64,000 nucleotides of DNA from Asparagopsis taxiformis (taxonomy: Eukaryota; Rhodophyta; Florideophyceae; Bonnemaisoniales; Bonnemaisoniaceae), in assembly GCA_030407315.1 (NCBI GenBank), contig JALQPE010000504.1, forward strand, positions 1-64,000, read 5' to 3'. The notes below the pieces were generated by a model. It searched no databases. It had not been told where the DNA came from and saw nothing but the letters and a program-made list of their open reading frames with translations. This document shows positions 1-64,000 of this stretch, piece by piece. Made by a program: the position numbers and the translations under genes. Numbering within the stretch: the stretch's first letter is position 1; every line of letters starts with the position of its first letter.

Positions 1-226
1 GTTTGCACTCTTTCGTGAGGAACACTGGTTGATATCGAACAGAACAGAGTATACGGGTACACAGCAAGGAAAGGTCTTGAAACCCGTAACCGGTGTAGGT
101 AATAAGTTGTGACGGATACGTGGTAGAGAAAAATTTTAAAAAGATTGTGATTCCCTGTCTTGAGTGTTGTACTGCACGGCCGCCATGGCGGCTGTGACTG
201 CAGTCACATAGGTTGTCACAGGTGCA

Positions 227-451
227 TCACGCTTACCAGGTGAGCGACATCCGGACGGCCACTGGACATGGGGATGTCCAGCTCAGATGCATTGCTGGCC
301 AGCCCAGAAATTGTAATATTTCGGGCAGAAAAAATATTGCAAAAAACATCGATTTGGGCGGTCGATTGTGCCGTACGGCACACCCCATCTCAAAAACATG
401 TTCACATGTGCATGTTTTTGAGAATAGCCCAAATTTTAATTCAAATCAGGA
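227..451 (+). repeat. Repeat family B, copy 1
   Basis: About 214-225 bp that recur at 1623-1836 and 6378-6591, with a fragment at 6766-6845. The copies share a core around GGATGTCCAGCTC, a central GTGCCGTACGGCAC palindrome and a hairpin with 12-bp arms (CTCAAAAACATG / CATGTTTTTGAG), ending near CAAATCAGG. This copy is more diverged at its left end. No coding capacity is seen. It looks like a small non-autonomous element. Confidence 0.75.
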
Positions 452-1343
452 TGCAGATATTCGCCTTCTAGCATTGTCAGAACACATTCGTATAACCACA
501 TTTGGAGAACCTGAGCCCAGAGCTATCGGTTTTGGCGGGAGCTAAGCCATATCTCATATAATCAGTAACTACTTCCCGCCAGCTGAGTGGTGGAACCCCT
601 GCAATTTCTACCAACGAGACATACGGGGTGTCAACTCGGCAATCGTATATGATTTGGGTGCTAAATTTATTCAAGAGACGAATGGGCTTCGAAAAGGAGC
701 CCAACAACGTTTTCTTGTGATCCATGGGTATAGGACTATTCTATTCTTCTCCAGGCTTCCACCATAGCCTCCTCCTCCACCTCCGTTAATGGAAAGAATA
801 TCCGAACCGCACCTCAGCATGTTCTTCTTGTGATCCATGGGTACTGACATCTCACATGCTCTCCAGGCTTCCACCATAGCCGCCTCCTCCGCCTCCGTTA
901 ATGGAAAGAATATCCGAACTGCACCTGAACATGTTTTTCTTCTCATCCATGGGTACTGACAACTCACATGTTCTCAACATGTGAGATGTCAGTACCGGAG
1001 AAGTTCTCCAGGCTTCCCCCGTAGCCACCTCCTCCACCTCCGTCTGTGGGAATCAACACAACATCACCACTGCGTCTTACCTCACATCAACATCTCTCCG
1101 GGATGAAAAACGGACGGACGACATAGGGTTTGTTCCGCTCCGTAGATGTTTAGAATCTTGTTAGAAAAAAGTAAACGAAAGAGAACTTCTCTTTCATTGA
1201 ATGACATCTCGTCCCTGTCGCAATATGTTCCATTTTCAATTTCTCGGGTTGCACACCCATCATGAGTGATCAAGGCCTGGATCAAACCCTCTTCGATGGA
1301 TAGGACAGATATTGGAAGGCTTTTAAGCCTGTGACCAAGCGGC
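452..1343. other. Intergenic, with a 113-bp tandem repeat
   Basis: No convincing gene. Positions 713-1050 hold three tandem units of about 112-113 bp, each with a TCCATGGGTA start, a CTCCAGGCTTCC segment and a run of CCTCC/CCACC triplets. Read on the minus strand the triplets give Gly-rich peptide, but the unit length is not a multiple of three, so the frame is lost between units. I regard this as a tandem repeat, not a glycine-rich gene. Confidence 0.55.
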
Positions 1344-1603
1344 CCCTATAAGAAAAGGAATATGTACCCCTGATATGCTTTAGATGAACCAATGATGTAC
1401 GTGATATCTCTACTGTACGCAAGAGATACTTCGCTGATGTCCGGGAGATGAGCGTATGGACATCTCCCGTCCATCATTGGTGTATCGCTATGCGGCCATC
1501 AGCTGAAGAGCAAATGTTCCTTATCCGTACATCAGAGGAACACCATGCATGTCATAGGGTTCATCATGCGGCCATCTTTGGTACATCTTTAAGGCTTACT
1601 GGG
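1344..1603 (+). repeat. Repeat family A, arm type L, solo copy
   Basis: A 260-bp repeat starting CCCTATAAGAAAA and ending at CTTACTGGGA. It is nearly identical to the left arm of the foldback element at 26136-26393 and clearly more diverged from the copy at 7284-7542. Only one arm is present here. No coding capacity is seen. Confidence 0.8.
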
Positions 1604-1622
1604 ATGCGTGGATGTAGGCAGC

Positions 1623-1836
1623 ACACGACCAACCTGAAATGGACGTCCGGTGGATGTCCAGCTCGATTGCACTGCTGGCCAGCCCAGAAATTCTAAAATT
1701 TCGGGCACAAAAAATCTTGCAAAAATCAACGATTTGGGCGGGTCGATTGTGCCGTACGGCACACCCCCATCTCAAAAACATGTTCACATGTGCATGTTTT
1801 TGAGAATAGCCCAAATTTTAACTCAAATCAGGGTGT
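1623..1836 (+). repeat. Repeat family B, copy 2
   Basis: A full 214-bp copy running from ACACGACCAACCTGAAAT to AATCAGGGTGT. Its length equals that of the copy at 6378-6591. It abuts repeat A on its left and lies 340 bp upstream of the ParB-dioxygenase start codon, so the gene sits between two direct copies of family B. Confidence 0.85.
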
Positions 1837-2175
1837 TCCCCGGATAAAGGGGTGCTCGCAGCCGCCCCAAAAGCCGCCTAGCTTGACAGCTGTAATTTTA
1901 ACACATTACACATCAAGGACACTGCCTGCTTCACGCCACCTCGTCAGGTTTCGAGAGCCCGACTCGGGCCCGTTCCGAACGGACACTCACATCTCGATTG
2001 CCTCTCTTGCATTCCAGCGGTCACGATAGGTGTGTACCTAACAAAATTTCGGTTGTATTGTGTTATTATTTCCAGCGATTGGCGTTTACGACCATTCTTC
2101 AACGTGAAACATACCATCCACATCACTCGAATACGTCAACGTCAACCATCTCTTTTCCTTTCCAACTCAACAACC

Positions 2176-5100
2176 ATGGCGGATACGCATTTCAGCAGTT
2201 TGTTTTCAACGGTTTGCGGCGATCAAGTGAGCGCGTCAGCGGAGTCGCGCGGACTCAAGCGCGGCGTCGATGTCAATTTGTTTGCGGACGTGGACGGTGC
2301 GGCTGTGCATATTGGGACGGCTTCGATGAGCACTGCTGGTGGCGATGTTGGCCTTCCGCGCACGCTGCACAACCACCAGCTGCCGGAAACCGACGAGGCG
2401 GACTATATCGTTGTGCGCAACATTGCGACTAAGGACAAGTTCAAGGACCTCCCGTTCCCGTACATGTTTGATGGCGCCGAGGGACCGCCGGAGACGATGG
2501 GTGGAGCATACGCCGCGGCGTTTTACCCTTGGGATACTCGGATGATGCGCCCCGCTGCGGAGGATGGCCCTAGCGACATTCGTACCCCTGCTGCAGCGTC
2601 AAACTTCAACGCAGCGACGAACCAGGCCAGCTCGGGACGGATGCCCAGTACCGCTCCGGCAGGCGAAATCACTGGTTCGGGGGGTACGAAGCATCCAGCA
2701 CGCTCCGTCCCGGTTTCGGGAGGCACGAAGCGCCCTGCTCGCTCTGCCAGAGCCTCCAGTGGAGGCACGAAGCACCCTGCTCGCTCCAACGTCACCGAAG
2801 CTACTACGCAGGACGTAACCGAGGTGGACGACGAACCGGAGGTGGCGGAAAGCATTCGTGAGCAGCAGGGGACGCAAATTACGGTGCCCAAGTTTGTGAC
2901 GTCGGATTACGTCGGAGAAGGAGCGACTGTGTTGGTGAGGCAGCTAGTGGAACCGGCCGTGACCCTTCGGGATGTGAAAGAAGACCACGTGGAGGACCTG
3001 CGCAACAATATGTTGGCTGTGGGGTATGTGAGCTCTTCGCGTATCACTGTGACGGTGCTGAGGTCGCAGAACACGCATCTGTCCGCCGACACGCGTCTGT
3101 TCCAGAATGGCAAATTCCATGCCAATGCGAACGTGACCGTGATCGACGGACTGCATCGTCTCAATGCTATGCATATCATTGCGGATGACTTCACGCGCCT
3201 CACCCGTGTGCACAGAACCAAGCTGCCACAGGACGCAAACCGCTTGCGCTGGGTTACTCAGCCTCTGGATGTGTACTACCTTCGCCGCAAGGACAACAGT
3301 GATCTTCAGCCTCATGAGATCATCCACAAGAGTGCAGAGTCGAACCATACGACTGGGACGCAACTGACGGAGCGCTCCCTGGTTCGAATCTTGTCGTCCA
3401 TCCAGCAGTTCATCCGTACGATTGCTGTTGCAAATAACGTGGAAAACGGTGGCGACTTGCGTGAGCCTGATGTCATCCGAACATTGTTCGAGGCGCAGTT
3501 CATGGGGATGATGAATTCAACGAACACGGCCCGGCGGTGGACGCGTTTGGCTATAGCAACGCTGAAGCATCCTGTTCTCGACGAAGTGTTGCGTGAGCTG
3601 AACAATTCTGAGCGCCGCAACGAGATTGGGATAACGCACCTGGACCACAAGATAGTGCGCGAGTTGCTGGAAGAAAACTTTGTCTTCGTCTTGCGTGGTC
3701 TTTCGGAGTACTTGAACCCTGCTCATGGTGGACGTCCGGATGGACGCTTTGACGTGAACGACTTCTATACATACGTCCGTCGCGTGACTGCAATAGCAAA
3801 TTCTCTGTACGCTGCGTTTGGGCGCCCAAAGAGTATTATGCGCAAGTCATTTCTGAGCACAGAGATGGCAATTGGGTCGGTTAAGCAGCCGAAGGAGTTG
3901 CAATGGCATCTCACCAATGCCATTGCAATGTATAGAGGGGACGACCGGAGCAGTGAGGTTCGAATGCGACGGAGAACCACGCGTTTACAGGATTTGGAAA
4001 CGAACTTGAAAGAGTTTTTCAATCCGACATTGAAGAAGAAGACTAAGGCTCGACGCAAACGCCGCCCTTCTGCTGCCAATGTGAGACTCACTCACAAGAA
4101 GCAGCGGAATGTCGAACATGAGCCTGCTTCGCATGGCATCCGCCGCCGTTCACAGCGACTTCGCTCGACGGGGAGCACACGCCTCGAGGAAGAAGAGCCG
4201 GTTGTGGTACAACAATCCGCCGGGGAAGAAGAGCAGGCCGTTGTTGATAAACCCACCGATCAACAACAAGCCACTGCTTCCGGTGATGAGGTTGACGAAG
4301 ACTCCGCCCGTTCCCCCGATTCTGCCGTTGAGATTGTCCCCCAAGATAACCAACGTGCTGGTGCGACTCCCTCCAACCAAGAATCTGTCCATACCGCTTC
4401 GGACGAGGAAGACAAACAGGGTGCAGATGAGGGCCATGTCAAAAGCAAGGGGGTCCGCGAAGTGACAATTACATTCACTGTTCCGGAAGGAGTGGAAGTC
4501 GATGAAGACGGTTACATCGTTCGTGACTCTCCATCTGAACACGACCTCCTGTTTGACGACCGTATGCCATCTCTTCCCGACGATTTCGAAGTCAAAGACC
4601 GAGCCGAAGGGCATCATCTGGCGCAGCGTCCCGCGGACGTCATCGCATCGGTGAGGGTTGGCTGTCTGCCCCCGATTGAGCTCAGGTTGTTATTGGAGAG
4701 TGTGGAAATCGATGAGGAGGGCAGAGAGGTGAGGTATTTGAAGCAAGTGGCGATGGACCCTGTGTTTGAGGGGCTGCATATTCCGGAACAACATCGGGCT
4801 CGTCATCTTGTTTTCGAGATCGAGACCATCTATCCGATGTTTTTCGCAGCGTGGAAGATGGCTGCCAAGGCGATGTGTGAGCCTACATCGACGTTTCTAC
4901 CCTCGAGGCTGGACTTCACCCAGGTTGCGCGAATGTCTACAAGCTGGAAGGATTCGTATGAGGCCGGCACTGGTATGGCGTACTTCCACAATTGCCGAAC
5001 GGAAATCAATGAGCGAGGGTATACGGTGATGCACAATTTCGCGGATGTAAGCTACCTCGATGCGTCGGACAAGTTCCCATTTGACTTGGGTCTCATGGAA

Positions 5101-5844
5101 GAAATTCCTAACCAGGAATTGTTTCGGTACTTCTTGGGAACATGGGAGGGTGAGGAGGTGCACAAGGACCCTGGGAACCGGCAGCTGTGGAGTCCCATTG
5201 TCAATACTGGGGACGATGAAACAGATGAGAAGAACCGGAATGAGGGGAGGGCTCGCTTCACGTCTACGCGCCACTGCCTGGTTGACTATGCCGAGAACGA
5301 TGAGACGCATATCGACCGGTTCAAGTTTGTGACGCGGCGAGCCCTGCTGGATGTGTGGTTGGGAATCCTTGTCCGGCTGATAGGGCTGGAGGAGTGCGGT
5401 TTACCGGGAGAAAAACTTGTCATGCCGGCATCTGGGGGACGGTTTTTGATAACGGGAAAGGGGTGTCCTCGGCAGGTCCCACACAATGATTTCCCTGTTC
5501 CTCCTCGCGACCGCAAAGATCAACTTCCGGGTTACTTTGTTATTGCCAACGGAGATGACCCATTCCCTATCTGGGTGTGTCCAGGGTCCCACAAGTACGT
5601 CTTTTCCAAAGCGCTGGAATTAGATATGTACGCCAAGACGATGAAGCTGAAGAAGGTAATCGTTCCGCCACGTTCAGTATTCATCGGTCACGGCCATGTA
5701 CAACATGCCGGGGCAGGGCATGTCGACAGAGTTGTGTCACACACGACAACGAGGTATCACACGTATTTCAGGAATGCGTCGTATCCGATTCCCGACAATG
5801 TTTCGTTTGGTTTCATCAGGCGGTTGGGATTCGAAGAAAAATAA
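2176..5844 (+). CDS. ParB-like domain / 2OG-Fe(II) dioxygenase-like fusion protein
   Basis: A 1222-aa intronless frame. I chose the ATG at 2176 (context ACAACCATGG) because the 48 upstream in-frame codons have no ATG and begin with GTG. Residues about 169-205 carry three copies of a GGTK(H/R)PARS repeat. Residues about 245-420 resemble the ParB/Srx fold: a DLRNNMLAVGY helix, then VIDGLHRLNA at residue 322, matching the ParB D-G-x-H-R-x-x-A signature. Residues about 600-780 are basic, then acidic, and low in complexity. The C-terminal part resembles a double-stranded beta-helix dioxygenase: PHNDF gives the HxD iron ligands (H1103, D1105), HVQHAG supplies a distal His (H1177), and R1193 could bind 2-oxoglutarate. 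ParB domains bind DNA or hydrolyse nucleotides, and this oxygenase fold hydroxylates bases, proteins or small molecules. A chromatin or DNA-modifying role is my inference. The substrate is unknown. Confidence 0.7.
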   Translation: MADTHFSSLFSTVCGDQVSASAESRGLKRGVDVNLFADVDGAAVHIGTASMSTAGGDVGLPRTLHNHQLPETDEADYIVVRNIATKDKFKDLPFPYMFDGAEGPPETMGGAYAAAFYPWDTRMMRPAAEDGPSDIRTPAAASNFNAATNQASSGRMPSTAPAGEITGSGGTKHPARSVPVSGGTKRPARSARASSGGTKHPARSNVTEATTQDVTEVDDEPEVAESIREQQGTQITVPKFVTSDYVGEGATVLVRQLVEPAVTLRDVKEDHVEDLRNNMLAVGYVSSSRITVTVLRSQNTHLSADTRLFQNGKFHANANVTVIDGLHRLNAMHIIADDFTRLTRVHRTKLPQDANRLRWVTQPLDVYYLRRKDNSDLQPHEIIHKSAESNHTTGTQLTERSLVRILSSIQQFIRTIAVANNVENGGDLREPDVIRTLFEAQFMGMMNSTNTARRWTRLAIATLKHPVLDEVLRELNNSERRNEIGITHLDHKIVRELLEENFVFVLRGLSEYLNPAHGGRPDGRFDVNDFYTYVRRVTAIANSLYAAFGRPKSIMRKSFLSTEMAIGSVKQPKELQWHLTNAIAMYRGDDRSSEVRMRRRTTRLQDLETNLKEFFNPTLKKKTKARRKRRPSAANVRLTHKKQRNVEHEPASHGIRRRSQRLRSTGSTRLEEEEPVVVQQSAGEEEQAVVDKPTDQQQATASGDEVDEDSARSPDSAVEIVPQDNQRAGATPSNQESVHTASDEEDKQGADEGHVKSKGVREVTITFTVPEGVEVDEDGYIVRDSPSEHDLLFDDRMPSLPDDFEVKDRAEGHHLAQRPADVIASVRVGCLPPIELRLLLESVEIDEEGREVRYLKQVAMDPVFEGLHIPEQHRARHLVFEIETIYPMFFAAWKMAAKAMCEPTSTFLPSRLDFTQVARMSTSWKDSYEAGTGMAYFHNCRTEINERGYTVMHNFADVSYLDASDKFPFDLGLMEEIPNQELFRYFLGTWEGEEVHKDPGNRQLWSPIVNTGDDETDEKNRNEGRARFTSTRHCLVDYAENDETHIDRFKFVTRRALLDVWLGILVRLIGLEECGLPGEKLVMPASGGRFLITGKGCPRQVPHNDFPVPPRDRKDQLPGYFVIANGDDPFPIWVCPGSHKYVFSKALELDMYAKTMKLKKVIVPPRSVFIGHGHVQHAGAGHVDRVVSHTTTRYHTYFRNASYPIPDNVSFGFIRRLGFEEK

Positions 5845-6101
5845 TCCCCAATGCTCCGCGCCGGTCTGCCAGGCAAAGTCAACCGGCACCTGTCAATGTT
5901 CGCCACAAGACAGTTGTTCCCATCCCGGTCAAGAAAGATCGTAGGCCGAAGACAGGGCAGCTCGGAATGATGCGGATGAAGACGACAGAACCTCGCAAGC
6001 CTATATCCTACACAATTAGTGGGGTCCCCGTGATGCCTATTCTGCCGGGAGATCCTGATTATAGTGGGGACGAAGAGGAAGAACAATTTTCCGACGGCTA
6101 G
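5845..6101 (+). other. Possible frameshifted C-terminal tail of the ParB-dioxygenase gene
   Basis: Immediately after the stop, the -1 frame stays open for 86 codons. It encodes a basic/proline segment (PAPVNVRHKTVVPIPVKK), then an ISYTISGVPVMP strand-like stretch and an acidic end (DYSGDEEEEQFSDG). The switch would occur in the A5 run at 5837-5841, two codons before the stop. It could be a genuine tail lost by a 1-nt deletion, a -1 ribosomal shift, or chance. Confidence 0.4.
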
Positions 6102-6377
6102 ATAGCTTAACAACTACTACTAGTAGTACTTTAGCAAACAATTATCAAGAATATAATCATCTCCTTTATCACTTTCAATCTATGAACCTACTATAATGTA
6201 CTTCCGTTCCATGCTTTCAAACTAGATTGTCCATTCCCTCGTGGGTTGGAGCATGATTTCCAGGACGATTCCCTCACATCTCTAGACTCGATGGTCTATG
6301 GTAGAAATAGCAGAACAATTGGGTTTGTACGTGCTTCATCGCCTACTTGCTTCCGGTAATGTGTGGACGTGCACGAT
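6102..6377. other. 3' flank of the ParB-dioxygenase gene
   Basis: AT-rich, with a CTACTACTAGTAGTAC inverted repeat at about 6112-6127 and no reading frame. It may contain the 3' UTR and polyadenylation region. No clear AATAAA was found. Confidence 0.4.
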
Positions 6378-6591
6378 ACACGATCAACCTGAAATGGACG
6401 TCCGGTGGATGTCCAGCTCAGATGCATTGCTGGCCAGCCCAAAAATTCTACAATTTCAGGCACAAAAAAATATTGCAAAAAACATCGATTTGGGCGGTCG
6501 ATTGTGCCGTACGGCACACCCCCATCTCAAAAACATGTTCACATGTGCATGTTTTTGAGAATAGCCCAAATTTTAATTCAAATCAGGGTGT
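6378..6591 (+). repeat. Repeat family B, copy 3
   Basis: A full 214-bp copy in the same orientation and of the same length as 1623-1836, with the same hairpin and GTACGGCAC core. It lies on the 3' side of the ParB-dioxygenase gene. Confidence 0.85.
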
Positions 6592-6765
6592 CTAATTTGG
6601 CCACAACGGCCCCAGGAACCGACCGCCGCCCGATCGGGGCTATCACTGGCTTCTATTAGCACCAACTGTAAGCCAAAATGGCGTCTCACGAAGGGTCGAT
6701 TTCAGGCTCAACACGTCAGGGACAGGTCTTGGTCCTTGTTTCATCATGGTCCCGCCCCACTCTCT

Positions 6766-6845
6766 CACGACCAACCTGAAATGGACGTCCGGTGGATGTC
6801 CAGCTCGATTGCATTGCTGGCCAGCCCAGAAATTCTAAAATTTCC
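6766..6845 (+). repeat. Repeat family B, 5' fragment
   Basis: The first ~80 bp of family B (CACGACCAACCTGAAATGG to AAATTCTAAAATTTC). The match then stops abruptly at CCGAAAAATC. Confidence 0.75.
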
Positions 6846-7283
6846 GAAAAATCAATTTGGTGGCCCAGCATCTCCTGTGCCGAAAATTCCCGCACTCACT
6901 TCTGATATACGTCTAGACGTGTTTCGCACTTGTACGCATCAGGGAAGGCGTCACGGAAGGTTGAGACTACGCTACTTGTGTACCGCGTCGTCTGAAATAG
7001 CGAGTAGTGTTTGTTGTATAGCCTATACAACTGAGTTGTGGAGTATGCGTCTAGTGGTTTGTAAAGCTTGCAGAACGGGATAGGGATGTGGGTGGCCCTA
7101 TTTTATGAATACATGAGTACCAATATTCAGGGTTGACAAAGCGGAAAGTCATAGGCTCGTACATGTTTGAGATTGCATAGTGGAGAAAATATTTACATCG
7201 AAATTTACATGGAGCAGATGGAGGTTTTAAGGATGAGGTATGAGAGGAAGAAAATTCTTCTGTGGTATGAGGATGTGTTCTGT
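6846..7283. other. Unassigned intergenic
   Basis: I see no gene, repeat or strong structure here beyond short chance frames. Confidence 0.4.
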
Positions 7284-7542
7284 CCCTATAAGAAAATGAA
7301 TATGTACCCAGGATATACCTCTGATGAACCTATGATGTACGTGATATCTCTACTGTGCGCAAGAGATACTTCGCTGATGTCCGAAAGATGAGCGTAAAGA
7401 CATCTCAGGTCCATCTTTGGTGTATCGTTATGCGGCCATCAGCTGAAGAGCGATTGTTCCTTATCGGTACATCAGAGGAACACCATGTATGTCATATGTT
7501 CATCATACGGCCATCATTGGTACATCTTCGAGTCTTACTGGG
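7284..7542 (+). repeat. Repeat family A, arm type R, solo copy
   Basis: About 259 bp from CCCTATAAGAAAATGAATATG to GTCTTACTGGG. It is nearly identical to the reverse complement of the right arm at 26507-26765, and more distant from the L-type arms at 1344 and 26136. Confidence 0.8.
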
Positions 7543-8180
7543 TGTGGAGGGATGCAATCTTGGGATGGTACAGGGGGAGGTGGAAATGTACGGAGTGCGG
7601 GTTTAGAATGGAGTGTGATTCGGAGAGGAGTGCCGACAAGCATATTATGGGGATTGGGGAGACGCTGCGGGGTGTTGGGGTAGTGAGGGCGGAGGAAGTG
7701 TTTAGGTGGGACTGTAGGAGGGTGCGGTTGAAGGCGCCGAGAGGAGGGGGTTTTAGGAAAGTGAGGAGAAAGAGGGGGAGGGGGTGGCGTCTGTTCTGGC
7801 TGTGGTGAGTGAGGATGTGATGGAGAAGAAGGGAGTTATTGTATTTGGGGAGGGAGGGGAGTGGGAGGAAGGGTGCGAAGTGGGGGGTTGATATGTGTTT
7901 CAGAGCGGGGAGGTTTCTGGGGAGACGGCGGGGGAGCGGGAGAGTGGGCCGGTGGTGGTGGTGTATACGGTATCGAAGATGCGGATGGGCGTGGGGGCAT
8001 GGAGCAGCTGAGGGAGGGAGGTGTGGAGCAGGTCGGGTACGGGATGGGGAGTGAGAGGTTTTGGAAGAGTAAGCTGCAGGGGAAGTTTGTGTAGAGGGCG
8101 AAGGAGAGGGGTTGAGGGTAGAGGAGAGAGGGTATTGAAGAACAATACGTTGCAAAGGTGTTGGGGGAGAGCATGGTCGA
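7543..8180 (+). other. Strongly G-biased tract, possibly decayed coding DNA
   Basis: About 640 bp in which the plus strand is dominated by G, with many GGG and GGGG runs and few C. A short frame at 7485-7808 starts inside repeat A and contains a possible zinc-binding cluster (KCTECGFRMEC followed by a His). Other frames contain gene-like pieces broken by stops. I do not recognise a family. G-quadruplex potential on the plus strand is obvious by eye. Confidence 0.4.
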
Positions 8181-8519
8181 GGAGATAGGGGGTGTTTTTC
8201 CCTATTCTGAGGTAGTATGAGGACTGGTTATACGAAATCTGTACGGTAGAGCAGAAAAGTAGGTATGGAATGGAGGTGTGCACCGTGGAAGCGGGGATAG
8301 GTAGCTGAAAATGCGTGCTAGAGTGGTATTGGGGGTGTTTGAGGTACAGTACGGGGGAGGTGAGCACCAACAGGAAGGGGGTATGAGCGAGAGGATGAAA
8401 AAATTAAAGACAAAATTGGAGTCGACCGACAAGGAAAAATAGAGTGGTCGCCGTGATGGATGCGGACATCCATGTCGAGCACGGCGGCAGAAATTTCTGG
8501 GGTCGAAATTTTTGAATTT

Positions 8520-8740
8520 CTGAACCGGCGCCCGTCCTAGGTGGACATAGACATGGCGGAAGTCCATCCCAAGGGGGACATCCGTGGTACTAGAAACAAT
8601 GAATGTCGTCCTAGTAATACTAGACGTACTAGACCGCATGGACGTCCGGTTCTAGGCGGACATCCAAAAATACTGGAGAACATGGACGTCCGCCTAGTAA
8701 TACTAAGTGTACTAGAGGTTGTGGACGTCCGCGTCCATTT
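8520..8740. repeat. Degenerate repeat array with GGACGTCC and CTAGTAATACTA motifs
   Basis: Repeated words GGACGTCCG, GCGGACATCC, CCTAGTAATACTA and TACTAGA alternate in direct and inverted orientation. The unit is imperfect and roughly 50-110 bp. No protein is supported. It could be the end of an unrecognised DNA transposon. Confidence 0.5.
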
Positions 8741-11700
8741 CCGAGAACACAGACGCATGCCAGCGTCGGTTATGAAGAAAATGGAGAATGCTAGAAGTGA
8801 GGTTTTGCTGCAGCGAACTGTCCATGGACAGTCATTACTCCATATATGAAATAAAAGGAATTCTCTATTCTCATTCGAGACAGTGAACAATATATTATAA
8901 ATTTTTAAATCATTTCACCCATACTTCAATGTACGAATTGGAAAATCAATGAGATAAATTTATCCTCTCCTCAGTATTTATATGCAATCCATAGTCCTCC
9001 GATGCATCATCTTGATTGCAGCAGTTCACTTGAATCCTGAATATATTTTCCGTACCTTTCCCAATCGTTCTTAAATGGGTCCCTAAGAACATATCTAGGT
9101 ACCAATACGGTCACCCTCTTTTTAACTGAACCAATTCAAAATATTGAAGTTCTGAGAATCCTGAGGAATTGTTTTATTGTCTCTGAAGATTTCAATACAT
9201 CTCGAAACGTTGAAAATGTTTAATGTTTGCCATTTAATTAATACAAGAACTCAAATTGATAAGTGTTTTTTGTATATTCTCTCACAATTGAAAGAATTTG
9301 CAATTCTGGAGCTCGGTTGAAAGCAGAATATGCTCTTTGAAGGAATTACGCGGCTGTGAAACTCCAAAGATCGCTAGAAAGAATATTTGAGGCATGGGAA
9401 GAGTGTGATTATTCGATATTTTGGTGTCAATTTATGCATCTTACAATCCAGTAACTCTCAAGTAGAATCTCCTGCATTGGAAAGAATTACACGTGAAAAT
9501 TTTTTACTTTTCTACCCTGAAATTGGGAAATATGTTTCTATGGATCCATGGTACCTACAAGCACTGAAACTGGTAGTCGGTCGAGCTTGCATAGAGCATA
9601 GCTGTAAACCAATTTTCAATTTCCTAGATGTTTTGGCGTTTTATCTCTCGACGTTTTCCAAACACCTAGAAACTTAATTCTTCTTTTTAAGATTTGATTT
9701 GACTTGTCGATTTAATGGCTTGATTATTGAAATGACCAAATTTCAAATTATAATAGGAAAAACTCATAAATCGTTCAATAATTTAAAATTCATAAGCACT
9801 ATGGATCCTTCTCAGTCTGCTTACTGAATACCTATCTAGACTTCGTGAGTGCAGTTTATAATGCCGCAATAATAGATATGAAAATGATATGTTCACACAG
9901 GGACTTCAATTGGAATATGCGGTGCATCCAAATTACAATATATCAAAAGCCAGCTATCCTCCAAATTGTTACCTAAGCGTGGAAGGAGCGCACAAAGAGC
10001 CTATTGACCGCTTTTATTACAGGAAAAGGAATAAAACTAATGATGAGACCAGTTTTCTACCGTCTACTATCTCTCTTAGTTGAGGAATCTCCAGGAAAGC
10101 TTCCCATGTAGTCCTTCTGTAACCATAAGGTAAGAATGGGTTTTGTCAAAACGACTAAAATGCTAAGATCTCTATCATGGGATAAGCGACAGCCTCTTAT
10201 GCAGTTCAATATATTATTACCGCATCGCGCCCTTCGGATGCATGGTATGGCAGAGAGAACGGTGCATGTTGACGTTTTGCGGTACGTGAATATTGGGTGG
10301 TTTACTCGTGAGTTATACGCATGTTCCCTTCTATTGGAAGTCTGTTTCAGACAGCATATTTTGCATGATTGTTCGGGCTATCAAGACTGGCGGACTGCTG
10401 GACGCTGCTACTTCGCGAGCCTGACTCTTCCTCACCAACCATGATACCATCCCTTCCGTTCCATGAGCCTTCGTTGATAGTTCTAGAGCAACTTGAGCTT
10501 CGAACTTCATTTCTTCTTAATGCCTTCCTCTCTTTGATCACAGAATCAAATCGGTTAGAGCTCTAGCGGTCAGCAATTTGTCCTACTTTTCCTCAAAAAT
10601 ACAATCGTATTAATACTTTCGGAAAACATTATTTCATTACCGTTATCATCTCAGGTGCATGCATCATTAGAGTTCCTCCTTTTCTTCCCAAGTTCTTCTC
10701 CCCTTCCAATTCGAGTCATTATTTGGATTTTAACCAGTCCATTTTCGTCTGCAGTGTATCCGTCTACCACTGGAAGTATTATGAGCATGTTTTTGAGTTT
10801 GCTGGACATTTTTCCTGAAATGGTACTCCCTTAGCGGCAATATCATCTACGTATATGTGCGTATACACAGCACTCAGTGCTCTACTCTACCCATTATATT
10901 TCACCAGTTTGAGCGCAGACCAGAACAAATATCTGTAAGAGAACTGTCTTCACGAGATAGCTCTACATTCGAAACATATGTTCCAGATAAAACATGTATC
11001 ACATTTTATCACCTTACACTCCTGAAAGGAACATAATCGCGAAGGGAGAACACATAGAGCCGAGCACCGGATTAGGAGTATGTTACAGGGTGGATTGTAT
11101 ATCTTGATAATTTTTAGCAAACTATGTAGTTCTCCAGGAAATTGATCTCTACTAGATTTTCCATTACAGCTCTTCTGCAAATGCACTTCCATAATGCTTC
11201 TTATGGCCATTTGTTTCAGATAGAATGTTTTCTTATCCACGTGTGATTCAGAGTTTGGGGAAATTTAAATGCCTATCGATCAGTGTGCCAGACTGCAGAC
11301 AGTTCATTCAAAGTACAGATCCCACATTAGACCATAGCGTAGGATATTTCTGCACGAAAGGGCACATGACGGACGCCGTGAAATTTAGTTTATCCAAAGT
11401 GCTATCAGAGTTTACTCAGGTACGGGTCTCAGGATCCCATGGGCAATGGGCTGGGATGCATCCTACGGAACTCAAGTTTGGATCTAGTCCTGGAAGTAGT
11501 GGTAAAGAAAGTTCCAGAACGAATCAAACATCCTTGCGTCATTGGCCAGATGAGATGTGTATGATGACTCATTACATAGAGTAATTTCGTCACGAACTGC
11601 GGTGGACTCGATTGAAGCTTGGATGAAATCGTTACGAAAAGCGTTTGATCAGGCTAGAAACCGATTGTAGCAGGTAAAATATCTTGAAAGAGGAGAAAAA

Positions 11701-13334
11701 CCCAACAGGTTACTCCAGCATGTTTCCAGGAACTTCCTGGAAACAAGAAACAATAAACACAGTTTAGTGAAGACTTGAATTCAACAAAGTTTCCTCAGAG
11801 AAATTCTATTCTCTAGGAATGCGCTGAGTGTGATCTCAATGCCCGTAATGTTAATGATGAGCGCATCACATAACGAGAGGATATCCTAAAATCTCAATCC
11901 GAAGAAAGACTTCATTCTCGCCACCCAAAAATGCGAGAGAGGAACTGAGAAACACAGATTCTGTTAAAAAATCTAGTCAATTCTCATAGGAAGAGTCCAA
12001 TGAAACCTGAATTGCGGATCATAGATCAATATTTCCCATGATGTTGGAGAAATCAATTTCTTTCATTATACAACTCGTATTTCCCACAATTTCCGGAGAC
12101 ATTCAGGCCTTAGATAGAGTTCTGGAATCGGCTGCCCGGTCTAGGGGCGATTTTACTCGTTTCCCTTACTGTATCGTTGCAAAAATTCGGTGGTTTGAGC
12201 GCGATAGCGATCGGGCGGTGCGTGACCGATTCCATGGACTCCATGGGCGGATCACAGTAAGTAATAAAGATATTCCAGTGATGAACATAAGACTTACATG
12301 GCTCTTTTCTGATGTACGGATGGGGAGCAAAAGCCCTCCTATCGATGGCCTAGTAGAGATGCACTATTCATGGTCCAGTGATGTCCAGACTCCCACCTCT
12401 GGGATATCAGAGGAGTATTAATAGAACTAATCACGAAGAATAAATCGACATGATTGGCTAAGCCGATGCAGTTTGACTTTGGTATCTGAGTATTAGTATC
12501 GTAAAATTTAGTGATTGTCGATAAGTCTACACGAATTAGAATATTTTATTTCTTTTCAGTGATCTACTGCGGAGAAATTAGTTCTTGATATAAATTGGCA
12601 AACGCGACGAAACAGCCTTTCTGACAGATCATAACCATCAAGAAATTGGAATTATTGAGAGAAAAAAGTTGTAATGCTGGAGGGAAATGATGTTGCCATT
12701 TAAGAGAGAGCTTTTCAACACTGATTCAATAAAAATCATCATATTTCATCAACGATGTTTATCTGATATACATATGATACATTTTCGAAACCCGGTAGAT
12801 GAACCTTTTCACCTCAAGGGTTCATCTACGGTTTCTCGTGAAGTTTTCATCTGATCAAGAGTGTAAGAAGTCAGCTCCTACTTCTGATCACTCTCTTGCA
12901 TGTCTCATGTTCGTGAAGAATGCACATTCCGTACGTTTTCGAACCTCACTGAATTTGTAGAATTTCATCTTAATTTGCATAAGCACGTTCTGACAAAAGC
13001 TACCCACTTTACCGAAAAAGCTTTCAGAGCTGATTCAAAATGTCACTGGTACAGCATCAGCAAAAGATGTTTTGCATCTTCAGAGGTGCAGCTTGTGCAG
13101 CATCCTCAGATCTAAATTATTCTCTGATAAAGCCCTTATGTTTTAAAAAAAATAATTTACCAATACTACAAATTTCCAACTCAGCTTTCAGCCTCGGAAA
13201 ACTCGTTTCCAGTCCATGAAACTTAATTTTTTTCCTTCTCTTGTAGGACTCTGAAGGAGATGAAAATTGATTTTTTCTCGAATGGAATTGCCAGTCCAAG
13301 TCCATGTTTTCATGCTATCCGGAGACTTGCAAAT
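8741..13334. other. AT-rich region without recognisable genes
   Basis: Short frames occur at 9387-9677, 11225-11584 and 12038-12421, but none has a recognisable domain or a clear start context. A pair of hairpins at 12795-12897 is the only distinct structure I noticed. This may be old decayed sequence. Confidence 0.45.
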
Positions 13335-14243
13335 TCATATCAACCTTTGACTATTCCACATTGTGGGAAAATTTCTTTCAATTCGAGTCCTCAATCTCCA
13401 TTTTCCCACCCTCTGTTCCGTTGACGTATCCTCGCGTTCCCCGTACTGGCTCTTGGATAGTTTTGGTCTCATCGCTTCGGAACCTCCCGAACAATTTTGA
13501 ATCTCCGAGTGCCTTCCTTTACTCTGATTAGCCTTCTGCGTAAACTTTCTCAACACAAGACATCCTGATTTCGAGATATGACTACTCCCATCTTCTCGAC
13601 ACTTAAAATTGTCTTGTAGGAAAGAATCAGATACTGTAACTTCGGAATTTGAGAGCAATTTACTGCATAGTCCCCTCAAATTGCGCCTCACCAATCCAAA
13701 TTCTTCCACAGGTCTATCAGATAATCTTTTTAAATCATTAACCATTTCCTTCAGTTTCGCTCGATATTCATCTCTTTCTATAGACACAAAAAGGCTCATT
13801 TCATCAAGCTTTTCGGGAAGCAGATCTGTGCACCCCTTTGACCCCTCCCGTCGGCATGATTTCTTCCAGATTTCATCGCAAAAGAGTGATTTTTTCAAGT
13901 TGGATCTCCGCGAACAGAAGATCTTCTTCGTGTAGTGTGTGATCCAGAATCGCAATGAACCTACATCCATCTGAGGCCTTGAAAATTTGCTGTCTTCGTG
14001 AATCTCCCCGCTAAGAAAAGAAAAGTCCAGACTGTACTCAGGAATCGTGATATCTGAGTATCTCAAAAATTCCGTTGTATCAGAGTGGTATCCTAGAAAG
14101 CGAAAGTATTGCAAAAACTTCAAGAAGCTGCAGTTTCTTTTGCCGACAGAATCGAAAGAGACGCTATACAGAGTACTTTCTAGGCTTCCGGAACTGGACA
14201 AGAAACTTCCGGACCTGTGAGATAAGGATGGAAAGTAGGCCAT
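13335..14243 (-). CDS. Hypothetical protein, 302 aa
   Basis: The only long frame in an AT-rich stretch of some 9 kb, beginning MAYFPSL at an ATG. Residues about 1-50 are Ser/Phe rich. The middle (about 145-215) is charged and likely helical or coiled-coil (LKEMVNDLKRLSDRP). The C-terminal third is basic and Ser-rich. There is no signal peptide, membrane span or catalytic motif that I recognise. It could be a real gene, a fragment of a longer decayed gene, or a retroelement gag-like frame. Neighbouring DNA shows no related frame. Length alone makes it stand out from chance in this composition. Confidence 0.35.
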   Translation of the reverse strand: MAYFPSLSHRSGSFLSSSGSLESTLYSVSFDSVGKRNCSFLKFLQYFRFLGYHSDTTEFLRYSDITIPEYSLDFSFLSGEIHEDSKFSRPQMDVGSLRFWITHYTKKIFCSRRSNLKKSLFCDEIWKKSCRREGSKGCTDLLPEKLDEMSLFVSIERDEYRAKLKEMVNDLKRLSDRPVEEFGLVRRNLRGLCSKLLSNSEVTVSDSFLQDNFKCREDGSSHISKSGCLVLRKFTQKANQSKGRHSEIQNCSGGSEAMRPKLSKSQYGEREDTSTEQRVGKWRLRTRIERNFPTMWNSQRLI

Positions 14244-17200
14244 TATGTTCTTTGTTTCTGCTCTGAAGTGGATTTTCCCGGTGATGGACTGGCCTTTTCT
14301 GGGTTGTTTGAAAATATAAAAGAAATTCTTCGGGAAACCTTTAATATATTCCGTTCAGTAAGAATCAAAAAAATTCTAGATTAACTAGCAAGGATATAAG
14401 TGGAAAATATCCCAAAGCACAGAATTTTAGCGTTCATCTGAAGAGAGTTTGTGGATAAACTAGACTATTCAGAGCTACAATATAAGCAGTACGCAATATC
14501 AATGAAATATGTAGTTCTGGAACTTAGCATGACACTGTCTCCACTTCAGTGTTCGACGTCTCGAAAAGTGTTCTGTTCTATTTCGAAACAAACAGGTGTG
14601 GCGATATTACTCAAATTCCGATTTTCACAATATAACAGTCACATTCAGTTATTCAAAAATAATTCAAAGTTTGATAATAATATTATTAAAAATTAAAACT
14701 CGCTCTGACTGCCAGAAGTCTGTTTACCAAATCAATTTTCTTGTTTTATGCCCGAATAGAACCTATCTTTTCTTTCTTCAATACCAGTACTAGTGGTAGT
14801 TGGAAATAGAAATCTCTTGGGATTTGATTAACGCTCGAGTATTCCACACATACTGGACGTACAATGCGTATGAGTTGACCAAATAAATTTTTTGTTCTAT
14901 CAGTTGTGAAACGAAATAGTGATATTGTCCTATCTTTTGAAATCGTTGCATATTACCTATTGGCGCGAAATTGGCACCTAGGACAAGCAACAGTAGTGAT
15001 GCCACTCTTCCAGAGTTTACCGAGCAATATTCCTTCGCCATGCATATGCAGCCACATACACCGACACGGACGACTTACTTTCCGCTCCAGAAAGTACAGT
15101 ATTTTCTCCACTCACGCCTGATGTTCGCACCTCTACTGTGCCTATAACAAAAATCCAAAACCCCATAGGATCAAAAAAGCCAGGTGGCAAGCCCCAATTC
15201 ATGGCATATGATCTTATAATCATCATTAGGGATGTTGCATGTGCCCGGTAACATCTTCTATCATTCGGAGAAATTCATTATCTCTTCTAACGAGCGATCT
15301 GAAACGCGTATTTGAATTCAGACAAGTCAAAAACGGTGAAAGAAAAGAGTATCCAGGACAGGTATAAAAAGTTATGATGGATTTCACAAAGAAGATGAGT
15401 ACAGTACGATATTTTCTTGAGTAAATAGTGAACCTAGAGAGGTGGAAGAGATCCTCAGTCAAAATAAAGAGGATGGAAACAATCTGATCCCACGGAAAAA
15501 CCCAGAGAAAGATAAGAGGATAGAATCGGATGATATGGAGGAATTTAAGTTGCTTTTTGGTAACGTCAAAAACTAGGAAAGAGAGTACAGATAGGAAGTA
15601 GATGATTCAAATGAATCATTGCTATCAAAACGAGCTCAAAAGCGCCTCTGCATCGAAACATTATCCAATTTTCACAGATGAAATTTTTCAATATTGTACG
15701 GTTTCGTGCAATGAAGACGTAGCCCGCTTAGAGCTTGAGAGAGAACGTCTTTCATTCGAGAAACTTTCCAAGGTCTTCAAAGAAGTTCTGAAGACTTCCA
15801 TATTTCCCGAAAGCCAGCAAATCCATTACCAGGCTGTGTCGGAGCCCTGGGTGGAATATGCATCAAACTAATGAAACCGAACGATGACCATCACCAAGCG
15901 ACATGTAGACTACATATACCGGTTTCTTTGCTATTCGGCTATATGTACTGGTTCCACTCATGAATCGCTTGCACACTCTGTATCGGCACTTGGGAAGTTT
16001 TTGCAGATGGTGAGCTTCCTCATCCTTTTCGGATAGCAGGGGATGAAGTATATATCTGTACAAACTCTCTCATAACTGTAGTAGGTAGGAAATCCGCAAA
16101 GTGGCAAAACCACCCTACAGGTGCCCCGAGCCTCGGTAGTGTGGTAGAGCAAGCGAATCTTGCGTCAACCCCCAATGGCGAGTATACCACGAATGGTCTT
16201 CCGGTGATACCGGGTGAAGGTTTGGGGTTCTCACGCACGGAGTGCGTATTGATGGAGCAAAAGACGTAACCCGTCGAGCTGTATAGCTAAAGCTAATTCG
16301 TCCTAGAAGGATAGAAAAGAGCAATGCAAACACTGTTCAGTGGAGTCGAAAATTCCACGTGAGTTTACGTTACCTCTAAAGTTTAAGCACTCTGGCTAAT
16401 CCAGAGGCATTTTATACTAGACTATGCTACTGTAAACAGTTAGGGTAGATAGACAGTTAGGAATAAATATCCTTATGTGCACCAATCAGATCCCTGATTA
16501 CGGCGACTGCGGGAACCCGTGAGATCACCGACTGTTAGTTTTACAGTGTAAAGTTGGCTGAGTCAGTTTAGTTAAAATTTGTCCCTTGTGGGGTCTTTAG
16601 TTGTCCTAATGGGCCCCTTTCCGTGACTGGTCCGAGATACAGCGAGGCTGTTTCCACTGGTTATTCCCGAACCGGGGTCATCCAATAGGATGTCGACACG
16701 AACCCACCAGGGCAGACCACACCGTGGTATGACAATAAAACCTGTTCACTCCCCTCCTCGCGAAAGTCGGATATTGAAGATTCATTCAATTGTTACCATT
16801 CCAGTATGCGCATGCATGAGGAACAGGCATTTGATATGCTGATGGCCAAATGGGGTATTCTCAGAAAGCTAAACATTGATTTACAGATAGCTTCGGAGGT
16901 CATTGGTACTACAATGTCAATCTTTAATTTTTTTATCAATCATGGGGAGCCTGTGCGCAGGTGTGAGCTTTCTAAAGATGATATGAGTAATCTTCATCAC
17001 TCTAAGGCTTGTTTTTCAGACCATAATATCCGAGAATTAGCTGACCAGTCGTGTAACAGCCCTCTTCACGTATCAAAAACATGACAAAGACTTGTCAAAG
17101 TAATAGAATCTGGCTGCTACGAACGACCTGCTACTAGCAATGAGTAATAGTATTACTCACCGCTCGATTCCTCCCCATTCTGCATGAATGCGCTCAAAAG

Positions 17201-17639
17201 CGTTGGGAAATTAGGAAATGCACTGTCGGGAGATTCATCTACGTCCATATCGACGAATGAAGTTTTTGGTTTCCATCACTTCGTCAGAAGTCGTTGTGGT
17301 GCTGCTTGATTAATATTTGCATCCTGGTCAGGAGCTGCATTGATATTGATGAGTCGTGCATTGCTTCAGGATTGGCAAAACCAAAGCATTTTTCTCCCGC
17401 TGCTCGGCAGCTAAACGCGCCGAGATGGCTGAGCTCTCGATATTGAGAAAAGCACATCGCATGAACCTGCTGCACTGACAAATAGTTTTGTTTACAGATT
17501 TTGTTGCTGTTTCTTCAAATGATACAGAATTGGGCAAACAGGAAGAACCAATTTTCGATATTCTTATTCGCATTTGCCTTTCGAAAATGCATGGGAAAGG
17601 GGCAAAGATAGATTAACGGCGAGCGGCTGTACTAAGCAT
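14244..17639. other. Unassigned, with a composition change near 16060-16770
   Basis: No gene recognised. Frames at 15602-15871 (89 aa, charged helix) and 16806-17084 (92 aa) are too short to assign; the latter could be an outlying piece of the UTP20-like pseudogene. Positions 16060-16770 are less AT-rich than the surroundings, suggesting an inserted element, but I could not define its ends. Confidence 0.35.
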
Positions 17640-18636
17640 TATTACTTCGAAACTGCCATAGAGTATTGCCATTCCCAAACTTACAAACCTCGCCCTAGAA
17701 CCTTTCCAGGTATGTATTGAGGAAGTGGAAACTCAAGATAGCTCTGCAACGAACAGTACGCAACCTATTCCGACTGCCAACATGCAGAGAGGTATGTTTG
17801 GATCTTTAGAATCCATCCTCCTCCAATGCAAGAGATCCATACATCTTCAAACATAGCAGAAAATGGGCTTTGTACCCTTCGTATTACTGAGCAGAGCTGG
17901 CAGTGGTTCTGTTGCTCAATACCTGAGATCTAGATGCTTGTTTCTCACAGCTAAAATTGTTCGCATCCGCCTCTTGACTCTGCTTTTCTCATCAGTCCGA
18001 TTGTCAGGGCTGTAAGGTCTGCCAGCTTCAGCACAACCGATGTAAATATGGGGCAAAATTCACCTGCGCTCCTTCATTTTATGGCCTCAGTCTTTGGATA
18101 TGACTTACCTGAGCAGCAAATGGATTTTTATTTATCACAACTATGGGCTGCAACATGGTTCTTAGATGATACGAAGAATAGTGGTAACCTTTTGTCCAAC
18201 GAGGAACTATGGGTGGAGTTTATTGGAGGGCTTCTCAAACGGCTTGGAAGTATGGCTCCCACATTGTCGGAAGAAGAGAACGACTCAATCTCTGCCCTGT
18301 ATTTAGATGTAACGAACAAAGTCGCATCAGCCCTGCAAGTCCTACTTCAAAAGTTGGTCACATTCATGTCTACAGACAGAAGTAAAAATCGAACTTGGTC
18401 CTGTGTATTTTCACAGTCTCTGGAGCTTGTTGAAGCTCTCTCCAGGTTTTCGTCTTTAAGTGGTGATGTACAAATTACTCCAGCTGAAACCCTGAGCATG
18501 TTTGCATTTCTTCCATCAACGTTACTCCTGTGACTGCATCTTCTCTAAGAGCTTATGTTGCAGTCGCGAGACATATCTGTGAACAGAAACCCCAGCCTAC
18601 GGACGATTCTACAAACGAATATTATGTCAAGAGAAA

Positions 18637-19075
18637 TGCTTGAAAGCTTCATGTTTTCGCATAATGATGTAGAGATGGTACAGCAAGCACTCTCATTGTT
18701 ACCTCTCTTCAAAGGAGAGAAGTGGTACACCGCGCACGTGCAGACTGTACGTATCAAAGTCTGCAATATATTGTGCACTTCCCCCGGCTACCATTATTCC
18801 TGATTAATAATGGTACACATGGATTACAGTGCAGAAGAGAACGTTCCGGGAGTCCTGTGATCACATTCAATATCGAATCACTGTGATATCGATACATAGA
18901 ACCTTTCGGGAGAAAGAATGAGCGGCATCGTTACTAGTGAAATTTCTACTGATGTGGTACAAGAAGCCGGATTAGATTGGAGGATAGTAAGTACATATAA
19001 TCCGACTGGCAGGGGAAATGAACAAAAAAGGCCAGCACACTAGCGGCAGTTTACTATTGCCCTATTGATAGCCAA
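18637..19075 (+). repeat. 5' LTR of the Gypsy element
   Basis: About 438 bp starting TGCTTGAAAGC and ending TAGCCA. It matches 24558-25035 almost base for base but lacks a 39-bp block containing half of a palindrome. Confidence 0.8.
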
Positions 19076-19145
19076 AGTGATCACTTAGCTTCTGAGTAAT
19101 CACCGTGAGGCCTATCTGCGCTTCATCTCTCTCAAGCTCTCTACT

Positions 19146-19844
19146 ATGGACGATCAAGGTACATCTTCATCTACTGGGCAACCAGTCTTCATGCCAATTG
19201 GACACCCGGAGCTGAAGAAAATTGGACGGGAAGCCATCCAAAACTTCCTCCGGAACCGTGAAAAATATCTACTGCGTATACAAGATGCAAACTCTTCAGG
19301 GAGAAATATGAATCCGGTATCGATAATATCATCTGTCGATCGTGATTTTCTGGTATCCTTAATTGCATTTGAGATGCTTCCAGGTGTATCTGAGTTCAAG
19401 GAATTGACAGACGATATACTGGAAGAATTTATAAAGAGCAAAGAAGAAATTAAGCTCGAGTCCATATCGCTAGAGGACCTCGAGTCATCGATAAAGACAT
19501 CAGTCAAGATAAATGTAAATGAACCAGATCCAGAACTTCGAATTCAGGCTCTGTTTACCGACAATCAAACTTTTCTGAGGAACAAGAAATGGGAAAGGCT
19601 GATAGAAGACAATTCAGCTCTTTCTATTCAACATATATGCGAAATGCTAAGGCGCAATGTCCTGAAGAAAAGGATTCAGCAAAATCTTGAACTAGGATTA
19701 CACGGCCTGGAAGATAATTGGATGAAGTTTTACAAGCAGGTTATGAAACGTGCCGTAGCATGTGAAGAGTACGTCCCGATTAAGTCCACGCCACCTAATC
19801 AGCCGGAAAAAGCAAACCACACAAACGCGATAATGTCGCTGTAA
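19146..19844 (+). CDS. Gypsy Gag-like protein
   Basis: A 232-aa frame from an ATG, 70 bp after the 5' LTR, beginning MDDQGTSSSTGQPVF. It is rich in charged helices typical of capsid (for example ELTDDILEEFIKSKEEIKLES), with no enzymatic motif. It forms the structural shell of the retroelement particle in the cytoplasm. The frame stops at 19844 and the nucleocapsid part continues in a different frame from about 19853, so the original Gag or Gag-Pol was probably longer and is frameshifted here. Confidence 0.6.
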   Translation: MDDQGTSSSTGQPVFMPIGHPELKKIGREAIQNFLRNREKYLLRIQDANSSGRNMNPVSIISSVDRDFLVSLIAFEMLPGVSEFKELTDDILEEFIKSKEEIKLESISLEDLESSIKTSVKINVNEPDPELRIQALFTDNQTFLRNKKWERLIEDNSALSIQHICEMLRRNVLKKRIQQNLELGLHGLEDNWMKFYKQVMKRAVACEEYVPIKSTPPNQPEKANHTNAIMSL

Positions 19845-19852
19845 GGATTTCG

Positions 19853-20200
19853 GTGAGTTATCCTTGCGTACCCCCGAACTCTAGCATGCAAAAGAATAAG
19901 GATACTCCTGAGAAGGCTTCCCATGCCCCTTCAGTCTCTTGCTCGCCATCCAAATCACTGCCAGACTGTCTCAATCCGTCCTGTAGCGGCAAACATTATA
20001 TAAGATCTTGTCCAAACAGTTCTCAAGAGGAAAGGGATAGAAATTTGAAGCTGTACAGAGACAAAAAGACCAAGAGTGGACGTCTTAGTACGTTAAAAGA
20101 ATCCATCATTATCCCTAACCGATTGAATGATTCTACTCGAGAAATCCCAGCAGGGAGGTTCAAGGCCTTCCTGGCAGACAAAGTATACTGGTTACTGTGA
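19853..20200 (+). pseudogene. Gypsy nucleocapsid zinc knuckle region
   Basis: A short frame containing CLNPSCSGKHYIRSCP, a C-x4-C-x3-H-x4-C variant of the retroviral-type zinc knuckle that binds element RNA. It lies in another frame than the preceding Gag and is separated from it by a stop, so it is a frameshifted C terminus of Gag. Confidence 0.55.
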
Positions 20201-20209
20201 ATGGCGACT

Positions 20210-23200
20210 ATGAATCAGATCATGCCTCGCTGTCTGGGAAACAATTGGAAGAGTTATATCAAGCTGCTGTTTTATCAATGTTTTACCGCTCACTGGACCA
20301 ATTTCCATGGGCCTTGCTCTGAACGAACGTGACGAGGTGGGGAAAGAGCGGTTGTGTACTGCGAAACGTAAGGCACATATATCCACTACAATCCATTTGC
20401 TCACAGGACCTTTACGGCTACAGAATGTAGATTATCTCGTGTTTGATGAGGATATGGATGAGTTTTTACTTTCGCGCCCCCTGCTCCAATCCATAGGATT
20501 CGATTTGGAGATTCAACTTTCTCCAGTAAGGCACCTCTATCATGATGCGGAATTCTGACACATAGGTTTCAATGGGATAGAAGACAGTTTTCATGGCCAA
20601 GAAACGGGGGCAGAGAACGGAAGATTGACTGAATTGCTTCTTACACCCACGAATCAGTGTAGTGATACACTACCAATTGACGAATGCCCTGAATATTCTG
20701 TTGACAAGAAGGAAGCATCTAAAATCAAAAAGAGTTCAGATTATGCCAAGTCCATGGACGCTGGTTCGGAGCACAGCCTACCTCTGGGTGTAGATAATGA
20801 CAAGGATTCGGCAGATGGAATTGCTATGATGCTGGAAGACTGCATCAAAGAGGGCTCACCAGAAGAGTAACATGATGATATGTCTGCTCTTGTTCAAGAA
20901 TACTCAGATATTTTTCGAACCAAGCTTGGTGCAGATCCACCGACACGTCTTCCTCCTGTAAAGGTGCTCCTATAGGAAGACGCAAACCCAGTAAGGGTTC
21001 GATTCCGACGCTATTCAGAACAGCAAACTAAATTTTTAAGACGGAAGGTTGATGAATTGTTACAATTGGGACTAACATTTCCTAACAATAGTAGTCAATG
21101 GGCTTGCGCAAAATTGGTTGTTCACAAGACGGGACCAGAGGGTTTCCGTTTCACGTTTGATCTCAGACCGGTCAATTCAGAGACAGTTCCATTCGTCTGG
21201 CCAATGCCAGACCTGGAATCTTGCACTGCGAAACAAAACAATGACATCTGTTTTGCCACTTTAGACCTATGTCAAGGGTATTGGCAATTGCCACTGCATC
21301 CTAGTTCACAAGAATGCCAAATTTTCATCACAGCCGATGGAGTATTCACACCTACACGGGTGATGCATGGGCAAACAAATGCAGTGTCATACCTGCAAAC
21401 CAACGTACAGATTCTTTTGCTGAGATATTCGCGACTCTCTGCTACAATGGCTCGATGACATATTGATTCACTGTAGAACAGTAGTTCAACTACTCACTAT
21501 TCTTCGCATTTTTTTCTGGTATCTGCATGGAGTAAAATTTGAAACTGCATGCGAAAAATAGTAGAATTTATCTGGAGACAGTGCGTTGATGTGGCCGTTC
21601 AATAAGCAAGGATGGAATTCGAATGAACCCAAACCGTTTAAATGGCCTTCTGAATATGTCTCACCCAATCACTGGAGCAGACCTGCACCAGTTTCTGTGT
21701 GCAGCAACCTGGATGAAAAATTCGATTCCATCATTCACCAAAGCTGTATCAACACTTCATGCGACCCTCGAGGATGTTAACAAGATGGCGGGCAAGCGCA
21801 CGAGGCAGGCTGTTGCCAAAATTAAGCTTGATAGCTTGTGGGGTGATGACCAGCAAGAGGCATTTCAGAATTTCAAGGATTCTCTATTACATTCTACCAC
21901 GCTCGCTTACCAAGACTCCTGTAAGCTTCTATGCCTTTTTTACAGATGCTTCAGAGTTGCATTGGTCGGGTGCGCTCACTCAAATTCCTGTGGTTGATAT
22001 TGACGCTGAATTTGTCGATCAGAGACATCAGCCGTTGGCATTTTCATAAGGCTCTTTCACTGGATCGCGCTCTCGTTGGCCGACTGCATAAAATGAGGCT
22101 TTCCCAATAGTCGAGTCGGAATTGGGCCTGGATTACCTTCCGCTTCGAACCGAAGGTTTTTTGCTGTTTACCGATCATAAGAACTTGGTATTCATTTTCG
22201 ATCCTTTATATAAAGATATAAGATATATCTTCACGCCAGTCGATGGGTAAGCACACTACAAGAAAGATTGAGAGATGGGCTATGAGGCTCTCAGCATTCC
22301 GTTACATTATAATCCATATTCCCGGACCTGAAAACTGTTGGGCGGACTTGATTTCCCGCTGGGGAGCCGCAGGGGTGGTGCAAAACCATGGTCCACCAGT
22401 CCGTGCTAGACTATCCGTTCTTTTCGTTGCTCTAGTAGCACCCTGTGGTACTTAGTTCTAGAGTAGAAGTAGCTAGTACGATCTAGTGGACACGCTGTAC
22501 TTCGACCAAAACAACGCCAGTGACACTCGCTGGTGTTTGACTGTATGGTTAGAACGGTAGAAGGTTAGCGAATAGACACAAGCGTCACGACGAAACGTTC
22601 CACGCGTGGATCACGTTCGACAAACGAGGTAGCACGTCACTGGAGGCGCTCTCAACCAAGCCCGTAGGCACGACACGCAATCAGCCTCACGTGTGGCGAT
22701 GGGTAGGGAGTGTGCAGCTCGACGGAAACGGAGCCTCGTTAGGCGAAAACGTAAACGTAAAACGTAGAATTCAGTCGTAGACTAGAGCCGTTGCTCTTTC
22801 GATGCTTGTCCCCTTTCCCTCCCGGCACGATGCCAATACCTATTTAGCCACGATGGAATCGCATTACAGCGTAAACACTGTTTGTAACGTCCCCGAATGG
22901 GAAAGGACCTTGTGGGTCGCGCGCGTGGACTCGTTGGTCCGCTGGCCGCGTGTCACTCCGTTCGCTGCATATGTGTGCTGATTCGCGCGCATGCGCCAGC
23001 AATGCTCGTACATTGCTGTCGTCGGTCGAATCCGCCCGAATTAGAATTCCGCGGAAATCGTAAATATTTTCCATTTTCGAATTGGCCACGTATACTACAC
23101 ACCCGACTTGGATTCAGATTTGAAGTGGCCTTCGTTAGGCGATATCATCGCTGCACAAAAGCCAGCCTCTGGAAAGAAGAGGGATTCCTACCGGAGAGTA

Positions 23201-24724
23201 AAAAGAAGGAAATGGCAGTCACCAAGTCTGGATAAATCTGGATTCCTTCCCATGCTTTGGAACTTCAATTACGAATATGCATTATAGGAAATTGTGGAAG
23301 GATTGGACACCATGGTGCAGATACTACACTCAAAACAATTTCCGAGATATTTCGCTAGAAAAATATGGATCCCGACATTCAATCGTTTCGTAGGTCTTGT
23401 CTACACTGCCTGGCGACTACTGGAGGCCACAGGATTCCAAGGCCGCTATTACATGCACTGTATTATGATAAGCCAAACAAAGTGTTGCACTTTGACTACC
23501 TTTTCATGGGAAAAAGTTTCATTGGTCACCAGTACGTGCTCATCTTAAACGATGACGCGTCTTCATTCGTATGGCTGGAGCCAACCGCAGTGGCAGATGC
23601 AGCAACAGCGGTAGAAGTACTTTCAAAGTACCATCGACAAGTTGTCGAAGGTTCGCATCCTTTGGCGTATCCTACACTTGGGTGAGAGATCAAGGCATTC
23701 ACTTCTGTAATACAATTATGCGCCAACTTACTAGAGAGTTTCATACGCGACACCACTTCACGACTGCATATTGTCCACAGTCCAATGTAACAGTGGAACG
23801 CATGTTCAAGGAGGTTCTTCGAGCTTCAAGAGCTATGCTTTTAGAATTTCGTATGGATACCAAGGATTGGCTCAAATTAATTCCGCTGATTCAGAAAATA
23901 CTTAATCACTCCAAGCGCCTCCATCTGGGTAATATCGCTCCAATCACGGCTTTCACTGGACAGACCGCTGACAACCCACTTCTTTCTATCGTTCGACCTT
24001 CAGTTCCAGAACCTCGCTCGTTATCATTCATACAGGCACAAAAGGTTTGTGGTATCAAATCGTTACACAAAGCATCTGATGATTTAACCAAAGAAATCTC
24101 TTTCCCCCGAATAAACAAAGACAACATTCTATCGCAGCCCATAACGCTAGAAAAAATGTGAGTGAGATTAATTTCACAGCTGGTGACTATGTATTAGTCG
24201 CGCAGAGGCTTAAAAATGATGGAAATAGGCTTAGGATCAAATGGCGTGGGTCTGAACGTATCACAAGAGCCAATTCTGACGTTGTTTATGAGGTGGAAGA
24301 TATCCTTTCTGGACTTTTAACTCTGTTTCATCCTAATCAGTTGGATTTTTATGCTGATTCTAGTCTCAATGTGACCGAGACACTGTTGGACAATGTTGCA
24401 AATAATAATCCACATTATAACAAGGCGGAGCAGTTGCTCGACCTGCGCTATAACAATGAGCTCGCCAGGTATGAGGTACAGGTGAAATGGAAAAGTTTTG
24501 ATCATGACGATCCCACATGGGAACCTGTAAAAAACATACATGAAGCCATTCCGAAAATGCTTGAAAGCTTCATGTTTTCGCATAATGATGTAGAGATGGT
24601 ACAGCAAGCACTCTCATTGTTACCTCTCTTCAAAGGAGAGAAGTGGTACACCGCGCACGTGCAGACTGTATGTATCAATGTCTGCAATATATTGTGCATT
24701 TCCCCCGGCTACCATTATTCCTGA
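20210..24724 (+). pseudogene. Gypsy Pol (PR-RT-RNaseH-INT-chromodomain), broken
   Basis: In order: a protease-like segment (20307-20558, NVDYLVFDEDMDEFLLSRP); reverse transcriptase (21057-21460, DLRPVN and LDLCQGYWQLP, with WLDDILIH in a shifted frame near 21440); RNase H (about 21940-22340, FFTDASE, then GPENCWADLISRW); integrase zinc-binding region (about 23250-23450, GHHG and SCLHC); integrase core (about 23480-23960, FDYLFMG, DQGIHF and a catalytic Glu near TVERMF); and a chromodomain (about 24410-24560, YEVQVKWKSFDHDDPTWEP). Chromodomains steer integration to modified histones. At least five frameshifts and a nested solo LTR at 22444-23099 break it. Confidence 0.75.
22444..23099. mobile_element. 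Solo LTR nested in the Gypsy pol
   Basis: 656 bp starting TGTGGTACTTAG and ending TATACTACA, flanked by the 5-bp direct repeat CACCC (22439-22443 and 23100-23104). Removing it with one repeat copy rejoins the Gypsy frame as VALVAP followed by DLDSDLKWPS, exactly where the RNase H-integrase linker should continue. This is strong evidence for a retrotransposon insertion later reduced to one LTR by recombination. Its family is not otherwise present in the window. Confidence 0.8.
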
Positions 24725-25035
24725 TTAATAATGGTACACATGGATTACAGTGCAGAAGAGAACGTTCCGGGAGTCCTGTGGTATCACATATCGATATGTG
24801 ATATCACAGGACTCCTGTGATCACATTCAATATCGAATCACTGTGATATCGATACATAGAACCTTTCGGGAGAAAGAATGAGCGGCATCGTTACTAGTGA
24901 AATTTCTACTGATGTGGTACAAGAAGCCGGATTAGATTGGAGGATAGTAAGTACATATAATCCGACTAGCAAGGGAAATAAACAAAAAAGGCCAGCACAC
25001 TAGCGGCAGTTTACTATTGCCCGATTGTTAGCCAA
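24558..25035 (+). repeat. 3' LTR of the Gypsy element, containing a 46-bp palindrome
   Basis: About 477 bp; identical in layout to the 5' LTR except for 39 extra bases. The extra bases complete a palindrome at 24770-24815 (GGAGTCCTGTG... / ...CACAGGACTCC) with one mismatched pair. The first ~165 bp also encode the Pol C terminus. Confidence 0.8.
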
Positions 25036-26135
25036 AGAAATTGACTCGTGAATATATATTGCTGCTAAATAATAGAGCTTTGATCTGCCACGTTGAGCCG
25101 TATTCTGCGCTTTGCGATGTATTGCGTTGTGTTGATTTAGATGACTTGGATACCGCTGCGACATATTTGAAAAATCTAAAAGCTATGAATGCATCACAGT
25201 TGATTGAACCGGATTTGGATTGTCGAATTGACACATTGAACAGAGGTGATTGCATTTCTGAAATCATCTCTCAATGTCGATGATACTGAGAATAGCACGG
25301 AATTACTCCCGGTTAACAAGAACCTTTCTCTTCCACGCGGAACTGAGGACTCATCTGAAACAGTTGAGTTTGGGATAGATGCAATTACAGCTTTGTTTTA
25401 CGGATGTCTTGCTTCGATCAACCATGACGATTCTGCGGTAAGAGGAACCTCCTGTTTTTCTTTGGGGCTCATGACAAAATGGGCGAGCAGGGCTGATTCG
25501 GATACCGCAGCTGAGATTCATCATACGACGAATTCAGTTCTGATGGAGGAAGTGACGAACTGCAAAAGCACTTTTCTGAGGCGAAAGTATTCAAATTCGT
25601 TTAGAACAATTGTCAGAGGAACACGTACTGTTGACGAAAAGGACGATTGTCCTGAGAATAGTATTTTAATCACTTTAAAATACCTCATGAAATCCCGTGA
25701 TGTGAACTCTGATGTATTTGAAAACATCGCACACCTGCAACACCATCGAAGAACTCGCGCACTGAGACGGCAGGAACGAGAAGTTCTTTCTGCCAAAACC
25801 TATGATGAAATCTCTTTAGCAGAAAAGGAATCTGTTCGAATCTTCGCCTCCAAATTCTCATTACCACTCGGCACTCAAATTGCCCTCCAGGCATTTAACA
25901 AGGATTATGCGAAAAACTATGGACGTTTCGTCAGGAAAGAGGAAGGTTGAGGACAAGCTGGGAGAATTGTCATCTTTTGGGCGATTTCACTCGCTGGAGA
26001 GTCCGCGCGATGGCTGGTGTGGAAGCAGTGCAAATCTCAACTGCTGGCAGTCTTATCCAAACTAAAAAATGAGTATAGTGAAAGAGAGAGAGAGAGAGAA
26101 CACTCACTCTATATAAGCTTCTTGTTACTTGTAAA

Positions 26136-26765
26136 CCCTATAAGAAAAGGAATATGTACCCCTGATATGCTTTAGATGAACCAATGATGTACGTGATATC
26201 TCTACTGTACGCAAGAGATACTTCGCTGATGTCCGGGAGATGAGCGTATGGACATCTCCCGTCCATCATTGGTGTATCGCTATGCGGCCATCAGCTGAAG
26301 AGCAAATGTTCCTTATCCGTACATCAGAGGAACACCATGCATGTCATAGGTTCATCATGCGGCCATCTTTGGTACATCTTTAAGGCTTACTGGGAAAAGC
26401 TTTTCCCAACAGAGACAAATAGGCTGATACAAACGAAACAGGAGCGCGCAAGTTCCTCACCAAAGTCCTGCTTTCTAAAATGTTATCCCATGTAAGTTCT
26501 GGTGCTCCCAGTAAGACTCGAAGATGTACCAATGATGGCCGTATGATGAACATATGACATACATGGTGTTCCTCTGATGTACCGATAAGGAACAATCGCT
26601 CTTCAGCTGATGGCCACATAGCGATACACCAAAGATGGACCTGAGATGTCTTTACGCTCATCTTTCGGACATCAGCGAAGTATCTCTTGCGCACAGTAGA
26701 GATATCACGTACATCATAGGTTCATCTGAGGTATATCCTGGGTACATATTCATTTTCTTATAGGG
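26136..26765. mobile_element. Foldback/TIR element built from two family-A arms
   Basis: The left arm (26136-26393) and the right arm (26507-26765, inverted) are each about 258 bp and start with CCCTATAAG. A spacer of about 113 bp contains the perfect palindrome GGGAAAAGCTTTTCCC (26392-26407). A GA-dinucleotide run at about 26085-26100 lies just outside. The arms differ from each other more than each differs from a solo copy elsewhere in the window (1344 and 7284). No transposase is encoded. I could not define a target-site duplication. Confidence 0.7.
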
Positions 26766-28072
26766 GCTGTGGAGGGCAATATACTCAATCCACATGATTA
26801 CATCGCAAGGCAGAATGGTTCTCATCACAAGTAGAAAGCCTCCCCTACAATTTTCCGAGCTCCAATCGCAATTTTTATTGGCAAAATTATGGCTAAATTA
26901 CCTGAAGCAGAACTGGAAACAACCATTCCCCTTCTAGTTACACCTCTCTCAAATGCACTGCGATCGCGCATGAGCGATACACGTTCAAAAACGCCTTGAC
27001 AGCTGTGGCTTTGTTGCTAGGTTCAAATTATTTCACCTACATCATTCAACAGGTACTGTCAGCATTATCGCAAGGATATATGAAGGATAGTTGTGTTCAT
27101 GCCATCAATGTCTTGCTTTCTGGAATCGATAAGTAGCCAAATGCAGAATCTGATGGCCCTGACAATAGTTTTAAGATTGATGGTGCCGCAACCACATCGC
27201 AGACTATCTTGCGGATGAGCTTGAAAGCTGTACTCTCATAACTAAAATGACTTCGAGGATCCAAATACATCTACAAACCGTCAGAAGCAAGCAAGTTCGC
27301 GAGCAATGAAAGCTAATGAGTGTGCTGAGCTGCTCGCGAAATATATATCCTTCGAAGAGAGTGGCCTACCAATATTCTTGCCCTTTGAGAAATTACTCAG
27401 GAGTACTTCTTCAACTAAGTTTAGATCGCGGATTGATGAAGTTCAGACGAGGATGATTCAAGGTTTCTCTGGGAACAAGACGTTTTCAGCTTCGTATGCG
27501 ATGAAGCTTAGCTAGAAGCTCATGTCACGAACATGGAACGAAGAGAGCAAAAAAAGCGCTAAAACTGCCACAAACGCCGCATTATCGGATAATACCCCAG
27601 CTGTACCAATTTTACTATTTGTGTTAATGACAGGATAGTCAGCTTCGGTTCGGAACTGTTTCATAACGTTTTCAGAATGAACTTAGCATCATTCGAAGAT
27701 ACTTAATTTAAGAAGCAATTTTGCAGCCCTTCTTACCTATGATTTCCGAAGTCTTAACAATGAATCAAGACATGTTAACGCTTTCCGCACTGAAGGCTTC
27801 CAGGAAGCTCTTGAAAATTTCATTCCCCTCTTCGAAGAAATCAGAGCTTGAAGAGAAGATATCTGAAATTGTTGAGAATGTTTTGTCTCAAGCGGCAGGA
27901 GCTTTTTCTAGCGCTTCGGGTATAATATCAACCTCGGAACTATTCGACATTTGTTTGCGCTGCTTTCCAAGTCATTATTATGGTATCTACAAGCAGCAAA
28001 GCGGCATCAAGATCTAATTCACTAAGTAACGTCTTATGATACTTCAATCGCAGTTGGACTAAAACTATCTGT

Positions 28073-28535
28073 TTACAGCAATCTACATTTTTCAACATCG
28101 CAAACTTCCTTGTAATCCTTCAGTGTTTTTTGAAACTTCTGTCTTGCTATTTCGATAAACTCCTCTCTACCCCTTTTTTCCGCTCTCTCCAACGCATTCA
28201 GTGCAGATTCAAGAATTTCGAAGATAGAGTTGTTTTCTGTCCATTCCTTTATATGCTTCGTGGAGTTGGACACTTCTCCGTGGGTAGAATCACCATTAAC
28301 AGAATCTTCCGGTATAATGCTTGATAAATAACTGAAAACTCTGTCAATGCTCTGCATAGCCTTGTCAATTGAACCATCATTTTAAATGCTTCTCCTCCGT
28401 TTTCTCCGTGATTCCTGAAATCTAAAATCCCCTGTAGAATTTTCACAAGGTGAAAGACCATCCTCACTTCCTCCGGTGTTCATAATTTTTGTTGTAAAGT
28501 CAATGAGCAGATTGTCTTCATTGGGCGTTTCATGC
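28073..28535 (-). pseudogene. Unrecognised coding remnant, minus strand
   Basis: A minus-strand frame from about 28535 to 28073 interrupted by one stop near 28380. The C-terminal half (MQSIDRVFSYLSSIIPED and onwards) is helical and charged, ending KSCDVEKC-like residues. It is not recognised. The solo LTR-like element at 28536 abuts it, and another minus-strand piece (75 codons, 29683-29910) lies on the far side, so one gene may have been split by the insertion. Confidence 0.3.
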
Positions 28536-29613
28536 TGTAGTGCAACACACCTTACACGTGTGGCACTTTGGATTTAGTCCAGGCCTATTCGGCGTGATCT
28601 CACTGACAGTCTTTCCGCAGCAAATTATCTATTCAAAACATTGTAATTTATTTTGGTTTAGCTATTTATCTGTATTCTAGGATTTATTCTGGGGTCTTCG
28701 TCAGCCGGCGAAGACTCCAGAAGCCATATTTATACCCAGGGTATTTTTCGACCCTTGAGATTGTAAAGCACCGGAAGTTGGCTGCTAGAGTGGTACCCAC
28801 CTTCTCTGCAGATTGTACTTTATCTGTGACTGTGGCTCATTACGCTTGTCGCGCTTCCGGACCCCGATAACAACCGTTGGTTCATCAGTGCGGTGACCGC
28901 GAAAGTTCTCATTCCCCTTCTTTTCGTTTCTTTCTTCCGTTTTTTTACTTTCGTTTCGATATTTCGTTTCGTTTTTTCCACCCCTACCGGACTTCGGCCT
29001 ACGAACGCCCACTCTTGGGAAAGCCTGTGGCATTGTCGCGATACTGGCTCATCGGCTGTGGCCTTCCGAAGCCCCCCGTGGCCTACGGCCTACTATCCAC
29101 CGAGCTCCGCTCTCCCCGTTCCGAGGTACCGGATCGGCGACTGGCAGTGGACTGCGGTCCCTCTTTTCCAAGACAAGTCTTTGACCGCCCGAGTTTACAT
29201 CCATCTAAGGCTCCGCCCCCGCGCAAGGTGTGCTCGTCTATCGGTACCTTACATGCGGTACCTTACATGCCGTCTTCATTTCTCTTTTCTCCCCTTTTGG
29301 CTCACATTGTGCCCAGTGAACCACTCCCCTTTCCTTCTGGGTTCACATCTGCCAAGTGGACCACCATTTCGGTAACCACACTTCGCTGCTACCCTTTCAT
29401 TCTCTCGAGTTCCTCAGTAACCGAAACCGGATACTCCTGGAACTAGACCAGTGACTGTATCCCTCAGATTCTAATAGAGTCCCCGGAACGGACTTACAAC
29501 CCGTTACGAGAACACCGGAGATTCGAAGCTCTACCACCTACCAGGACTAGGAGGATCTCGAACTGTCCTCACGCTGTGCCGAAGGGAACCACTCCTCCGA
29601 GCATTGCACTACA
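28536..29613. mobile_element. Solo LTR or TIR element, 1078 bp
   Basis: Bounded by a perfect 10-bp terminal inverted repeat, TGTAGTGCAA and TTGCACTACA. Flanks are CATGC (28531-28535) and CAAGC (29614-29618), a 5-bp duplication with one mismatch. The interior is pyrimidine-rich on the plus strand and has a TATTTATACCC stretch near 28727. Open frames inside are low-complexity and probably not genes. TG/CA ends favour an LTR; the long inverted repeat would also fit a DNA element. Confidence 0.5.
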
Positions 29614-30693
29614 CAAGCCTGCATACAACGAATATTATCAATGCCTTTTGGGAGGAGGTGCTTAGTTGTTCACCATTATGTTTTAGAAAGGAAAGAAATG
29701 CATCAGGATTGTTCTGTCCTGACCTACGCCACTTGTTGAATGCTGCAGTGAATATTTCTTAGCTTCATTAAATTGCCTTTTGAGAACAGCACCAGTTCTA
29801 ACACACGGAGGCGGTTCTGTGGGATCTGCTTTGTCTACGTTTCCAAGAAATGATTGGTTCAGAATGACATCTTCACTATTGAACTTGATGTGGGATGAAT
29901 CCGGCTTCATCTATTAGCTATTTCGATTTACAAAACTTTCGCTTACAGTCGAATGAAAGGCTTTCATCTAATAAGCCAACTGTTTATGTTGTTGAGTAAT
30001 TCTAACTCTATCATAAAACATCCTACTCCGTGTAGTTTTATTGGTTTTACATTTGCAGCCTATAGGATTGTAATTAGTTTACACTATAATTTATCCTACG
30101 GGACTATCATTAACATAATGCATAGTCACTATTTGGTAGTAAGCTTAGTCATTTTAGCAAAAGTGCCGACTCCTGACCGTATGGGGCACATTTAGACAAA
30201 CCTAGCATAGCGGGTGTTTTAGGCAGGTTTTACCTCCGCAATTCGTAGTATAAAATGGCTCCAGTTCGAGTAGCGAACTTGAATCGAGCCATCATCATCT
30301 TCTTCATCGAAAGCTTCATCAGTAAAAGACAGTCTGTCTTTACTCAATTTGCTATCCACGGGCAATTACGTTACGCGACGACAATTTGATCCAACTATCC
30401 TTTTTTGTAATTGTCACAACAGTTTATTCTGTAGGTTTCAGGCAGTAAGCAGTGAATATTTTCAAGTCGTCCAATTCAAGCTAATTCACAAGCCCACACA
30501 ACAAACCAATGAGCATATGCCAAATCACGATGCGGGCGTGCACAATGTGCAGTGCGTGCCAAATGTGAAATATAGTTATATTTTGTATGGACGCTTACGC
30601 CCTCACCAGACGGAGGCAAATCATTTCCACATTTCGGATGAAAACAAAATTTTGGTGACAACACGAAATAATTCGGAGAATTGAATTCAATTG
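29614..30693. other. Unassigned intergenic
   Basis: AT-rich. A 75-codon minus-strand frame at 29683-29910 may be a gene fragment. An inverted repeat occurs near 30251-30284 (GGCTCCAGTTCGA / TTGAATCGAGCC). Nothing else is supported. Confidence 0.4.
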
Positions 30694-32340
30694 TCAGCGT
30701 TGATCATGGATGGTACGTTGCTGACTACGTCCACTGCGTTTCCGCTTACGTACTATTACTGCGACGTCCAACTTGCGCTCCTCTTTCACCTCAACGCCAT
30801 CCTTGACCTGATCCAGCCGCTCCATCCCACACGTTCCCTCAATAGCACCATGCAAGTGCGCATCAACGTACAATCTCCAAGCCCTCTTCAAGTCCACCGC
30901 GACACCCAGCCCAGCCTCGTAAATCTTTGCCAGACCACACATCGCGTCCACGTCAAACTTCTGGACCGCCTCCTCATATAGCGCTCTCGCTTTTATGAAA
31001 TCCGCATCAACACCCTTTCCGTCTCGATACATCTCTGCTAAACACGTCTTACTTGCGACATTCCCCTTGCGTGCCGCCGATTCATACAGCGTTACCGCAC
31101 GTCGCAAATCCCGTCGAATGCCCTCGCCGTTCTCCAGCATGCATGCTAAATTGTACATTGCAAAAGCATTCCCACTCTGCGCTGACCGCTCATACAGCTC
31201 AAAAGCGCGCTTCTTATCCGTCCCCACACCATTTCCGTTGTCGTACAGCGTCGCGAGATTGTTCATACAATCGGCGTCGCCGTAATCAGATCCCGACTTG
31301 TACAGTCGAAAAGCTTCTGCAATGTCCTTCTGCACGCCGCGTCCCTCCTCAAACATGACACCAAGATCATTCTTTGCTGAGATATCGCCGCCCATAATTG
31401 CCTCTTCGTACAACTTTGCTGCACGCGCCTCGTCCCTCTCCACCCCGTGTCCCGTCTCGTACATGATTGCGATATTCGTTTTGCCGACTGCTAGTCCTCC
31501 ATCCGCTGCCTCCCGATACAATTGCAACGCCCTTTTCAAGTCCTGTTGCACACCATGCCCATTCTCATACATGTTTCCAAGATGAACCTTGGCCTCCAGC
31601 GATCCCGAGGCTGCCGCGCGACGAAACAGCGCCACTGCTTGTTCATAGTCTCTTTCGCTGCCATCCGCATCGCGATACTTTTTTCCCAGCTGAAGTCCGG
31701 ACGTGATATCTCCCGCCAATGCGCAGCGTTTGTACCATACGCTTGCCTCTTCGCTGTTCGGCTGGCAGCCCTTTTCATAAAGTTGTGCCAATTTCCGCAT
31801 GAGCGGTACCTGCGCAACGTCTGTCGAAACGCGTGACGATTCACAATCGGCAATCACTGCCCATTGATCCGTGTGTTCGCGCAGCAAGCTCTGGACGTCG
31901 TCGAGCTGGCGACTCATAGCTGCAATTTTTTGTGCGAGCAGCGAGCTTTCAACAGCTGCAGTGTGACGTGCACCGCGTGTCTTTTTGCGTGATGCGGAAG
32001 CTAGTTGAACATCTTCCGTCTGATTTGATGCGTCTGCAATGCGCCATTTCAGGTTCATAGACGGCATTTGTACCGAGTCGTCGCGTGACGGAGAGCCATA
32101 ATCCACGAGATTTCCCTCCAGAAAGCGAACTTCGCAAATCGTGCGTGGATGACCAAAGCTCTCATGGTACTCGATGCGCCCGCGATGTTCAATGCCATTG
32201 CGCCAAATCTCGAGCACGCACGCTTTCCACCAAGAATTTGTTGGGTTTTCCTTCTTGCGCGTGCCCCAGATCACGACCGGCCACAATACCTCCACGGTCA
32301 TGCCCACTTCGACCATCTCCGGCAGACTTAGCCCTGCCAT
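30694..32340 (-). CDS. Sel1-repeat protein with an N-terminal Tudor-like basic domain
   Basis: 548 aa from the ATG at 32340 (MAGLSLPEM); codons upstream have no ATG. Residues about 1-85 (MVEVGMTVEVLWP... KACVLEIW... GRIEYHESFGH... EVRFLEGNLVDYG) look like a small beta-barrel or Tudor-like reader, by pattern only. A short coiled coil follows (about 140-160). From about residue 195 to 510 there are roughly nine Sel1-like repeats of 36 residues, with the A-x-x-x-L-G-x-x-Y-x-x-G-x-G-V pattern (for example LGNMYENGHGVQQDLKRALQ). Sel1 repeats form an alpha solenoid that scaffolds protein complexes. The basic tail KRKRSGR could be a nuclear signal. There is no signal peptide, so it is cytosolic or nuclear. 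The partner is unknown. Confidence 0.85.
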   Translation of the reverse strand: MAGLSLPEMVEVGMTVEVLWPVVIWGTRKKENPTNSWWKACVLEIWRNGIEHRGRIEYHESFGHPRTICEVRFLEGNLVDYGSPSRDDSVQMPSMNLKWRIADASNQTEDVQLASASRKKTRGARHTAAVESSLLAQKIAAMSRQLDDVQSLLREHTDQWAVIADCESSRVSTDVAQVPLMRKLAQLYEKGCQPNSEEASVWYKRCALAGDITSGLQLGKKYRDADGSERDYEQAVALFRRAAASGSLEAKVHLGNMYENGHGVQQDLKRALQLYREAADGGLAVGKTNIAIMYETGHGVERDEARAAKLYEEAIMGGDISAKNDLGVMFEEGRGVQKDIAEAFRLYKSGSDYGDADCMNNLATLYDNGNGVGTDKKRAFELYERSAQSGNAFAMYNLACMLENGEGIRRDLRRAVTLYESAARKGNVASKTCLAEMYRDGKGVDADFIKARALYEEAVQKFDVDAMCGLAKIYEAGLGVAVDLKRAWRLYVDAHLHGAIEGTCGMERLDQVKDGVEVKEERKLDVAVIVRKRKRSGRSQQRTIHDQR

Positions 32341-33009
32341 GCTGCTGCGCAGATGGGTCGTCGTGGAATAGTGCACGTGTTGGCTGGCTGGTGCGGTTAT
32401 TTCACCGGTCGAATGCGTGGCATGGAGGGTGAAGGTCGACAGGCATGGCGGAAACAGGAAATCACCAGTGATGTTGCCGAGTGGAGGATTCGGGCATTAT
32501 GTGCTTGGCATCGGTGGTTTATCGATCACGGCCATGCGCAGTGTCTCGGTTAACACTGTTGTGTTATGGTTCAGCCCAATGTGCTGGAATGCCGATCGTG
32601 TTGAATTGCGACAAGTGGGGTTGATGTCGACCATTGCGTTGTTTAGTTTATGAGGTGGAAGGATTAGTCAGGAGATTCTGGCCGTTGGACAGTGCACGAT
32701 GTGATGACGTTTGAGATATAAAGCGTTTTCAACCTTTTTATTGGATGCCGAGCAACAGAAATGCGCTGAATTGGTGCTGTTTTCGGCCAACTACCAAACT
32801 GGCTGGTGGAAGCAGTCAGAAAACTTTTACAAGGATGTTGATCTGCGTCTCCAGCACTGTCGCCGTTCAGCGTACTGCCATCGCATCCCTGATCGGCAAA
32901 CTACTGCAGTTTCAGCCATTGTATCTATCGCTAGAGAAGCACACTATCGAATTTCTTAAACGGCCTCAGGGCAGTGTTTGATTCAACTTGTCCTAATTCT
33001 AATTCGTAA
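32341..33009. other. Intergenic between two minus-strand genes
   Basis: Contains the putative promoter of the Sel1 gene and the 3' region of the LPMO-like gene. I see no repeat or additional gene. Confidence 0.4.
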
Positions 33010-33876
33010 TCAATCTCTCCGCAGACGCTTCCTTTCAACAATTCTCACATCAGAGCACTGATGAAACTCCTGCGGAAACACCTCCCCACCACATGGTTTT
33101 CTTGAGATACCCCTACATTTGCCCCAAGCACCTTCCATCCTCTCAAGATACTCCGACAGCCCCGGTGCACTACACTGATGAGCACTAGCCCAGTACCAGT
33201 GTAACACACAATGTCGGCATGTAACACCTTTCGGTAGACGATATCTCATCGTGGCTCCCCCAAATCTCTCCAGCCTGTTCCCAATCTTACACGGTAAATA
33301 CCATCTCCCAGGATGCTTTTCATCAATCGGACCACACCGCTCCGCACCATAATCGCAGGCAGATTTAGCGCGCTTCAGTTCATAACATGCACCACGTTTG
33401 AAACACTGCTTTGAAATCTCGCCGTTGCACTTGGACACATCACATAAGTGTAACTGCATGAATCCACCATGATTGGCGATGACAACAGTCGAGACTTCAA
33501 TAACTTGGCCCTTGGTGTACTTGCGCGAAATCCTGCCACGATAATAAAACCTACCACCACGAAGATGCTGCTGCGGGCCCTCCTTCTCGTCACCACACAC
33601 ACCGGAGCGCCATGTATCGCTCTGCGCCATGGGATCGAATAGCGTCCAATTATGTGCGCCTGCAACTTCCTGAGAGCGCGATCCGGCACCTCGAACGGTG
33701 CTTTTTAGTCCAGCAGGGAAGTGTGCGTAGCGATCACGCGGCGCCGAATGAAAGTATATTGAGGGCGATAGTTCGCTGCCGGAGAGGAGCCCGCGTTGTG
33801 GCGGATCGGACAGCAGACCGTGTGAGAATGCTGTCGCAAGTAGGATGGCTACAGATGCGATGCGTAGATGCGACAT
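33010..33876 (-). CDS. AA15-like lytic polysaccharide monooxygenase, secreted
   Basis: 288 aa, beginning MSHLRIASVAILLATAFS, a clear signal peptide. Cleavage after S18 exposes H19 in HGLLSDPPQRG, the N-terminal His of a copper histidine brace with the family's P-x-R motif. GVCGD (about 92-96) and H136 in NHGG (second brace His) follow. The Cys-rich C-terminal half contains GRWYLPC and CRHCVLHWYW (about 220-229), as in AA15 and related LPMO_10 proteins. These copper enzymes oxidatively cleave chitin or cellulose outside the cell. The basic tail (about 255-288) has no recognised domain. The call rests on motif order. The substrate cannot be told. Members are known from insects, oomycetes and algae. 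Confidence 0.75.
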   Translation of the reverse strand: MSHLRIASVAILLATAFSHGLLSDPPQRGLLSGSELSPSIYFHSAPRDRYAHFPAGLKSTVRGAGSRSQEVAGAHNWTLFDPMAQSDTWRSGVCGDEKEGPQQHLRGGRFYYRGRISRKYTKGQVIEVSTVVIANHGGFMQLHLCDVSKCNGEISKQCFKRGACYELKRAKSACDYGAERCGPIDEKHPGRWYLPCKIGNRLERFGGATMRYRLPKGVTCRHCVLHWYWASAHQCSAPGLSEYLERMEGAWGKCRGISRKPCGGEVFPQEFHQCSDVRIVERKRLRRD

Positions 33877-36800
33877 TTCTCAGACGATAGAGACGCAGCT
33901 TGCGAAACCGGCGTCGAGTGAAATTGTCGCATATGTAGAATCGTCATCCGTGAAGAGCATGGAATTTTGCGACTGTGCTCGTGGCCCTTGTTTCGCTCGG
34001 CGCTGGTCTCCATGAGGGACGGGTGACAATTCTAGCTGTGTGATAGACATGATTTTGTCGCTGGCATGCACTGGATTTGTTGGTGAGTAACAGCGGAATT
34101 CATGACCGCTGTGTTGGTGGCGTAAAGAAGTGGCTGTTGTTGAGGCATTGACGTTGTTACCAACCGCACTGGAGCTGGATGAAACTGTGATTTAAATTCA
34201 AATTTATCGGATTCCTCTGTGCTTTATTAATTAGTGAAATTAATCCTGAACAAAACAAATTAGCAGTCATCAACTCATCAATTGCTCCCAGTGCACCAAA
34301 ACGGCCGAACTGTTTGTTCTTCAAGCTTTGGAGCAATGAGGACAGATCCGTTTATGTACTGTATGGCTCATGTAGTATAATCTCAGCCAAAACTATTGAG
34401 GGTGCCCTTGGGTACTGGGGTACCCTTACTGCTATTGGTCTCGGAGATTCGTGAGAATGGACTCATGCATTTAATGAGGTGGTATTTCGTCTCGGTAATT
34501 GGCTTTGTTCTTCTAGTGAGTGTCACAGATAAACATCTATGCTGCCCAGCAGACTTGACTTAGGCAAGTACAAGCTCTTTCGGAGAAACAATGAGTGTGC
34601 CTTGAAAATAGTTCCTTCTGCATGCCTTAACTGCAGTACTACTGCATTTGCAGGAAAAACGGTCTTCGTCTCAGTTTTCATCACAAATTCAATGTTAGTG
34701 TGCAATTTCATCCGACACCCACCATTCTCTGCCCCCTTTCATCAACGCTACAGTCTCCTTCCTCCCTTCCACCTGCTAGCATAAATTATGTTTCAATTAA
34801 TGTCGCGTAAACTGCTTTCGACGCTTGACCCCAAAATTTTTCCAAACATCCAATGCTTTATCTTCAACTATATATTCCTCGATAATTCAAGACTTTGTAT
34901 CAGCCCCGCCTGAATTGAATTGTCTCGCCGACTCCTACCTTATTTAGTCTTCTCATGGCCTATTGTTTGTTCCCCTCGGACCCAACTCTCGTTCAATATA
35001 TTCTTACAGCAAGCATCTTTATCTCACCTTTGAACTATCTCTACTCCAACACCTGCTGAAATCGTTCCCACAGAGCCAGCTCCGTTCACATCGGGCGAAC
35101 CCTCCATACTATCTTCGTCTCCAAATATGCTGCATTTCCGAATACAACTACCATTTCTTCCTCGAGCGCGCAATCCCAAAAATGCATCGATAACTCATCT
35201 AGAGCATCAAACTACTAATGCTGTCATGACAACAATGCCACAGTGCTCACAAACTATTTCCCCTATATCAACTCATTCAGTGGAAAAACATGTTACAGGG
35301 TCATCAATGTCTAGAGACCGAAAGGAGCTTGCTCCAAAATCGAGTGGGAATCCGTTCAGAAAACCCATGGCATTCCCCTCGTCACCCCAGTACTCCCCAA
35401 TAACTTTATCACCTCTGCAATTACAGGAAATTCGATGTGCATGGGACCGAAGGACGGGTGATGCTGCAATTATCATGTACATTTAGAGGACCCGTGTGTG
35501 GCACGTAGTCAGTATGCCAGTCAAAGCAAGCGCTTTAGACCGATTCCAGTGGATACCAGAGAGAGAAGCTAATATCATGATGATTGGTGCAGACCATTCT
35601 GAACTTCCTGGAGATACCTTTGCAGCAATCGTGCTCAACTGTGAATGTTCTGAACAAGAATTGTGCGCAATGTCAGCTACTAACTGTTTTCAACACAAGA
35701 AGACCTATATGCTCAAGTTTGAACAAGTTTCACTTTAACTGGTAGAAGATGGCGTATCTGGTAGGCTGCAGAAGCGCAAGCTTCTTGCGCAAAAGGGCTG
35801 AAACGACCAGAACTGAATGATGCTTTCTGTTTTCTTGCCAACAGAACATGCAATCTGCACATTGAGCATCACGAGGGAAGCCCATACTGCTACGAATGAA
35901 AGATAATGGCGGCGTCGGCGAGATTGAAGATTTTCGAAAACCAATTTAGGTGGGCCTTCCGTTGTGAAAATGCAGCGATAAACATCACTTTTTTCGCATG
36001 TACGAGCTGCAAGGGAACTCCATCATTGAATCCGAGAAGAGAGCTGAGTCGTTTAGGGATTACGGGAGGAAACACTTGTATTTGCAGAATACCAATGGTA
36101 TGTGGTAAAGGAAACACTATTTGGACAAAACTAGCAGTTTGATATATTTACACCGAGAGGTTCGCAGTTGAGTTCAAGTATCTAGATGCAGGAAAGAGTC
36201 TATCGCAAGGCGAAAGAATTATTATTAGAGTGGCGGGATATAGTCGACGCAAAGATGGGCAGGTAGACAGCGAATCATCTAGCACACCAAATGAGAAATA
36301 TATATTTCTTTAAACGTGTCATAGGCTATCGAGGCCTTTCGCTATAACAATTTCGAAGGTCAGAATCTGGAAAAAGGACTGGCACGAAAACTGTTTGAAC
36401 CCGCAGGCTAGACTGGCATTCTTCTTACTACGATTGTTATGGAAACACAAAATGCCTTGGAACTGTCCACTTCGACACTGACACCAAAGCCAGCACTATT
36501 GTGGACGATAGCTTGTATGGTGTAAGTCCTGACAGTGTCTTCAGAAAGAATTACAAGAGTGATAATTGACTCTGTGAGCAATCAATTCATTGCCATTGAA
36601 ATTATATCAATTCCTATTTCCCGTCGACATTAGATCCACCTTTCTCGGCTTCGATGAATTGCCGCCCATTCCTTCGCCTACAAAAGCAATCGCACCCAAT
36701 ACAACTATGCCCAGCACGTCAGAACTCTAATGAGGATGGAAATAAATTCATTTGAAATGATACTGCAATATCTATACCGTGTGTGATGTCTACCAGCTTG

Positions 36801-37210
36801 CAGACAGTGATCTGCGCAAATGAAACTCATGAAACTCATGATGGCATATGGCATACGTTGCCTGGATCTTTCTCGCGCAATGTCGCTATAACGAGTCTAC
36901 TCATGACGCCTGATGAATCCCTTTCTCCAACAAGGCTGTGATTAAATGCAACTTGCTTCATCTGTCAGCGAAATTCTTTCACATGCGCGCTCGTACCAAG
37001 GTCACTCCCTCGACACAGTCAGTCAGGACTTTCACGCCTTCAATTACCGCTCACGTATATGGGATAAAAGCCGCTCTCTACCCTCCTCAGAACTGAACAC
37101 ACTCTTCATTGTCATCCTTATGTTTCTTCCCATCGCCTTGGCAACGATCAACTGCACTGGAGCTGAATTTATGCTTTTGCGCGCGTGTGGTGGATTCCAT
37201 ACACTCGGTG
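33877..37210. other. Long region with only weak coding signals
   Basis: No supported gene. Small plus-strand frames at 35496-35738 and 35906-36142 contain clustered Cys (CECSEQELC; CTSCKG and CICRIP) and might be decayed relatives of the Cys-rich gene at 37211. A 119-codon Ser/Pro-rich frame at 35127-35486 is not recognised. Positions 34200-34500 and 36150-36940 show nothing I can name. Confidence 0.35.
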
Positions 37211-37990
37211 ATGTTGCTCCAAAATGTGAGCATACTGCTCGCACTGGTCTTGCGATCATTTGATCCCAACTCATTGACTGAAACACTGGCTCGCCAATTT
37301 CCAGATGATGACAACTTGGGCGATCTGGCGTTTGAGATCAAGCACTGGGGATTATGCAAACCTGCTAGGTGTTTTTGCAATGCTGGTATTACTGGGATCG
37401 AATCACCCAATAAGACTGTGCAGAAATGTCGTTTAGACCGCGCCGAACGTTGCGAACAGCAACTGTATTGGGATTCCGAACGAGGCCTGCAATGGCATCA
37501 AGGGTTTCGGAAATATGCATGTAACGTCGTGTGCGCAGCTGGCAGTTCTCGCAATGGGTTGTCTAGTTGCGGAAGCGTACTACACTGTGTGAAAGGACGC
37601 GGCATTGGAGCAAGTATTGAAGTTGAACATGGATGTTCCAGACAGCACCCAATATGTGATGATTATGAATTCCAAGTTTGGGAGACAGGTGTGAAACACA
37701 CGGGAGAGAGATTTTGCGACGTGCTAGTCATTGTTGGAGAGTGGCAAAAGTCACCTGATGGTAAAAGCGCTGTAAACGTGCGCTGGGTCGGACTGAGGAA
37801 CGATAGCACTTTTGTCCTGTGGATGGATAGGGGAAAAGGATTTGATGAGAGCACGTGTGGTGCCTGTGAAAATGATGTCATCGGCGAGAACTCTAGCTGC
37901 CGCAACGCACCCGTTGCAATCGGCAGTTACTCCGCAGATGGCGGATGCGTTGAAAATTTGGCTGGTAGAGGCATTGAAGTGATGTCTTAG
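37211..37990 (+). CDS. Cys-rich secreted protein of unknown function
   Basis: 259 aa. I start at the ATG of MLLQNVSILLALVLRS, which gives a hydrophobic signal-like N terminus; the longer upstream frame begins with a non-ATG codon. The mature part has about 20 Cys, often paired (CKPARCFC, CNVVC, CGACEND), indicating a disulfide-rich extracellular protein. Patches such as DDYEFQVWETG and FCDVLVIVGEW suggest a beta-sandwich C-terminal domain. I do not recognise the family. An overlapping frame at 36946-37263 also encodes a signal-like segment (MFLPIALATINC), so a frameshift near 37200 is possible. The gene lies in a run of predicted secreted proteins. Confidence 0.5.
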   Translation: MLLQNVSILLALVLRSFDPNSLTETLARQFPDDDNLGDLAFEIKHWGLCKPARCFCNAGITGIESPNKTVQKCRLDRAERCEQQLYWDSERGLQWHQGFRKYACNVVCAAGSSRNGLSSCGSVLHCVKGRGIGASIEVEHGCSRQHPICDDYEFQVWETGVKHTGERFCDVLVIVGEWQKSPDGKSAVNVRWVGLRNDSTFVLWMDRGKGFDESTCGACENDVIGENSSCRNAPVAIGSYSADGGCVENLAGRGIEVMS

Positions 37991-38393
37991 TTTTGCTAAT
38001 ATCCAGCAAGGTAATTTCTAGACGTTGGAGGAATTTGGCAATAGCCATATGACTACTTTGTGACTAATTTTAGTTAGGATCACTGTAAGTACTGTAAGTT
38101 ATTTGTCAAAAAAACTCGTACGAGTCCTATCGATGTCTCGTGTAATAATTACAACAAAACAAGTGCCCTTTACGCGCTGGCGCGCGTGAATCTGATGCAC
38201 CAAAGAGCAGGCAGGTCTTAGCTACTGTAGCAATCCACCAGTACTGTAGATTCCCATTCCTAAATGCTGTACACTTTTACAGGACTGAATTATAGTGTCG
38301 CAACAGCAGACAGAGTACCCTGTGCATACACTATTCTCGCGGTTCTGACAAAAATAATCACTACAATCAGTCCACGTCTACTTGATCACACAA
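37991..38393. other. Convergent intergenic
   Basis: The 3' flanks of two convergent genes. No structure or extra gene noticed. Confidence 0.4.
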
Positions 38394-39332
38394 CTAAGAA
38401 CCATTCCTACATTGCAGATACTCTGCTCGAAGTGACAGCAGTGTGTCACGAACAGATTCTAGTGTATCCCTAAGAGTTCTAACAGCTCCATTCACTCTAT
38501 TCTCCTGATTCAACGCTGTTTCCAGACGCGTTCTTGCACTCCGCAAAGACCTTGCCGCAAAATTTCTTTGCCGTCGTGCTGGTCGAAGGTCGCGAAGCAA
38601 AAGTTGCAACCTATTTTCTAATTCTCTTCTCCTCCTTCCAGTTGCAAATCGCAAAGAACTTCTAGTGGCTCGAATTGCTCCGAGAATGCGTCTCACATTT
38701 CCAGTGGCTTCTCTCAGGTTGTTCTCATCCGTTTCAACCCTCCTTTCCGCTTCCATTCTCTCCATCCGAGCCAATCTGAGGTCATTTGAAGCTCTTGTGA
38801 AACGGAGTAGACATATTTCCTCCTTGTTTTCAGCGTTTCTTAGAGCTTCTCTTTGCGGTCCACAAGTTCTCGCTGCGGTGAATGTAGTGATAGCTACTGT
38901 AAGCGGGATTGTAGTTGTTGTTGGCATGACCGAAATCGTCGTGGCTACAGAAACGGTAGGAGATGTAGAAAGTAAACTTGGTATCGTTGACAGCGTTGTA
39001 GCGCCAGTTGTGCTTGTTGTTGGCGGGACTGCATTCGTAGTGAGTACAGTAACGGTAGGAGGAGACGAAGAAGATATACTTGGTGGTGTTGGCGGTGCTA
39101 TGGGACTAGCATCTCCCTGTTTATCATCGAAAGGTAGAGGTGGTAGGAACCCTTGGGATGGTTCTTGTTGGAAATTCACAGAACTTGAAGAATCATGGTT
39201 TCGTTGTTTTCCCCATGATTTGGGATGAATTCCAGGTGCAGAATTCCCTCCCTCCGCAAGGCTCTCCCTCCAGAATTTAGAAAGAGCAGTAAGCGAGAGC
39301 AAAAGAATGCAGATAACTGGCAAAGAAACCAT
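38394..39332 (-). CDS. Secreted protein with mucin-like linker and C-terminal coiled coil
   Basis: 312 aa. MVSLPVICILLLSLTALS is a signal peptide. Residues about 20-75 are Pro/Ser rich. Residues about 85-160 are a Thr/Ser/Val-rich mucin-like segment (TTSTTGATTLSTIPS) likely to be O-glycosylated. A single Cys (CGPQ, about 163) precedes a 150-residue Arg/Glu/Leu-rich coiled coil (about 165-305) that ends in YLQCRNGS. The two Cys bracketing the coil suggest a covalently closed hairpin or dimer. A wall or extracellular-matrix role is inferred. A paralogue in opposite orientation lies at 40388-41216 with the two parts in swapped order. The family is not recognised. Confidence 0.65.
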   Translation of the reverse strand: MVSLPVICILLLSLTALSKFWRESLAEGGNSAPGIHPKSWGKQRNHDSSSSVNFQQEPSQGFLPPLPFDDKQGDASPIAPPTPPSISSSSPPTVTVLTTNAVPPTTSTTGATTLSTIPSLLSTSPTVSVATTISVMPTTTTIPLTVAITTFTAARTCGPQREALRNAENKEEICLLRFTRASNDLRLARMERMEAERRVETDENNLREATGNVRRILGAIRATRSSLRFATGRRRRELENRLQLLLRDLRPARRQRNFAARSLRSARTRLETALNQENRVNGAVRTLRDTLESVRDTLLSLRAEYLQCRNGS

Positions 39333-40387
39333 CTTGTGAGCAAGCCCCGATGAGAGATGGAAGGATACGGTCGAAGTTTGTCGAAGTGATGAAACAAGGC
39401 TAGGAAAAAACCTGGTGAAAGAAAGCCACTAACAATTTAATATCTGCGCAGAACAAAAGGCAGACCTCTATTCTGAGGAAACCTATGGCCTCTCATGGAA
39501 TATGAGATTCCTCGCTTGAGGGTGCCATGATTGTTGGGATATTCATATTCCTCATCTCCTTTCTGGCCAATTGACTCCGCTCATTTGGGATATCCACATG
39601 AGTAGGTGATATGCCACCTCTAATGTCAGCGCAGGCACAACATTCTTTATCGTCTAACGCGAAAATGCGCATTTTCACACTGTTTGATTGGTTCAAGAGG
39701 GCCCCTTTCTGCGCCAATACAGCGACCAAACCTCTGTAATCTTATACAAACATGTCGTGACCTACACGTCAGGTTTCTTGCAGACATTGCAAATACAGCG
39801 CGCGGAGCGACACCAATTTTACTACTGCACCCGCCAACATTTCGTTCAGCTGAAGTTCCAAAGTTGAAATACTTTTTGCGTGCCTTGAAAACCTATTGAT
39901 GTGAGCTGACGAGAATTCTAATTGCACCATTGGTTGTCCATGTCTCCTCAATGAGCGCCTGCGACAGCTGTCCGGGTGTATTTGTAATGTTGAAACCCGT
40001 GTTCTTTAGAAAAAAATATCCACGCATGCAGTTCCTGTTCTCTTGCGCTTGCCAAACTGCAAACAACGGTGTTCCACTCCAGCTCACAAAGCTCAACAGC
40101 TTATTCATAGAACATGTTATAGAGCGTTGCGCACACATTCAACCTCTTCATTACCTCTACAGATGGCACAATCTCTATGCTCTAGCATTCCACCGCACAC
40201 TGGCTCACCCACTGCAGGCATCGGATCCTCCTCAGCGCAGAAACAACTGATCAAACATAGTCAAAAGGATAGCTTTCCTCTGCTAGTTCCATTCGGCATG
40301 AACAAAGCCCGATGAATAGATACATACACGTCATCTCATGAATATCGCCATCGACACTTATCGTACGTGCACCCTTTTGCCATCAAC
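39333..40387. other. Divergent intergenic between two paralogues
   Basis: Shared upstream region of the two divergent coiled-coil genes. A minus-strand 81-codon frame (39893-40138) with two Cys might be a remnant of another small secreted protein, but it has no clear start. Nothing else seen. Confidence 0.35.
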
Positions 40388-41216
40388 ATGAATTCACGTC
40401 TTGTGTTTATCTTGATTCTTCTAGTTACTGTCCTACCTTCCGACTCTTCTATTCAATCGTTCGATGAGAATAAGCTTTCCAAACCGTCCTCCCGTATCCA
40501 GGATCACCATTATGACGAGCTCAAAAGGTCTCCCTTCTCTACAATTGTTCCTCTCACTACAGCAGTACATCAATTCACTCCGGGAGACTTTTGTAGAGTA
40601 AACGCTGAAAAGATAGAGGCTGCAAGGCGCAAGGCGCAAGGAACAAGCTTTTCTACGGTTACTCACACAAGCTACAAAACGGCTCGGTGAAGCTCGCCGG
40701 GAAAAGGCGGCTGCTCAGCGTAACTTTGATGCAAGACGGAAGCAATTCAACGATGCAGATAGAAATGTGAGAATTATTCGAGGATCTATTAGAGCAACAA
40801 GAAAGGAATTGAGGTTCGGAGGAAATACGAGACTGCTAAGAAGAAGACTGGCAAACTTAAACTTCCGCCTTCGAAGCGCTGTACGTGAAAGAAGTGCAGG
40901 GGCTAGATCATTGAACAGCACCAGGGCAGGATTGAGAGAGGCAAACAGGCTTTTGGATATTGCATCGGGCCGAGTTGCGGATTTTCAAGACGCTGTCAAT
41001 GAGGCACGAACTGCTCTTCAATCTCTGAGAAAAGACAGCATTGCGTGTGTGGCGGCCTCACCGACAGCGACAGTCACAACAACTGTAACAACCATGAGTT
41101 CTGCTCAAATGACCTCTGCTATTAGCTCTTCGAGTAGCACCGCTGCGACTACTACCACTTCACATGTTACAACTGCAATGAGCACGCTCCCTTCAACGAC
41201 AGATACTAGTAGTTGA
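40388..41216 (+). pseudogene. Secreted coiled-coil/mucin-like paralogue, frameshifted by a 7-bp repeat
   Basis: Starts MNSRLVFILILLVTVLPSDSS, a signal peptide. A Cys (FCRVNAEK) begins an Arg/Glu/Ala-rich coiled coil, which ends at SIACVAASP and is followed by a Thr/Ser-rich tail (TVTTTVTTMSS to STLPSTTDTSS). The frame stops at 40690. The coil continues in another frame from about 40642 to 41216. The break coincides with an imperfect tandem GCAAGGC repeat at 40622-40641; removing one 7-bp unit restores the frame exactly. It may be a pseudogene, an assembly slip, or a gene switching by slippage. The domain order is reversed relative to the paralogue at 38394-39332. Confidence 0.6.
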
Positions 41217-42631
41217 AAACATTAGGGCATCGCAATAGAGGGCGCATTTGTCTACTGAATAATGGGTCATTAGTAAAGTGTCTTACGGTCACTAGCACAT
41301 TTCATCTCGTTCCTATCTTAGTACGTAATGGCGTATTTACTGCCACCCTCGTAGTTCATTTGGTTTCTATACAGCGAAACATGGATGTGTTGTTTCCTGA
41401 GTTCATTCCGCACTGTGGAATCCATTGGAATCTACAATTATGGGTGTGGAAATTCCTACCACTGCCTTACGAAACATCTTGTTAGTGTTGTATTGTACAA
41501 CTGTATCCGCAACGGCACACACGTTTGAAGCTCAAGACTGATCATACATCCGAAATGCTTCGTGGGATATCTGTAAATGCAAGACAAATACAAGTTTATT
41601 GATCCCCTGAGCTTGCCATTAGATACACTTGGATACCTCCAGCCCGGCGTCAAGTTCCTCTTTCATGCGGTATACGTACTACTTCCACCGTGTTGTACCT
41701 TGGCACATCGTTTTGAAACATTCACTGTCAGAGAGACAGCGGTTACAACATTTAATCTCTTTGTCTACGCCCTTTTCTTTCACCATACGCGGCTCATTTT
41801 AGTGAGCTCCTCATTTGAACCGGTGATTGCTCGAATGAATGACAAAGCTGCATTGATAGAAACATTTACAGCATGCGACAGCATCCGATAGCGCTTGTTT
41901 TCGGTGACCAGCAAATTTTCATTGCAATCACCTGCACACATCCAGCCACTCCAGTCTGATAAAGATAGAGTAGGATGTTTCGCATGCCGGAGAAAAACAC
42001 CAACATCGAACGAGTTCTCCCCTGTATGTGAAATAAAGACGAAGAAACACAGTATGCTTCTAAAAAAGAACCGCCTCAGTGTTTATCGATCGCATCAAAT
42101 ATCGCTTCGCATCATCCCCTCGCCATTTCAAGCTGCACAAGCTATTTTGAAGAACAATAGGACCGCATCCGTCTTTCATTCTTCGTAGATGCCAAAGACT
42201 TCCTCCACCATGTCCGATACGGAGGATTCGTCCGAGCGAGTAAACGGTCGACGAAAGTGAATCTAAATGCACGTCGTCAGAATTGGGTGGTCTACCGGTG
42301 GACGCGCACAAACATCGCGCCAGACTAGATGCGTGCTCGATTTTCTGTTGAAATTGACGTCATCGTCGAACGTGAGCAAATGAATGTTGCAAGTAGTGTT
42401 GATGAAAAAAAGTGATCAGTGCGACACTCACTGCGCAACTGTCTGCTTACAGAGCCATGACAACATGTCAACTCCAAGACAGTGTGAAGGAGACACTAAA
42501 ATCTCCACGTGGCTGTCTCCTTCGAAGTACGACACAGCGCAAGACAGTGATAACCCTAGAGATAGATCCATTGCGGAAGCCAGCGAGCTCGCAACCCAAA
42601 AGGGAAGCATCTAGAGACAGTTTCGAGTTCA
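41217..42631. other. Unassigned intergenic
   Basis: Short chance frames only. The last ~250 bp may already belong to the 5' LTR of the next element, whose left end I cannot place because the 3' LTR is missing. Confidence 0.35.
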
Positions 42632-42717
42632 GTATTTAAGTGGTAGGTGTAGAACATCCTCCAACAACTAAAGCAAGACAATTAACAACAAGAAAACATC
42701 AACCAAACCACACCAAT

Positions 42718-42849
42718 CGCCAAGGCGAATATTAGAGAAAACCTCTAACTCTCCCAAGGGAGAAACACTCCTGCTTCCAAGGAAGCGACCCCCGCCTTCA
42801 AGGAGGCAACCCACCGCCTTCAAGGAGGCACCCATCACTCCCAAGGGAG
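42718..42849 (+). repeat. Array of short covarying hairpins in the Copia leader
   Basis: Successive inverted repeats about 22 bp apart, nearly all with AA at the centre: CGCC-AA-GGCG (42718), TTAGAG...CTCTAA (42732), TCTCCC-AA-GGGAGA (42750), GCTTCC-AA-GGAAGC (42773), GCCTTC-AA-GGAGGC (42794 and 42816) and CTCCC-AA-GGGAG (42838). Stem sequences differ but complementarity is kept. It lies about 245 bp upstream of the Gag ATG. Confidence 0.85.
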
Positions 42850-43093
42850 AATAATTAACCGCAGTGCGTCACTGCCTGCAACCGAATCATAAGAAACGTG
42901 TCTAACACTTTCTGACAAACAGCCCTCAAAAGAAACAATTCAGAATCCCACATCACTTCGAAGTAAGTGGGTCTGGAAACTCACTGGATAAGGAACGAAC
43001 ACCTTCCTGAATCAATACCTCTGCACAAGTGGTTATATAACCCTGCATTCAACTCTGTCGAATTACACACATCATCAAGCCTTGGATTCCAAA

Positions 43094-45094
43094 ATGAGTT
43101 CAAAACCGTACGCCCCTCCTGCCCCGGGAACCAGAGCGGCTAAATATCTCATGATCAAAGATGTAAAACTTTGTGACCACCCCATGGCGAAATCATGTAT
43201 TAAGGAACTGGAACTAATCGATCCGGACTCAAAGGTCGTCGATTACGTCATATATGTCATGACAAAGATACTACAAGGAGATGCACTACCGGAAGACAGC
43301 AAGAACGAACTGTTTAATGATCTCACGGCTGACTTACTGGGAGACGAAGCAGTCTTAGCTGAAAAAAAGCTGTTTTACATCCTACGCAACGTACTATTAA
43401 TGGTCGGAGCAGAAGTTCGCAGCGGCAAAGGCAACCCAATCGTCACTGCAGTGCTAGAAACTATATTTCCTGCAGGCACAGAAGCAAACGCGCACGTTAC
43501 AGCCAGACAGAAGGCAATATCTGAGCGCCAACGAAACGGAGACGCGTTCTCAATCGATAACGCCCGAGCCCGAGAGGAATCAAGCCACGAAGCAAACGGA
43601 ACGAAGGAACCGAATAAGTCACCGATGAAGGGCCCTATAACGCGCCAACACACGGCTAATGAAAGTGACGTACAGGATTCGTCATCACCACCAGCTAACC
43701 TCCCCAATGCTGAAGATATAGTGACCAACATCGAAACTCCAGAGAAGAGGAAACCCCGAAAGAATAATTCCCAAACCCAATCGAGGAAACAGAACTCCCG
43801 TGAAACGCTGGATGGCGACAATAGTGACCAATATCCAAGCGAAAGCGAACCGGACGATGAGACTTATGTCCCTACGGATACCAAAAACTGGAAAGGACGC
43901 AGACAAGTCGAGCAGTCCAGATCACAGTCATATGACTTAGCCAGCAACAAAAGTCGCGTTGCGCTAATGGTGAAGGACAAATGCTTTACCGGAGCACCAG
44001 ACACTGGAACGGACTTCTATACGATGTCAAAAACATTCGAAGCGGCCTGCATTCAGCAAGAGCTACCACTAGATGAAGCTACAGACGTCCTATGGCATTG
44101 CTTAGACGGAGACGCCAAGCGATTCTACTTTGAGCACATACAAGGAAAGAGAATGACTCTTACGGAGACATTTGGCCTCTTAAAAAGCCAATTCGATACC
44201 TTGCATCATCAAAGCCAAGCCCAATCATATGTCAACAGCATCACCATGCAAGCCATCCGATGCGAAAAAGGATGCAACGATATTGAAGCGCTACGAATCG
44301 TCCATCAACGGCTGTCTGAAACGTTACCGAAGTGTGGACAGATCTGTCGCAGCAGCGACGAGTACAAAATATTGACTCTCGAGCGAATCGTCAAATACGA
44401 ATCATGGGCAGCGAACGTAATAACTACCCGATCGGCTAACCCCAACCTCGCGTACTCGAGCTTCTACACAATGCTTTGCACCGCCGCAAATTTACACGTT
44501 GAGAAATCAGCTATCAGTTCGGCTAATGACGAACAGACCACAGAGGAGAACAAGCAGATTGCAGCAATTCCGATACATTATGGGTCAACATACGGCGTGA
44601 ATGACTCAAAACACTATGGGAATAGAAGCGGGGAAGCCAAGAAGATTTTCCATCGACGTGGAAACCGACTCGAAAACCGCTCGCAAAATTTCCGGAACAA
44701 CCGGCGCACTCCAGAGCAGATGGAAACTCGGAAGTCTCGCACCCGTTGTCACTACTGCGGCGAGCTTGGCCATTGGCGAGAGGAATGCAAGAACAGAGAT
44801 CGGACATTGGCCGACGTCGTTCGAGCACGCCTAAGCGAGAAAGCAGACCTGCAGCCTCTCACAGCCTTCGCTGAAGTTCTCGGAGAAATTGTACAACACG
44901 AGGACGAGTACCACGAATACGTCACCATGTGTTCGCCCGAATCACGCATAGAAGAAAGCCAAAATAGTCACGTGGAACTCATGAACGACGTATTATACAG
45001 CAACGAAGAAGCGGAAGCATGCGCGACAGATATATTCAACCAAATCGCAGCCGATTCTGGGAGTCGACAACATTTTCAGGATGGGGGAGCTTAA
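43094..45094 (+). CDS. Copia Gag with CCHC zinc knuckle
   Basis: 666 aa from the ATG at 43094 (MSSKPYAPPAPG); the upstream in-frame codon is TTG. The N-terminal ~150 residues are helical. Residues about 150-290 are polar and disordered (NNSQTQSRKQNSRE). A capsid-like helical domain spans about 300-490. A zinc knuckle CHYCGELGHWREEC (C-x2-C-x4-H-x4-C) at about residue 556 binds element RNA. The C terminus is acidic. It forms the particle shell. The frame overlaps Pol by 76 nt, with Pol in the -1 frame, so expression would need a frameshift or reinitiation. I found no canonical slippery heptamer in the overlap. Confidence 0.75.
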   Translation: MSSKPYAPPAPGTRAAKYLMIKDVKLCDHPMAKSCIKELELIDPDSKVVDYVIYVMTKILQGDALPEDSKNELFNDLTADLLGDEAVLAEKKLFYILRNVLLMVGAEVRSGKGNPIVTAVLETIFPAGTEANAHVTARQKAISERQRNGDAFSIDNARAREESSHEANGTKEPNKSPMKGPITRQHTANESDVQDSSSPPANLPNAEDIVTNIETPEKRKPRKNNSQTQSRKQNSRETLDGDNSDQYPSESEPDDETYVPTDTKNWKGRRQVEQSRSQSYDLASNKSRVALMVKDKCFTGAPDTGTDFYTMSKTFEAACIQQELPLDEATDVLWHCLDGDAKRFYFEHIQGKRMTLTETFGLLKSQFDTLHHQSQAQSYVNSITMQAIRCEKGCNDIEALRIVHQRLSETLPKCGQICRSSDEYKILTLERIVKYESWAANVITTRSANPNLAYSSFYTMLCTAANLHVEKSAISSANDEQTTEENKQIAAIPIHYGSTYGVNDSKHYGNRSGEAKKIFHRRGNRLENRSQNFRNNRRTPEQMETRKSRTRCHYCGELGHWREECKNRDRTLADVVRARLSEKADLQPLTAFAEVLGEIVQHEDEYHEYVTMCSPESRIEESQNSHVELMNDVLYSNEEAEACATDIFNQIAADSGSRQHFQDGGA

Positions 45095-47244
45095 GTGAGG
45101 ACCCCTCCTCCACAAACAACTGCGATAACACGCATATTGACGACGAAACCGTCAAGACAAACACCTCACAAAGACCCACACTCCCCGACAACGGCTTACA
45201 ACTAAACCAGGAGACTTGCCGACCACCTCCGAAACCGCCACCAAAGGTGAATTCACAATTCGATGAATATTTCAGTCTACAGCCAAAATTCAAACTCATC
45301 TCGCGCTCTATCAACCACCCAGAAAAACAAAAAACACATCTAGAACACCACGTCCCGACGCCAACTTGGAAATTGAGACACGACAGCGGAAGGAAAGACA
45401 ACGGGAAATTCCTAGGCGCGCTTATCGACACAGGCGCACAACGCTCAGTCATCGGCGAAGCCCAGGCACTTGCTTATTGCAACGAACATGGAATACCCTA
45501 TCAACCATCAAAGTCATACAACAAATTCCGATTTGCGTCACTTTTGAAAACTTCACTTGGGAAGATCCCCATTCTCATAACCACACCAAACGGGTTACTC
45601 CGCATGAATGTCGATATTGTCAGAGAAGACATACCACTCCTGATGGGTATCAATTTCATGGATGAAAACGGTTTGCAATTCCTCTCCGTAAGAAATGAAC
45701 TTCAATGCGTACATGACGACTGGACAATGCCCGTCACACGACGCGGTGGACACGGATACCTATGTTGGGAACCGATATCAAGCGTGATGTTCAACAAGGC
45801 ACAACTATTGAGATTGCATCAACACTTACTACATCCAAGCGTGCAGAAACTTTACAACCTCCTTCAGCGAGCGAAACCAGAAGATATGACTCCGAATACC
45901 AAGGAAATTCTGCAAGAAATTACGAGTAATTGCGAACAATGCATCAGATTCTCGAACAGACCGATCACATTCCGCGTTCGTGACGACGAAAAATTGCGCT
46001 TTAACCAAGAACTAATGCTGGACATCATGTACCTACCAACGAAAAATGGAAGACAAACACCAGTACTACATATGGTGGACGCCGCCACCCGCTTCAGCGC
46101 TGCATGTATGCTGCACAAAGTCAATGTCTCAGCAGTATGGAACGCCTTCTTAAGGAACTGGTCTACCATGTACGTGGGATACCCAGAATCCATGTTGACA
46201 GACCAGGGATCAGTCTTCGTATCAGCAGAATGGAAGTACGCATGCGAAGTGCAGAACATAGAACTACGCAACACAGGAACAGAGAGTCATAATTCATTGG
46301 GAGCAGGTGAAAAATATCACCACACACTGCGAACAATCTATCTCAAAGTCCAAGCCGACTTCCCATCCGTCGACGACGCTACACTACTCGCGATATCAGT
46401 GAAGGCGATGAATGATACCGTCGGACCGGAAGGACTCGTCCCGTCACTACTAGTCTTCGGCGCCCTTCCTCGATTACCAACCATATCGCCCCGTGACTAT
46501 CCATCACACAAGGAACGTATGCGCGCCATGATAGTGGCACGAAACGAACACGAGAAGATAGTTGCACGAAACAGAGTAAGAGTCGGCATATCAAGACGGC
46601 CACCACCTTCCGCAAATTACGACATTATGCCAGGCGACTTTGTGTACGTCTACCGCGAGCGAATTAAGGCCTTTACAGGACCTCACCTTGTCGCAGAAGC
46701 GAATGGAAAAGAACTAAGAATACACGTCGGCGATCAAAGGGGGCCGAGACCATTCAATATAGCACAAGTCAAGCCGGCACCTATCGGCCGAAGAGATGAC
46801 ACTGCAGCATCCATTGGATACACAAACCACTCCCGTCCGCAATCGAATATCATGCACACTGAAACCTTGCCCGCAGGAGACCCACGTGAGTACCTGTTCG
46901 ATGATGCGAAACGCAACGAGCTCCTCGGATTAATTGAGAAAGGCACATTTCGGATTGTACTTAAAGAGGACATGGAGAAAGAAGGACATAATCTGAACGT
47001 TATCCCGTCAAGATTCGTATTAACCATCAAGGAAAACGATGGCATAACAAAGTACAAAGCGAGGTTTGTACTAGGCGGACACAAGGATCGTGACAAGAAC
47101 ACGATAGTCCACAACTCTACTACGCTCAGAAATTCATCCGTCCGTGTCTTGATGGCACTTGCCACTATAATGGGATTCGACACACTACTGTGTCTGAAAT
47201 CGGGCCTGGGGCAGTACTGTACGGCAGTAAAATTCACTGCCTGA
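45019..47244 (+). CDS. Copia Pol: protease-integrase-partial reverse transcriptase
   Basis: 741 codons starting at an ATG inside the end of gag (-1 frame). Aspartic protease active site IDTGAQRS near nt 45425-45450 (residue about 138). Integrase zinc-binding region (LRLHQHLLHPS... CEQC) about 45810-45945; core with MLDIMYL, LTDQGSVFVSAEWKY and an E near SLGAGEKYHHTLRTIY (about 46015-46350). RT begins at about 46895 (EKGTFRIVL, SRFVLTIKENDG, YKARFVLGGHKD) and breaks off near 47197. The last ~16 codons belong to the adjoining repeat array, and the polymerase Asp-Asp motif is missing. Non-functional for retrotransposition, though integrase and protease look intact. Confidence 0.75.
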   Translation: MRDRYIQPNRSRFWESTTFSGWGSLSEDPSSTNNCDNTHIDDETVKTNTSQRPTLPDNGLQLNQETCRPPPKPPPKVNSQFDEYFSLQPKFKLISRSINHPEKQKTHLEHHVPTPTWKLRHDSGRKDNGKFLGALIDTGAQRSVIGEAQALAYCNEHGIPYQPSKSYNKFRFASLLKTSLGKIPILITTPNGLLRMNVDIVREDIPLLMGINFMDENGLQFLSVRNELQCVHDDWTMPVTRRGGHGYLCWEPISSVMFNKAQLLRLHQHLLHPSVQKLYNLLQRAKPEDMTPNTKEILQEITSNCEQCIRFSNRPITFRVRDDEKLRFNQELMLDIMYLPTKNGRQTPVLHMVDAATRFSAACMLHKVNVSAVWNAFLRNWSTMYVGYPESMLTDQGSVFVSAEWKYACEVQNIELRNTGTESHNSLGAGEKYHHTLRTIYLKVQADFPSVDDATLLAISVKAMNDTVGPEGLVPSLLVFGALPRLPTISPRDYPSHKERMRAMIVARNEHEKIVARNRVRVGISRRPPPSANYDIMPGDFVYVYRERIKAFTGPHLVAEANGKELRIHVGDQRGPRPFNIAQVKPAPIGRRDDTAASIGYTNHSRPQSNIMHTETLPAGDPREYLFDDAKRNELLGLIEKGTFRIVLKEDMEKEGHNLNVIPSRFVLTIKENDGITKYKARFVLGGHKDRDKNTIVHNSTTLRNSSVRVLMALATIMGFDTLLCLKSGLGQYCTAVKFTA

Positions 47245-48420
47245 GGCAGTAAAATTTAGTACTGTAAAAATATAAATTAATGCCCTACTTGCCGGCAGTA
47301 CAGTGCACTGCCCGGAGGCAGTGGCCATGTGCTGCCGACGGCAGTAGAAAGTACTGCCTGGATGTATGACGTGAGGCAGTGGTGGGAGGCAGTGATAGTT
47401 GCTGGATTTAGATTGTCTTTCTGGCAGTGATTTGTGCTACATTGGCCTGTAAAATAAAGTAGTATATTGTGCTGACTTGCGCAGCACGGGGAGGGAGTAA
47501 AATATGCTGTCCAGGAATATGGCCCACGGTAGTACTATTTGGTGGCGTGGGATGCACCGTGTGGCAGTAGAAGCTAGTGTTTCCGGCAGCGTGCTGTGCT
47601 GGCTGCGGGCCCGAATGACGGCAGCACATTTTGCTATATTTAGGTAGTGCCTCGATGTACTGTATGATACTGCCTGCAGGTCATGGCAGAGGCAGAGAAA
47701 TGTACTGTATTCTATTATTGGACAAAGCAGTAATTTCTGCTGCTGTGTGGTGCTGCTTTTTTTTGTACTTACAGGTAGTGACAAGTCTATGTTCTGGCAG
47801 TAGAGTAATGTAGTGGAATATGATGACAGCAGACATGCTTCGAGGCTGTGTATTCTACTGCCTGTGGAAGCGAGTGGGGACAGTAAATTATGATGTCTGA
47901 CGAAATGTGTGAAAGCAATGAAATGAGGTGCTGATAGTCTCTGGGAAAAGCTGCCTGATAGTACTGCTTTATGATACGAAAAGAGCTACCGTACCGTGCT
48001 ACTTGCCGTGGTGGAAAGTGCTGCCGTGCTCTACTACTTGCGTATGTGTAAATCACTGCCACGCTGTACTGCTCCAGGATATGTGAATTGCTGCCCCACA
48101 TCACTACAAAAAGTAGTATATTTTGATGTATTATAGAGCTGTCCAGATCAGCGTAAAGTACTGTCTGAGAGTGTTGTACTCGACAGGGGCATAGGACAGT
48201 ACCAGTTACTGCCTGTAGCAGTGCAGTGTACTACCTGGAAGTGCTACCTGTGGCAGTACATTTCACTACCTGGAACTAGTGCTTGAGACAGTACAATTTA
48301 CTGTCGGGAAGTCTATACTAAACCAGTAAATTGTAGTGCCCTGCGGTACTAACTCGGACAGAACAGGAAAGTAGTATAATATGATGCCTGCGGTAATACT
48401 TTCTAGTGCCTACAATTGAC
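47200..48420. repeat. Array of degenerate GGCAGTA/TACTGCC hairpins
   Basis: About 1.2 kb in which CAGTA/TACTG words recur at a spacing of some 20-45 bp, often as hairpins such as GGCAGTAGAAAGTACTGCC (47340), GGCAGTACAGTGCACTGCC (47294) and GGCAGTAAAATTCACTGCC (47224). The motif decays towards 48400. There is no fixed tandem unit. Frames within it are by-products of the repeat. The left edge coincides with loss of the Copia RT. Confidence 0.8.
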
Positions 48421-50400
48421 GTTTAGGACGATAAAATCAGGTGCAAATGCCATTCCAGCCGCATGTTCAGGAATCCAGCTACGAAATTTCTGGCAGAATG
48501 GAGTATCTCTCTCGGTAGTCTTCATAGAAACGTATAGGGATAATCAAGTGTGATCTGAAAGGACGTCAAAACTTTTATATTGCATGGAAAACGATGCCTA
48601 ACGGACTGTTTCAGTTCTATCATTAGACTAGACTACTCATCAAATCGAACTATCGTACCTAGAATCTTACTATCTCTACAACTAGGAGTAATGTTCAAGC
48701 AGCTCTAGTTTCTTGCTATTTGAACATGACATGCTATTTCTGTTCCACCCTATCGGGTGGACAAGGAATAGCATGTGATGTTCAGACAGGAAACAAATAA
48801 ACACAACCATAAATGATCTGAAACCAGTTAGCAATCGGATATAGAAAAGTATCGAAAGCATGGGAACAAAATGAGTATGAATGGAATGAACAAACTTATC
48901 ATCATTGAACTATTTTTGCAAGCTTCCATCAAGCCAACTTAAAATCAATACCCCTGTGCCAGAATCATTTCGAATCAATAGACTAGAAAGAGGATCAGTG
49001 CAGAATGATATTCATGGATAGTGCACTATCTTTCCTGGAGAGCATGTGGTAAGAAAGGAAAAAGGGGAAAGATACCTCTACGACAACGTACCAGTCTTAC
49101 CTGCCATCTTCATGATACCCAGATGATGAAATGGTCCTATACGTCGCGCATCAACTGCCTTAAATAGACAGCTCATACACCCATAATGACCTCGTCGTAA
49201 CCAGAAGGCAGATGATTTGGCAGACGATGATGTGGCAGATGATTTGGCAGCGAATGATCTGTCAAATTTTCTGGACGTGAGAAATTAGCAGAAATTGAAA
49301 TCATGTCCCTACGCAAAGTCAAAACAACCTAAAATTATTGGTAGTGATATCACTAGGACATATGTCCAGCTGCATACTGAAGGAGAAACAGCTAATAAAT
49401 GCTTTAGATTAGAGAAGTAGAAAATTTCATTGAGAATTACAACTGTTTCCTCAAGAATATAAATTTGATTACCATACTAAGACTATTACTGCGACGCACT
49501 GTGCAATATGCTGAAGCGTGTTCATAAGTTTTTTTACTGGGGAATTTCTAGTAAATAATGGAAGCATAGCCATTTCATTCATGAAGAGCAATCAGGAATC
49601 TATGTAGTCCTGAAAGCTCACTGAAGAACCCAGAATGGGATAACTAGTCAGATTATAATTGGGTAAATAGGGAACTATTCTGTATTTTGTTTTCGATATG
49701 ATGCAACAGTAAGAAAATATAAACAGCATGAGTTACTAAAGTTTATCAGCTAGATAAAGACGTATATCACTATTTCATCCTACTCTTTATGTAGGGAATG
49801 ATACTAATCAACGATTTTTGTGATGTTCTCTCGATTCTAAAGAGAAGAAATTAAAATTATGTATGTTAGAAGTAGGGGAAATTGCTAAGCGGCAGGCGAT
49901 ATATCGCACACCTATTTTTGTAAGCTGATTACTTCCAGACATTCATCAAAAGCCTTTGTACTGGCTGCAATTGCGAACAGTTGCGAATTGCGAACAGTTG
50001 CGAATTTCGAAGAAAAAATATCTATCTATGTTGAACGGTGCTGCTCATACTCCCTGAATAGTGAATTTCAAGGCTATTGTAGCGCAAAAAACTGCTCTCT
50101 TCTTCACTTTCGTGCTCTGACGGAATAGTGACACTACTGCGAGGCTGTGCTGTTTCGAAATCACCATTGCGCGAGAGGGAGATGAAATAAAACGAAATAC
50201 ACAGTTGATATCTTTGTAGAAAGTGAGAAGGATGAATATCGTTGCATTCAAGACATATATTCCTGGTCGGAAGAAATGGGATTCTGGCTTTGGCACTTTC
50301 TGATTCTATCGTGCATTTTTACTCATTGCCTCATAGTTTTCTGCTGCCTGTGACTATGGAGACGGAACTCGGCGCAAGCGCAATACCCGCAGAACTTGTT
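48421..50400. other. AT-rich region without genes
   Basis: No supported coding frame. Notable items are a 64-nt hairpin at 48721-48784 and a short TTGCGAACAG-type tandem repeat at about 49970-50005. Confidence 0.45.
48721..48784. other. 64-nt imperfect hairpin
   Basis: Two 30-nt arms (48721-48750 and 48755-48784) with a 4-nt TATC loop pair at 26 of 30 positions plus one possible G-U. It is comparable to a plant-type miRNA precursor or a tiny MITE. No other copy was noticed in the window. Confidence 0.55.
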
Positions 50401-50418
50401 TTGCCCTAAGCGCTGTTT

Positions 50419-50497
50419 GGCAAGAAAGGGATCCCTTTCTTGCCAGCGCAGGTCATTTTCAGAAAACCGGTCAATCGGTTTTCTGAAAATGACCTGC
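50419..50497. repeat. Two adjacent strong inverted repeats
   Basis: A perfect 26-bp palindrome centred on GGATCC (50419-50444). Four bases later, an inverted repeat with 22-bp arms (50448-50469 and 50476-50497) and a 6-base loop GTCAAT. Both lie upstream of the duplicated CCAAT modules. Confidence 0.85.
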
Positions 50498-50528
50498 TGT
50501 ATGCAGTTGGCCATGGCCACGGGTGTAG

Positions 50529-50729
50529 TTTCACATCTCCAAACCAGGTGCAGCGCACCCATTGGCCGCACAGCAGCCAGCTCTGCCAGCCAATGAGCGC
50601 ATTGCACCTGGCCGCTGGAACGCAGGAACTATACCCGGTATTATTTTCACATCTCCAAACCAGGTGCAGCGCACCCATTGGCCGCACAGCAGCCAGCTCT
50701 GCCAGCCAATGAGCGCATTGCATCTGGCC
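50529..50729 (+). promoter_or_regulatory. Duplicated 85-bp module with ATTGG/CCAAT boxes
   Basis: Two nearly identical 85-bp copies, 50529-50613 and 50645-50729 (116-bp period). Each contains CCCATTGGCCG and, about 35 bp later, CCAGCCAATGAGCG, that is, an inverted and a direct CCAAT box. A further CCATTGG occurs at 50727-50733. CCAAT boxes are bound by NF-Y in eukaryotes. The module sits 480 bp upstream of the CorA-type gene, so a promoter or enhancer role is inferred. Confidence 0.5.
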
Positions 50730-51212
50730 ATTGGGACACTGAAACTATACCTGCGATGGTGGCAGTTTGGGATTTATGGGCACATAATTTATCAACTTTT
50801 TACTACTGTACAGCCAGTTGTTGTCCAGTTTTCATCCATTCACACGTGCCGAAGTCTGCTTTCCGCCAAGTCTGTCACACCTACCTATCACAAGGTTCAT
50901 AGGAGACAATCTGACACCACGTGCAACTTTGACGCCACGTTCCGCTTTTGGGATGTCGTGATCAATGCCCGACTTTACTGCGACACCCGGTCAGAGACAG
51001 TAGCCGCAACGATTTAATCAACTCACTAGTATATCGTGCATCATTGCAGACGTTCAACCAGTAATTCTTCTTCTACGAAATCATCTCACACCACTTCCGC
51101 TCTGCCATCGTTCCAAGTCGCCAGCCACCGTTCCATCTTTCCTACTCTCTTCAGAACTCGTCGTCCATCTCTACACCGCCAACAGTCGTCATGACCTTCT
51201 ATTGCCAGCATC

Positions 51213-52239
51213 ATGCTCCGCCAGTCGCAACATCGTCCAACCATATCTCCATTAGCTACTGTCATAGACTATGACTCCACGACCGTTGAACATTTTCACT
51301 GTCACGACCTATCTACTCTGTCGACCGTGCTGCATACACCATACACAACGCGCTATATCCATGTCCGCCAAATTGAATCGCGCATCTCTCATCTCCTCGA
51401 AAAACACCATCAACTGCATCCTGATGCTCTTCGCGTCGTAGTAACTCCCTCAGCACGCCCATATGTACGACTGTACGAGAACAATCTCCTTGTCGTTGCC
51501 CATCTCCCCGTCCGGAGCAATTTACTCCAAAAAGCACTTCTCTGCACGGACAAAGTGGTCGTTTGGGTGCAGTCAGGTCCAAATTCGCGGACGCACTCAC
51601 CTGATCTATTGCTGCACGTCCTCCGCAATAATGTGCACGGTGTCCGAAACAAACAAGTTTCAGACTTGATGTTCGTTCTCATGCATGCCTTACTGGAAAG
51701 CTTCTTCCCAGCGTTGGAGCTTGCAGGCGAGGAACTGGACACACTCGAACAGATCATTTTGTCAGACAGTCCGAGTCTAGCGTTTCAAGAGTAGATGCAA
51801 CGTTACGTTGCGTATCAAACAGTCCAAGCGATATATTGCTGCCCTCAGAACGAGCATCTGGCCATTGCGCCACTGCCTCATGACGCTCTCCATGCTGTCG
51901 GAACAATGGCTTTCAGAACATTCAAGTAGACATTTGCGGGATGCGCAAGAAATTTTGTTGTTCATTCTAGACGTTTTGGAGAGTTACCGGCTGTGCGCTC
52001 ATTGCCTACTGGAACTACAACTGGCGAGACAAAACAATCGAATGCAGGAAGTTATGCAGACGCTAACAATTGTCACCACAATATTTGTGCCATTGACCTT
52101 TCTTGCTGGCATTGAAGGGATGAATTTCAAATACATGCCCGAACTGCTCGGCAAGTGGAGTTACAGCATTTTCTGGGTCATTGTGGCTGTTTTGGTGTTG
52201 CTTCAGATTGTAGTTTTTCGGAAGAAGGGCTGGATGTGA
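51213..52239 (+). pseudogene. CorA-type Mg2+ transporter, one frameshift
   Basis: Two frames make one CorA family protein of about 340 aa. The first (51213-51794, MLRQSQHRP) covers the cytosolic N-terminal funnel domain; the second (in frame from about 51785 to 52239) covers the long helix and two C-terminal membrane spans. The first span, LTIVTTIFVPLTFLAGIEGMNF, ends in the signature GMN selectivity motif, followed by a short acidic loop (MPELLGK) and the second span (SIFWVIVAVLVLLQIVVF). CorA pentamers conduct Mg2+ across membranes; eukaryotic relatives lie in vacuole, plasma or organelle membranes. A +1 shift near 51790 breaks the frame. No good short intron was found, so this is a pseudogene or an assembly error. 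Confidence 0.7.
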
Positions 52240-52751
52240 GCGCTCAACTATACACCTCATCCCCAATTCGTTGCTCGTCGACGAGCGGGGATCCCTCAAA
52301 CTCCTTTTTTTTGAACGAAGCTTCGCTCATCTACCAAATGGAACCGATTTCTAGCGGTCGGTGCAGACAAGAGCACAAAAACTTGATTGCGTGCGTGTCA
52401 GGTTCTCTCCGTGCGTCGGCATGCACTCACTAGGAAACGACTTGGATAGGTTTGCCTCCAGTAGCAAGAGAAGCTTACGGCAGAACATTTTTCGAAGCAA
52501 CACATGAGAATAGGCAAATCATGCTTGTGTACATTCCAACATTTGGATTATTGTATGTCCAGCCTACATCAAACGTAAACCGCTATCAGTATCCTCGCTA
52601 CTCCGGCACTTCAAAATCCCTCTTACACAGTCAAGACGTTGCCTTCACTTGTTCGTCTTCGTATGGCTCCTCGATGGCCGGCTCACCGTCCGCCGGCGCC
52701 GTTATCGTTACCATCTGTTCTTTAGCAGTTATGCTGACGTCTTCCATCGCA
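52240..52751. other. Convergent intergenic between CorA and PFK remnants
   Basis: Short chance frames only. No structure noticed. Confidence 0.4.
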
Positions 52752-55700
52752 CTAGTTACAGTCGAATCCTAGGATTCGGAGAAGCTTCTTGTAGGGAGAG
52801 ACGGCCGAGAGACGTGGTTGATGGGTTGTTGAAATCACACGTTGCCACATTCGGCTTTTCACATCCACTTTCGTTCGTCCGCGATGGTAAATTTCCTCCA
52901 TGGGGATGAGAACGAAAAGTGTGTTGATCAATCCAACGGAAACCCTGAAAAGCCGTACGTGGCACCGTGAACAGCGCTTTGTGCAAGAAGTGAGCAGTGC
53001 AAATTGTCGCTGGCATTAGCAGGGACGGAGCGAATTTCGTAGGTAGGATCGATGAGCTTCAAATTGATCTCCCTTCCACGCTTCTTAAAATCCCCGTTAA
53101 TCTTATCCTTGAACCACAGACCGACGTCGGGCAAGTGCTTATTCCCTGACGCGTCAAAGCCAGTGGTGACCTTTTTTTTCTCTACAAGTTCTAGCCCGGC
53201 ACCTTCGGCAATCCCAATGACCATGTGCCCCTTCGATCGTATCATATCCTCAATGTACTGGAAAAGACCACACTTACCTTCCAGTTCGAATTTGACCTCA
53301 GGAATGAGGCAGCAATCTACATCCCTAGATGCGAGCGTAGAAAACATTACAATCTGACCCGAGTGTCTACCCATAAGTTTCACGAGTCCTATTCCGTTAA
53401 GTGCACTCCTTGCCTCTGTTTTTGCACACTTGATGCTTCGTTGCGCTTCTTCCACAGCTGTGTCAAATCCAAAGGACTTGTCTATCAACGCAATGTCATT
53501 ATCAATCGTTTTCGGGATACCTACTACTGCAGCCAAATAGCGGCGGGCCCTGAGTTCTTCAAAAATCTTCACAGCACCACGATGGGTACCCCGAAATCAA
53601 CTTTTCTTCGCCTGAGCTCGGATCCGTTGTCTCAAAGTAACTTTCCACTTTCAACATATGACCGGTTGGGTTGAAGAGAAGGAATCGAAGCGGAATAACA
53701 GATGTGGGTATGATCCCATTGTTCATGAATGTGGAGACGTTGATCTCTACAACAAATACTCGCAGACTGCAGCATCGATTCGCATATCGTTGGAACATTC
53801 GACGGCAAAGGGCCTCAATGTCATCAATCTCTACCTTGACAGGCGGAATCACATTGAGGAAAATATGGTTGAAATCGGTTCTCCGGAATCGACAATCGCA
53901 ACTTGCCATTTCTACTGCATCTAGAGCCTCGACAAAAGTTCTTTCCGCGTCGGGGATCGATACAATGGCACCAGCATTTGAAGAGGCAAAGATATTAGCC
54001 AGTCTGATAAAAGCTCGGACAAAAACTCTTGCATCGATATCCCGATCAGATCTAGTTGGTTTCTTCGCATCTGGCATCCCTGGGGCTGGTTTCCCGCTTT
54101 GCAAACTATCTGTAGACTCTGCCCTGGATGACCCAGGATACAGATGTTGTCCGGTTCGCTTCGTACGGGAGCCATCAGAGACACTTTCATTGAGAGGGGG
54201 GCGTTTTGCAGATTTCGAAGAATCTTCACTTCTCTTCTTCCGAGTAGTAGACTTGTCCTGAGCGAAGAACACATGCACAGAACGCGTAGGATAGTCAAAG
54301 CGAGTAATCGAAAAGTTGGATAAGCGAGACAACTCAAGCTGGAACGCCATAGGAGGATCAATATGTCGGAATATAGGGTCCTCATTAAAATTATCCTGTA
54401 CCCGGAACGTGTAGAATCCAGGATAAGTCACAGATTCACTTGATGGGGTAGGAGCGACAATAAAGGATATCGTCTTGAGCCCGGCTCTTGACGACAATTC
54501 CATTCGACTGGCCTTTGCGCGACAAAAGGCTGACAAGCTTTGGCTCATCAATACTTCGGACGCTAATGGATCACGTAGGGTATCATTACGGCCTGTCTGT
54601 TTCCCCTCTTTCGAAGATTCTTTGTACTTTGCTGTATCGGTTGTATTACCCGGCGCACTTTCATCCCATCGTAACAAGACTGTCATCACATTGACATTCC
54701 TGGGCTGAACTGCTTTTGCAGAATTTGCGTACGCACGCAGCACGTGCTGCTCAAGAATCATGTCAAATTCTGCTTCCATAGATGACCAGTTATCAAATGC
54801 TGCCATTAATCCTCTCCTATACGGCTCACTTTCCGACTTATCAGAAGTGCCTCCATTTGCATAAGAGAGATTGTCTGCAGAATCGAAAGACGAGATTCCC
54901 TTTGGAACTTGCAGTTGGCCATTACCCGTTCCTTTCATTGATCGTACTACAGACACAGGAGCAGTGTGTTCGGCTTTCACAAAACGGAACTGCCACTCTG
55001 CTGTTAATGCAGAACAGTTGAGCAATCCACTCCCAACTGACATGGTGAGATTGGATACTTCATACGCTCGGTAGGACCTTAGCAATTGAACTTGAATAGC
55101 AGCACGCCTAACTTCAACAGACACAGACTTGGCATCAGGAGGGAGGGCAAAAGCAACCAGGACATCCAAAATAGACTCACTCAGGCCGACAATAATGTAC
55201 ATCTGATTGAAGCCCGTGATCTGGATTGAATCGCAAACCATCTTTGTATTATGGCCGCCACGCGAATACCCCAATATACTGCCACCATCATGATGAATGG
55301 ACTGAACCTTATCCTCCGTAAGTGGAATAAGTTTGAGATGGGTCGAATAGAATCCACGATAGCCATATGGAATTCCAGAAATATTCTGACCGCCATACAA
55401 CAGCGAAAGCGTAATCACCAGCTCACGAATAACAGAATTGAGGCCAGGACACAAACCGCCGCAGGTGACGATACATGCACGGACCATATTGCGCGGATGA
55501 AAAGCGAGCAGCCCTCTGGGACCTGCACGGTAGAATTCGCGACACATGGTAGTGTTCTCCGCATCTGAAATAATGTCGACAAGAATGGTATCATTGGCGC
55601 CGACAAAGCTCATGCAGCTCATGCCGAGGTTGCTCTGACCGGAGGGGTCGGATCCTAGCGGGCTGGGGAAGGAGCCGACGGTGGCCCAGGAGGAAATGTG

Positions 55701-55925
55701 CTGCGGTTCGAGACATTGTCTCGGACGTGGGAAGAAGATCTTGGAGAATTTAGCAAAGCGAGGGGCAGTTATCTTGGACGCGTTGTCGTCGTACGTTACC
55801 TGTGCATCACGGATAATTTTTGGCAGATCATGAGTCGACTATACATCGTCTTCTGGGGCGAGGTTAACAGTGTCAAGCGTCTTGGTGCGGACAATGGGCG
55901 TGGCTGCTGTCGGAGGACGGGACAT
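52752..55925 (-). pseudogene. Plant-type phosphofructokinase, nonsense-mutated and split
   Basis: Group III 6-phosphofructokinase on the minus strand. The ATG at 55925 (MSRPPTAATP) is followed by an in-frame TAG at codon 29 (55839-55841). The frame then continues through CLEPQHISSW, VTCGGLCPGLNSVIREL (about 55475) and GYSRGGHN to YIIVG at about 55185. There, about 1.6 kb of acetyl-CoA carboxylase sequence replaces the GGDGT motif. PFK resumes at 53590 with THRGA, then [22 protein letters not shown] (catalytic Asp region), KLMGRHSG and AEGAG. A further frameshift near 52940 precedes a C terminus ([16 protein letters not shown]) ending at 52752. An active enzyme phosphorylates fructose 6-phosphate in glycolysis; this copy cannot. 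An intact gene must lie elsewhere if the pathway is used. Confidence 0.8.
53591..55184 (-). pseudogene. Acetyl-CoA carboxylase central-domain fragment inserted in PFK
   Basis: About 531 codons without a stop, in frame with the upstream PFK half. The sequence follows the non-catalytic central region of eukaryotic homomeric acetyl-CoA carboxylase: SILDVLVAF and RRSYRAYEVSNL near the start, GLKTISFIV midway, VFVRAFIRLANIF, then RTDFNHIFLNVIPPV, RRMFQRYANRCCSLRV and IPLRFLLFNPTGHMLKVESY near the end. This scaffold region links the biotin carboxylase/BCCP and carboxyltransferase parts of ACC. Neither catalytic half is present. The ORF ends shortly after the second junction because PFK resumes in another frame. 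No target duplication or poly(A) tract is visible at the junctions, so this looks like a recombination-type insertion. Confidence 0.8.
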
Positions 55926-56058
55926 TTTGACAAACGAACTGGCTTTGGGAACTGCAAGGCTGGCGATGGTGATCGACTGAGTCTTCTACCGGCATTTCCC
56001 AACTGGCGCAATTCATTCAACCACCTTTAATGTCCAGCAAACTTATCGTTTTTTCGCC

Positions 56059-56878
56059 TTATGCAATATGTCGTCGTGGAGCAGCCAACTTCAAAATCTT
56101 ATCCCCGATAGTGTAGCTGACTATAACATGATGTAAGTAAGTTGGACGCACCTTCCCAATTCGATGAACACAACCGACAGCCTGCGCTTCCAGAAATATA
56201 TTCATACTCGGCTCCACCAACACCACATGATGTGCGTCAGTAAGATTGAGACCAATACCTGCACAACGCAGTGGTATTAATAGAACGTTGAAATCTATAA
56301 AGATATAGATAAGCATATGCTTGATTTGAACTTGTCCACAATCTTAAGTTTGTGCGAATTTGCAAACACCATGGTGTTTGCGAAGATTGTGGTTCTATTC
56401 ATAGAACCTTTCTCTAGCACTCCGTTCAAATGCGTAATACCGTTCATTTCGAGTGCTGTCGAGATCATTTTCAGCACGTGCTGCAAAGCGTACGCTTTGC
56501 CACTCGGAGAATACCATAACTTTCCGCGTAGCGTCCACTTGCCATATGCCGCGCAGCAATCGGATAATAGCTCTTGCTTTAGCTCCAACAAATCAGCGCA
56601 CTGCATCTGTACTGTCTTAGAAAATTGACCTTCGTTCACTGCTAGTCGCCTCCACCTTTTTTCCTTTTCCACTTGGCGAGATCAAAGCGTCTAATTCTTC
56701 CTCTTCTTAAGAAGAGCAATCGCAATTGCGAGCCGGGTGACGGCGGCAGCCCACTACCATCACCTTTTGTTTTTCCAAGTCCACCAAGAACAGTAAAACT
56801 AACTTCATCTGCAGAGCAACATAAACGACACCTCGGACAAGCAATGCTTTGTACGTACGAGAGTACTCTCGTTCGCAA
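56059..56878 (-). pseudogene. SHPRH-like SNF2 helicase/RING E3 ligase remnant
   Basis: Minus-strand pieces in order. The end of a RING finger (IACPRCRLCC near 56830) is followed by a basic linker. A helicase C-terminal domain has KVMVFSEWQ (about 56520, in a shifted frame), HVLKMISTALEMNGITHLNG, and then LRCAGIGLNLTDAHHVVLVEP...AQAVGCVHRIGK (about 56270-56150) and VIVSYTIGDKILKL. A RING placed just before the SNF2 C-terminal lobe, with GLNLT and HRIG motifs, matches SHPRH (Rad5-like), which ubiquitinates PCNA at stalled forks. At least two frameshifts and the missing N-terminal part make it a pseudogene. Confidence 0.7.
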
Positions 56879-56899
56879 CTCCTTTTTCTTAATCGATTA

Positions 56900-56973
56900 A
56901 TTCCTCATCAGTTCCAACTCTGCGATACCCGCTCACGTGAGCGGGTATCGCAGAGTTGGAACTGATGAGGAAT
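56900..56973. repeat. Perfect 74-bp palindrome
   Basis: Two 37-bp arms (56900-56936 and 56937-56973) are exact reverse complements with no spacer, centred on CTCAC|GTGAG. The ends are ATTCCTCATCAG and CTGATGAGGAAT. I checked every base of both arms by eye. Confidence 0.97.
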
Positions 56974-57864
56974 AGCGGGCGCATAAGCGTCGGGTTTTGA
57001 AATAGCCTGAGTGCAGTTCATTTTTCGTGCTGGTTGGAATGCGTCTGTAACTCGTTTCAAATTGACAAGATACTGACATTCACGCTAGTGGGGGATTGGT
57101 GAACCAAGATCTTGCGTGTTTCATGACAATCTGGCTGATATCGCGGTGGTATCGACTTATTCGTGTTATATTATCGTTGATAGCTATATCGTTGTCGCAT
57201 TATATACATATCTATACGACGAGCTTGGCAACTACAGACACTGTTTCCGACTGTCTGAAACAGTGTCTGTAGACATCAACGAGCGGTCAGAAAGGGAAGA
57301 CGGATCTGTATGTGCTGCAGACATTGGCGAAATATAGATATGGACATTTTACAATGGGGAGGATATAAGTGCAGCTGATCGACGAATAGGTACAATAGGC
57401 ATGTTGACTGTGATTCATATTGGAGTTCAATGGAGCAAAAACAATATTGAAGTATGTCATGCTCATCCATTGAGATGGCTACCAATGCTGCAGCAATCTC
57501 ATGACATTGGAGATCTGGAGGTGGTAGGTAGAAGCGCGGTATTAGGGATGGGTAATATTGGTTTCCTTCTCAATGGGCGAAGAGTAATAACTGGTGATAG
57601 CTGTGCCGATGCTACGGGGTGAATCTAGTCGACGTATTGGCTTCACGGTGTATTACCGACGCCTATCGAATACCGCAACCGCTGTCCGGCTGATGAACTG
57701 AAATCCAGGCACTGATTTCTCGCCTACCGACATTGCAATATTTTAATTACACTACCATCTTTGAGTCGATTCAAGTCAAGTCACAGCACGGCTGACGTGA
57801 TAAAACTAGACCAATGGAACTGTCATCGACATAGAGTCTCAGACGGGTGTTAGTTTGGTGTAGG
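56974..57864. other. Unassigned region with one strong hairpin
   Basis: No gene. At 57232-57272 two perfect 16-bp arms (CTACAGACACTGTTTC / GAAACAGTGTCTGTAG) enclose a 9-base loop. The last five bases, GTAGG (57860-57864), are the left target duplication of the Copia element. Confidence 0.6.
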
Positions 57865-58449
57865 TGTCGCTGGATGTCTTTTTTGATAGTTTAAGTACTT
57901 AACTTGTCTCGTTAATTCAGGGTGGGGGCACCCGGGGTATTCGTCAACAAAGTATTGCGCTTCCTGTTGTTATTTCAGGACGGGTGTCCGGGGTAATCAG
58001 CCAGGTTGCAATCCACTTCCAGTTATTTCAGGGCGTCGAGCCCGGAGTAATCAGCGAAGCGAATATTCCAGTCTCCAGTTATTTCAGGGCTAATAGCCCG
58101 GAGTAATCAGCGAGGTGGTGAGCCAATCCTCAGTTATTTCAGGGCTAAGAGCCCGGGGTAATCAGCAGGTTGGTTGGTGTAACGGGGTTACTGATGCGTA
58201 TGCAATCGGGTGGTTTGTTGTTGGTTAATTGTTCATTTCGTTGATTCTCTCTAGCTCTAGCAATCTGTTCTCTAGATTAAATACACGAATTACTGGACCG
58301 TTCGGCCTTGATGCGGGCGCTGATCCTTTCCAGATCGGAGGGTTTCCCGATCTCGGGTAATCGACTGTCTTCGGTGTATAATTGTCTCGCAAAGACAATA
58401 CTGTCTCCCTAATTGTACGGTGGTTCGGGTGCAATTTTGATCCACGACA
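57865..58449 (-). repeat. 3' LTR of the Copia element
   Basis: 585 bp, TGTCGCTGGATG to GATCCACGACA on the plus strand. Same length and sequence as 63394-63978. It contains the five-hairpin array and a 69-codon frame that also exists in the other LTR. Confidence 0.95.
57911..58164. repeat. Five covarying hairpins in the Copia LTR
   Basis: Units about 53-58 bp apart share TTATTTCAGG...GG(A/G)GTAATCAGC. Their inner stems are GGGTG/CACCC, GGAC/GTCC, GGGC/GCCC, GGGC/GCCC and GGGC/GCCC. The outer TTATT can pair with AGTAA or GGTAA. The same array occurs at about 63440-63693 in the other LTR. Confidence 0.85.
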
Positions 58450-58456
58450 CTAGAAG

Positions 58457-58466
58457 TTTTTTCTCT
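58457..58466 (-). promoter_or_regulatory. Polypurine tract of the Copia element
   Basis: AGAGAAAAAA on the minus strand, a few bases from the 3' LTR, in the position where plus-strand DNA synthesis is primed. Confidence 0.6.
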
Positions 58467-58476
58467 ATTGAAGTAT

Positions 58477-61400
58477 TCATTCATGTACTTCAGCCCAGCC
58501 AGTAATCTTCAAATCCATTCTGTTAGTCCGCATTAGCTTAAGTAATGGGTGATCGTCCTTAGGTATTGTTTGCTTGGTTAACGCATCGGCTGGGTTTTCC
58601 GTCCCTGGTATCCATCCAATCTTCCTGATTTCGCCTTTTATATGCGACTCGCGTAGCATCTGCACATCAATTTGCAGTCGTTTTTCAATGGTTTTGGCGT
58701 TCTTGGCAACGCAGTTAAAAGTTGTACGAGAGTCTATGTAAACGTCCAAAGGAATGCGTCTGTTGAGTACTTCTTGGATGGTGTGCTGGACAACATAAGC
58801 TTCGTCGTACCCATTGACCAAAGCAAGTATTTCTGCAGCCATTACTGATCGAGTCACACGTCGGCACTTTTTGCTACCGTAATGAATCACATTTGCTGCT
58901 CCGGTGTCGTCTGCTAAGACAATTAGAAAGCCAGTCTGAGAAGATAGATCAGGCGCGTTTCCGAAAGATGAATCGCTGAAAAGTATGAGTCGCAGGCTCT
59001 CACTGCTTAGTGGAACGAATCGAAGTCCTTCATCACTCGTTTTGAGACAGTAGTCGATTATCTTCCTCAGCCGTTTCTTTGATGAAGGACAAGATTTTGC
59101 CAAGTCGGCTGTAATGAGCTGCGTTGGGCTGGATATGTCTGGTCTGCACGTGGTAGCGACATATTGTATTTTGGCACGCATGCTGATGTAGTCTGGATCG
59201 GTGTTAGGTTTCGACAGAGTAGATAATTTCTCTGATTGAGTCAAGGAATAGGTTCGTGACTGTTCGCGAGTGATTTTTGAACCATTGAATGCGCATGAAT
59301 CTCCGGGTTTGAGGCATTGTCGGGGCTTGGTCTTGAAAGCGGAAGATTTTTCTTCTTCCAGGTTAAGAAATTCATCTATACCCAATCCGAAGGAGTCATC
59401 TACTTGGAGTATAGTTAATGCGGGTAATGTGCGATTGTTTCCATCTTCATAGTGCCGGTATAAGATGCATTTGTCAACCGTGCAGGATGTCATTTTAAGC
59501 TCATTGACATGGTGATCACGATATGTGATGAACCAATAAAGGCCTGATTCCGGAATGCCGTAGAGAGGTTTCACGGCTAATAAGACTTGGTCATACGGAA
59601 GTCTCATTTCCTTCGGTGGCTGTAGATAGACCTTTCGTAATAGGGTATCCTTGCTCTGAGTATAGGCTTGTGTTATATCGCGTGTGAAGGGGGTCATGTC
59701 AGGATACATGGCACCTATACAGAGGCATAAACGCTGGCCAAATCGCGATATTGTCGGAGCTTTTGTGGGTGTCTCCCTGCTTTGGTAGTCCTTATAGTTC
59801 TGTGCCACCAAACGTGATTTTTCCACAATTGAACCATCGTCACTTTTCTTGGTTGTGTCTACCCATCGGGTACCATATACTCTTGTTCCTTTCGGGACCG
59901 TATCACGAGGGACGATCTTGAATACTCCTGCAGCTGTTAGTCCGTCTATTTCTTTCTGGCGGGATAATTTGAACTTGGAGGTGCAGTCGGATGGTGTTGG
60001 TGTGATGTATGATGCAGATGAGTGTGGTGGATCGTTGAATATGCAACACAACTCTGCAGTTGTCGGTGTATCGGTGTCAACAGGGTCCATGGGTGGCTCG
60101 GCATGGTCGTTGATAGTTGACTTATCCGGTTTAACAACGTGAGATCTGAAAATCTTTCTTCCACGAGGCATTTGGACAACTACTGTTTCGCCGTCCTTGT
60201 GTACAAACTTGTATGGTCCTTCCCATTCGCCTGTCTTTTGCCTGAATACGCGCACAGGTGCTCCGAAGGTGAGCCGATCGAGTTCCTCGCTTTCTTTCCC
60301 GTATGGGCCGCGGTATTTCATCGCAAATGTGACCCTTCGCTTTGCTTGTTCACGCTGAACCTCATCCATTGCTGCGTCAATTGCCTTAGCTCGCGCGATC
60401 TGTAGTGGAGCAGGTGCTTTTCGGGCTGGTTTCGGAATTGCTCCAAATACACATAATATGGGGCACAAGCCTTCTGGCCCGACGGTACTATTGACACAAT
60501 GTGTCGCCATTTTCAGCACATCGTTGTCGGTGTCAGAGGGTAAATCCAATTTTAGCTTGTTGAACGCCTTTCGAAGTGGTGCATGGTATCGCTCGACGTG
60601 AGACATTGAAGCAGGATTCTCGATGGGGCTGTAGATGAGTTGTATACCATCCGCTTCTGCATTTCCCTTGAATTCCTGGGAAGTTAACTGAGTTCCTTGA
60701 TCAAGCCGGAGATGATCCGGGGGCCCCATGTAGACATTTGTCCACATGTAAAGAAATGTCTTCCATACAGTTTTGGAAGATATGTCGCGTAGAAATGATG
60801 CCGCTGTGAAATGTGTAGCCTCGTCCACTGCGTGCAGCACTGGTTTCCTGTTCAAATACATGATGTCCAGAGCAACAATGCTGTTAAATTGGCCATCTTC
60901 GGTACCCACTGTTAACTTGAATCGCTTTGGCTTTGTAGCCAGCTTTGTGCATATTCGGCACCGATCTACCAGCTGTTGGATCGCGTTTTGTACGTCTGGC
61001 TTGCATTCCTCAGGTCGCGCTCGTTTAAGGAGGTTGTAAAGTGCTCTGACGGAGGGGTGTCCGAAAGAACGGTGTAGTTTTCTGAGCTCCTCGCCAGTAA
61101 ACATTGCAACATCTGACGACCATCTGTAAACAAGAAGATCGTTTTCTACAGATAATGGTTTCTCCTTTCCATTGAAGTGTAAGCAATCTCGTTGAACGCT
61201 GAGATCGATTCCGGTGTTCTTGAGATCCTTCCTGCTCAGTAATGATTTGCAGTCTTCGCGTAGGATATGAAAATTGATATCGCAGATGAGACCAAACTCT
61301 GGGAATGGTACGGGGATTGACGCAATCCCGATGGAGGTATGACGGCTTCCGAGACCGTAAATATTTCTCCCCTGTGGCCTGATGTCCGCGATAAGTCCAA

Positions 61401-63270
61401 ACTCTCTGCAATAAGCACGATACTGCTGAATGCACATTAAGCTTAAACGATTTGCTCCGGTGTCGATAATTATGCCGTTGAACTCGGACTGTCGCTCGTT
61501 GTCGCGTATCGCCGTATTCATTTTCTGCATATTTTTGGCCTGTTCGGTAAAGAATCCACACGAGTGTAAGAAGACCTTATTTGAAAGCTCAGTTTCCAGA
61601 TTTGAATTGAGATCGGATATCTCAACTACTGTCAGTCCGGAATTGAAATGTGCACTGTCTCCGTCGCTTTCGTTTTCTGTTGTCTCATCGCTGCTATCCT
61701 CGATGAAATAAGTGTTGTATACGTCATCGACCGATACAAATGCGTTTTGCGATCGCATCTGCTTGAGTGCGTTGTCGACTTCCGATCGTGGGTGGAACTT
61801 GTTCGCGAAATGGTCTTTCCCGCAAACCCAACATCCCTTAACTTTCGAAAAGTTTGACGTCTTTTTTCTCCGCATTCCATTGCCTCTTCGCTTACCGCTT
61901 CCAACGCGTCGTTCCGCATCGCCTTTATATCGCTGTGTAATTCCGAAAAACGCTTCCCCGCTCTCCCCGCCATGTACCCTTCCTGCTGAACCAGGCTCGC
62001 TCGATAGAAGTGATGCAATTTTCTGGTTCGCATCATGTGCAGTAGAAGGCATCTGCATTTTTAGAGCTCGCTTGACTTCATCCAAGTCAACTGCCGCTAC
62101 CAATTGGTCGCGTAGGAAGATGTCATCCCGGTATTTGACATCCAACTGGCGCTGCACCATTGTCAGTCGTGTTGACATATCACGAAAGACTTCTAACTGT
62201 GATTTGTCAGGGCCTTTCCTGAACCACGATGTCAGTCTCGTGTCGTGCCATTCTTGAAGCAATCTTGATCGCTGTTCCTCTGATGTGAACCACGATAGAA
62301 GTAAGTTAATCGCATCTTGATATTTCTTCGTCTTCCCGTTGACATGTGCACTATAATACGAGAGTGCAGGTCCATCCAACATGATCGGAATTCCGTTGAG
62401 TTTTTCTTCTTCTGATACGTTACTCATCCCTGCAGATAGTTCAAAGACCTCGATGACACTCGTCAGATCTTCGTCCCACATTCCGCTGTATTTCGGTCTA
62501 GATCCAAACGCTTTGATCAGTCCTTGCAGACCTAGTGATGATCTCCGGGTGCTGTCAATTGGGCCAATCGTTTTTCCACCGGTCGTATCATGGTAGTTGC
62601 ACGTTTCTTCTTTTCTTTCGCTCTTCTCATTTTCATTGTCCGAGAGAATATGTGATGTATCGGAAATCGCCTGATTGATCTGCTGCGGTTTGTTCATATT
62701 GGCTTCCACGATATTCGAGATCGAATTTGCCTTCTCAGCTGCTTCAACAGGGATCTCAGCCGCTTCCAGGGTGGTATCTCTACCGGCTTCGGATTCTTCT
62801 TCATCTTTCTTAATCTTTGGGCATTCTTCACTCTTCCAGCAGTTTATCAATGCTTTCCTCTTCGAGTAACCTCGCTTGCGGTACACTTCCACTCCTTCTC
62901 TAATGAGTGTTTCGCGTATTTTGCTTGCTTGGTCTGAGGTAAGTTGGTTGAGGGTTGGGATAGAGAATTCACAGGTAAAATCATTCCACACTGATTCCGC
63001 AGATTGATTCGGGACCTTAATGTATACTCCGCACCAGTTGTCGACGTACTCTTCCAACTTTCCAAAGAATTTATCCCATTCTTCGTTGCTGGCTCCGTCC
63101 TTAGGAGTTTTCGGATCTGTGGTTTCGTAGTCGTATTCTACAGGACTCTCAAACTCAGTGTCAGAACGTTCTCTGGAGTTATGGCCGGGGCCGTTGCCGC
63201 TGGGTTCTGTCAGTCCTCCTATGGTAACGTTGACGTTCGCAGGGTTTACGCCGTTGTCACTCATGGTCAA
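58477..63270 (-). CDS. Copia Gag-Pol polyprotein, 1597 aa
   Basis: One intact frame beginning MTMSDNGVNP. Gag helical region about 240-430. A zinc motif CWVCGKDHFANKFH at about 477 is C-x2-C-x3-H-x5-H rather than the usual CCHC. Protease IDTGANR at about 601. Integrase: HRSFGHPSVRALYNLL...CRIC (about 735-775), then a core with VALDIMYL, RLDQGTQLTSQEF and an E in SMSHVERYH. Reverse transcriptase about 1120-1360 with FTRDITQAY, AVKPLYGIPESG and ILQVDDSFGLG, where Q replaces the common Y of YVDD. RNase H about 1440-1570 with FSDSSFG, AAEILAL and DVYIDSR. Gag and Pol are in one frame, so particle stoichiometry must be set by proteolysis or another mechanism. It looks enzymatically intact. Confidence 0.95.
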   Translation of the reverse strand: MTMSDNGVNPANVNVTIGGLTEPSGNGPGHNSRERSDTEFESPVEYDYETTDPKTPKDGASNEEWDKFFGKLEEYVDNWCGVYIKVPNQSAESVWNDFTCEFSIPTLNQLTSDQASKIRETLIREGVEVYRKRGYSKRKALINCWKSEECPKIKKDEEESEAGRDTTLEAAEIPVEAAEKANSISNIVEANMNKPQQINQAISDTSHILSDNENEKSERKEETCNYHDTTGGKTIGPIDSTRRSSLGLQGLIKAFGSRPKYSGMWDEDLTSVIEVFELSAGMSNVSEEEKLNGIPIMLDGPALSYYSAHVNGKTKKYQDAINLLLSWFTSEEQRSRLLQEWHDTRLTSWFRKGPDKSQLEVFRDMSTRLTMVQRQLDVKYRDDIFLRDQLVAAVDLDEVKRALKMQMPSTAHDANQKIASLLSSEPGSAGRVHGGESGEAFFGITQRYKGDAERRVGSGKRRGNGMRRKKTSNFSKVKGCWVCGKDHFANKFHPRSEVDNALKQMRSQNAFVSVDDVYNTYFIEDSSDETTENESDGDSAHFNSGLTVVEISDLNSNLETELSNKVFLHSCGFFTEQAKNMQKMNTAIRDNERQSEFNGIIIDTGANRLSLMCIQQYRAYCREFGLIADIRPQGRNIYGLGSRHTSIGIASIPVPFPEFGLICDINFHILREDCKSLLSRKDLKNTGIDLSVQRDCLHFNGKEKPLSVENDLLVYRWSSDVAMFTGEELRKLHRSFGHPSVRALYNLLKRARPEECKPDVQNAIQQLVDRCRICTKLATKPKRFKLTVGTEDGQFNSIVALDIMYLNRKPVLHAVDEATHFTAASFLRDISSKTVWKTFLYMWTNVYMGPPDHLRLDQGTQLTSQEFKGNAEADGIQLIYSPIENPASMSHVERYHAPLRKAFNKLKLDLPSDTDNDVLKMATHCVNSTVGPEGLCPILCVFGAIPKPARKAPAPLQIARAKAIDAAMDEVQREQAKRRVTFAMKYRGPYGKESEELDRLTFGAPVRVFRQKTGEWEGPYKFVHKDGETVVVQMPRGRKIFRSHVVKPDKSTINDHAEPPMDPVDTDTPTTAELCCIFNDPPHSSASYITPTPSDCTSKFKLSRQKEIDGLTAAGVFKIVPRDTVPKGTRVYGTRWVDTTKKSDDGSIVEKSRLVAQNYKDYQSRETPTKAPTISRFGQRLCLCIGAMYPDMTPFTRDITQAYTQSKDTLLRKVYLQPPKEMRLPYDQVLLAVKPLYGIPESGLYWFITYRDHHVNELKMTSCTVDKCILYRHYEDGNNRTLPALTILQVDDSFGLGIDEFLNLEEEKSSAFKTKPRQCLKPGDSCAFNGSKITREQSRTYSLTQSEKLSTLSKPNTDPDYISMRAKIQYVATTCRPDISSPTQLITADLAKSCPSSKKRLRKIIDYCLKTSDEGLRFVPLSSESLRLILFSDSSFGNAPDLSSQTGFLIVLADDTGAANVIHYGSKKCRRVTRSVMAAEILALVNGYDEAYVVQHTIQEVLNRRIPLDVYIDSRTTFNCVAKNAKTIEKRLQIDVQMLRESHIKGEIRKIGWIPGTENPADALTKQTIPKDDHPLLKLMRTNRMDLKITGWAEVHE

Positions 63271-63393
63271 TTCGCTCGGTTATACTTATAGGAATGTTTC
63301 CTTCAAGTATTAGACTCGCCTTTCGGAGAGCTTTTGCAGCCTTCCTTTCAAGTCAGAGTCAAAAAAAAAACAATCCTGTCAAAGTTATATAAC

Positions 63394-63978
63394 TGTCGCT
63401 GGATGTCTTTTTTGATAGTTTAAGTACTTAACTTGTCTCGTTAATTCAGGGTGGGGGCACCCGGGGTATTCGTCAACAAAGTATTGCGCTTCCTGTTGTT
63501 ATTTCAGGACGGGTGTCCGGGGTAATCAGCCAGGTTGCAATCCACTTCCAGTTATTTCAGGGCGTCGAGCCCGGAGTAATCAGCGAAGCGAATATTCCAG
63601 TCTCCAGTTATTTCAGGGCTAATAGCCCGGAGTAATCAGCGAGGTGGTGAGCCAATCCTCAGTTATTTCAGGGCTAAGAGCCCGGGGTAATCAGCAGGTT
63701 GGTTGGTGTAACGGGGTTACTGATGCGTATGCAATCGGGTGGTTTGTTGTTGGTTAATTGTTCATTTCGTTGATTCTCTCTAGCTCTAGCAATCTGTTCT
63801 CTAGATTAAATACACGAATTACTGGACCGTTCGGCCTTGATGCGGGCGCTGATCCTTTCCAGATCGGAGGGTTTCCCGATCTCGGGTAATCGACTGTCTT
63901 CGGTGTATAATTGTCTCGCAAAGACAATACTGTCTCCCTAATTGTACGGTGGTTCGGGTGCAATTTTGATCCACGACA
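63394..63978 (-). repeat. 5' LTR of the Copia element
   Basis: 585 bp, the promoter-side LTR for the minus-strand element. It is identical to 57865-58449 and followed by GTAGG (63979-63983) and then ordinary flanking DNA to the window end. Confidence 0.95.
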
Positions 63979-64000
63979 GTAGGCAAGGCAACAAACCTCG

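Follow-up and report, generated by a model that had tools for sequence, protein, structure and literature searches.

A high-copy Plavaka-type transposon of Asparagopsis taxiformis carries an amino-methyltransferase-SET gene and a gene with ParB-like and 2OG-Fe(II)-like motifs

The closest described systems to the locus studied here are mobile elements that carry epigenetic modifiers. According to the available text, TET+ Plavaka elements of Agaricales fungi (Kojima 2025, PMC12730594) likewise combine a Plavaka transposase with a dioxygenase gene and have target duplications of 2–3 bp. The Amoebidium Plavaka giant repeats (PMC11244446, 2024) are, in the available part of that account, likewise large intron-poor gene clusters with a Plavaka transposase in a protist, and the matches reported there for their genes include red algae and dinoflagellates. 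An element-encoded DNA methyltransferase is described, in the accessible text, for the C5 DNA methyltransferase retrotransposons (de Mendoza et al. 2018, PMC5890265). The VANC protein of VANDAL elements (Sasaki et al. 2023, PMC10398659), as presented in the available text, works in a comparable way, stripping silent marks at the fast-diverging noncoding repeats of its own family; in the accessible part of PMC12730594, VANDALs are classed as MuDR elements. Finally, the bdelloid N4CMT (PMC8885841, 2022, available text) is likewise a bacterial-type amino-methyltransferase joined with a chromatin domain, and its host has no C5 methylases.

Herein, we analysed a stretch of 64,000 nucleotides from A. 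taxiformis (the window), with a focus on one gene, D. Its reading frame starts with an ATG at position 2176 and its stop codon ends at 5844 on the + strand, encoding 1222 aa as reported in a first-pass annotation; it is also, as claimed there, the sole long ORF of the first 30 kb, the next ORF of at least 400 aa starting at 30694. The motifs VIDGLHRLNA (residues 322–331), PHNDF (1102–1106), HVQHAG and R1193 were confirmed, as were the three GGTK(H/R)PARS repeats, and the protein has acidic and basic tracts. No stop codon was found inside D in any of the 38 scored genomic matches (the top 38 among 4299 initial candidates); 37 of them match at 99% over residues 1–1221, and the 38th is the window copy. 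The open frame of gene D is more than chance. The gene had been called intact, and the frame is indeed open over 1222 aa, but the window copy ends early relative to most copies: 7 of the 8 copies read continue to 1264–1318 aa (1318 aa in 4 of the 8).

Gene D belongs to a Plavaka-type DNA transposon and is not a host chromatin gene. The element is bounded by terminal inverted repeats (TIRs), measures 19.4–22.3 kb in six copies, and carries four genes: A, a Plavaka transposase; B, a coiled-coil-like protein; C, an amino-methyltransferase-SET protein; and D. Its termini are CGTCTGTG..CACAGACG, and the TIRs are imperfect (85% over 47 bp). The window holds the 3' part of one copy (Table 1); it contains none of genes A, B and C, and the contig begins just before the expected start of gene C, as window positions 1–904 match positions 2053–2973 of another locus, L015, and the gene C frame (L015:3000) follows 26 bases later. 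Genome-wide, 2745 TIR sites were found (control: 0), and markers for the four element genes, one per gene, gave counts of 926, 908, 964 and 990, indicating roughly nine hundred copies of the element, which may make up perhaps on the order of a tenth of the genome.

Table 1. Positions in the window of gene D, its regions, the palindromic modules and the transposon parts
Feature	Position	Strand	Evidence or remark
Element 3' part, one copy; contig begins inside element	1..8755	+	Flank comparison of copies
Module further 5' of D; palindrome at 368, inverted repeat at 388	272..450	+	
Module 5' of D; 16-bp palindrome 1748–1763, 13-bp inverted repeat 1770–1782/1793–1805	1623..1836	+	
Gene D, ParB-like + 2OG-Fe(II)-like protein	2176..5844	+	38/38 scored matches stop-free (best 38 of 4299)
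39-bp tandem repeat encoding three GGTK(H/R)PARS units	2676..2787	+	TRF; absent from P0002/P0003
ParB-like region, residues 236–400, VIDGLHR motif 3139–3168	2881..3375	+	Motif level only
2OG-Fe(II)-dioxygenase-like region, residues 1000–1205	5173..5790	+	HxD...H...R kept in 4/4
H1103; D1105; H1177; R1193	5482–5484; 5488–5490; 5704–5706; 5752–5754	+	Iron triad + distal R, by motif
Module 3' of D; palindrome at 6504, inverted repeat at 6525	6378..6591	+	
3' TIR, ends ...CACAGACG	8726..8755 (match to 8709)	-	Sole window match, 0 mismatches, 0 expected

Insertions represented by both ends were examined for target duplications. An exact 2-bp duplication was present at 8 of 13 insertions (P 2e-7 at 1/16 each), namely 3 of 7 with gene markers and 5 of 6 shorter elements, and was missing at the other five, four of which carry gene markers. 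All four markers occur in order at C52:39208-59251, which is flanked by a TA/TA duplication, and at C88:1468-22241, which lacks one. Shorter TIR-bounded elements carry a 57-bp palindromic core and none of the listed gene markers. The first-pass annotation had taken D for a host-like gene. A long open frame, in a window covering a part of the element without transposase, would fit a single host chromatin gene; however, this reading is ruled out, with next to no probability left to it, by copy number and element structure, that is, about 900 copies, TIRs, target duplications and a transposase within the same element. A virus or provirus was also considered and is only weakly disfavoured: no ORF of A to D has an above-cut-off match to a family of capsid, polymerase or packaging proteins.

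The partner genes were assigned by profile. Gene A matches Plavaka PF18759 (E 1.1e-24, 87.8 bits versus a cut-off of 26.3; 845 of 1036 aa, at one locus). Gene C matches N6_N4_Mtase PF01555 (E 3.1e-15, 57.2 bits versus 26.7) and, in the same protein, SET PF00856 (E 1e-6, 29.6 bits versus 22.4). The DPPY and DPFSGT motifs of gene C are present in P0005; from the DPPY motif we take N6-adenine to be its most likely methylation type. SET is also present in the gene C relatives P0006–P0010, not in P0011. Within IMG/VR and GTDB, methyltransferase relatives match in the methyltransferase part only (query residues 502–843), at 12 genome loci and, among 600 candidates, at no fewer than 64 viral loci; a ParB match lies in the available flank of 5 of the 64 viral loci listed, and at two of these it shares a frame with a DPP[YF]/NPPY motif. 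In P0010, a ParB-like motif precedes the methyltransferase-SET on the N-terminal side; its similarity to the motif of D is non-significant. Searches for protein relatives scored 7984 and 7991 candidates, and the relatives given here are among the matches listed. Two of them, P0002 and P0003, are full-length and keep both halves of D. Since the longest contig is 15726 for both the D relative P0002 (34% identity) and the C relative P0009 (28% identity), these two probably lie on one contig in a distant relative.

The 57-bp core has 7863 copies genome-wide and is invariant in 8 of 8 modules, while the flanks diverge; the module at 272..450 has a flank in common with the one preceding gene C in C1790. 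Cores stand before B, C and D and behind D, where there are three; none lies ahead of A, and one is oriented opposite to gene C. Given this placement and orientation, the modules are therefore not simple promoters.

The two domains proposed for D were then compared with profiles and models. For the ParB domain, the motif held: D-G-L-H-R is unchanged in 3 of 3 aligned D sequences among the matches listed. The profile match was weak and no better than that of control windows. Our own ParB profile aligned to D in register with an hhalign score of 18.4 (probability 1.6%), but controls scored equally: 2 of 200 shuffles equalled the D score, and unrelated C-terminal windows of the D alignment gave 18.2–18.6. 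HMMER with the ParB profile gave D a non-significant 0.4 bits. The ParB assignment of D is thus a motif-level reading. For the 2OG fold, all 4 aligned sequences spanning the region (the window, P0002, P0003 and P0013, with P0012 left out as the same gene) have the same residues at H1103, D1105, H1177 and R1193, whereas no curated 2OG family profile matches; the 2OG-Fe(II) call is made at motif level, from these conserved residues. AF2 models of both halves, built from 3 and 4 sequences, were unusable (mean pLDDT 34.7 for the N-terminal and 30.9 for the C-terminal half).

Database searches with D named no family. Pfam searches with D and its relatives matched none, including Tet_JBP, JmjC and the 2OG families, and PADLOC had no match to D. 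PHROGs returned a single weak unnamed family (phrog_8185, E 3.8), and NCBIfam two unrelated models (E 0.11 and 0.32), neither a 2OG model. Searches of PDB sequences with D and relatives gave no or unrelated matches (symerythrin, E 0.26), and phage tblastn with D gave five capsid-type or unannotated matches (E 7–9). No D relative occurred among the IMG/VR and GTDB contigs with short peptide patterns (47, 112 and 49 viral and 65 genome stretches), and a Spo0J-seeded scan of viral sequences returned nothing. A genome search for Tet_JBP PF12851 had no match, with controls equally silent, and controls were silent for PF05063 as well.

Evidence of selection is weak. Copies of D differ by 24 synonymous and 18 nonsynonymous changes, a synonymous excess that is biased because these copies were picked for best protein score. 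No constraint is visible in the ParB-like part (2 synonymous, 4 nonsynonymous) or the helical part (1 and 3), and the 2OG-like region has 0 nonsynonymous and 3 synonymous changes among the same score-chosen copies. Gene C, by which copies were not chosen, has 8 synonymous and 6 nonsynonymous differences (P 0.014). Three elements were read for A, B and C; each of these genes is whole in two of them, and indels occur in most compared copies of C and B.

These counts bear on the possibility that D is a transposition co-factor that binds the subterminal repeats, its 2OG domain being structural or inactive. Accessory proteins of CACTA elements bind subterminal repeats. The available text of PMC12730594 places Plavaka in a CACTA-related transposase class, and the repeats here surround D and extend toward the 3' end of the element. 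Against this role, all 4 of 4 divergent relatives share the same H, D, H and R residues, and the 2OG stretch lacks nonsynonymous change, though among three changes only and in score-selected copies. We regard a co-factor role as distinctly unlikely.

The first-pass annotation had guessed at a chromatin- or DNA-modifying enzyme. This reading gains weight because D travels with a DNA methyltransferase-SET fusion, though D itself has no Pfam match. We tentatively propose, at slightly below an even chance, that D is an oxidative eraser encoded by the element and forming a pair with the methyltransferase-SET writer that the element also carries, so that C and D would form the element's own epigenetic kit. 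C would put methyl marks on DNA, most likely N6-adenine, and perhaps also on histones. D may be recruited to the palindromic cores through its N-terminal ParB-like/helical part, or by way of B or C as its partner; methyl groups there would be oxidised by the iron/2-oxoglutarate domain at the C-terminus of D. The outcome could be open promoters at B, C and D, or the specification of transposition-competent copies; the element may in this way write and erase epigenetic marks to its own advantage. An amino-methyl writer/eraser pair is plausible because no C5-DNA methylase (PF00145) was detected in a genome search that ignored introns and had no in-genome positive control. Confidence is lowered because D copies were score-selected, the frames of A, B and C are often broken, and control windows match ParB.

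A writer and a putative oxidase in one element could also indicate hypermodification, in which bases of the element, once methylated by C, are oxidised by D to give a protective or identity mark, comparable to phage cytosine and thymine pathways. Such a role is raised as a possibility for transposon TET/JBP proteins, with phage pathways cited, in the available text of PMC12730594; the phage path given there acts on C5-methylated cytosine, however, whereas C is an amino-methyltransferase, and no glycosyltransferase or other follow-up enzyme was recognised among the four genes. Hypermodification is therefore judged unlikely. Equally improbable is that D acts on protein, as a 2OG hydroxylase or demethylase of histones or other proteins opposing the SET half of C: the fusion of SET in C and the acidic and basic tracts of D fit this, but neither JmjC nor any other Pfam family matches D, and the palindromes repeated in the element point to DNA as the target. 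The eraser/writer reading can be extended to a private epigenetic system of prokaryote-type parts, in which an N6-adenine/histone methyltransferase writer and a ParB-like site-recognising 2OG eraser would both be addressed to parS-like palindromic modules (up to ~8 per element) and impose a non-5mC layer on the host; for this fuller version the probability is low.

Compared with the described systems, the element differs in several respects, stated here as far as the available texts go. The dioxygenase of TET+ Plavaka is TET/JBP, whereas D matches neither Tet_JBP nor any other Pfam family and carries a ParB-like N-terminal part, and a DNA methyltransferase, present in our element, is not named in that text (PMC12730594). 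PlavakaA and PlavakaB have the termini TGT..ACA or CATCA..TGATG (PMC12730594, available part); because the termini here differ, the element is placed in neither. In the Amoebidium repeats, the genes named are tyrosine recombinases, and "ParB" and "SET domain" are absent from the main text (PMC11244446). The retrotransposon enzymes of PMC5890265 are C5-cytosine methyltransferases, in contrast to an amino-methyltransferase-SET in a DNA transposon, and VANC combines sequence-specific binding with mark loss (PMC10398659) rather than a dioxygenase with a methyltransferase. N4CMT is encoded by the host, includes a chromodomain and contributes to transposon silencing (PMC8885841), whereas the enzyme here is owned by the transposon and linked to SET.

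If active, the element would represent a naturally occurring source of adenine methylation for a eukaryote without a detected C5 methylase. It makes testable whether transposons can run a writer/eraser circuit of their own, and whether mobile DNA brought bacterial-type DNA methylation into eukaryotic genomes. The same combination was not found in the literature searched, which included few subscription journals, and we regard the element as a variation on transposon-encoded epigenetic modifiers: in the cases described in that literature, transposons capture TET/JBP, SET and DNMT singly, one at a time, whereas here one high-copy element unites an amino-methyltransferase-SET, a putative eraser acting by oxidation, and repeated palindromes whose core is invariant.

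The first-pass annotation described a single open frame of 1222 aa (gene D; from the ATG at 2176 through the stop codon that ends at 5844), which was confirmed, as were its three GGTK(H/R)PARS repeats, the VIDGLHRLNA motif, and the PHNDF/HVQHAG/R pattern. A search of ~5.8 billion proteins (7984 scored candidates) recovered two full-length relatives, P0002 and P0003, with 34-35% identity (E = 1e-67 and 5e-65), and a fragment of a further relative, P0013. P0002 and P0003 retain both halves of D, and H1103, D1105, H1177, and R1193, residues singled out for a conservation check, are identical in all four sequences spanning the region, indicating at the sequence level that the two-part architecture is that of a real, conserved protein.

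We are not very sure of the domain names, ParB and 2OG. The motif residues of this reading are present, but a match to curated profiles is not: Pfam searches at E up to 1 and up to 10 gave no match for D or its relatives, and PHROGs, NCBIfam, and PDB profiles gave none or weak, unrelated matches to D. AF2 models of the two halves, from alignments of 3 and 4 sequences, were unusable, with mean pLDDT values of 34.7 and 30.9. When a ParB profile built from Spo0J and ten phage sequences resembling it was aligned to D, it fell in register with the beginning of the N-domain, with a score of 18.4 and a probability of 1.6%; 2 of 200 column-shuffled controls reached the same score, and unrelated C-terminal windows of the D alignment gave 18.2 and 18.6. 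HMMER gave 0.4 bits for ParB against D. Conserved residues suggest the 2OG assignment at the motif level. The 16-residue spacing from the second H to R, to which we attach little weight, is presumably closer to JBP/TET/AlkB than to phytanoyl-CoA hydroxylase. That D is an inactive co-factor seems to us distinctly improbable.

D had been taken for a host gene, which was not borne out; its copy number, shared unit, and inverted repeats show it to be a transposon gene. In the 141 Mb genome (3156 contigs), all 38 scored matches of D (the best 38 of 4299 candidates) were free of stops, and 37 were 99% identical to the window copy. Forty-base markers with ≤3 mismatches (reversed control, 0) were counted 926 times for the ParB-like region, 908 for the 2OG region, 964 for the methyltransferase, and 990 for the transposase. 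Comparison of the flanks of D copies revealed one common unit, bounded by inverted repeats that match imperfectly, CGTCTGTGTTTTCGG... and ...CCGAGAACACAGACG, beyond which homology ceases; the terminal 30-mer occurred 2745 times in the genome with ≤2 mismatches. Six copies with both ends known (C1790, C2142, C474, C1956, C52, and C88) measured 19.4-22.3 kb. The window contig starts within the element, and the 3′ end at 8755 is the sole terminal-repeat site in the window. Two-base duplications were found at 8 of 13 insertions (chance 2e-7 at 1/16 each), a count that left out copies with only one end known (C504, C1937, C254, C581, C619, C2246, and C1666). They were present in C1790 and C2142, absent in C474 and C1956, and present at 6 of 9 further insertions; by content, 3 of 7 gene-marker elements had them versus 5 of 6 shorter elements.

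On a rough estimate from 908-990 markers, complete copies of ~20 kb, and 141 Mb, this family may make up around a tenth of the genome; many copies are partial or cut by contig ends. The element occurs in two arrangements (for example C110, C119, C135, and C213 against C254, C120, and C1790): gene C is either divergent from D, with ~5.5 kb between C and D, or co-directional, with spacings of ~7.9 kb for A-C (7.55 kb in C213) and ~3.9-4.3 kb for C-D, which suggests an inversion polymorphism or two subfamilies. Elements of 10-12 kb (C12:264414-275483, C14:6193-17321, C49:13859-25551, and C20:597-10640) share the terminal repeats, 2-bp duplications, and core palindromes, with no zero-mismatch A, C, or D markers among the matches listed; they are non-autonomous or sibling elements. 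A 260-bp stretch lies at 1344-1604, inside the element copy, and at 26136-26395 of the window (99.6% alike), had no match in the available flanks of the seven other element copies compared, and is perhaps a small mobile insert.

Besides D, the element holds three long ORFs. A (1036 aa in C1790) matched the Plavaka transposase PF18759 (E = 1.1e-24, on 845 aa in one locus), and B (794 aa, P0004) had coiled-coil matches only, all below cut-off. C (1084 aa, P0005) combines a DNA amino-methyltransferase domain (PF01555, 57.2 bits, cut-off 26.7) with a SET domain (PF00856, 29.6 bits, cut-off 22.4). Two adenine methyltransferases, DpnA and CcrM, are among the solved structures closest to C in sequence, and the NCBIfam matches of C, below cut-off, had adenine-specific enzymes at the top; DPPY before DPFSGT presumably marks a beta-class N6-adenine enzyme. 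The fusion recurs in P0006 (99% identical), P0007, P0008, P0009, and P0010, which match both domains, and P0011 matched the methyltransferase only. P0010 carries a VYLIDGAHRCMAV stretch N-terminal to the fusion, reminiscent of the D motif at a likeness that is not statistically significant. Since the longest contig is exactly 15726 bases for both P0009 and P0002, these relatives of C and D are probably on one contig, and the C/D pairing appears to have been kept in a distantly related genome.

A, B, and C were each unbroken in two of three elements read through, A and B being split in C1937 and C in C2142. All 7 D copies compared with the window copy were free of indels across 3660 bases, and most B and C copies had some. 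Eight D copies showed 24 synonymous and 18 nonsynonymous distinct differences (ratio 0.28, P = 3.5e-5), weak counts because the copies were picked for the best protein match, a choice biased towards synonymous change and open frames; constraint on D is thus only possible. Within D, synonymous/nonsynonymous counts were 3/0 in the 2OG stretch, 2/4 in the ParB part, and 1/3 in the helical part. Eight copies not selected by C gave 8 synonymous and 6 nonsynonymous differences in C (ratio 0.27, P = 0.014), suggesting constraint, and no constraint was seen on B (4 and 11, ratio about 1.0).

A module of ~215 bp lies both 5′ and 3′ of D. Its core was invariant in eight modules (three in the window, five in C1790) despite differing surroundings, and contains a 13-bp inverted repeat and a 14-bp palindrome, GTGCCGTACGGCAC, which is present in 8/8 modules and extends to 16 bp, TGTGCCGTACGGCACA, in 7/8. 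In C1790, copies of the palindrome are found upstream of B (-6.5 kb) and C (-2.5 kb); D has three ahead of it (-1.3, -0.9, and -0.4 kb) and three behind (+4.3 to +5.3 kb), with none before A. The 57-bp core (≤3 mismatches) occurred 7863 times in the genome, or ~eight for each copy with genes, but shorter elements account for some of these. For a DNA-binding protein encoded by the element, this core is the natural candidate target, and a ParB-like domain would fit as its binder.

No C5-DNA methylase (PF00145) was found in the genome, by a search that detects it in 10 of 14 control genomes, had no in-genome positive control, and may miss split genes. If the host truly lacks one, D is unlikely to serve mainly as a host 5mC eraser, and weight moves to amino-methyl marks made by C or to histone methyl marks; a protein or histone substrate for D is unlikely in our estimate, and we doubt hypermodification to the same degree. 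Tentatively, and at a little under even confidence, we read D as an element-encoded eraser; the putative eraser and the writer C would jointly set the epigenetic state of promoters within the element itself.

Other features noted in the window are collected below. The 687-aa frame may be either an odd fusion or an assembly or intron effect, and the Sel1-repeat protein is likely a host gene.

Other features of the window
Feature	Position	Strand	Remark
Sel1-repeat protein	30697-32376	-	8 matched stretches, E 7.8e-55
Retrotransposon-like ORFs: zinc-knuckle frame, integrase-core frame	43082-47241	+	below Pfam cut-off
Phosphofructokinase (partial match 49-146) joined directly to acetyl-CoA carboxylase central region (144-464)	53562-55622	-	one 687-aa frame
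Retrotransposon-like: integrase core and RVT_2	58480-63270	-	one 1597-aa frame; integrase match below Pfam cut-off

The element's gene combination was not found in the part of the literature searched. That part describes C5 methyltransferases in retrotransposons (PMC5890265), Plavaka giant repeats of Amoebidium with genes that have matches in red algae (PMC11244446), and TET/JBP in DNA transposons, Plavaka among them, with SET in HarbingerS/MuDR (PMC12730594). The fungal transposon TET/JBP, proposed to counter silencing (PMC12730594), offers a works-like precedent for the eraser reading of D. So does the VANDAL/VANC system, in which VANC proteins act on the diverging noncoding repeats of the VANDAL family to which they belong (PMC10398659).
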